DNA of 34,677 nucleotides from Desulfovibrio sp. (GTDB taxonomy: Bacteria > Desulfobacterota > Desulfovibrionia > Desulfovibrionales > Desulfovibrionaceae), in NCBI GenBank assembly GCA_014804965.1, contig JAAUYU010000028.1, positions 45,262-79,938 of the forward strand. The letters run 5' to 3'. Below are positions 1-34,677 of the stretch, in pieces. The notes beneath the pieces are model-generated. The model was not told the origin of the DNA and did not search any database. It saw only the letters and a program-made list of their open reading frames with translations. Both the position numbers and the translations under genes were made by a program. Numbering within the stretch: position 1 is the first letter of the stretch; the number at the start of each line of letters is the position of its first letter.

Positions 1-50
1 AGCGTCGCCATGCCCGCATAGCCCAGGGCATCTCTGCGTGCCGTGCTCAT
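1..50 (-). CDS. Start of a gene downstream of tctC (possible TctB-like subunit), truncated by the window edge
   Basis: On the minus strand an ATG at position 50 follows a GGAGG ribosome binding site and opens a frame that reads MSTARRDALGYAGMAT before leaving the window. It starts 9 nt after the stop codon of the TctC-type gene, so the two are almost certainly co-transcribed. In tripartite tricarboxylate transporter operons the gene after tctC is commonly tctB, a small four-helix membrane subunit. The 16 visible residues are too few to confirm that, so the identity is inference from position only. Confidence 0.5.
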   Translation of the reverse strand, partial: MSTARRDALGYAGMAT

Positions 51-59
51 GCGCGCCTC

Positions 60-1004
60 CTAGTTCTTGCCCGCGTTCTGGGCCTTTACGCGCTCGGCGG
101 TGGTGGCGATATAGTCGGCGGCATGCGCCGGGCCGAATTCCACCGGGGCCATGCGGAGCTTTTCCGCGATGAAGGTCTGGAGATCCTTGTTGGCGGCGAG
201 CCTGGCCACGGCCTCGTCGAGGCGCGCGCGGACGTCCGGCGGCAGGTCCTTGGGCGCCACGAGCGCGATGAACATCTCCACAGATTCGTCCCAGCCCTGG
301 TCCTTGAGCGTGGGGATGTCGGGGAGCGCGGTGAGGCGCCGGGGCGTGGTGGCGGCGAGGCACTTGAGCTTGCCCCCCTGCACGTAGTCAAACAGGATGG
401 CGCCCACATGGCCGAGGTCCGCATGGCCGCCCATGACCGCCGAGATGACCGATGGGCCGCCCGTGCTCGGCATGAGCGAGAGGGGCACCCCCTCCTTTTC
501 GGCGATGCGGCGCATGGCGTCCCTGTCGTCCGAGCCCTGGAACATGTAGGTGAGGCCGCGCCCTTCCTTCTTCGCCTGGGCAAAGGCGTCCTTCAGCGTG
601 TTCCAGGGCTTGTCGGGCGCACAGACGATGCCGCTCTGGTTGAGGCCGAGCAGGGTGAGGTAGGTGAAATCCTCGGGGGTATACTTGGTCTTGGTGACAA
701 AGGGTGAATAGGTGAAGGCCGCCGTGGCCGAGGTGCCCAGGGTGTAGCCGTCGGGCTTGGCGTTGGCCACTTCGGTGGCCATGACGCTGCCGTGCGAGCC
801 GCCAGGCATGTTGGTAACGAGCACCGGCTGTCCGAGATCGTTCTTGAGGGCCTCGGCCACGGCCCGGGTGAGCAGGTCGATCTGGGCGCCGGGGCCCGTC
901 ATGGTCAGCAGTTTCACGGGACGGTCGGGCCAGTCGGACGCGGCCTGGCAAGGCGCGCCGAACATGAGCCCCAGAAGCAGGGCGGCCAGAAGAAACTTTT
1001 TCAT
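60..1004 (-). CDS. Tripartite tricarboxylate transporter (TTT) substrate-binding protein, TctC/Bug family
   Basis: This is a periplasmic binding protein that captures an organic acid and hands it to a TctAB-type membrane carrier. The product has 314 residues, the usual size for the family. It begins MKKFLLAALLLGLMFGAPCQA, a clear Sec signal peptide with probable cleavage after the QA near residue 22. The mature start DWPDRPVKLL, the ligand-loop segment NMPGGSHG, the KPDGYTLG stretch and the C-terminal PxDLPPDVRARLDEA segment are all typical of Bug proteins. The start at 1004 was chosen because a GGAGGAGAT site precedes it and the signal peptide begins there; an upstream in-frame start would put about 22 unrelated residues before the signal. 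The substrate cannot be told from sequence. The following gene (1-50) starts 9 nt after its stop. Confidence 0.9.
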   Translation of the reverse strand: MKKFLLAALLLGLMFGAPCQAASDWPDRPVKLLTMTGPGAQIDLLTRAVAEALKNDLGQPVLVTNMPGGSHGSVMATEVANAKPDGYTLGTSATAAFTYSPFVTKTKYTPEDFTYLTLLGLNQSGIVCAPDKPWNTLKDAFAQAKKEGRGLTYMFQGSDDRDAMRRIAEKEGVPLSLMPSTGGPSVISAVMGGHADLGHVGAILFDYVQGGKLKCLAATTPRRLTALPDIPTLKDQGWDESVEMFIALVAPKDLPPDVRARLDEAVARLAANKDLQTFIAEKLRMAPVEFGPAHAADYIATTAERVKAQNAGKN

Positions 1005-1342
1005 GCCATCTCCTCCTTGTGGAAGAAGTTTTGTGGGCTGTTTTTCCCTGCATAGCGTGCAGGGGCGCACTGTTCTATCGGCTGCGCCATAAATCGTGAA
1101 AAAATTTGCAAGGCGCGTAAAAAAGGGCGGTCATTGGCGTTGAGGCTGGACAGGAGAGGAGGGCAAGAGGAGGAAAGGGTGGGAACTGCGCCGCCGGGGT
1201 GCTCGAACGGCTGGCGGGATTTTTCTCGACTTCCGAGGGGCGCTCCGCTATCCTCCGGCCCGGGGTTTCGCGCGTGGCCTCTGCTTCCCGGTCGCCGGGT
1301 TGGGGGGCGCCATATGTTTTTCAGCCCGGAGAGGGGCTCGCC
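1005..1342. other. Divergent intergenic region between tctC and the VUT transporter gene
   Basis: This 338-nt gap carries the leaders of two divergent genes. A 6-bp inverted repeat CCCTGC-7 nt-GCAGGG lies at 1046-1064, and A/T-rich tracts at 1093-1125 could hold the tctC promoter, but I could not place convincing -35/-10 boxes. Positions 1199-1342 stay open in the frame of the VUT gene, but the encoded residues do not look like part of that family. No preQ1 riboswitch core was recognised despite the downstream queuosine-related transporter. Confidence 0.5.
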
Positions 1343-1843
1343 ATGTATTCGCTCTTCACCTATATGGCGCTCATTGTCGGCGTCAACTGGGTCTTTGCCG
1401 TCACGCCGCTTTTGGAACTGCCCAATGGCGAATTGTGGTCCCCGGCATCGCTCATCGTGGGCTTCGTGTTCGTGGTGCGCGATTTCGCCCAGCGCCGCGT
1501 GGGGCATCATATCCTCTGGGCCATGCTGGTGGGCTGCGCCGTGAGCTGGTGGATGGCCTCGCCGGAGCTCGCCATCGCGAGCGCCGTGGCCTTTGCCGTG
1601 GGCGAGCTGGGGGACTGGGGGCTCTTCACCTTCACCCGCAAGCCCTTTTCGCAGCGCATCCTGCTCTCGAGCCTTCTGGGCGCGCCACTGGACAGCCTGG
1701 TCTTTTTGCTGCTCATCGGCATCGCCTCGGCAGAGGGCATCATCGCCATGAGCCTCTCCAAGCTCGCCGGGGCCTTTGTGGTCTTTTTCCTCGTGCGCCG
1801 CCGCGAGCGCCGCGAGGCGTTGCTGGGCATGGCTTCCGCGTAG
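1343..1843 (+). CDS. VUT family (YhhQ-type) putative queuosine precursor transporter
   Basis: This is a 166-residue integral membrane protein with about six hydrophobic segments. It resembles the VUT/YhhQ family, whose members import queuosine precursors such as preQ0, preQ1 or queuine. Family-like features are the PASLIVGFVFVVRDFAQRR stretch (RD at residues 46-47, in the second helix) and the later AVGELGDW and GAPLDSLVF segments. The start at 1343 follows a GGAGAGGGG purine run and removes 48 upstream residues that are not membrane-like. The gene converges on tgt, the enzyme that inserts the Q precursor base into tRNA, which supports a queuosine salvage role. The substrate is inferred from family and neighbour only. 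Confidence 0.75.
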   Translation: MYSLFTYMALIVGVNWVFAVTPLLELPNGELWSPASLIVGFVFVVRDFAQRRVGHHILWAMLVGCAVSWWMASPELAIASAVAFAVGELGDWGLFTFTRKPFSQRILLSSLLGAPLDSLVFLLLIGIASAEGIIAMSLSKLAGAFVVFFLVRRRERREALLGMASA

Positions 1844-1916
1844 CCCGTTTGATGTGCTTGTGAGTTGATAGGGCAGGATGGCGATTTGCCTGCTGCTTCC
1901 TTAATGCCAGAAGTCT

Positions 1917-2095
1917 CCGTCAAAAACAGCCTTTTAGGTTCCGGCTGCGTCAGAAAAAAATTTCCTCGGTCGAGTACCTGAGTACACTCCCTTCGGAAAT
2001 TTTTGTCTTCCTTGCCGGAACCTAAAAATCTTATTTTTTAGGATTCTTCCGGCACGAGCATCCGTCTGTCGCTTCGCTCCAGACGGAATCTGGAA
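1917..2095 (+). repeat. Structured 179-bp repeat, copy A
   Basis: This is one of two copies in the window; the other is at 7450-7628 in inverted orientation and has the same length. The element has an outer perfect 14-bp inverted repeat (arm a 1932-1945, arm b 2014-2027). Inside is a 12-of-13-bp stem (1953-1965 with 1995-2007) capped by a conserved segment containing GAGTAC and GTACACTC. A third arm (about 2035-2054, TTTTTTAGG then TTCCGGC) can also pair with arm b, so two mutually exclusive folds are possible. A CCGTCTG/CAGACGG hairpin lies near the right end. The copy sits 73 nt after the VUT gene stop in the same orientation and just beyond the convergent tgt stop, so it may also act as a two-way terminator. 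No coding potential was seen. Confidence 0.85.
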
Positions 2096-2119
2096 GTGTC
2101 CTCGACCAAAGACAGGGTT

Positions 2120-3271
<1,152 letters not shown>

Positions 3272-3345
3272 CTAGCCGCAAGCGCGCCCGCGCGCAAGCG
3301 CGACTTTGCGGGGGCAAGCGCCGCCTGGTGCCCCCGGCGCATCGT

Positions 3346-4224
3346 TCAGTCCGGCTCGATGACGGGGATGCGCGCCTTGAGCGCCGCGGGGAGGAGCTTC
3401 ACGAGCGCGGCGAGCCGTTCATAATCCTCGCCCTGGCGGTGCTTGAGCAGCTGGCAGATTTTTTCCTTCCAGCAATGCGTGGCCGCCGTGGGCATGGGGC
3501 AGTCCAGCTGCCACATGGGATTGTTTTCTATGCTGAACAGCAAAAATTCCTCCCACTCGGGCGTCGCGATGTCCGCGAGCTCGCAGAGCAGGCTGAAGGG
3601 CATGGGCGTCACCGCGTCCCAGGGCCAGGCCCAGGCGAGCGGCAGGGTGTCGCCGCTGGCCCAGGCGGGCAGGGATTCATTGGCCGGGATCTCCTTCTGG
3701 CAGCGGATGACGCGGATGAAGTTCTCCCACGCGAGGCGCGCGCCGTGCTCCGGGAGATGCCCCTGCCTGTTGCGCAAAAAGCCCCAAGGCTCGTCATGGG
3801 TGACGAGGCGGAAAACATAGGAGACATCCTCCCGCGCGGGCCTTGCGAGGTCAATCCACAGGATGCCGCGCGGCCCCTCGGGCTGGGGCGAGAAGCGCCT
3901 CATGCCCTCCTTTTGCAGGCCCTCCCAAGCATCGGCATTTTTCTCCCACGGGTCATAAAATCCCAGGGCCACGGCCGTGGCCCGCTGCTCGCCGTCCTCG
4001 AGCACGGGAAGCACCTCCCCGCGCCTAAGCGTGAAGCTCCCGAGCGGGCGGCCGCTGACCACTGCCTCCCAAAAGTTCTCCACCTCCTGCGCGGACCAGT
4101 TAAAGCCTTGCGAGCCGGGCTTGAGCGCGATTTTCTGCTCGCCCGCATCCGGGCAGTTCACCTTCCAGGCGGCCACCTCCCCGAGGTCGAGGACGCGGCC
4201 GGGAGAAGCGTCGGCGCCTTGCAT
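3346..4224 (-). CDS. Small DUF262-like (GmrSD/ParB-Srx fold) protein of unknown function
   Basis: This 292-residue protein is not a standard housekeeping enzyme. Residues 41-90 read like the N-terminal DUF262 core: FNWSAQEVENFWEAVVSGRPLG, then VLPVLEDGEQRATAVALG, where DGEQR (77-81) stands for the family DGQQR. Further family-like signatures are THDEPWGF (142-149, usually HPWGF) and PWDAVTPMPF (201-210). DUF262 is the fold of the GmrS part of the GmrSD modification-dependent restriction system, but those proteins are usually about twice as long and have a GmrD-type HNH region. None is seen here. It starts 2 nt after the upstream hydrolase stop (TAG-CC-ATG), implying translational coupling. 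A function in defence is possible but unproven. The DUF262 call is from recalled motifs. Confidence 0.6.
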   Translation of the reverse strand: MQGADASPGRVLDLGEVAAWKVNCPDAGEQKIALKPGSQGFNWSAQEVENFWEAVVSGRPLGSFTLRRGEVLPVLEDGEQRATAVALGFYDPWEKNADAWEGLQKEGMRRFSPQPEGPRGILWIDLARPAREDVSYVFRLVTHDEPWGFLRNRQGHLPEHGARLAWENFIRVIRCQKEIPANESLPAWASGDTLPLAWAWPWDAVTPMPFSLLCELADIATPEWEEFLLFSIENNPMWQLDCPMPTAATHCWKEKICQLLKHRQGEDYERLAALVKLLPAALKARIPVIEPD

Positions 4225-4226
4225 GG

Positions 4227-4856
4227 CTACATCCCCCCATAGGCGGGCTTTTCCTCGCCCACGCTGGTGGGCGGCGTGTGCCCGGAATAGAGGGTGGTGG
4301 CGTCCGGGAGGGTGAGGATGCGGTTCATGATGCTCGCATACAGGTCGCGCTCGTTGCCGCCGGGGAAGCGCGTGATGCCGGGGCTGCCGCGGAAGATGGT
4401 GTCGCCCACGAAGGCCGCCTTTTCCGTGGCACTGTAAAAGGTGACGGAATCCGGCGTGTGCCCCGGCGTGGCAATGACCTCAAGGCCGAAGCGCGGATTC
4501 CCCGGCAGGGAGATGAAATCCCCTGGCTTGAAGAACTGCGCTTCCGTGAGCACGGACCAGCGGCCGCACTCCTGGCTCAGGTTGAGCGCCGGATCGGTGA
4601 GGTAGGCTTCGCCGGGGGGCGAAATGTAGTAGGGTACGCCAAGGCGCTCGTGGAGGAAGGGAATGGCCCCGGTGTGGTCAAAATGCCCGTGGGTCAGCAG
4701 GATGGCCTGGATGTCGAGGCCGTTCTGCTGGATGATCTGGAAAAGGCGCTCGGGCTCGGCGCCGGGGTCGATGACAAAGCCTTGGCGCGTCGCCGGGTCG
4801 ATGAAGAAATAGGCGTTTTCCGCAAAAACGTCGCGGACTTCCACGCGCTGGATCAT
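4227..4856 (-). CDS. MBL-fold metallohydrolase, glyoxalase II-like
   Basis: This is a 209-residue metallo-beta-lactamase-fold hydrolase, probably acting on a cytoplasmic thioester or similar ester. The dinuclear metal site is complete: H56-x-H58-x-D60-H61 in THGHFDHTG, H133 in TPGHTPDS, D152 in GDTIF and H193 in YSGHT. The length and the GDTIFRGSPGITRFPGG segment match the short GloB/YcbL-type proteins, which lack the C-terminal glyoxalase II domain. An AGGAG site precedes the start at 4856. It begins 46 nt after the dsbA-like stop, and its stop is 2 nt from the next start, so it lies inside an operon. The substrate is unknown. Confidence 0.88.
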   Translation of the reverse strand: MIQRVEVRDVFAENAYFFIDPATRQGFVIDPGAEPERLFQIIQQNGLDIQAILLTHGHFDHTGAIPFLHERLGVPYYISPPGEAYLTDPALNLSQECGRWSVLTEAQFFKPGDFISLPGNPRFGLEVIATPGHTPDSVTFYSATEKAAFVGDTIFRGSPGITRFPGGNERDLYASIMNRILTLPDATTLYSGHTPPTSVGEEKPAYGGM

Positions 4857-4902
4857 ATGGCTTCTCCTGATAGGGGAGTGGCGTGAGGCTGCTCGCCGCG
4901 GC

Positions 4903-5601
4903 CTACTTGTTGGTGAAATCGACCGCGCAGCCGTCGGGCCCGCACTGTTGCGCGGCGGGGGCGCTTTTGCGGTTGCGCTGGAGGATTTCCCGGAAATCGT
5001 GTTCGGAGATGGCCCCGGGAATGGTCATGCCGTCCGGGAAGATGAAGAAGGGCACGCCGCGTACCCCGCGCTCGGCCGCGGCGCGCTCGTCGGCGCGCAC
5101 TTCGGTCGCGAATTCGTCGGAATGGAGCATGGCGATGATCCTTTCCCTGTCGAGCCCGGCCTCGAGCCCCGCATCCACGAGGGTGGATTCCTCGGCGAGC
5201 TTGAGGTTTTTCGTGAAATAGGCCGCGAACAAAAGTTCGTTGGTCCTGGCGGCGATGTCCCTGTCCCCGGTGGAGAGCGCGAGCTTCATGAGACGGTGGG
5301 CGTCGAAGGTATTGGTGTACTGGGTCTCGGCATAGCGGAAGTCGATGCCCGCCTCGCGCCCCAGGGCGGAAATGTGGGCGATCTGGGCCATGGCCTGCTC
5401 AAGCGGCAGCCCGTACTTGCGGGCGAAGCGGTGCGCCGTGTCGGACTGTACGGTTTTCGGGGCGCCGGGGTCCAGCTCGAAAGCCCGCGGCTCGAAGGTG
5501 ACGTCGCCTTCCATGCCCAGCGCCTTGATGGCGTTGTGCAGCCTTGCCTCGGCAATATAGCAATAGGGGCAGGCGTAGTCGCTCCAGTAGATAATGTGCA
5601 T
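4903..5601 (-). CDS. DsbA-family dithiol oxidoreductase, FrnE-like
   Basis: This 232-residue protein belongs to the DsbA/FrnE group of thioredoxin-fold dithiol oxidoreductases. The redox centre is C11-P-Y-C14 right after the first strand (MHIIYWSDYACPYCYIAEARL) and the cis-proline loop is GVPFFIF. It has no signal peptide from this start, so it is probably cytoplasmic, unlike classical DsbA. The C-terminus carries a second pair, CGPDGC, a CX4C motif like the one described for FrnE of Deinococcus. The start at 5601 follows a GGAG site. The longer in-frame reading adds 38 residues unlike the family and overlaps the promoter. It heads the minus-strand run towards tgt and is divergent from a TetR regulator that probably controls it. 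Confidence 0.87.
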   Translation of the reverse strand: MHIIYWSDYACPYCYIAEARLHNAIKALGMEGDVTFEPRAFELDPGAPKTVQSDTAHRFARKYGLPLEQAMAQIAHISALGREAGIDFRYAETQYTNTFDAHRLMKLALSTGDRDIAARTNELLFAAYFTKNLKLAEESTLVDAGLEAGLDRERIIAMLHSDEFATEVRADERAAAERGVRGVPFFIFPDGMTIPGAISEHDFREILQRNRKSAPAAQQCGPDGCAVDFTNK

Positions 5602-5670
5602 GTGCGGTCTCCATTTGCCTTGGAGGGTGATCTGAACTAAGATTGGAAAAACCTGCCGCAACGGCATGGT

Positions 5671-5715
5671 TTCCGTTACCGGAATTTTTATACCACATGG
5701 CATAAAATTATGCAA
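5671..5715 (-). promoter_or_regulatory. Promoter of the dsbA/frnE-like operon with overlapping palindromes (likely TetR operator)
   Basis: On the minus strand, TTGCAT (5710-5715) and TATAAA (5687-5692) are separated by exactly 17 nt, and TG one base before the -10 gives an extended -10. A perfect palindrome GCATAAAATTATGC (5700-5713) covers the -35 and most of the upstream spacer. A second inverted repeat TTCCG-TTAC-CGGAA (5671-5684) lies just downstream of the -10, around the expected transcription start. Both lie between the oxidoreductase gene and the divergent TetR gene, the usual place for a TetR operator. That the TetR product binds here is inference. Confidence 0.65.
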
Positions 5716-5762
5716 TGCCGTCCGCAGGGCGTAAACCGCGCCGCCATGAGCGGGGAGGCCCC

Positions 5763-6425
5763 ATGAGACTGGAAAAAGTCGCAGATACGCCGGCCGAAAG
5801 CCGACCCGGCCGCGGCCGCCCCCGGGAATTCGACAGGGAGCTCGCCCTGCGCAATGCCCTGAAACTCTTTTGGGAGCTGGGCTACATGCAGACCACCATG
5901 AGCCAGCTCTGCCGCGTGATGGGCATCAAGTCGCCGAGCCTCTACTGCGCCTTCGGGAGCAAGGCGCAGCTCTTTTTGGAGGCGCTCGCCTTTTACAAGA
6001 CCACCTACTGGGGCCCGGTTTTCGCGCGCTACCTCGAAGAGAAGAATTTGTATGAGGCGACAAAGAATCTTTTTGCCGCCACCGCGCGGATACTGCTCTC
6101 ACCGGACGCGCCCTGCGGCTGCCTGACCGTCTTTTCCGCCCTGACGCTCCCTGCGAGGGAGGATGGCATCCTCACGACCATTGCGAAGATGCGCGCGGAC
6201 ACGCGGCAGGTATTTCGCGAACGGCTGAAAATGGCTGTGCGCGACAGGGAAATCGCGCCGGATTGCGACATCCCGGCCATCACCGGCTCGCTCACCAATT
6301 ATTTCGAGGGCCTGACACTCCAGGCGCGGGAGCAGGACATCTGCCAGGCGGAACTTCTGGCCATCGCCCTGCGCGGGGTGAAGCTCCTGCCGCCGATCAT
6401 GGGAGCTGGAGAAGCGAAAAAGTGA
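5763..6425 (+). CDS. TetR/AcrR family transcriptional regulator
   Basis: This is a 220-residue one-component repressor. The N-terminal DNA-binding domain is clear: GRGRPREFDRELALRNALKL, then the helix-turn-helix around residues 44-64 (TTMSQLCRVMGIKSPSLYCAFG), then SKAQLFLEAL. The rest (about 80-220) is the variable ligand-binding and dimer domain. It includes CGCLTVFSA, which places cysteines C120 and C122 (by my count) in the ligand domain. The start at 5763 was chosen for its GGGGAGG site. It is transcribed away from the dsbA/frnE-like gene, so regulation of that operon is the simplest guess. The nearby thiol-redox gene and the cysteines hint at a redox or electrophile signal, but this is speculative. 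Confidence 0.9.
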   Translation: MRLEKVADTPAESRPGRGRPREFDRELALRNALKLFWELGYMQTTMSQLCRVMGIKSPSLYCAFGSKAQLFLEALAFYKTTYWGPVFARYLEEKNLYEATKNLFAATARILLSPDAPCGCLTVFSALTLPAREDGILTTIAKMRADTRQVFRERLKMAVRDREIAPDCDIPAITGSLTNYFEGLTLQAREQDICQAELLAIALRGVKLLPPIMGAGEAKK

Positions 6426-6490
6426 GAAGGCCTGAAGGCGTACCCTGCATTTGGACGGAACGGAAAAAATCAGGGTGGGCGCCCTTACCT

Positions 6491-6531
6491 TAAAAAATGA
6501 AGGGCCTTGCGCCGCTTGCGCGCAAGGCCCT
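6491..6531 (-). terminator. Intrinsic terminator of the flavodoxin gene
   Basis: A perfect 11-bp stem (6501-6511 with 6521-6531, 9-nt loop) is followed on the minus strand by TCATTTTTT, a good U-tract. It lies between the convergent TetR and flavodoxin stops and would mainly end transcription of the flavodoxin gene. On the plus strand no U-tract follows. Confidence 0.85.
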
Positions 6532-6553
6532 CCTGCGTTCAGGCGTTGAAAGC

Positions 6554-7246
6554 TCAGTACGCGCCGTCGGGATAGATGGCCGGGTTGCCCGTGGTGGTCA
6601 TGATGAGGGCGTTGCCGAGGCTCTCGAGCCACTTTTCCACGTCCTTTTCCGCGCCGCCCGCGGCCGTCCCGCGCACGGCGAGGGCCTTGAGCACCTTGGA
6701 GTGCGGCACGAGCTTCCTGAGGTCGTCCACGCTGTGGCCGAGCCCCCCGCCGCCGTGGGTGTCGAAGGGCGCGATGGTGTGGCCGTCAAGCTTGTTCTGC
6801 TCCACAAAGGTCCACACCGGCATGGGCATACTGCTCCACCAGTTGGGGTAGCCGAGGAAGATGACGCCGTACTCGTCCGGGTTGGCGATTTTTGTTTTCA
6901 CCGCCGGGCGCGCGTTTTCCTGCTGTTCCCTCTTGGCCTGGTCCACGGTGGCCTGGTAGTCGGAGGGATAGGGCGCGACGGGCTCGATTTCCAGAATGTC
7001 GCCGCCTACCTTCTTATGGATGATTTCCGCGAGCTTGCGGGTATTGCCGGAGTGGGAAAAATACACCACCAGCGGCTTCTTGGGCTTGGCGGCCGCGGCC
7101 CCGGCAGCGCCAGCGGCGGCTCCGCCGGCCTCGGCGCCCCAGGCGGGGGCGGCGCAGCCAACGAGCGGCAGCAGGCCCAGCGCGAGCGCCCCGGTGGTGG
7201 CCTGTTTCAGGAAAAAACGCCGGGTCGGGCGAAATGTGGCAGCCAT
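6554..7246 (-). CDS. Exported flavodoxin-like protein with Tat signal and lipobox
   Basis: The 230-residue product has a twin-arginine type leader (TRRFFLKQ, RR at 9-10), a hydrophobic stretch, and a lipobox-like LVGC with C31. An Ala/Gly linker runs to about residue 55. The flavodoxin fold begins with VVYFSHSGNTRKLAE; the SHSGNT phosphate loop at 64-69 binds FMN. YPNWWSSMPMPVWTFVE and the DTHGGGGLGHS segment are family-typical. It therefore looks like a folded flavoprotein sent across the membrane and possibly lipid-anchored, whereas ordinary flavodoxins are cytoplasmic. The electron partners are unknown. It is monocistronic, with its own terminator at 6491-6531. Tat export plus lipidation is predicted from motifs only. 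Confidence 0.85.
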   Translation of the reverse strand: MAATFRPTRRFFLKQATTGALALGLLPLVGCAAPAWGAEAGGAAAGAAGAAAAKPKKPLVVYFSHSGNTRKLAEIIHKKVGGDILEIEPVAPYPSDYQATVDQAKREQQENARPAVKTKIANPDEYGVIFLGYPNWWSSMPMPVWTFVEQNKLDGHTIAPFDTHGGGGLGHSVDDLRKLVPHSKVLKALAVRGTAAGGAEKDVEKWLESLGNALIMTTTGNPAIYPDGAY

Positions 7247-7724
7247 AGGGACCTCCTTGCGCGGCTGCGCCGCGCGTTGTGGCGTTTGCGTTTCCGCAGG
7301 GGAAGGCAGCCGTGGCAGGCTGGTGCCCGCCTAGCAGGTGCCGCAAGGATAGCCCGGCCTGCGCCGGGCCGTCCAGTGCCGGAATCGGCATTTTCTTGCC
7401 CGAAACGCTCCGCTCTATCTCTGGCTTGGTAATCCAATGAGTGACAAAATTCCACTTCCCGGCTGGAGCGAAGCGGAAGACGGGTGCTGGTGCCGGAAGA
7501 ATCCTAAAAAATAAGATTTTTAGGTTCCGGCAAGGAAGAAACAATTTTTCGCAGGGAGTGTACTTAAGTACTCGACCAAGAAAAATTGTTTCTGACGCAG
7601 CCGGAACCTAAAAGGCTGTTTTTGACGGATAATTTCGGCAATATCCCCACAGCACGAGCACAACGCGACCACAAAAGGAAAGCGGGACACGACACCCAGC
7701 AAGTCACGACGCGGCTCTGCGCCC
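7247..7724. other. Intergenic region holding repeat copy B and a GC hairpin
   Basis: This 478-nt gap separates the PqiC-like stop from the flavodoxin start; both genes are on the minus strand. It holds repeat copy B (7450-7628) and a perfect 7-bp hairpin GCCCGGC-CTGC-GCCGGGC at 7352-7369 in the flavodoxin leader. No convincing ORF, tRNA or riboswitch was seen. The flavodoxin promoter should lie between about 7280 and 7450, but I could not fix it. Confidence 0.5.
7450..7628 (-). repeat. Structured 179-bp repeat, copy B
   Basis: This is the inverted partner of copy A (1917-2095). Read on the minus strand it has the same 14-bp outer inverted repeat, the same third arm and the same GAGTAC/GTACACTC core. 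The middle stem here is a perfect 13-bp pair, GAAACAATTTTTC with GAAAAATTGTTTC. Compared with copy A, three of these pairs have changed on both sides and still pair. Like copy A it lies in sense orientation downstream of a gene, 96 nt after the PqiC-like stop. The right end (CCGTCTTCC...CCGGGAAG) has drifted more than the centre. Confidence 0.85.
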
Positions 7725-8327
7725 TCAGCGCCGCTTCTTGAGGAGCGGCGGCAGCTTTTGGGCGAGGTAATCGCCCAGCCGGCGCACCAGCCGGCTCTCC
7801 GCGCCCACGAGGATATTGTAGTCGCTGCCCGCAACCTCTTCCTCGGCGGCGAAAATGCCGTCGGCGAGCGTGGCGTCGTGCCTGTCCAGCAGGCTCCAGC
7901 GGCTTTCAAGCACGGCCTTTTCGTTGAAGTTGCCGTCCAGGCGCTGCACATCCAGCAACAGCACATAGTCGCCGCCATTGGTCGTGCCCGTGGGGAGCAC
8001 CGTCACGCCGGCCTCGAGCAGGGGCGGCGTCAGGGTCTCCTCCACCACGCGGCGCACGCCGTTGCTCACAGGCTCGGCCCAGAGGTGGAACTCGGCGAGG
8101 ATGAGCTTGGTCTCGCCCGCAACACGGCTCACGATATTGTTGCGGTTGAGGTAGTTGGGCACCTCCACCATGGCCACGCGCAGGGTGGTGGGGGGCAGGT
8201 CGTCGGCCGTCACGGGCGCCATGCCGCTTTCCAGTAAATAATAGTTGGTGGGTGTGCTGCGGCCGCAGCCCGCGAGCGCGGCAAGAGCGAGACCGAGGAC
8301 GGCAAGAAGCGTAAGTATGCGGTGCAT
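7725..8327 (-). CDS. ABC-type transport auxiliary lipoprotein, PqiC/YmbA-like
   Basis: This 200-residue lipoprotein has a signal peptide ending in the lipobox LAGC, with C21 as the lipidated cysteine. Downstream, NYYLLESG and LRVAMVEVPNYLNRNNIV match the PqiC/YmbA family, which are outer-membrane-anchored partners of MCE proteins. It is the last gene of the Mla-like operon and its start overlaps the MlaD-like stop by a single base. In this operon it takes the place where enterobacterial mla has the soluble carrier MlaC, which is missing here. Its role would be to connect the periplasmic MCE ring with the outer membrane; that is inferred from family. Confidence 0.87.
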   Translation of the reverse strand: MHRILTLLAVLGLALAALAGCGRSTPTNYYLLESGMAPVTADDLPPTTLRVAMVEVPNYLNRNNIVSRVAGETKLILAEFHLWAEPVSNGVRRVVEETLTPPLLEAGVTVLPTGTTNGGDYVLLLDVQRLDGNFNEKAVLESRWSLLDRHDATLADGIFAAEEEVAGSDYNILVGAESRLVRRLGDYLAQKLPPLLKKRR

Positions 8328-9292
8328 CAGCGTTTTCCTTGCCTGCCCATGAGCAGGGCTTCGGGGTTGCGTTCCAGCATGTCGGCGAGATTGCGCAGGG
8401 AGCGCGCCGCGGCGATGGATTCCGTGAGCAGGCGGCGCACCTCGTTCATGGTGGGCGAGTCGCGCCCCAGCGTGTTCTCGGCCGAATCGGCCACGCCGCG
8501 CAGGCGCTCGGCCGCCTTGGCGAGATTGTCCATGGCCGAATGGAAGGAGGCCAGCGCCCCAGGGAGCTCCTTCTGCATGGCGCGGGTGGCGCCGTCCACC
8601 TGGCTGAGGGTGTTGTCCAGCGAGTGGCGCAGGGGGCTGTCGGAAAGGAGGTGCTGAGTCTCCGTGAAAGTGGCGGTGAAGGCCTCCACGGCCGCCTTGA
8701 GCTTGCCGTTGTCGACGGCTGCGGAGACATTCTCGAGGATGTTGGAAAGCGTGCCCACGAGCTGGTCCAGCGGGATGCGCGCCAGCGTGCGCTGGAGCGT
8801 GTCGATGGGCGAGGGCACGGTGGGGATCTCCAGGTCCGGCGTGGCGGAGCGGAAATTCATGGGCGTGTCCGGAAAGAAGTCGAGCTCCACGCGGTACTGC
8901 CCGGTGATGAGGCTCTGGAGCTGGAGGCGGGCACGCAGACCGCGCTCCACCATGCGGCGGATGATCTCCTGCTGGGCGGATTCGGAAAGGGCGCGGCCGC
9001 TGGCGCGGATGAAGCTGCGCTCGTCGATGCGGATGGTGACGGGGATGGTGACGTTGGAGTCGCGCGCATTGGCCACGAGGCTGATTTGCGTGACGCTGCC
9101 CATGGGCACGCCCCGGAAAACCACGGGCGCGCCGATGGAAAGCCCGCTCACCGAGCCGTCGAAATAGAGCACATATTCCACGTCATTGCTGAACAGGCGC
9201 CCGCCGCCGAGCAGGATGACGCCGAGCGTGAAGAGCACGATGCCCCCCACCACAAAAGCGCCCACCAGGGTTTTGTAAGCTTGCGGAGTCAT
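8327..9292 (-). CDS. mlaD: MCE family protein, MlaD-like lipid transporter subunit
   Basis: This 321-residue protein has one N-terminal membrane anchor (about residues 8-30, VGAFVVGGIVLFTLGVILLG). One MCE domain follows, beginning VEYVLYFDGSVSGLSIGAPVVFRG and continuing GVPMGSVTQI. A long, helix-rich C-terminal part (about 170-321) follows. MCE proteins form periplasmic hexamers that carry lipids between membranes. Enterobacterial MlaD is near 180 residues, so this longer form resembles the MCE proteins of other Proteobacteria with a helical extension. It overlaps the MlaF-like gene by ATGA (9289-9292), showing coupled translation. Confidence 0.92.
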   Translation of the reverse strand: MTPQAYKTLVGAFVVGGIVLFTLGVILLGGGRLFSNDVEYVLYFDGSVSGLSIGAPVVFRGVPMGSVTQISLVANARDSNVTIPVTIRIDERSFIRASGRALSESAQQEIIRRMVERGLRARLQLQSLITGQYRVELDFFPDTPMNFRSATPDLEIPTVPSPIDTLQRTLARIPLDQLVGTLSNILENVSAAVDNGKLKAAVEAFTATFTETQHLLSDSPLRHSLDNTLSQVDGATRAMQKELPGALASFHSAMDNLAKAAERLRGVADSAENTLGRDSPTMNEVRRLLTESIAAARSLRNLADMLERNPEALLMGRQGKR

Positions 9293-10200
9293 GCGTTTTC
9301 GTCCTTGGCCCGGGTTTCGGGGGAAAATGCGTCAGCGGGCTTTGCGCCTGCCGCGGGTGCGGACGCGGGCGGGCACTGTTGCGGCCCGAGCGGGTTCTTG
9401 CCGCCGCGCGTGAGGAAGAGCAGGGCGTCCTTCTGGGTGTGCGGATTTTCGGCGAGTTCGCGAGGATTGCCTTTTGCCGTCACCGTGCGCGTTTTCACGT
9501 CGAGAAAGATGCCGTTGGTGGCGATGCTGAAGATGCTCGCGAGCTCGTGCGACACGATGACGAAGGTCGCGCCCAGGGTGTCGCGCAGTTCCTGGATGAG
9601 CTCGTCGAGGAGGTTGGAGCTCACCGGGTCGAGCCCGGCCGAGGGCTCGTCGAGAAAGAGGATTTGCGGGTCCAGCGCCAGCGCCCGAGCGAGGCCCGCG
9701 CGCTTTATCATGCCGCCGCTGATTTCCGACGGGTAATAGTCCTCGAAGCCCGCGAGGCCGACGAGCGCGAGCTTGAGCGAGGCGAGATCGCGGATCTCGT
9801 CGTCGTCAAGGTCCGTATATTGTTGCAGCGGCAGGCCCACGTTTTCGGCGAGCGTCATGGAGCTCCAGAGCGCGCCGCTCTGGAAGAGCACGCCCGCATG
9901 GCGCATGGCCTTGCGGCGCTCGGCCTCGGTGCCCCCCCAGAAGTCCACCTTGCCGAAAAACTCCTTGCCGGCCTGCGGCCGTTTCAGGCCCATGAGCACA
10001 TGCAAAAGGGTGCTCTTGCCGCAGCCCGAGCCGCCCATGATGAAGAAGATGTCGCCCTTGCGCACCTCGAAGCTCACATGGCGCATGAGCACATAGGAGC
10101 CGTAGCCCACCTGGAAGTCGCGCACGCTGAGGGCCGAATCCGCGGGGGGGGAGGCGGCGGACCGGCCGGGGGCGGAAAGGGTAAGCGGGGTATCGGCCAT
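9289..10200 (-). CDS. mlaF: ABC transporter ATPase, MlaF-like
   Basis: This 303-residue ATPase powers the Mla-type lipid transporter. Walker A is GGSGCGKST (about 56-64), the signature is ISGGMIKRAGLARAL, and Walker B is ILFLDEPSAGLDP, followed by the switch VIVSHEL. ISGGM with DEPSAGLDP is characteristic of MlaF-type ATPases. The C-terminus beyond about residue 265 is an Ala/Pro-rich tail. I chose the ATG at 10200 because GAGGA, made partly from the stop codon of the upstream permease gene, sits just before it. An in-frame ATG at 10218 would add six residues and overlap the permease gene. Confidence 0.93.
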   Translation of the reverse strand: MADTPLTLSAPGRSAASPPADSALSVRDFQVGYGSYVLMRHVSFEVRKGDIFFIMGGSGCGKSTLLHVLMGLKRPQAGKEFFGKVDFWGGTEAERRKAMRHAGVLFQSGALWSSMTLAENVGLPLQQYTDLDDDEIRDLASLKLALVGLAGFEDYYPSEISGGMIKRAGLARALALDPQILFLDEPSAGLDPVSSNLLDELIQELRDTLGATFVIVSHELASIFSIATNGIFLDVKTRTVTAKGNPRELAENPHTQKDALLFLTRGGKNPLGPQQCPPASAPAAGAKPADAFSPETRAKDENA

Positions 10201-10207
10201 AGCTTCC

Positions 10208-11335
10208 TCAGACGCCAATCACGTTGCAGATGATGGTGACGATGGCCGTCATGACGATGATGCCCACGAGGGAGTTGACCACGGCGCGCGTGGTGGTCTG
10301 GCCCACGGCCATGGCGCTCCTGCCGCAGCGCATCCCCTGATAGCAGCCCGCGATGGCGATGACCACCCCGAACAGCGTGCCGTAGACGAGCCCGATGACG
10401 AGCTGCCGATAGGGCACCATGTGCACCGTGGCGTGGATATATTCCAGAGGGTTGAGGCCCAGCATGCAGGTGCCTACGAGGAAGCCCCCTAAAACGCCCA
10501 TGAGGTCGGCATAGAGGGTGAGCAGGGGCACCATGAACATGAGCGCGAGCATACGCGGCAGCACGAGGAAGTCCACCGGAGAGATGCCGAGGGTCTCCAG
10601 GGCGTCGATCTCCTCGTTGACCTGCATGGTGCCGATGAACGCCGCATAGGCCGCGCCGATGCGGCCCGACATGACCACCCCCACCATGACCGCGCCCATG
10701 ACGCGCAACATGCCGATGCCCACAAGGCCTGCCACATAGATTTGCGCGCCGAACTGCGTGAGCTGCACCGCGCCCACAAAGGCGAGGATGAGCCCGAAAA
10801 GCATGCTTGTCACCGAAATGATGGGCAGCGACTGCACCCCGCACTCGTACATGGCGGTGATGAAGTCCTGGGGACGCATCCGCGAACGGCCGATGATGAG
10901 GTTCCACACGGCGATGCTCACGTCGCCGAGGAAGGAGAGAAAATCTGCGATGCGCGGGGGCAGGGCCAGGGCCGCCGCCCCGATGTGCTCGAAGACGTCG
11001 CCGCGGGTGGCGCTGCGCTCGGCCCCGGCGCGGGGCGGCACGGCGAAGGCCATGTCAACGAGGCGCGTGAGGCCCTCGGGCAGGTCCAGCGTGACCTTGA
11101 GCTTGCGCTCGCGCGCCCGCCTGACGAGCTGCACGAGAAAGACGAGCAGGCTGCTGTCCCAGGAGTCGAGGCCGCTCGCGCTGAGCGTGAGCCCCTGAAT
11201 ACGCTGGTCGGCGAGCCCGGCAAGGGCCGCGTCCGCCGATGCGGGCCAGGGGAGTTCAAGGCTCCAGCGGCCGCCCACGCTGACGCGCCAGACGCCGCCA
11301 ACGGCATCAGCCGTCACTTGCGGGCTCGATTCCAT
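10208..11335 (-). CDS. mlaE: STAS-MlaE fusion permease of an Mla-type lipid ABC transporter
   Basis: This 375-residue protein combines two Mla subunits. Residues about 1-105 form a STAS domain (VWRVSVGGRWSLELPW, then LTLSASGLDSWDSSLLVFL) corresponding to separate MlaB in Escherichia coli. Residues about 130-375 form the MlaE permease, with GRIGAAYAAFIGTMQVNEEIDALETLGI as the conserved coupling segment. The start at 11335 gives a proper STAS beginning. There is no clear Shine-Dalgarno, and a -10 box lies just upstream, so the mRNA may be leaderless. An upstream in-frame start near 11509 would run through the polA start region and adds unrelated residues. Confidence 0.9.
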   Translation of the reverse strand: MESSPQVTADAVGGVWRVSVGGRWSLELPWPASADAALAGLADQRIQGLTLSASGLDSWDSSLLVFLVQLVRRARERKLKVTLDLPEGLTRLVDMAFAVPPRAGAERSATRGDVFEHIGAAALALPPRIADFLSFLGDVSIAVWNLIIGRSRMRPQDFITAMYECGVQSLPIISVTSMLFGLILAFVGAVQLTQFGAQIYVAGLVGIGMLRVMGAVMVGVVMSGRIGAAYAAFIGTMQVNEEIDALETLGISPVDFLVLPRMLALMFMVPLLTLYADLMGVLGGFLVGTCMLGLNPLEYIHATVHMVPYRQLVIGLVYGTLFGVVIAIAGCYQGMRCGRSAMAVGQTTTRAVVNSLVGIIVMTAIVTIICNVIGV

Positions 11336-11371
11336 GCCGTTATCATACGCCACGCGGCCCGTTAAGCGCAA
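11318..11371. promoter_or_regulatory. Face-to-face promoters for polA (plus) and the mla operon (minus) sharing one -10 region
   Basis: On the plus strand TTGCGG (11318-11323), 17 nt, TATCAT (11341-11346) points to polA. On the minus strand TTGCGC (11366-11371), 18 nt, TATGAT (11342-11347) points to the STAS-MlaE gene. The two -10 boxes overlap almost completely, so the two promoters should compete for polymerase. The mla -10 ends 6 nt before the ATG, so the first transcribed base could be the A of the start codon. Boxes were assigned by eye. Confidence 0.5.
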
Positions 11372-11441
11372 GCGTGTCGCGCCCAACACATTTTTCCGGC
11401 GCAGCCCCCCCGGGGGCTCACGCGCCCCAGCGGATGGTGCC

Positions 11442-14183
11442 ATGTCGCTCAAGCAACGTCTCGGCCTCAACGCGGACCCCGTCTTTCTCATGGACGGCAC
11501 GGCCTTCATCTACAGGGGCTTTTTCGCCAACCGCCACATGCAGCGCTCCGACGGCTTCCCCACGAATGCACTCGTGGTGGTCACGCGCGTGCTTTTGCGC
11601 ATCCTGCGCGAGGAGAAGCCCAGGCATTTCCTCTTTCTCAAGGACGGGCGGGGCAAGAATTTCCGTCACGAGATCTATGCGGACTACAAGGCCAACCGCG
11701 AGGCCATGCCCGAGGACCTCGCCCGGCAGCTCCCGCCCATCGAGCGCATGGTCCACGCGCTGGGCCTCGCCTTCAAGGAGTCCGAGGGCTGCGAGGCCGA
11801 TGACTGCATCGCCGCGCTGGCCGCGCGCTTCGCACCCGAGCTTCCGGTGGTCATCATCAGCGGCGACAAGGACCTGAAACAGTGCCTCGCGCCCAATGTC
11901 TATATGTGGGACCCCGGCTCCAAGGACGAGCGCCTCACCACCGAGGCGGACTTTGAGGCCGAGAACGGCGTCACCCCGGCCCAGTGGCCCGACGTGCAGG
12001 CGCTCGTCGGCGACGCCAGCGACAATATCCCCGGCGTGCCCGGCATCGGCCCCAAGACCGCACGGCAGATCTTCGCCATCTGCCCCACGCTGGAGGACAT
12101 CCGCGACCATTTCGCCCTTTTGCCGCCCAAGTTGCAGGACAAGCTCAGGCCGCACCTTGAGGAAATGTTCACCTGGCGGGAGCTCACCAGGCTCTCGCGC
12201 GGCGTGTGCGCGGATATCGACCTTGGCGCGCTCGATGTGGGGCCCGTCAATATCCCGGAATGTCGCGAGCTTGCGCAGGAATTCGAGCTTTTCGCGCTCA
12301 GGCGCGAGATTGCGGCGCTCGTGCAGTCGGGGGCGCCCCATGTCTCCGCGCCGGATTTGGCGGGGGGCGCCCCCCGTGCGCCCGAGGACCCGGCCGGGGC
12401 CACGGATGAAGCGGCCACTCCGGCGGGGATGGACGCCGCCGGCGCCACCCAGCTTGCGCTGGGCGTGCCTGAGGTCCCGGCCGCCGAGGAGGTGGACAGC
12501 GTGAGTCGGCTCCCGGACTGCGCGGGCCGCACCGTGGCCCTTGTCTGGGCGGAGGGGCCCTCGCGGCCGCCGCGTGTGGCCGTCGCCCCAGCGGCGTCCC
12601 CCGCCGGAAGCGTGGAACCCGCCCCGGCCACGGCGCTGGCGGAGGTGGTGGAATATGCCTGGACAGGGCCCATGACGGAATTGTGCGCCTGGGCGGAAAA
12701 CGCGGCGGAAGTGGCCGTGGCCGACCTGAAGAGCCTGCTCCTTGCAGCGCCCTTCTGGAAGGGGCTGCTGAAAATCCGCGTGCTCGACCTCGGCCTTGCC
12801 GCCTACCTGCTCGGGCCCGAAGCCGGGGAATACGGCTGGTCGCGGCTCAGTGCCCGCTGGAGCGACGCCCTGGGCCTCGAGGGGCGCGGGCCCGCCATCG
12901 TGGGCTTGGGCATGGCGCATACGCTCGCCGCGCAGCTGGCGGCCAACGACCTCACGCGGCTCTACGAGAAGCTGGAATTGCCGCTCGTGCCTGTGCTCGC
13001 CGGCATGGAGGAGCGGGGCATCGCCATCGACCCGGCGGCCTTCCGCAGTTTTCTCGACGATGTGCAGCGGGAGCTCGACGCGCTCACGCGCGAGGTCTAT
13101 GCCGAGGCCGGGGGCGAGTTCAACATCCGCTCCGCGCGGAAGCTCGGGGAGGTGCTTTACGAGCGGCTGCACCTGCCCGCGCCCAAAAAGACCCGCGGCG
13201 GCCAGCCCTCCACCAGCCAGGAGACGCTGGAGCGGCTCGCGCCGGACGCGCCCATCGTGCAGAGCATCCTCCAGTACCGCAAGCTGGAGAAGATGCGCTC
13301 CACCTACCTCGAGCCGCTGCCCCTGCACATGGACGCGCATGACCGCATCCATACCACCTTCAACCAGGAGGCCACGGCCACGGGCCGCATCTCCTCCAGC
13401 AATCCCAACCTGCAGAACATCCCCGTGCGCGGGCCGCTCGGAAAGCGGATGCGGGCCTGTTTCGTGGCCGGGCCGGGCAATGCGCTGGTCTCCGCGGATT
13501 ATTCGCAGATCGAGCTGCGCGTGCTCGCCCACATGTCGCAGGACCCGGCCCTTTTGGACGCCTTCCGCCAGGGGGAGGACATCCACGCGCGCACCGCGGC
13601 GCTCGTGTTCGACATGCCGCAGGACAAGGTGCTGCCGGACCAGCGCCGCATGGCCAAGACCATCAATTTCGGCCTCATCTACGGCATGGGGGCCAACAAG
13701 CTCGGGCAGGAGCTCAAGATCTCCACGGCCGAGGCGCGGGCCTTCATCGACAGGTATTTCGCAAGGCTTACGGGGCTCAAGGCCTTTTACGAGCGCGTCA
13801 TCGACGGCGCGCGCGAGCGCGGCTATGTGGTCACGCTGGCGGGACGGCGCCGCTGGCTGCCCGGTATCCTTTCCGCCAACGGGCAGACGGCGGCCCAGGC
13901 CCAGCGCCAGGCCGTGAACACCGTCATCCAGGGCTCGGCCGCGGACATCATCAAGCTCGCCATGCTGGCCGCGGCCGGGGATGAGGAACTGCGGCGCCTG
14001 AAGGCGGGCCTCGTGCTCCAGGTGCATGACGAGCTTTTGCTGGAACTGCCGGAAGCCGGAGCAAAGGAGGCCGGGGCGCGCGTGGCGGCCCTCATGGAAT
14101 CGGTAAAGCCCGGCGGCGTCACGCTCTCCGTGCCACTCGTGGTGGACTGGGGCACGGGCCACAACTGGGGGGGCGCCCATTAG
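11442..14183 (+). CDS. polA: DNA polymerase I with degenerate 3'-5' exonuclease domain
   Basis: PolA fills gaps and removes RNA primers during replication and repair. The 913-residue product has an N-terminal 5' nuclease domain (FLMDGTAFIYRGF, CEADDCIAALA, and the helix-hairpin-helix NIPGVPGIGPKTARQ). It is followed by an Ala/Pro-rich insert of about 100 residues (near 300-410). The C-terminal polymerase domain is intact: motif A DYSQIELRVLAHMS (near 685), motif B KTINFGLIYGMG (near 740) and motif C QVHDELLLELPE (near 860). In the middle domain the exonuclease acid residues are not found where expected (VALVWAEG in place of the DxE strand, VADLKSLL in place of NLKYD), so proofreading is probably lost. 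The start at 11442 removes 36 unrelated residues of the longer frame. Confidence 0.97.
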   Translation: MSLKQRLGLNADPVFLMDGTAFIYRGFFANRHMQRSDGFPTNALVVVTRVLLRILREEKPRHFLFLKDGRGKNFRHEIYADYKANREAMPEDLARQLPPIERMVHALGLAFKESEGCEADDCIAALAARFAPELPVVIISGDKDLKQCLAPNVYMWDPGSKDERLTTEADFEAENGVTPAQWPDVQALVGDASDNIPGVPGIGPKTARQIFAICPTLEDIRDHFALLPPKLQDKLRPHLEEMFTWRELTRLSRGVCADIDLGALDVGPVNIPECRELAQEFELFALRREIAALVQSGAPHVSAPDLAGGAPRAPEDPAGATDEAATPAGMDAAGATQLALGVPEVPAAEEVDSVSRLPDCAGRTVALVWAEGPSRPPRVAVAPAASPAGSVEPAPATALAEVVEYAWTGPMTELCAWAENAAEVAVADLKSLLLAAPFWKGLLKIRVLDLGLAAYLLGPEAGEYGWSRLSARWSDALGLEGRGPAIVGLGMAHTLAAQLAANDLTRLYEKLELPLVPVLAGMEERGIAIDPAAFRSFLDDVQRELDALTREVYAEAGGEFNIRSARKLGEVLYERLHLPAPKKTRGGQPSTSQETLERLAPDAPIVQSILQYRKLEKMRSTYLEPLPLHMDAHDRIHTTFNQEATATGRISSSNPNLQNIPVRGPLGKRMRACFVAGPGNALVSADYSQIELRVLAHMSQDPALLDAFRQGEDIHARTAALVFDMPQDKVLPDQRRMAKTINFGLIYGMGANKLGQELKISTAEARAFIDRYFARLTGLKAFYERVIDGARERGYVVTLAGRRRWLPGILSANGQTAAQAQRQAVNTVIQGSAADIIKLAMLAAAGDEELRRLKAGLVLQVHDELLLELPEAGAKEAGARVAALMESVKPGGVTLSVPLVVDWGTGHNWGGAH

Positions 14184-14214
14184 GGCGACGGGAGCCTGAA
14201 AGGCCGGGAGTTAC

Positions 14215-16026
14215 TTACGCCGTCAGCGGCTCGTTCTTGCCGAAGGTCTCGTAAAAGGTCTTTTCGGCTTCCGAATCGCCGATGAGGTACATTTCCTCCC
14301 CTTCCACGAAAACATGGCTCGGGTCGGGATTGGCGTGGAGGATGCCGTCCGCCCCGAGCAGGGCCACGACGCTGCAATGCGTCAGGCTTCTGATGCCGCT
14401 GCCCATGAGCGGCTTGCCCGCGAGGCTCTTGCCCACGGCGGCGCGGAAGATGTTGAGCCCCTCGCTGATCATGAGCACCTTGCCCGGCGCGAGCAGGTTG
14501 ATGATGCTGCTCGTTACCATGGAGGCCAGCGAGAGCACGAGGTCCGCCCCGGCGGCGTGGAGGATGCCGACGTTGCGGTCCAGCGTGGCGCGGCTGATGA
14601 TCTGGATGTCCTCGCGCAGGCGGCGGCAGTAGAGGGTGAGGTAGATATTGGTGTCGTCGTCGTGGGTGGTGATGATGACCGAGGGCGCGGTGCGGATGCC
14701 CGCCCGCTCCAGCACCTCGAGGTCCGCGGCGTCGCCGATGACGAGGTGGTCTTTCAGGAAGCCGGTCTTGGGGGTCTTGTCCACCACCTTGTACGGGCGG
14801 CCGCTGCGCTCGAGCTGGCGCGCGGCGTCCCGGCCCACGCGCCCGCAGCCGAGGATGACAATTTCGGTTTCTTCCGGCTTGTCCTTTTTCTTTTCCGTTG
14901 CGTCCGCTTTTTTCTCCGTCGCCTCAACGGGCGCGGTCTCGGCCTTGACGCCGTTCTTGGCGGACGCGGCTTCCGTGGCGTCCTTTTCGCTCAAGAAGGC
15001 GTTGGCCGCCTGGATCTGCTGCATGTCGCCCACGATGACCATGACCATGGTGGCCGTGAGCACCGTGTCCGGTCCGGGCAGCACAAAGCGCCCGCGCTCC
15101 CACAGGCCCACCACGTTGGCGCCCGTTGCGTTGCGCAGGCCGCTCTTCCTGAGTGACTTGCCCACCAGCGGGGTGCGCATGACCGGGCCCTCGGCCGCCA
15201 CCAGCTCCTTGTAGCGGCTCGCGATGCTGAAGCGGGCATTGGCGTTGAGCACGCGCCGGGCCAGCGCCTCGCCGAGCAGGCGGTGGAACTGGAAAACGCG
15301 GGTGCTGCCCGCGAGGCGGAGGATGTCGATGGCATCCTCGCTCTGGGCCGAGGCAACGATGGGCACGTCCGGGGCCACGTCGCGCGCGGTAAAGACGATG
15401 TTGGTGTTGCGCACGTCGCTGTCCAGCACCACGAGCATGGCCGCCTCAGTAAGGCGCAGGTTGCGGTAGACCGTGGCGGAGTCGTGCTCGCCCACCACGG
15501 CGTCATAGCCGCGGTCGAGCAGGTCGAGGGTCTTCTGGCTGTCGTTGCAGAGCAGCACGCAGCGCGCGCCGTAGTTCTTAAGGTCGTCCACGAGGTTGAG
15601 GGCGATGGGGCTCGTGCTCACCACGATGACATGGCCCTTCATGTCCTGCGCCACGGCGCGGGGCGTGTGCCCCTTCTCCTGCGCCTTGAGCCAGGGCGCG
15701 TAGAAGAACTGGATGAAGGCGAAGGGCAGCATGATGAGCAGGAGGATCACCCCGGAAAGCAGGACGACGATGGAAAAGACCATGCCGAGGTCGGAATGGA
15801 AGGTGATGTCCCCGAAGCCCAGGGTGGTCATCACCGTCAGCGTCCAGTAAAGCCCGGTGATCCAGGAATAGTCGTGCCCCTCGTAGCGCATGATGACGTG
15901 GAACAGCGCGGAATAGAGAATGATGAGCCCCACGAGCATGACCATGAAGCGCGTGAGGGCCACAAGGTTGCGGCGCACGCTGTGCTGCTGGAGGAAGAAG
16001 CTGATCTGGGCCGGGAGGAATTTCAT
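14215..16026 (-). CDS. Potassium channel protein with two RCK (TrkA-N/TrkA-C) modules
   Basis: This 603-residue inner-membrane channel has two helices around a pore loop (about 25-112); the selectivity filter is TTLGFGD (67-73). The first cytoplasmic RCK starts at about 132 (HVIVVSTSPIALNLVDDL), where the nucleotide-binding GxGxxG is replaced by STSPIA, and a TrkA-C-like segment follows to about 345. A charged Ala/Glu/Lys linker (348-387) leads to a second RCK with an intact GCGRVG (393-398), acid-rich DDDTN, and a C-terminal TrkA-C. Tandem RCKs let one subunit supply both halves of the gating ring. The start at 16026 was chosen because the helix-bearing segment begins there. It converges on polA with 31 nt between the stops. 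Confidence 0.93.
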   Translation of the reverse strand: MKFLPAQISFFLQQHSVRRNLVALTRFMVMLVGLIILYSALFHVIMRYEGHDYSWITGLYWTLTVMTTLGFGDITFHSDLGMVFSIVVLLSGVILLLIMLPFAFIQFFYAPWLKAQEKGHTPRAVAQDMKGHVIVVSTSPIALNLVDDLKNYGARCVLLCNDSQKTLDLLDRGYDAVVGEHDSATVYRNLRLTEAAMLVVLDSDVRNTNIVFTARDVAPDVPIVASAQSEDAIDILRLAGSTRVFQFHRLLGEALARRVLNANARFSIASRYKELVAAEGPVMRTPLVGKSLRKSGLRNATGANVVGLWERGRFVLPGPDTVLTATMVMVIVGDMQQIQAANAFLSEKDATEAASAKNGVKAETAPVEATEKKADATEKKKDKPEETEIVILGCGRVGRDAARQLERSGRPYKVVDKTPKTGFLKDHLVIGDAADLEVLERAGIRTAPSVIITTHDDDTNIYLTLYCRRLREDIQIISRATLDRNVGILHAAGADLVLSLASMVTSSIINLLAPGKVLMISEGLNIFRAAVGKSLAGKPLMGSGIRSLTHCSVVALLGADGILHANPDPSHVFVEGEEMYLIGDSEAEKTFYETFGKNEPLTA

Positions 16027-16190
16027 GGGCGAGTCTTGCCGTTGCGGCGCGGGGCCTTGCCTCGCGCCTGGTTGGGGGAGGCCAGTGTGCCAAAGGCAGG
16101 CCAAAAGGTCGAGCGGAAATCCCGTCCGCGGGATGACGGGGGCGCCCGCGCCCGGCCCGGAAACCTTTCCCCAGGGATTGCCGCGCCCCG

Positions 16191-16220
16191 TTGACAGGGA
16201 AGCGGCTCGCGAAGTATCTG
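16191..16220 (+). promoter_or_regulatory. Probable promoter of the ccm cluster
   Basis: TTGACA (16191-16196, a perfect -35) is followed after 18 nt by TATCTG (16215-16220). The predicted start near 16227 gives a leader of about 80 nt before ccmF. It lies in the divergent gap between the potassium channel gene and ccmF. The rest of that gap (16027-16190) shows nothing recognisable. Confidence 0.55.
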
Positions 16221-16305
16221 TCAGGCTGTCATTTCAAGGCCCCGTCCGGTACTGCCAGACATGGCCCCGGCCGCGCAACGCGGCACGGGCCCTCAAGGAA
16301 TGCCC

Positions 16306-18235
<1,930 letters not shown>

Positions 18236-18258
<23 letters not shown>

Positions 18259-18937
18259 AGCCGCGGCCATCGTCCTTGAGGGCGTGGGCAAGCGCTTCGG
18301 GCCCGCACGCGTGCTCCGCAAGGTGGACGCGGCCTTCCCGGCAGGCGCGGTGACGCTCGTCACCGGGGGCAACGGCGCGGGCAAGAGCACCCTGCTCAAG
18401 ATCATGGCCGGTCTTTCCCGGCCGAGCGCGGGCCGCGTGACCCGTGCCACGGGCGCGGATGGCGGCGAGCCCAGGCTCGGCTATGTGGGCCACGCGACCT
18501 TTCTCTATCCCGGCCTCACGGCGCTGGAAAATCTCGCCTTCTGGCGCACGGCCCACCGGCTTCCGCTGGACAGGGCGGCGCTCCTCGCGCTGCTCGCGCG
18601 CGTGGGCCTCGTCGGTCACGCCCATGAGCGGGCGCGTGTTTTTTCGCGCGGCATGGCGCAACGGCTCAACCTCGCGCGGGTGCTCATGCTCGCGCCCGAC
18701 ATCCTGCTTCTGGACGAGCCCATGACCGGGCTCGACGCGCCTGCGCGCGAGCTTTTACGCCGCGAGATAGCCGACGCCCGCGCGGCCGGGGTCTGCGTGG
18801 CGCTGGTGAGCCACGACCTTGAGGGTGACGGCCCGCTCGCCGACCGGGTGCTGGCCCTGGCCTCGGGCTCGGTGGCCTATGAAGGCCCGGCTGCCGAATA
18901 TTTCGCCCGCGCGGGGGAGGAGCCATGCTGCGCCTGA
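18236..18937 (+). CDS. ccmA: Heme exporter ATP-binding protein CcmA
   Basis: CcmA is the ATPase of the CcmABCD complex, which releases heme-loaded CcmE. The 233-residue product has Walker A TGGNGAGKST (43-52), signature FSRGMAQRLNLARVL and Walker B DILLLDEPMTGLD, with VSHDLE as switch. The ATG at 18236 overlaps the end of ccmF by 23 nt. An in-frame GTG at 18251, preceded by GGGAAGG, is an equally good start and would shorten the product by five residues. The 3' end overlaps ccmB, supporting a tight operon. Confidence 0.93.
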
Positions 18938-19602
18938 GCCTCGCCATCGCCCGCAAGGACCTTGTGCTCACGCTCGCGCGCGGCAACGGCCTCGTGCAGG
19001 CGCTCCTCCTCGGGCTGCTTTTGCTTTTCGTGTTCAGCCTCGCGCAGGGACCCGGCGAAAAAGTGGGCCCGCAGGCGACCGCGGCCATGTTCTGGCTCGC
19101 CTCCGCCTTTTCGCAGGTGCTCATCTTCAACCGCCTTTATGACCTTGAGGAGGCCAATGCCGCCCGGCTCGGGCTGGCGCTTTTGCCCGCGCCCGTGCAG
19201 GCGGTGTGGCTCGGCAAGCTCGCGGCGGGGCTGGTGCTGCTTTTGCTGGCGCAGGCCGTCTTTCTGCCCGCGGCCCTGGTCTTTCTCGGGCAGGATGTGG
19301 CGGCTGAGCCGCTCACGGGGCTCGCCATGCTCGGCCTTGTGGACGCGGGCATGTGCGCCCTGGGCTCGCTGCTCGGGGCGCTGGCGCAGGGGCAGTCCGG
19401 GCGGGAATCCCTGCTCGGCGTCGTCCTGTTTCCGCTCCTGACGCCGCTTTTGCTCGCGGGCATCGGGGTGGGGGCCCAGTGTCTCGGCGCGCCCGCGCCC
19501 GACGGGCCAGCCGCGTGGTTCCGGCTGGCCGCGGCCTTTGATGCGGTATTCCTCGGCGTCGGGCTCGTGCTCTTCGGCTTCATCTATCCGGGGGAGGACT
19601 AA
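18925..19602 (+). CDS. ccmB: Heme exporter membrane protein CcmB
   Basis: CcmB is a membrane subunit of the CcmABCD complex. The 225-residue product is strongly hydrophobic with about six helices and family-typical stretches such as LARKDLVLTL, AAMFWLASAFSQVLIFNRL and EANAARLGLALLPAPVQAVWLGK. A GGAGGAG site precedes the ATG at 18925, inside the last codons of ccmA (13-nt overlap). It ends immediately before the ATG of ccmC. Length and order fit the family. Confidence 0.93.
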   Translation: MLRLSLAIARKDLVLTLARGNGLVQALLLGLLLLFVFSLAQGPGEKVGPQATAAMFWLASAFSQVLIFNRLYDLEEANAARLGLALLPAPVQAVWLGKLAAGLVLLLLAQAVFLPAALVFLGQDVAAEPLTGLAMLGLVDAGMCALGSLLGALAQGQSGRESLLGVVLFPLLTPLLLAGIGVGAQCLGAPAPDGPAAWFRLAAAFDAVFLGVGLVLFGFIYPGED

Positions 19603-20259
19603 ATGCCCAAGTGGCTCGCCCTTGCCGGCGGCGCGGCGCTGGCCGCCTGCCAGTGGCTCATCTGGTGCTACGCGCCGGAGGAAGCCACGCTCGGTCTGAT
19701 GCAGAAGATATTTTATCTCCACCTGCCGCTGGCGTGGTGGGCGCTCATCAGTTTCTTTGTGGTCTTTCTCGGGTCCATCGCCGTGCTCGCGCGCCGCAGC
19801 GATGCGGCGGACAGGCTGTGCGCCGCCGCAGCCGAGGTGGGCGTGCTCTTCAGCGGCCTGACCCTCGTGACCGGCATGATCTGGGCGCGCAAGTCCTGGG
19901 GCGTGTGGTGGACATGGGACCCGCGCCTTTCCACAGCGCTCGTGATGTGGTTCATCTATGCGGCCTACCTGCTCCTGCGCGGGCTGGACATGGCCCCGGA
20001 GCGGCGGCGCACAGTCTGCGCGGTGGTGGGCGTGGCCGCCTTTCTGGACGTGCCCTTGGTCTTTGTTTCCGCGCGCATCTGGCGTTCCATCCATCCGGCG
20101 GTCTTTGCCTCGCGCGAGGGGGGCCTCGAGCCGGAAATGAAGCTCACGGCCGTGGCCTGCGTGGCGGCCATGGGCCTGTTCTGGGCGGCACTCGTGTGGC
20201 TGCGCAAACGCCAGCTCGACCTCGCGGCCCGGCTGGAGGCCATCGGCGAGGAGGACTGA
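19603..20259 (+). CDS. ccmC: Heme exporter membrane protein CcmC
   Basis: CcmC presents heme to the chaperone CcmE. The 218-residue, six-helix protein carries the WWD segment SWGVWWTWDPRLST (98-111) and two histidines placed like the known heme ligands: H40 in FYLHLPLAWW and H164 in WRSIHPAVF. A GGGGAGGA site lies just before the stop codon of ccmB, so translation is coupled. The sequence is a normal, complete CcmC. Confidence 0.95.
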   Translation: MPKWLALAGGAALAACQWLIWCYAPEEATLGLMQKIFYLHLPLAWWALISFFVVFLGSIAVLARRSDAADRLCAAAAEVGVLFSGLTLVTGMIWARKSWGVWWTWDPRLSTALVMWFIYAAYLLLRGLDMAPERRRTVCAVVGVAAFLDVPLVFVSARIWRSIHPAVFASREGGLEPEMKLTAVACVAAMGLFWAALVWLRKRQLDLAARLEAIGEED

Positions 20260-20312
20260 CCGCGCGCAAGGCGGCTTGCGTTTCGGGCGGCAACACTTTT
20301 ACGGAGGACAGC

Positions 20313-20453
20313 ATGGACACCATATATTGGCTCATGGCAGGGAATGCCGTGGTCTGGGTCGGGCTCGGCGCGTATCTCGCCTTTCTGGCCGGGCGCGAGC
20401 GCGCGCTCGCCCTGCGCGTTGACGCCTGGGAGCAGGACCGCCGTGACCAGTGA
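20313..20453 (+). CDS. ccmD: Small CcmD-like membrane protein
   Basis: This is a 46-residue peptide, MDTIYWLMAGNAVVWVG..., with one membrane helix (about 6-27) and a charged C-terminal tail. ACGGAGGA precedes its ATG. Size, topology and position after ccmC match CcmD, which keeps CcmC and CcmE in the CcmAB complex. CcmD proteins share little sequence, so the call leans on context. Its stop overlaps the GTG start of the TPR gene. Confidence 0.8.
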   Translation: MDTIYWLMAGNAVVWVGLGAYLAFLAGRERALALRVDAWEQDRRDQ

Positions 20454-21120
20454 CATCACCCTCAATACCCGCGCGCGGGTGCTCGTCATCAGCCTCGCCA
20501 TCGCGCTCGTGGCCATGCTGGCGGCATCCCTCGCGGAGCGCTTCACCTCCTCAGGGCTCACGGTGCGGCACACGCACGAGCCCGCGGCACAGGCAACGGC
20601 CCCGGGTACGGACGAGGTGGGGCGCCTCATGCAGGAAGTCTCCAAAGATCCCGGCAACAAGGCCGCGCTTGTGGAGATCGCCGAGCGGCTCATGGGCATG
20701 GGGAGCTGGGACGGGGCCGAGAGCTTCGCCACGCGCGCCCTGGCGCTGGACCCGAGGGATGCCCGCACGCGCTATCTTCTGGGCGTCATCCGCCACAATC
20801 AGGGCAAGCACGCCGAGGCTGCCAAACTCCTCGAGGAGGCGCTCAAGGACGGGGAGAGCGCGCCCATGCGCTACAGCCTCGGTGTCCTCTACCTGCACTA
20901 TCTGGATGACCCGGCGCGCGGCGTGGAACACCTGAGCCGGGCCCTGCACGCCCCGGACGCCGACGAGAGCCTGCGCCAGAGCATCCGCGAAGAGCTGGAA
21001 AAGGCCCCGCTGCCCGAAAAGCAGGCGCCGGGCGGGGATGCCGAGGGCGCGAAGGGCGCATCCTCCAGCAGGAAGGCCGCCACGCAAAAAGGGGCACCCG
21101 GCGGCGCGAAGCAGCGCTGA
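20443..21120 (+). CDS. Membrane-anchored TPR protein, CcmI/CcmH C-terminal-like
   Basis: I place the start at the GTG at 20443, which overlaps the ccmD stop; an upstream ATG (20344) would read through ccmD. The 225-residue product has one helix near the N-terminus (about 12-30). A TPR region follows from about 58 to 165, with NKAALVEIAERLMGMGSWDGA and the ALALDPRDARTRYLLGVIRHNQGKH type repeat. The tail is Lys/Ala/Gly-rich. TPR proteins of the CcmI type hold apocytochromes for heme attachment, so in this operon it is likely to do the same. Direct similarity to CcmI was not established. Confidence 0.75.
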   Translation: MTSDITLNTRARVLVISLAIALVAMLAASLAERFTSSGLTVRHTHEPAAQATAPGTDEVGRLMQEVSKDPGNKAALVEIAERLMGMGSWDGAESFATRALALDPRDARTRYLLGVIRHNQGKHAEAAKLLEEALKDGESAPMRYSLGVLYLHYLDDPARGVEHLSRALHAPDADESLRQSIREELEKAPLPEKQAPGGDAEGAKGASSSRKAATQKGAPGGAKQR

Positions 21121-21255
21121 GGCCCGCACTTGCCTCTTTTTTCAGGCGGTTGTAGAGAAAGGAAAAGATTCGTGCCCCTTCGCCCGGCATGAGGGCCGGG
21201 GCAGCCTTGTACGGAGCATCCGGCCCGGCGTCGCGCGCGCCGCAGCGAGGTGGAG

Positions 21256-22191
21256 ATGGCCCGTCGCAAATCGAGGAAGAATGCCGACGCCTCAAGGCGT
21301 CCGGCGGTGGTGAACGAGCAGGAAGCCGCGGCACCGCTTCATGGCGGCGCGGACAAGATCCCGAAAGGGGAGGCTCCGGCCGCGCCCGCGCCCAAAGGCG
21401 GGAAGGCCGGGCGCCCCGGCGGGGCCCCAGCTTCCGCCCCCATTTCGCGGCCGACTTCCGGTGCGCCATCCGCCCCAGCTTCGGCCCCGGCTTCAGGAAA
21501 GTGGGTGCGGCTTTCCACCTGTATCGCGGGCATGGTGCTGACCCTGGTGCTCGGCCTGTATCTCGGGACACTGCTTCCGGGTGTGCTTCAGGATATGCGC
21601 GGCCAGGCAGGGCTGCGGCGGGAAATGGCGGCCGCACCGGCGCAGATGCCTCCCGGCGATGCGGTGCCGTCGGCCCCCGCGGCTCCGGCCTCCCCGAGTG
21701 CGGAAAGCGCGCGGCCGCATCCGGGAGCCACCGATGCCGCCGCGGCCGGGCTGCCCCCCGGTCTTGCCGCGCGGCTTTCCGAGCTCGAAGCCGCCGTCCG
21801 CAAGGACCCGGCCTCGGCCGCCAACTGGACGGAGCTCGGCAACCTCTTCTTTGACGCGGGCCGCGTCCACGAGGCCATCAACGCCTATGAGCGCTCGCTG
21901 GCCATAGCCCCCGGCAATGCCGACGTGCTGACGGACCTCGGCATCATGTACCGCGAAAACGACGCCCCGGAAAAGGCCGTGGACTGCTTCCGCAAGGCCT
22001 TCGCGGCGGACCCGCGCCATGAGAACGCCCTCTTCAATGCGGGCGTGGTGCTCTATAATGATCTCGGCCGCAAGGACGAGGCCGTGGCTGCCTGGCGCAG
22101 GCTGCTCGCGCTCAATCCGCAGGCGCGCGCGCCCGACGGGCGCACTGTTCAGGAAATGGTTCGGCGGTTGGAAGAACCGCCCCGGAGATAA
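21256..22191 (+). CDS. Second membrane-anchored TPR protein of the ccm cluster
   Basis: This is a 311-residue protein. An Ala/Pro/Lys-rich cytoplasmic head (1-82) precedes one membrane helix (about 86-107, LSTCIAGMVLTLVLGLYLG). A second low-complexity linker follows. About three TPR units run from near 183 to 295 (NWTELGNLFFDAGRVHEAINAYERSLAIAPGN, then DVLTDLGIMYREN and ENALFNAGVVLYNDLGRKDEA). The ATG at 21256 has GAGGTG before it; a GTG at 21250 is a weaker option. It lies 135 nt after the first TPR gene and 7 nt before the pseudokinase gene, so it could link the two. Function is unknown beyond a scaffold role. Confidence 0.75.
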   Translation: MARRKSRKNADASRRPAVVNEQEAAAPLHGGADKIPKGEAPAAPAPKGGKAGRPGGAPASAPISRPTSGAPSAPASAPASGKWVRLSTCIAGMVLTLVLGLYLGTLLPGVLQDMRGQAGLRREMAAAPAQMPPGDAVPSAPAAPASPSAESARPHPGATDAAAAGLPPGLAARLSELEAAVRKDPASAANWTELGNLFFDAGRVHEAINAYERSLAIAPGNADVLTDLGIMYRENDAPEKAVDCFRKAFAADPRHENALFNAGVVLYNDLGRKDEAVAAWRRLLALNPQARAPDGRTVQEMVRRLEEPPRR

Positions 22192-22198
22192 TGCCGCT

Positions 22199-25100
22199 AT
22201 GACGATGATGGGGAATGGGGCTCCGGCGTGCCGCCTTATGCGGGCGGGCCTGCCGGTCATGGCCCTTGTTGTGCTGGCTTGCCTCCTTTTTCTGGCGCAG
22301 CCGGGTCTTGCCGCCGACGCCCTTGTGCCGGGGGCGAGGCCCGATGTGTCGCCCGATGCCCAGGCCGAAGCCACCGTGGCCCCGGCACTGGCAGCCCTCC
22401 AGGCGTCGCGCCCGGCCGGCGCGCGGCCGCAGCAGCCCATGCTCCCGGCCAGGGGCGCGGGCCCCAGCCTTTCGCTTTTGCCCTATCTTGATTACCTGCT
22501 TGATGAAAGCGGCACGCTGGACATCGAGGAGGCCGCCGCCGCGGACAGGGCCTCCGCCTATGCGCCGCTCGCGCTGGAAAAGCTCCCCCGCGCCGAGGGC
22601 GTCATGTGGCTGCGCTTCACGCTCGCGCCGCTTCAGTCCGGCGAGCGGCCGCAGACCCTGCTGCTCGACATGGGCGCGAGCATCCCCGGCACGCCCATGC
22701 TCTACGAGCCGGAGCGCAATGACCTGAGCGGCGCGCTGGAATGGCGCGAATCGAGCCCGGCCCCGCGCAATGTGCTGGTGCTCCCCGAAGCCTGGGTGGA
22801 GCCCGTCACCTGCTATATCCGCCTCGACGGGCTGCCCGGCCTCTGGTTCTCGCCGCTGGTGCGCACCCCTGCGGACGCGGCCACCAACTGGGGCAGCCTC
22901 GCCCGCACGGGGGCCATCCTCGCGCTCGGCATCGTCATGCTGCTCTGCCTCTTGCGCTGGCTTTCCGAAAACGGGCAATGGCGCGTCTGGACGGCTCTCT
23001 ATGTGGCCGTGGCGCTCGGGCAGGCCCTGCTCGGGATGCCCGAAGCGGGCACAGCCGGTCTCGGGCTCGGCAAGGCTGCGGCCACGCTCGCGCCCGGTAT
23101 CGCGCTCATGCTGCTGCCCCATGTGGGGCGGCATCTCATGCGCACGCATGAGCGCGCGCGCAGCATCGACATCCAGCTTTTCCTGCTCTCCTTCCCCGGC
23201 GCGGCGCTGGCGCTCCTGCCCCTCCTGCCGGGTTGGGCCTGGCTGGACCGCTGGCTCGACCTCTGGCCCGCGGCCACCCTTATTTTTGTGCCCACGGCGC
23301 TCGGCGCGTGGATCATGGGCCTTGGCGGGGCGCCCCGCTTCCTGCTGGGCTGCCTTTTGCCGCCGCTCTTTGTGGCCGCGGGCGTGTTCGGTCTCGATTT
23401 CGGCATCCCGGCCAATCTCCTCTCCTCGGCCCCCCTCTGGGGCACGGCGCTGAGCGCGCTGCTCATCGCGGCGACGGGCGCTCCGGCGGACATGGCCGCG
23501 CCCGCAGCCGGGACAGCTGCCGCCGAGCCGAAGCCCGACCAGCCGGAGGAGGGCGGCATCATCACCCTTGAGCATCCGCTGGACGACCCCAACCTGCGCC
23601 TCGTTTCCGGGGGCACTGCCGCTCCGGCGGCTGCGACAGATAACGCGGCGGCTCCCGGCAGGGATGAACCGCTTCCCGAAGGCATTTCGGCGGAAAGGGC
23701 CAGGGCCGAGGCCCGCGAGGGGGCCCTGCGCGCGCCGCTCGACGACCTTTTGCGCGAAGGCGCGGCGCTTGAACAGTGCGCGCTGCCTCCGGCCGTGCGG
23801 CAATATGCGTCCGCCATGCTGGCGGCGGCGCGGCGCATGGCCGATGTGCTCAGCCAGCCCGATGCCGGGGCTGCCGACAGTACGGGCGAGGACGCCGGAG
23901 AGTCGGCCACGGCCTTCGACTTGCAGCGGCTTTTGCGTGAGGCCCACGGGGCCGTGGCCCCGGCGGCGGAATACGCGGGCATCGGCCTTGCGTGGTATAT
24001 GCCGCCCCATCTCGGTCAGCTCTATCGCGGCGACGCCCGGACCTTGGGCGAGACGCTGGGCCTTTTGCTGGAAAGCGCGGTACGCGCCACGCGGCAGGGG
24101 GCCGTGCACCTTTCGGCGCGGCGCGTGCCCGAGAGCAGTGACGCGGGCAATATCCTCTTCACCGTCACCGATACCGGCACGGGTGCGCCCCCGAGCGAGC
24201 GCTCCAGCCTCGCCCTTGCGCGCGCCTGGGAGCTGGCGGCGCGCCACGGCGGCTATGTGGGCATGGAATACGGCCCCAACGGCACCACCATCGCCTTTTC
24301 GCTGCACCTTGAGCCCTTGGAGGACAGCGCCGAGGACCTGCCCGGCGAGGGCCTGCCGCATGTCATCGTGGTGGCGGAGGATGTGGCGCAGCGGCGTGAG
24401 CTTGCCCGCATGGCCGCGGACCTGCCCTGCCGCCTGAGCGAGGCGGGGAGCGAGCACGAGGCCCTGAGGCGGCATGAGGCGGACCCGGCCGTGCTGCTGG
24501 TGGCACACGGGCGCTATGCGCTCCCAGCCGCTGCGGACATGGTGACGAAATTCATGGAGATCGCCGCCGAGGCCGGGCTTTCCGGCTGCAAGGTGCTGGC
24601 CATCACCGCGGATGATAGCCAGTGGAACCTCCTCGCGGACAGCGGCTTCACCCATGCCCTGCTGGAGCCGGTGGACGCCGAGGCCCTGCGCCAGACCGTG
24701 CGTGACGTTATCCGCAATGCGCGGCGCACACGCCCCGCCGCCCCCAAGACCTCGGAAAAGGGAGAGGATGCGCCGCAAGAGAAAGCGGCGGAGAATGCGG
24801 AAATAGCCGCGGACGCGCCCGCAACGGACGAAGCCGCGAGCGCGCCCGAAGGGACTGGGGAGGGCGCCGACGCCGCTCCGGCCCCTGCTGAAGAGACGCC
24901 CGCAGCCAGGGAAAAAACGCCTGCCGAGGCGCCAGAGGCCCCCAAGACTGAGGTCGAAGCCCAGGCGGCTGCTGGTGAGACTGAGCAGGTTCCTGAGCCG
25001 GAGCAGCCTGAGACTGCGAAAGAAAGCCCGGTCCCCGAAGAAATTAAGGATGATGCTGCGGGAGTTGTGGCTGCTGCCCCGGCTGCCGAGGCAGGCGAAC

Positions 25101-26467
25101 CCACGCCCACGCCTGAAGAAAACCAGGAGGGGGCCAGCGCCGACGCCGAACCCGCAGAGGCCGCGGCGTCTGAGGCCGCCCCTGCAGCGGATGAAGTCCC
25201 GCAGGCCGTGGCCGATGCGCCCGCGTCCCCAGAGGATGCCGGAAGCGCGGCTGCCGAACTTTCGGAAACGGCTGTGAGCGAGACCAGGGCCGAAGCCGAA
25301 ACCGAGGCCTTGCTGGCCTCTGTGGTGGAGGCCCGTCCGGCCGCGCCGGAAGCGGAAAGCCCGGAGCCTGCTCCAGCGCAGGACGCGCCTCGGCCGCCGG
25401 AAGAAAAACCTGCTCCTGAAGCCGCGCCGGAGGCCCAGGCGGAGCCTCCCCGCGTAGGCTCCGTGGCTGCGCCCCGTCCCGCGACCGCGCAGGGCGCCCG
25501 CGCGTCGGTCTATGTGAGCCCGGCCCTGGCGAGCCCCGGCGAATGGGTGGGCGAGCCCATGCCCATCGGCACGCCGGTGCCGCGCCGTGAGACGCCGGAA
25601 CCCGCGGCCGAGGGCCGACCCGAGGCCCGGAGTGAGGCCTCGAGTGCGTCTTGGCCCAGGACCGAAGCGCAGAGCGATGCCGCACCGCGTGAGGAAGCGC
25701 CCGCTTGGCGGCGCGGTCCGGCGCAGTCCACGCCGGGGGGCTACACGAGCCCGAGCGTGCCCGTGCCCGGTGAATGGGTGGGCGAGCCCATGCCCATCCC
25801 GCGCAAGCCGGCAGCGGCCGCCGTGGAGGAGGGGGTGGATGCCACAGCCCCGCAGCCCGAGGAAGTACGGGCCGCGGCTCCCGAAACCCAGCCCGCTTCC
25901 ACCGCGCCCCTTGCCGGGGAGGGCGGTTCGCTCATGGATTTCATTGTCGGGGCCACGCGCGTGGAAGCGGCTCCCCCAACCGGGGCCGTCCGGCCCGCGG
26001 CCGGGGACCAGCCCAGCGGCGGCATGACGGATTTTGTGGAGCGCAGCGTCACCCTGGTGACGAGCGCCGTCTCCTCGGCTCTTGCCCCGGCTGCCGAAGC
26101 CGATGCGGCTTCCGTGCCGCAGGCAAGCCCCGGAGTGGCCTCCCCCGAGGCACACGACGCCGGTCCCAATTCAGGTGCCGGAGCTGCTTCCGAGGACGCC
26201 GCCATCTTGGCGCTGGTGGCGCGACTGGATGCGGCCATGGCCGAGGCGAATTCCGCCCACGCCGCCGGGCGCGGGCACATGGTCGCGCAGGCGGCGGCGA
26301 AGATCGCCGAGGAGTCGGAGAGCTTCGGCTTCCGCGTGCTGGCGCGCATGGCGCGTTGCGTGGAGCGGGCGGGCCGCGCCGGGGACATGAATGCGCTCCG
26401 GGACCTGCTCCCCGAGCTCGCGGTCTCGGTGGAGCGCAACCGCATCGCCCTGACCCAGCACAAATAG
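22199..26467 (+). CDS. Hybrid histidine-kinase-like protein with no recognisable phosphotransfer residues
   Basis: The 1422-residue product is shaped like a full phosphorelay protein. It has a signal/anchor, a periplasmic 7TMR-DISMED2-like region (LPYLDYLLDE, VMWLRFTLAPL), and seven membrane helices (about 233-430). A DHp-like segment carries GALRAPL (508-514), an ATPase-like part VTDTGTGA (656-663), and a receiver-like part VIVVAEDV (722-729). A long Ala/Glu/Pro linker (about 837-1110) precedes two copies of GEWVGEPMPI, and the C-terminus is an Hpt-like helical domain. The expected histidine of DHp is G508. The N-box asparagine is E625/S626. The second glycine box reads SLAL. The receiver aspartate is A769 and its lysine is E823. 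The Hpt histidine is A1367. The start at 22199 lies 7 nt after the TPR stop. It is thus probably a pseudokinase scaffold or sensor. Confidence 0.75.
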   Translation: MTMMGNGAPACRLMRAGLPVMALVVLACLLFLAQPGLAADALVPGARPDVSPDAQAEATVAPALAALQASRPAGARPQQPMLPARGAGPSLSLLPYLDYLLDESGTLDIEEAAAADRASAYAPLALEKLPRAEGVMWLRFTLAPLQSGERPQTLLLDMGASIPGTPMLYEPERNDLSGALEWRESSPAPRNVLVLPEAWVEPVTCYIRLDGLPGLWFSPLVRTPADAATNWGSLARTGAILALGIVMLLCLLRWLSENGQWRVWTALYVAVALGQALLGMPEAGTAGLGLGKAAATLAPGIALMLLPHVGRHLMRTHERARSIDIQLFLLSFPGAALALLPLLPGWAWLDRWLDLWPAATLIFVPTALGAWIMGLGGAPRFLLGCLLPPLFVAAGVFGLDFGIPANLLSSAPLWGTALSALLIAATGAPADMAAPAAGTAAAEPKPDQPEEGGIITLEHPLDDPNLRLVSGGTAAPAAATDNAAAPGRDEPLPEGISAERARAEAREGALRAPLDDLLREGAALEQCALPPAVRQYASAMLAAARRMADVLSQPDAGAADSTGEDAGESATAFDLQRLLREAHGAVAPAAEYAGIGLAWYMPPHLGQLYRGDARTLGETLGLLLESAVRATRQGAVHLSARRVPESSDAGNILFTVTDTGTGAPPSERSSLALARAWELAARHGGYVGMEYGPNGTTIAFSLHLEPLEDSAEDLPGEGLPHVIVVAEDVAQRRELARMAADLPCRLSEAGSEHEALRRHEADPAVLLVAHGRYALPAAADMVTKFMEIAAEAGLSGCKVLAITADDSQWNLLADSGFTHALLEPVDAEALRQTVRDVIRNARRTRPAAPKTSEKGEDAPQEKAAENAEIAADAPATDEAASAPEGTGEGADAAPAPAEETPAAREKTPAEAPEAPKTEVEAQAAAGETEQVPEPEQPETAKESPVPEEIKDDAAGVVAAAPAAEAGEPTPTPEENQEGASADAEPAEAAASEAAPAADEVPQAVADAPASPEDAGSAAAELSETAVSETRAEAETEALLASVVEARPAAPEAESPEPAPAQDAPRPPEEKPAPEAAPEAQAEPPRVGSVAAPRPATAQGARASVYVSPALASPGEWVGEPMPIGTPVPRRETPEPAAEGRPEARSEASSASWPRTEAQSDAAPREEAPAWRRGPAQSTPGGYTSPSVPVPGEWVGEPMPIPRKPAAAAVEEGVDATAPQPEEVRAAAPETQPASTAPLAGEGGSLMDFIVGATRVEAAPPTGAVRPAAGDQPSGGMTDFVERSVTLVTSAVSSALAPAAEADAASVPQASPGVASPEAHDAGPNSGAGAASEDAAILALVARLDAAMAEANSAHAAGRGHMVAQAAAKIAEESESFGFRVLARMARCVERAGRAGDMNALRDLLPELAVSVERNRIALTQHK
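25541..25798 (+). repeat. Two identical 27-nt units encoding GEWVGEPMPI
   Basis: Positions 25541-25567 and 25772-25798 are identical over 27 nt and encode the core of GEWVGEPMPI (residues 1114-1123 and 1191-1200). They sit inside the low-complexity linker of the pseudokinase, 231 nt apart. Nucleotide identity in a drifting linker suggests recent duplication or strong selection, for example as a docking motif. Confidence 0.85.
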
Positions 26468-26481
26468 CGGCTGCCGACACC

Positions 26482-26538
26482 TGCGTTGCCGCCGCGAGGC
26501 TTGCACAAAGCGCCGCGACATGCCAACATGGCAACGCA
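26482..26538. other. Inverted repeat between the pseudokinase and UspA genes
   Basis: TGCGTTGCC (26482-26490) is matched by GGCAACGCA (26530-26538), a 9-bp perfect pair with 39 nt between. A shorter TGCCA-ACA-TGGCA palindrome lies at 26521-26533. No U-tract follows, so it is not a classical terminator. It could be a regulatory site for the downstream UspA gene. Confidence 0.4.
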
Positions 26539-26597
26539 AAACCCGAAAGTTGCTGCATTCCGCCAAGGCTCCGGGGCGGGAATCGAAAGGAGGCGTC

Positions 26598-27020
26598 ATG
26601 TACAGCAAGGTTCTTTTGCCGGTGAGCGGCGAATCCCGTGGCGAGCGCTCCCGGAAGGCCCTGGCCAAGGCTATGGCCGTGAGTTCCGGCGAGATCATCC
26701 TGCTTCACGTTACCGAGCCCATTTCCCAGGTGGTGGGGGGCGAAGCCCGCGTGGAGCTGGAGCGCGAGGAATCGGCCCAGGGCCTGACCCTGCTTTGCCC
26801 CATCATCGAGATTCTCGAAAATGCGGGCGCGGCCTTCCACACCCGTGTTGAGGCCGGAACCATCGCCGAGACCATCGTGCGCATCGCCGACGAGGAAAAG
26901 GCAGACCTTATCGTCATGTACACCGACGGCCGCGACGGCTTGAGCGACATGCTGCTCGGCTCCATCACCGAGCGCGTGCTCCGCAATACGGGCGTGGACC
27001 TGCTTGCGGTGAGAAACTAG
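26598..27020 (+). CDS. Universal stress protein, UspA family
   Basis: This is a 140-residue cytoplasmic protein with the single-domain UspA fold. It begins MYSKVLLPVSGE and has EIILLHVTEP and the nucleotide-loop pattern ADLIVMYTDGRDGLSDMLLG followed by SITERVLRN. In the loop the usual GxxGxxxxxxxxxGS is close to intact, so ATP binding is possible. AAAGGAGG precedes the ATG at 26598; a longer frame would add 26 unrelated residues. It appears monocistronic. A perfect GC palindrome at 27023-27036 after the stop is a weak terminator candidate without a U-tract. Confidence 0.88.
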   Translation: MYSKVLLPVSGESRGERSRKALAKAMAVSSGEIILLHVTEPISQVVGGEARVELEREESAQGLTLLCPIIEILENAGAAFHTRVEAGTIAETIVRIADEEKADLIVMYTDGRDGLSDMLLGSITERVLRNTGVDLLAVRN

Positions 27021-27236
27021 CGAGCCGGGCCCGGCTTTCGTCCGCTTCAGGAGCGGTGACACGGGCGCGGCGCGTCCCGAAAGCGGTAAGCTGCCTGACG
27101 GGCCAGCGCGGACAAGTGCCGCGTATTTGGGCGAAAGCCGCCCCTGCGCCGCTTTTGGCGCAAGTCCGGGGCCTTGCGGCGGCGCGCGCCTTCGTGAGTC
27201 GCGGCCTGTAAATTACTGATTTCCGGCACATTAGCC

Positions 27237-28661
27237 ATGCTCATCCTGCATATCCTGCTGGGTCTCGTCATCCACAGCCTTTCCTGGGTGGCGGCCATCC
27301 ACGCGCTCCTCACCAAGCGCGACCCGCGCTCCGCCCTGGGCTGGACGACCTGCGTCATTTTCCTGCCCCTCGTGGGGCCGCTGCTTTATGCGCTCTTCGG
27401 CATCAGCCGCGCCCAGAGCAGGGCGGAAAAGATACTGCGCCGCGAGGCCGCCCACGACCGGGCCCGCACGCTCTCCGCCTGCAATCCCGTGGCCCCCGGC
27501 ACGGAATCCCGGCCCGAGAGTGAAGAGGCCGTCATTCTCGCCCGCACCGGACACAAGCTCACGGAGCTCCCCCTCTGCGGCGGCAATGCCATCACGCCGC
27601 TGCACAATGGCGACGAGGCCTATCCCGCCATGCTCGCGGCCATTGACGCGGCGAAATCGCATGTGTTTCTCGCCACCTATATTTTCAATGCGGGCAAGGC
27701 CGGGCACGCCTTTGTGGAGGCACTGACCCGCGCGGCGGACCGTGGCGTGGATGTGCGCGTGCTGGTGGACGGCGTGGGCGCGCTCTATTCCTGGCACAAG
27801 CCTTGGAAGGTGCTCAAGCGCCGCGGTGTCGCCACGGCGCGCTTCCTGCCGCCCTCGCTCATCCCGCCGAAATTCTCCATCAACCTGCGCAACCACCGCA
27901 AGGTTCTCGTTTGCGACGCCGTGGGCTTCACGGGCGGCATGAATATTTCCGACGGCAACCTGGCTTCCGCGGGGAGGCGCCGCATCCAGGACATGCACTT
28001 CCGCTGCGTGGGCCCTGTGGTGAGCAGCCTGCGCCACGCCTTCGTGCTTCACTGGGGCTTCTGCACGGGCGACTACGCGCCGCCCCCGCCCATGCCCGAT
28101 GCGCCCGCAGGCGACCACCACTGCCGTCTGGTCGTGGACGGCCCGGGCAATGACGCCGACGTGATCAATGACCTCATCTGCGGGGCCATCAACATGGCCC
28201 GCAAGCGTGTGCGCATCATGACCCCGTATTTCCTGCCCTCGCACGACCTCATGGGCGCCCTGCGCTCGGCCGGGCAGCGCGGGGTGGACGTGCGCGTGGT
28301 GCTGCCCGCGAAGAACAATCTCCCCTACATGAACTGGGCCACCTCGCGCCTCCTGCCGGGGCTGCTCTCCGCGGGGGTGCGCGTGCTCTACCAGCCGCCG
28401 CCCTTCGCGCACACCAAGCTGCTCGTGGTGGACGATTTCTACACCCAAGTAGGGTCGGCCAACCTCGACGCGCGCTCCCTCAGGCTCAATTTCGAGCTGA
28501 ACATGGAGATTTTCGACCCGTCCTTTGCGGGCGGCATCGCGGACTTCATCGACGCCGCCGTGGAGAAGGGCCGCGAGATCACCCTTTCTGAGCTCGAAGC
28601 CGAGACCCTGCCCGTGAAATTGCGCAATTCTGCCTGCTGGCTCTTTTCGCCCTATTTGTGA
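27237..28661 (+). CDS. cls: Cardiolipin synthase (phospholipase D family)
   Basis: The enzyme joins two phosphatidylglycerols to cardiolipin at the inner membrane. The 474-residue product has two N-terminal helices (about 1-55, with TKRDPRSALGWTTCVIFLPL typical of bacterial Cls). Two HKD catalytic motifs follow: NHRKVLVCDAVGFTGGMN near 219-236 and HTKLLVVDDFYTQVGSANLD near 392-411. Both contain the H-x-K-x4-D pattern. The length is standard for ClsA. It lies 216 nt after the UspA gene, a gap in which I recognise no gene or RNA. Confidence 0.95.
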   Translation: MLILHILLGLVIHSLSWVAAIHALLTKRDPRSALGWTTCVIFLPLVGPLLYALFGISRAQSRAEKILRREAAHDRARTLSACNPVAPGTESRPESEEAVILARTGHKLTELPLCGGNAITPLHNGDEAYPAMLAAIDAAKSHVFLATYIFNAGKAGHAFVEALTRAADRGVDVRVLVDGVGALYSWHKPWKVLKRRGVATARFLPPSLIPPKFSINLRNHRKVLVCDAVGFTGGMNISDGNLASAGRRRIQDMHFRCVGPVVSSLRHAFVLHWGFCTGDYAPPPPMPDAPAGDHHCRLVVDGPGNDADVINDLICGAINMARKRVRIMTPYFLPSHDLMGALRSAGQRGVDVRVVLPAKNNLPYMNWATSRLLPGLLSAGVRVLYQPPPFAHTKLLVVDDFYTQVGSANLDARSLRLNFELNMEIFDPSFAGGIADFIDAAVEKGREITLSELEAETLPVKLRNSACWLFSPYL

Positions 28662-29003
28662 GCGGCGTTGAGGCCGCGCCACACAATATTTTTTTGACGG
28701 AGTGCCCCGCGGGCAATATCCCGTATTTATTCGCAGAAATTTTTGCGTCGGCAAAAAATCCAGTCCCCGCGAATGGAAAGAGCGCTTTCCATTTCTCGGG
28801 GATTCGGGTATGAATGGAAACCCGTCACGAATCCCGTCGCGGAGCACCCGGCCGTCGCCCGACACCGGGCCTGCGTTGCGGGGCCTTCCGGCGGCCTGTT
28901 TTCCCGTTCCGGCGGTTCCGGCCGGTTGGCACCGGGCGGCAGTATTCCGGCAAACCCCGCCATGCGGCTGCGCGGCGGCATCCTGAAGCATGGGAGAAAA
29001 CGC
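28662..29003 (+). promoter_or_regulatory. Leader and promoter region of the TmcCB/DsrMK-like pair
   Basis: This 342-nt gap carries TTGACG (28694-28699) followed after 17 nt by TATCCC (28717-28722), a possible promoter. Downstream come a 16-bp near-palindrome CGCAGAAATTTTTGCG (28732-28747, one mismatched pair) and a long hairpin at 28765-28801. The hairpin has about 16 pairs with one mismatch and one bulge, around a perfect ATGGAAAG-AGCG-CTTTCCAT core (28773-28792). The remaining 200 nt to the start codon hold nothing recognisable. The sites look like regulator operators or an attenuator-like leader; the regulator is unknown. Confidence 0.5.
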
Positions 29004-29945
29004 ATGATGACACTCTTCTACCTCTTGGGCTACCTGGCCGTGCTGGGCTTCATCTGCCTTGCCGCCCTGAAAATCAGGACCTACCTCAAGGCAAGCCCGC
29101 TCCACATCCGCTGGGAGCTCTATCCGGTCCCGCACGAGGGCCCCAAGAAGGAGGCCTACGGCGGCAGCTACATGGAGGAAAAGAACTGGTGGACCCACAA
29201 ACGCCATGTGGACCACTGGGAGGACATCAAGGCCATCCTCGTGGAAGTGCTCTGCCTCCACTCCACCTATGAGAACAACCAGCCGCTCTGGATTCGCACC
29301 TATCCCTTCCACGTGGGTATGTACATGCTCATGGGCGGCACCATCATCCTCGTTTGCGCGGTGGTGCTCCAGCTCTTCGGCGTTGACCCCACGGGCGGCC
29401 TCATGACCTTCGTCGCCAATGTCATCAATGCCGTGGTTCTGCTCGGCGCCTTCTGCATCGCAGGCGGCGGCATCGCGCTCATCCTCCGCCGCCGGGAGGA
29501 CGCGGGTCTGAAGAAGTACACCACGGCGGAGCAGTATATCAATCTGGGCTCCTTCGTGCTCTTCGGGTTGCTCACGCTCTGCGCCTGGGCCTTCAACCCC
29601 TCCTACTACCAGCTGGCGCGCGATTTCATCTACAATCTCTTCACCTTCAACTTCCAGCCGCTTGGCAGCTCCTGGTTCGTGCTTAACATGCTTGTGGGCT
29701 TCTTCCTGATGATCGCCATCCCCGTGACCAACATGGGGCATTTGATCATGAAGTACTTCATGTACCATGACATCCGCTGGGGTGACGAAGCCACGATCTA
29801 CAGCGACAAGAACAAGAAGATCATCGACGAGATGCTCCAGTACCAGGTCACCTGGTCCGCCCCGCACATCGCCGGGGACGGCACGCCCAGGAACTGGGTG
29901 GACGTGGCCACCACCAATCCCGCAGCCCCCAAGAACGACGAGTAG
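29004..29945 (+). CDS. NarI/HdrE-like membrane cytochrome b subunit, TmcC/DsrM type
   Basis: This 313-residue membrane protein has about five helices (near 4-24, 95-120, 128-160, 175-195 and 228-262). Histidines at the membrane edge (YPFHVGM, TNMGHLIMKYFMYH) are suited to binding heme b. It resembles the quinone-interacting subunit of TmcC, DsrM or HdrE. The N-terminus lacks the segment I recall for classical DsrM and looks closer to TmcC. GGGAG precedes the ATG at 29004; a longer in-frame reading would translate the palindrome-rich leader. It is followed after 11 nt by its iron-sulfur partner. It should pass electrons between menaquinone and the cytoplasmic subunit. Confidence 0.8.
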   Translation: MMTLFYLLGYLAVLGFICLAALKIRTYLKASPLHIRWELYPVPHEGPKKEAYGGSYMEEKNWWTHKRHVDHWEDIKAILVEVLCLHSTYENNQPLWIRTYPFHVGMYMLMGGTIILVCAVVLQLFGVDPTGGLMTFVANVINAVVLLGAFCIAGGGIALILRRREDAGLKKYTTAEQYINLGSFVLFGLLTLCAWAFNPSYYQLARDFIYNLFTFNFQPLGSSWFVLNMLVGFFLMIAIPVTNMGHLIMKYFMYHDIRWGDEATIYSDKNKKIIDEMLQYQVTWSAPHIAGDGTPRNWVDVATTNPAAPKNDE

Positions 29946-29956
29946 GGAGTCCTCAC

Positions 29957-31549
29957 ATGAAAGACAAGCTGTCCCTAAAAGATGTTTCCACCGTTGAAGG
30001 GCAGATGGTCAGCATTGACCTCAAGGATCTGCCCGAGCTCGCGCTCGACGTGAAGCCCATGCCCTGGAAGCCCTTCACCGAGGAGCAGAAGGAAAACACG
30101 GCCTGTATCCTCGACGACGTGTGCGTGCTCAATATCCCCAAGCCCAAGAACCCGCAGGAAGAGGAGGAGCTGGTCAACAAGTTCCTCGAGGGGATGCGCA
30201 AGCTCTTCTCCAAGGAGAACAACTGGACGTGCCTGCCCATGCTCGAGAGCAGCATGGAAAACTGCGTGCAGTGCAACTCCTGCTCCGCGGCGTGCCACCT
30301 CTGGGAGATGTCGGGCCAGAACGAAATGTACCGGCCCAACTACCGCTCGGAGATCTTCCGCCGCATCTATCACCAGTATATCAAGAAGGAGCCCCTCGCC
30401 AAATGGCGCTACGGCGACATCGGCCTCAACTGGAAGACCGTGGCGCGCCTCGGCGAGCTCGCCTATCGCTGCAATGTCTGCCGCCGCTGCGCGCAGACCT
30501 GCCCCATCGGTGTGGACAACGGCCTCATCGCCCGCGAGATCCGCAAGCTCTTCAGCCAGGAGCTCGGCATCCACCCGCGTGAGCTGCACGAAAAGGGCAC
30601 CATGAACCAGCTCAAGGTGGGCTCCTCCACGGGCATGACCCCCGAGGTCGTGCGCGAGAACGTGGAGTTCATCGACGAGGATTATTCCGAAATCACCGGC
30701 GTGGGCATCACCACCCCCTTCGACGTGAAGGGCGCGGACATCATGCTCCTGCACAATGCCGGCGAAATCATGGCCTGGCCCGAAAATATCGCCGCCTTCT
30801 CGCTCATCTTCCAGGAAGCGGGCCTTTCCTGGACGCTCTCCAGCAAGGCCGTGGCCTATGACGGCGTGAACTACGGCGTGTTTTATGACGATGCGCAGCT
30901 CGCGCGCATCGCCCTTGACCATATGCTGGCCGCCAAGGAGCTCGGGGTCAAGAAGGTCGTAGTGGGCGAGTGCGGCCATGCCAACAAGGCCCTCACCGTG
31001 CTGGCCGACCGCGTCATTCCCTATGAATACCAGGTGCCGCGCGAAAGCTGCTATGTCACCCTGCGCGACATCATCCTCGCCGGGCGCCTCAAGCTCGACC
31101 CGTCGCGCAATGACTTCCCCGTCACCCTGCATGACCCCTGCAACGTGGTGCGCCTCATGGGCATCGTCAAGCCGCAGCGCGACATCCTGCACAAGATTGC
31201 GCCCAAGTTCCGCGAAATGCCCTGCCACGGCGTGAACAACTACTGCTGCGGCGGCGGCTCCGGCTTCGCCATCATGACGCGTAACAACATCGACGAATGG
31301 CGCGGCAACATCTCCGGCCGCAAAAAGCTGTGGCAGATCGGCGAAGCCTTCAAGGAATGCCTCGGCCCCGAGACCAAGAAGTACATCTGCGCCCCGTGCT
31401 CCAACTGCAAGGGCCAGATTCGCGAGCTGCTCGAGCACAATGACCTGTACTCCAAGAACAGCTTCGCCTATGGCGGCCTCGTGGAGCTCATCGTCAATGC
31501 CATGAGCAACGTGCAGCCCGGCTTCATCAAGTGGGAAGGCGAAGAATAG
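29957..31549 (+). CDS. HdrD-like iron-sulfur protein with CCG domains, TmcB/DsrK type
   Basis: This 530-residue cytoplasmic subunit is related to the catalytic subunit of heterodisulfide reductase. Two [4Fe-4S] ferredoxin motifs are visible: C103, C106, C109, C113 (CVQCNSCSAAC) and C172, C175, C178, C182 (CNVCRRCAQTCP). The C-terminal half has cysteine-rich domains: HDPCNVVRLMG, then NNYCCGGGSGFA (near 428), then CAPCSNCKGQ (near 478). These form the special cluster site that handles a disulfide or thiol substrate in HdrD, DsrK and TmcB. The GGAG site and ATG at 29957 are clear. Order membrane-then-FeS is as in dsrMK, whereas the sequence and length suggest TmcB. No cytochrome c gene (tmcA or dsrJ) or dsrOP follows. 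Confidence 0.85.
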   Translation: MKDKLSLKDVSTVEGQMVSIDLKDLPELALDVKPMPWKPFTEEQKENTACILDDVCVLNIPKPKNPQEEEELVNKFLEGMRKLFSKENNWTCLPMLESSMENCVQCNSCSAACHLWEMSGQNEMYRPNYRSEIFRRIYHQYIKKEPLAKWRYGDIGLNWKTVARLGELAYRCNVCRRCAQTCPIGVDNGLIAREIRKLFSQELGIHPRELHEKGTMNQLKVGSSTGMTPEVVRENVEFIDEDYSEITGVGITTPFDVKGADIMLLHNAGEIMAWPENIAAFSLIFQEAGLSWTLSSKAVAYDGVNYGVFYDDAQLARIALDHMLAAKELGVKKVVVGECGHANKALTVLADRVIPYEYQVPRESCYVTLRDIILAGRLKLDPSRNDFPVTLHDPCNVVRLMGIVKPQRDILHKIAPKFREMPCHGVNNYCCGGGSGFAIMTRNNIDEWRGNISGRKKLWQIGEAFKECLGPETKKYICAPCSNCKGQIRELLEHNDLYSKNSFAYGGLVELIVNAMSNVQPGFIKWEGEE

Positions 31550-31584
31550 CCGCCGTGCCGCAAAAGGGCTGAAGAACAGGATGA

Positions 31585-31606
31585 GGGGGGCTTCGGCCCC
31601 CCTTTT
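31585..31606 (+). terminator. Intrinsic terminator after the TmcB/DsrK-like gene
   Basis: A perfect 7-bp G/C stem (31585-31591 with 31596-31602), closed by the very stable TTCG tetraloop, is followed by TTTTCC. It lies 36 nt after the stop and ends the two-gene redox operon. Confidence 0.93.
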
Positions 31607-31690
31607 CCGTGTGCGCGGAAGATTCCGCGGGCATGACGCAGGGAAGGGCGTGGCGGCGGGGGCCCGCGGCCATGACACGGGGCCAGCGGC

Positions 31691-31719
31691 TTGAGCCTCG
31701 GCCGCGAAAGGGCTATGCT
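31691..31719 (+). promoter_or_regulatory. Probable promoter of asnS
   Basis: TTGAGC (31691-31696) and TATGCT (31714-31719) are separated by exactly 17 nt, giving a leader of about 47 nt before asnS. It is the only good pair between the terminator at 31585-31606 and the start codon. Confidence 0.55.
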
Positions 31720-31772
31720 GCCTTTTCGCCTTCAGGGGCTGAACCGCAGGCACCTTTGCGCCGGAGGATCAC

Positions 31773-33131
31773 ATGGAGCGCACCCTTATCGTCGATGTTC
31801 TCAAGGCCGAAAAACCGTCCGAAGCCGTCACCGTCTGCGGCTGGGTGCGCACCCGGCGCGACGCCAAGGGCTTCTCCTTTGTGGAGCTCAATGACGGCTC
31901 CTGCCTCGCCAATCTCCAGTGCATCGTGGATGACGGCACGCCCGCCCACGCGTCCCTGGGCGAGGCCTCCACGGGCGCGGCCCTTTGCGTGCGCGGTGCG
32001 CTCGTGTCATCGCCGGGCAAGGGCCAGAAGTGGGAATTGCGGGCGGAAAGCGTGGAGGTGTTCGGCCTCGCCGATCCGGAGACCTTCCCGCTCCAGAAAA
32101 AGCGCCATTCGGACGAGTTCCTGCGCGGCATCGCGCATCTCCGGGCGCGCACCAACAAGTATGGCGCGGCCTTCCGCATCCGCTCCGAGGCGGGCTTTGC
32201 GGTGCATGAGTTTTTCCGCTCCCGCCGCTTCGCCTGGGTGCATACCCCGGTGCTCACGGGTTCGGACTGCGAGGGCGCGGGCGAGATGTTCCGCGTGACC
32301 ACGCTCGGCCCCGGTGAAACGGGTGAGGACTTTTTCAGCCGCCCTGCCAGCCTCACGGTGTCGGGCCAGCTCGAGGCCGAGGCCCTGGCCCTGGGGCTCG
32401 GGCGCGTCTACAGCTTCGGGCCCACTTTCCGCGCCGAAAATTCCAATACCCCGCGCCATGCCGCGGAATTCTGGATGATCGAGCCGGAAATGGCCTTCGC
32501 GGACCTCGAGGACCTCATGGAACTCGGCGAGGGCCTGACGAGGCATGTGGTGGAGCATGTGCTCGACCGCTGCGAGCCGGACGTGGCGCTTTTTGACAAG
32601 TTCGTGGACCCTGGCCTTCTGGAGCGCCTGCGCGGCATATTGCACCAGCCCTTCGCGCGTATCCCCTATGCGGAGGCCGTGCGCATCCTCGAGGAGGCGG
32701 ATGCGGACTTCGCCTTCCCGGTGAGCTTCGGCATCGATCTCCAGACCGAGCACGAGCGCTACCTCGCCGAGACGCATTTCAAGCGCCCGGTCATCGTTTA
32801 TGACTACCCGCGCGAAATCAAGGCCTTCTACATGCGGGCCAATGACGACGGCGAGACCGTGGCGGCCATGGACATGCTGGTGCCGCGCATCGGCGAGCTC
32901 ATCGGCGGCTCGCAGCGCGAGGAAAGGCTCGACGTGCTTGAGGCGCGCATGGCGGAGCTCGGCCAGAAGCCCGAAGATTACTGGTGGTATCTGGACCTGC
33001 GCCGCTACGGCAGCGTGCCGCACGCAGGCTTCGGCATGGGCTTCGAGCGGCTGCTCATGTTCCTCACCGGCATCAGCAATATCCGCGATGTCATCCCCTT
33101 CCCGCGCACGCCGGGGAGCCTGGAATTTTAG
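31773..33131 (+). CDS. asnS: Asparaginyl-tRNA synthetase
   Basis: AsnRS charges tRNA-Asn in the cytoplasm. The 452-residue product has an N-terminal OB-fold anticodon-binding domain ([20 protein letters not shown]). The class II catalytic core follows, with [20 protein letters not shown] near 216-235 (motif 2) and [15 protein letters not shown] followed by [13 protein letters not shown] near 423-447 (motif 3). [11 protein letters not shown] and [14 protein letters not shown] are AsnRS-type rather than AspRS. GGAGG precedes the start. It is followed after 43 nt by argJ. Confidence 0.96.
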
Positions 33132-33174
33132 CCATCGCGCATACGCGCAAGCGCGCCCGCGCCAAGGAGTGACC

Positions 33175-34362
33175 ATGATCGACGATCTTCCCAAAGGCTT
33201 TCGGGCCGGGGCGGCCGAAGCCTGTTTCCGCAAGGCAGGCCGGGACGACCTCGGCGTCATCGTGTCCGACCGGCCTTGCGTGCTGGCGGCCATGTTCACG
33301 AAAAACCTGTTCCGGGCGGCTCCCGTGCGCGTCTGTCAGGAGATTTTGGCCAGCGGCCGCGAGGTGCGCGCCGTTGTGGCCAATTCCGGGCAGGCCAATG
33401 CCTGCACCGGTGACGAGGGCCTTGCCAACTGCCGCGAGACGCAGCGCCTGACGGCCGAGGCCCTGGGCCTTGAGCCTGACGAGGTCTTGCCCATTTCCAC
33501 GGGCGTGGTGGGCGCGCACCTCAAGATGGATAACTGGCGCAAGGCGATTCCCGCGCTGGCGCAAAGCCTGGGCAGCCGGGACGCCGAGGGCTTCACCCGT
33601 GCTTTCATGACCACCGACGCCTTTCCCAAGTTCGCCATGCGCGAGGTCAGCCTCACCGGGGGGCTCGTGCGGCTCACGGTCATGGCCAAGGGCGCGGGCA
33701 TGATCTGCCCCAACATGGCGACCATGCTCTGCGTGGCGCTCACCGACGCCTGCGTGGAGCGCGAGGCCTGGCAGGAAATGTTCCGCCGCGCCGTGAATGC
33801 CACCTTCAACCGGGTGAGCGTGGACGGGGATACCTCCACCAATGACACCATCCTCGGCCTCGCCAACTGCGCCTCGGGCGTGGCGGCCATGAACGCCGGG
33901 GACGAAAAGGCGCTCGAGGACGCGCTCACCGCCATCCTCGACACTGTCTCGCACATGCTGGTGGCCGACGGCGAGGGCGCCTCCAAGGTCATCCATATCA
34001 AGGTGAGCGGCGCGGCAGATGACGAGGAGGCCGAGCTCGTGGCGCGCAGCGTGGGCCACTCCCAGCTCGTCAAGACGGCCATCTACGGCGGCGACGCCAA
34101 CTGGGGCCGCATCGTCACGGCCGTGGGCTACAGCGGGGCCGACTTCAAGCCGGAAGAGGTGAGTCTTGTGCTTTGCGGCATCGAGCGCTTCAGGAACGGC
34201 CAGCCGGTCAACGAGGAAATGGAGGCCGAGCTCGCCGAAAGGCTCAAGGCCAAGGATGTGGATGTGGACATCGTTCTCGGCAACGGTCCGGGGAGCTACA
34301 GCTTCAAGGCCTCGGACCTGGGGCACGAATATGTGAGCCTCAACGCCGATTATCGCTCATAG
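33175..34362 (+). CDS. argJ: Glutamate N-acetyltransferase / amino-acid N-acetyltransferase
   Basis: ArgJ transfers the acetyl group from N-acetylornithine to glutamate, recycling it in arginine synthesis; some members also use acetyl-CoA. The 395-residue precursor cleaves itself between A182 and T183 in KGAGMICPNMATML, T183 becoming the nucleophile. STGVVGAHLKMDNW, NRVSVDGDTSTNDT and GGDANWGRI are family signatures. The start at 33175 follows AAGGAGT. The reading frame stays open upstream inside asnS but that part is not ArgJ. Whether it is mono- or bifunctional cannot be read directly. Confidence 0.96.
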   Translation: MIDDLPKGFRAGAAEACFRKAGRDDLGVIVSDRPCVLAAMFTKNLFRAAPVRVCQEILASGREVRAVVANSGQANACTGDEGLANCRETQRLTAEALGLEPDEVLPISTGVVGAHLKMDNWRKAIPALAQSLGSRDAEGFTRAFMTTDAFPKFAMREVSLTGGLVRLTVMAKGAGMICPNMATMLCVALTDACVEREAWQEMFRRAVNATFNRVSVDGDTSTNDTILGLANCASGVAAMNAGDEKALEDALTAILDTVSHMLVADGEGASKVIHIKVSGAADDEEAELVARSVGHSQLVKTAIYGGDANWGRIVTAVGYSGADFKPEEVSLVLCGIERFRNGQPVNEEMEAELAERLKAKDVDVDIVLGNGPGSYSFKASDLGHEYVSLNADYRS

Positions 34363-34371
34363 AAAGCGCAT

Positions 34372-34404
34372 GAGGGCCGCTCCCGGAAGGGCCGGGGCGG
34401 CCTC
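34372..34404. terminator. GC-rich hairpin between convergent argJ and rubredoxin genes
   Basis: GAGGGCCGC and GCGGCCTC pair with one bulged G, extended by CCCGG/CCGGG, around a short loop. There is no proper U-tract on either strand, so termination efficiency is uncertain, but the position between two converging stops fits a shared terminator. Confidence 0.45.
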
Positions 34405-34433
34405 TATGCAAGGTGCGAGGGAAGAAAGACAGG

Positions 34434-34622
34434 CTAACCTTCGTCGGTCAGGCGGCGAAAAGCCTTTTTCGCCGCGCCGCACACCGGGCAGCGCCAGTCG
34501 TCGGGCAGGTCTTCAAACTTGGTGCCGGCGGGTATCTTGTGGCGACGGTCGCCCTTGTCCGGGTCATAGACATAGCCGCAATTCACGGTCTGGCAGCGCC
34601 ACATTTCGCTGGGGTCACTCAT
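34434..34622 (-). CDS. Rubredoxin with CX4C spacing (Rd-2 type)
   Basis: This 62-residue iron protein carries single electrons in the cytoplasm. The iron ligands are C10, C15, C45 and C48 ([16 protein letters not shown], then [10 protein letters not shown]). The first pair is spaced CX4C, whereas ordinary rubredoxins have CX2C. This spacing is known from Rd-2 of Desulfovibrio desulfuricans. [23 protein letters not shown] features are present ([14 protein letters not shown]). A GGAGG site lies before the ATG at 34622; an upstream ATG would add eight residues. It converges on argJ. Confidence 0.94.
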
Positions 34623-34677
34623 GGGGGCCTCCCGAATCAGGTTCAAGGTGAGGTGATTGCAAAGGATGCGCTGAGGA

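Follow-up and report, generated by a model that had tools for sequence, protein, structure and literature searches.

A phosphorelay-shaped, putatively non-catalytic receptor with a repeated linker motif in Desulfovibrio

To our knowledge, histidine pseudokinases have mostly been described one at a time, DivL and RetS being examples. The sensor of RetS is of the 7TMR-DISM type, DivL is not known to possess a receiver or an Hpt domain, and the Hpt domain of RcsD carries its histidine and passes phosphate. Pseudo-histidine kinases as a class are already recognised, with RetS among those covered in a review (PMC12189002). RetS is described as possessing receivers and a degenerate HATPase domain that lacks G-boxes, as down-regulating GacS, and as retaining the H-box HExxT (PMC5992135). 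DivL is described as a PAS-based protein that has neither kinase nor phosphatase activity and that binds DivK-P (PMC4211667).

The Desulfovibrio protein analysed here resembles RetS in its 7TMR-DISM sensor, DHp helices, degenerate HATPase and receiver, with a match by both profile and fold; in contrast to RetS, which keeps its H-box and acts on GacS, it has lost the DHp histidine and carries an Hpt-fold end as well as a linker with EWVGEPxP motifs. With DivL it shares the DHp-CA fold (Foldseek match 4q20, at 28-29% identity across some 235 columns) and an apparent lack of kinase activity, which for the present protein is read from its residues, whereas DivL is PAS-based, and the present protein additionally lacks the ATP lid and the N-box asparagine. 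RcsD is likewise a membrane protein of phosphorelay shape whose Hpt fold (1sr2) matches, but its Hpt histidine is replaced by A1367 here, and the NCBIfam RcsD model matched the protein at 9.3e-8 with 30.4 bits (cut-off 634), the TorS model performing better (3.2e-11). Homologue L079, a kinase of the same family, displays the same architecture and the same TPR neighbour (TPRb), but its DHp, N-box, G2 and receiver residues are intact and it has no EWVGEP motif. In the literature searched, most subscription papers being outside its reach, no case was found that combines loss of the DHp, ATPase, receiver and Hpt sites with a deleted lid, a repeated motif of its own and a relative that is still intact.

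The window, i.e. the whole stretch of 34,677 nucleotides that was analysed, carries the gene on its forward strand. Its frame is already open from an ATG at 22019, and the ATG at 22199 is the start used here. The gene and the parts of its product are as follows.

22199..26467, + strand: putative pseudo-hybrid histidine kinase gene, 1422 aa (frame, residues, homologues)
22226..22330, + strand: N-terminal hydrophobic segment (signal or anchor), residues 10-44 (hydropathy)
22460..22882, + strand: periplasmic sensor, 7TMR-DISMED2-like, residues 88-228 (Pfam, below cut-off in the window protein)
22883..23482, + strand: 7TM region, 7TMR-DISM_7TM-like, residues 229-428 (hydropathy; Pfam match of a homologue)
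23681..23938, + strand: DHp-like helices, histidine column at G508
23939..24322, + strand: HATPase-like domain without lid, N-box asparagine column at S626, G2 box gone, G1 kept
24350..24724, + strand: receiver-like domain, aspartate column at H770, lysine column at E823
24734..26200, + strand: long, poorly conserved and probably disordered linker (40% identity to L003, dN/dS about 0.4)
25541..25567, + strand: EWVGEPMPI copy 1, residues 1115-1123
25772..25798, + strand: EWVGEPMPI copy 2, residues 1192-1200
26201..26464, + strand: Hpt-fold domain without phospho-histidine (A1367)

Only HATPase_c and 7TMR-DISMED2 were matched by the window protein in Pfam, both below cut-off (19.6 bits against a cut-off of 22 for the latter). 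DISMED2 reached 32.3 bits in L015, and 7TMR-DISM_7TM, unmatched in the window protein, exceeded its cut-off in L016 only, among four homologues scanned; the DISMED2-7TM receptor layout is thus assigned by way of these two homologues. A profile built from 22 homologues aligned the DHp-CA-REC part with ShkA (6qrj, E 8.8e-20) and RetS, and reading off this alignment places the ShkA histidine at G508 and the ShkA N-box asparagine at S626, while the receiver aspartate column was placed at H770 by relatives with an intact receiver. The predicted structure of the C-terminal end is a bundle of four helices (pLDDT 95), for which Foldseek returned HptB as best match (TMq 0.91, rmsd 1.1, but an E-value of only 0.035) and also the Hpt of RcsD (1sr2). 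Structural alignment with VIA-align paired 88 residues (1..88) with HptB 25..112 and 81 residues (1..81) with RcsD 810..890; taking this pairing as gap-free, A1367 corresponds to HptB 57 and RcsD 842, which we take to be the phospho-histidine positions of those proteins. A sequence search of the PDB with the profile of this end found no Hpt domain, whereas the fold search did.

The C-terminal domain therefore has the four-helix fold of an Hpt domain and no phospho-histidine, and the features of a catalytic hybrid histidine kinase are likewise missing, namely the DHp histidine, the ATP site (N-box asparagine, G2 box and lid) and the receiver aspartate and lysine. The first-pass annotation had named five replaced catalytic residues, and four of these, G508, S626, E823 and A1367, are confirmed at their columns. 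Its A769 is indeed present but lies one position short of the aspartate column, which is H770, and the aspartate is missing in either case; the losses of the lid and of the G2 box come in addition to those five. The domain set that it proposed stands for the DHp, ATPase, receiver and Hpt-like parts, through relatives, profile and predicted fold, but its seven helices were incompletely resolved by a hydropathy plot. Judged by these residues, the window protein is almost certainly non-catalytic.

To establish how widely these residues are missing, 57 homologues were aligned, comprising 50 Desulfovibrio rows (including L015 and L027) and seven from other genera; duplicate copies of one and the same contig, the partial matches of G004, G010 and G022, and weak sensor-only matches (in G103 and in genomes of genus g12, L082 and L083 among the latter) were left out. 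Since some rows are near-identical and others are fragments, the tallies count sequences and not events: the DHp histidine occurs in one of 51 homologues (L079), the N-box asparagine in three of 53 (serine in 47), the receiver aspartate in 6/56, the receiver lysine also in 6/56 (glutamate in 37), and the Hpt phospho-histidine in none of 54. A G1-type DxGx[GAS] element is retained in 51 of 53 homologues, a GLGL-type G2 box is found in L079 only (1/53), and the ATP-lid region spans 21 residues in 52 of the 53 and 41 in L079. The related genomes thus bear out, for nearly all homologues, the same missing residues.

L079, from another genus (g16) of the same family, matches HisKA, HATPase_c and Response_reg above the Pfam cut-offs and carries the DHp histidine, N-box asparagine, GLGL box, and receiver aspartate and lysine; the histidine of its Hpt-like end is already missing. 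The first-pass annotation had named intact kinase orthologues at the same locus as refuting its reading; this applies by half, as L079 is an intact kinase relative with TPRb immediately upstream, but it lies away from ccm. In L015, L018, L022 and L077 the DHp histidine and N-box asparagine are lost and the receiver aspartate and lysine are kept, with Response_reg above the Pfam cut-off in L015 and L022. The remaining Desulfovibrio rows lack the receiver aspartate, and L019 has the lysine alone. In L020 and L078 the N-box asparagine is present despite a short lid and no DHp histidine. Furthermore, the DHp-ATPase part is missing from L084 (815 aa) and L086 (780 aa), as are the ATPase and receiver from L085 (742 aa), and all three retain the sensor, the 7TM region and the C-terminal Hpt-like region. 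A sensor-7TM tree, rooted at its midpoint and with L079 on a long branch, places receiver losses at more than one point and fits either one or several losses of the DHp histidine. From these sequences, descent of the pseudokinase from a kinase like L079 is most likely.

The domains that have lost their catalytic residues are held by purifying selection, most clearly the ATPase among close kin. By the Nei-Gojobori method, with the window gene compared to single relatives, dN/dS was 0.010 (L002) and 0.027 (L003) for the ATPase domain, 0.088 and 0.121 for the Hpt-like domain, and 0.087 and 0.185 for the receiver, as compared to 0.395 and 0.425 for the linker; the N-terminus also lay at about 0.4, and the sensor, 7TM, DHp, receiver and Hpt-like parts together ranged from 0.06 to 0.19 against the same two relatives. 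Against the distant L087, L005 and L011 the values are rough since dS often exceeds 1, with 0.17-0.24 for the ATPase, 0.17-0.34 for the receiver, 0.35-0.53 for the DHp and 0.53-0.60 for the linker, and at that distance the ATPase is no longer clearly below the other domains. Selection for a non-catalytic role, as proposed in the first-pass annotation, is well supported by these low ratios and by the absence of the residues across nearly all homologues.

The linker of about 490 residues is poorly conserved and probably disordered, and the EWVGEPMPI motif is its conserved exception. The motif was found in 46 of 53 linkers, amounting to 90 copies with one to six per linker, and in none of 10,600 shuffles. 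Searching all aligned rows with W[VIL]G[EDQ]P, a pattern that itself fixes W, G and the first P, returned 93 copies, in which the V and the second P, unconstrained by the pattern, are identical in 93/93 and an E precedes the W in 89. At the DNA level, the genome of the window carries the motif pattern twice, both times inside the pseudokinase gene, and among 16 further genomes it occurs in 12, of which 11 have it inside the homologous gene and one (G059) elsewhere; this last EWVGEP match, in a frame of 54 aa, appears fortuitous. The motif is not universal, as it is missing from seven of the 53 linkers (L011, L014, L079, L084, L086, L212 and L213) and also from L085. One sub-clade has multiplied it, with six near-identical copies in L196, four in L197 and four in L198. 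Its location after the 7TM region indicates that it should be cytoplasmic. The EWVGEP motif had no match among solved structures, and none was found in the literature searched, where most subscription papers were outside reach. Whether the motif acts as a ligand for a partner protein appears evenly balanced.

On balance, we consider the protein to be probably a pseudokinase receptor that signals by docking, related to an active hybrid histidine kinase of the 7TMR-DISM type and most likely derived from one. Its domains remain under purifying selection although they have lost the residues for phosphotransfer, the lid over the ATP site and the G2 box. As to mechanism, docking or scaffolding is slightly favoured. 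The periplasmic sensor, perhaps together with TPRb, whose TPRs are predicted to be periplasmic, would alter how the 7TM/DHp part is set; docking surfaces would be offered by the three dead modules (ATPase, receiver and Hpt); the EWVGEPxP motif of the linker would bind a candidate cytoplasmic partner; and the signal would thus leave through protein contact instead of phosphate. Besides the residue losses, the selection and the motif, it counts in favour of such a receptor that the gene is kept in G003, G008 and G131, with one HisKA match each, and that the homologues devoid of an ATPase keep the sensor-7TM and Hpt-like regions. The ATPase-like domain may still bind nucleotide, given the retained G1 element and the N-box asparagine of L020 and L078. 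A more specific scheme is tentative and rather less likely: a His-Asp-His chassis would have become a phosphate-free receptor, with exit through the repeated EWVGEPxP motif and a dedicated cytoplasmic partner, and with the lid-less ATPase binding a new ligand or partner.

The main rival, which overlaps the docking-receptor reading and which we consider unlikely, is a protein acting in the manner of RetS or DivL, i.e. one that pairs with a single active histidine kinase or response regulator as an allosteric switch, mainly through its DHp and ATPase surfaces. The top five Foldseek rows for the core are ShkA, GacS, RetS (twice) and DivL, albeit at a TMq of only 0.34-0.36 because the domains are arranged differently, ShkA and RetS head the profile search, and the effect of RetS on GacS and the binding of DivK-P by the inactive DivL, as given in the texts cited above, provide precedents; the window's own genome (G000), furthermore, has six HisKA matches. 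Conversely, the H-box that RetS retains is lost in the window protein, and some relatives have lost the DHp-ATPase part (L084 and L086) or the ATPase and receiver (L085). A shared partner kinase was also sought by a HisKA (PF00512) census, and none common to G000, G003, G008 and G131 was seen: the latter three have one match each, an NtrB-like kinase (named by eye), and that of G008 is at most 32% identical to any of the six in G000. G003, G008 and G131 are small Desulfovibrio genomes (1.4-1.6 Mb), and their sole HisKA kinase, of approximately 505 aa, is 72-77% alike among them.

The first-pass annotation had proposed, as a possibility, a scaffold or sensor for redox or heme assembly, a reading that draws on the position of the gene downstream of ccm. 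The surroundings in the window are as follows.

16261..21120, + strand: ccmF, ccmA, ccmB, ccmC, a ccmD-like frame and TPRa
21119..21142, + strand: hairpin and T run downstream of TPRa, weak here and pronounced in several relatives
21250..22191, + strand: TPRb, one TM helix followed by TPRs, a steady neighbour
26598..27020, + strand: universal stress protein, downstream of the pseudokinase gene
27237..28661, + strand: PLD-family gene (putatively cardiolipin-synthase-like), a frequent downstream neighbour

The gene order 5' to 3' is ccmF, ccmA, ccmB, ccmC, a 46-aa frame without Pfam match at the position expected of ccmD, TPRa, TPRb and the pseudokinase gene, so that the upstream ccmFABCD of the earlier annotation is upheld for its first four genes, as is its gap of 7 nt between the TPR gene (TPRb, ending at 22191) and the ATG at 22199. 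TPRb has a basic N-terminus followed by a single predicted TM helix, and its TPRs should therefore be periplasmic. An Rfam search of the window gave no match. Two long antisense frames, one of 1347 aa opposite the pseudokinase gene (22112-26155, - strand) and one of 920 aa opposite a polA-like gene (11418-14180), look like composition artefacts at a GC content of approximately 70%. At 7725-11509 (- strand) the translations have, by eye, the look of a Mla-type lipid transport cluster (MCE-domain protein, ATPase and permease).

A role in heme delivery or redox sensing with the ccm cluster would draw on this position and on TPRb, which scores just below the cut-off of the CcmH/CycH TPR family (41.4 versus 42 bits) and so preserves a weak functional tie. 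Among Desulfovibrio loci with enough flank, ccmC lies upstream in 29 of 43 and TPRb in 44 of 46, and 38 of 43 have the PLD-family gene downstream. The place after ccm, whose constancy the first-pass annotation had suggested checking, therefore holds for those 29 loci only; the 14 Desulfovibrio loci without upstream ccm are spread over three parts of the tree, and in L168 ccm lies approximately 9 kb away on the opposite strand. In five genomes of other genera (G097, G104, G110, G122 and G124) ccmC is matched on a separate contig or approximately 0.5 Mb away, and the 5-11 kb following TPRa contain neither TPRb nor the pseudokinase gene, which in three of these five is close to a contig end. TPRb adjoins the gene in L022, L077, L078 and L079, and does not in L080; by eye, TPRb homologues in other genera that lack the pseudokinase gene have no kinase alongside. 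In L165 and L166 (G003 and G001), a protein of 356-370 aa appears by eye to fuse the N-terminus of TPRa to a TPRb-like TPR, on a different contig from the pseudokinase.

The hairpin following TPRa is weak in the window (-8 kcal/mol, z -0.25). Of eight relatives that were folded, six beat nearly all shuffles (at most 4/200), while L023 (46/200) and L003 (160/200) do not. A scan for hairpins of -8 kcal/mol or better followed by T, which is of low specificity, with shuffles made per letter and with intervals that reach to the next BLAST match and include some coding DNA, recorded 14 in 24 TPRa-TPRb intervals (29 loci entered) against 25/480 shuffles, 12 in 29 TPRb-pseudokinase intervals against 41/580, and 3 in 26 control ccmC-TPRa intervals against 27/520. 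The persuasive hairpin evidence is the recurrent form GGGCTTGCCTCTTTTTT in L005, L026, L087, L169, L171, L199, L200 and L201. The pseudokinase gene and ccm are thus neighbours in much of the genus and, in view of the elements between TPRa and TPRb, perhaps not one transcript. The heme or redox role rested on a position that synteny fails to uphold, and with these hairpins also standing against it we regard it as improbable.

That the gene is decaying and on its way out is very improbable: residues and domains have been lost and L004 is split into two frames (possibly an assembly error), but dN/dS in the dead domains stays far below 1, and a match was obtained in every one of the 24 other same-genus genomes searched (in G004, which is 63% complete, through an 82-aa end only), with no internal stop in the matches listed, including those of the 1.4-1.6 Mb genomes. 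Least credible of all is a phosphate carrier, in which receivers with aspartate and lysine would accept phosphate from another donor in some lineages, as the two residues do occur together in L015, L018, L022, L077 and L079, with receivers above the Pfam cut-off in two of these, but the proposal is inapplicable to the window protein (H770, E823) and to Desulfovibrio rows other than L015.

Pseudo-histidine kinases being known already, it is the combination seen here that was not found in the literature searched. The private repeated motif of the linker is the most useful lead, as it can serve directly in the search for a partner of the proposed docking receptor. Additionally, one family presents a graded series, from an intact kinase through a dead kinase part with live receiver residues to fully dead and domain-deleted forms, and this series shows which parts of a phosphorelay remain under selection once its phosphate chemistry is lost.
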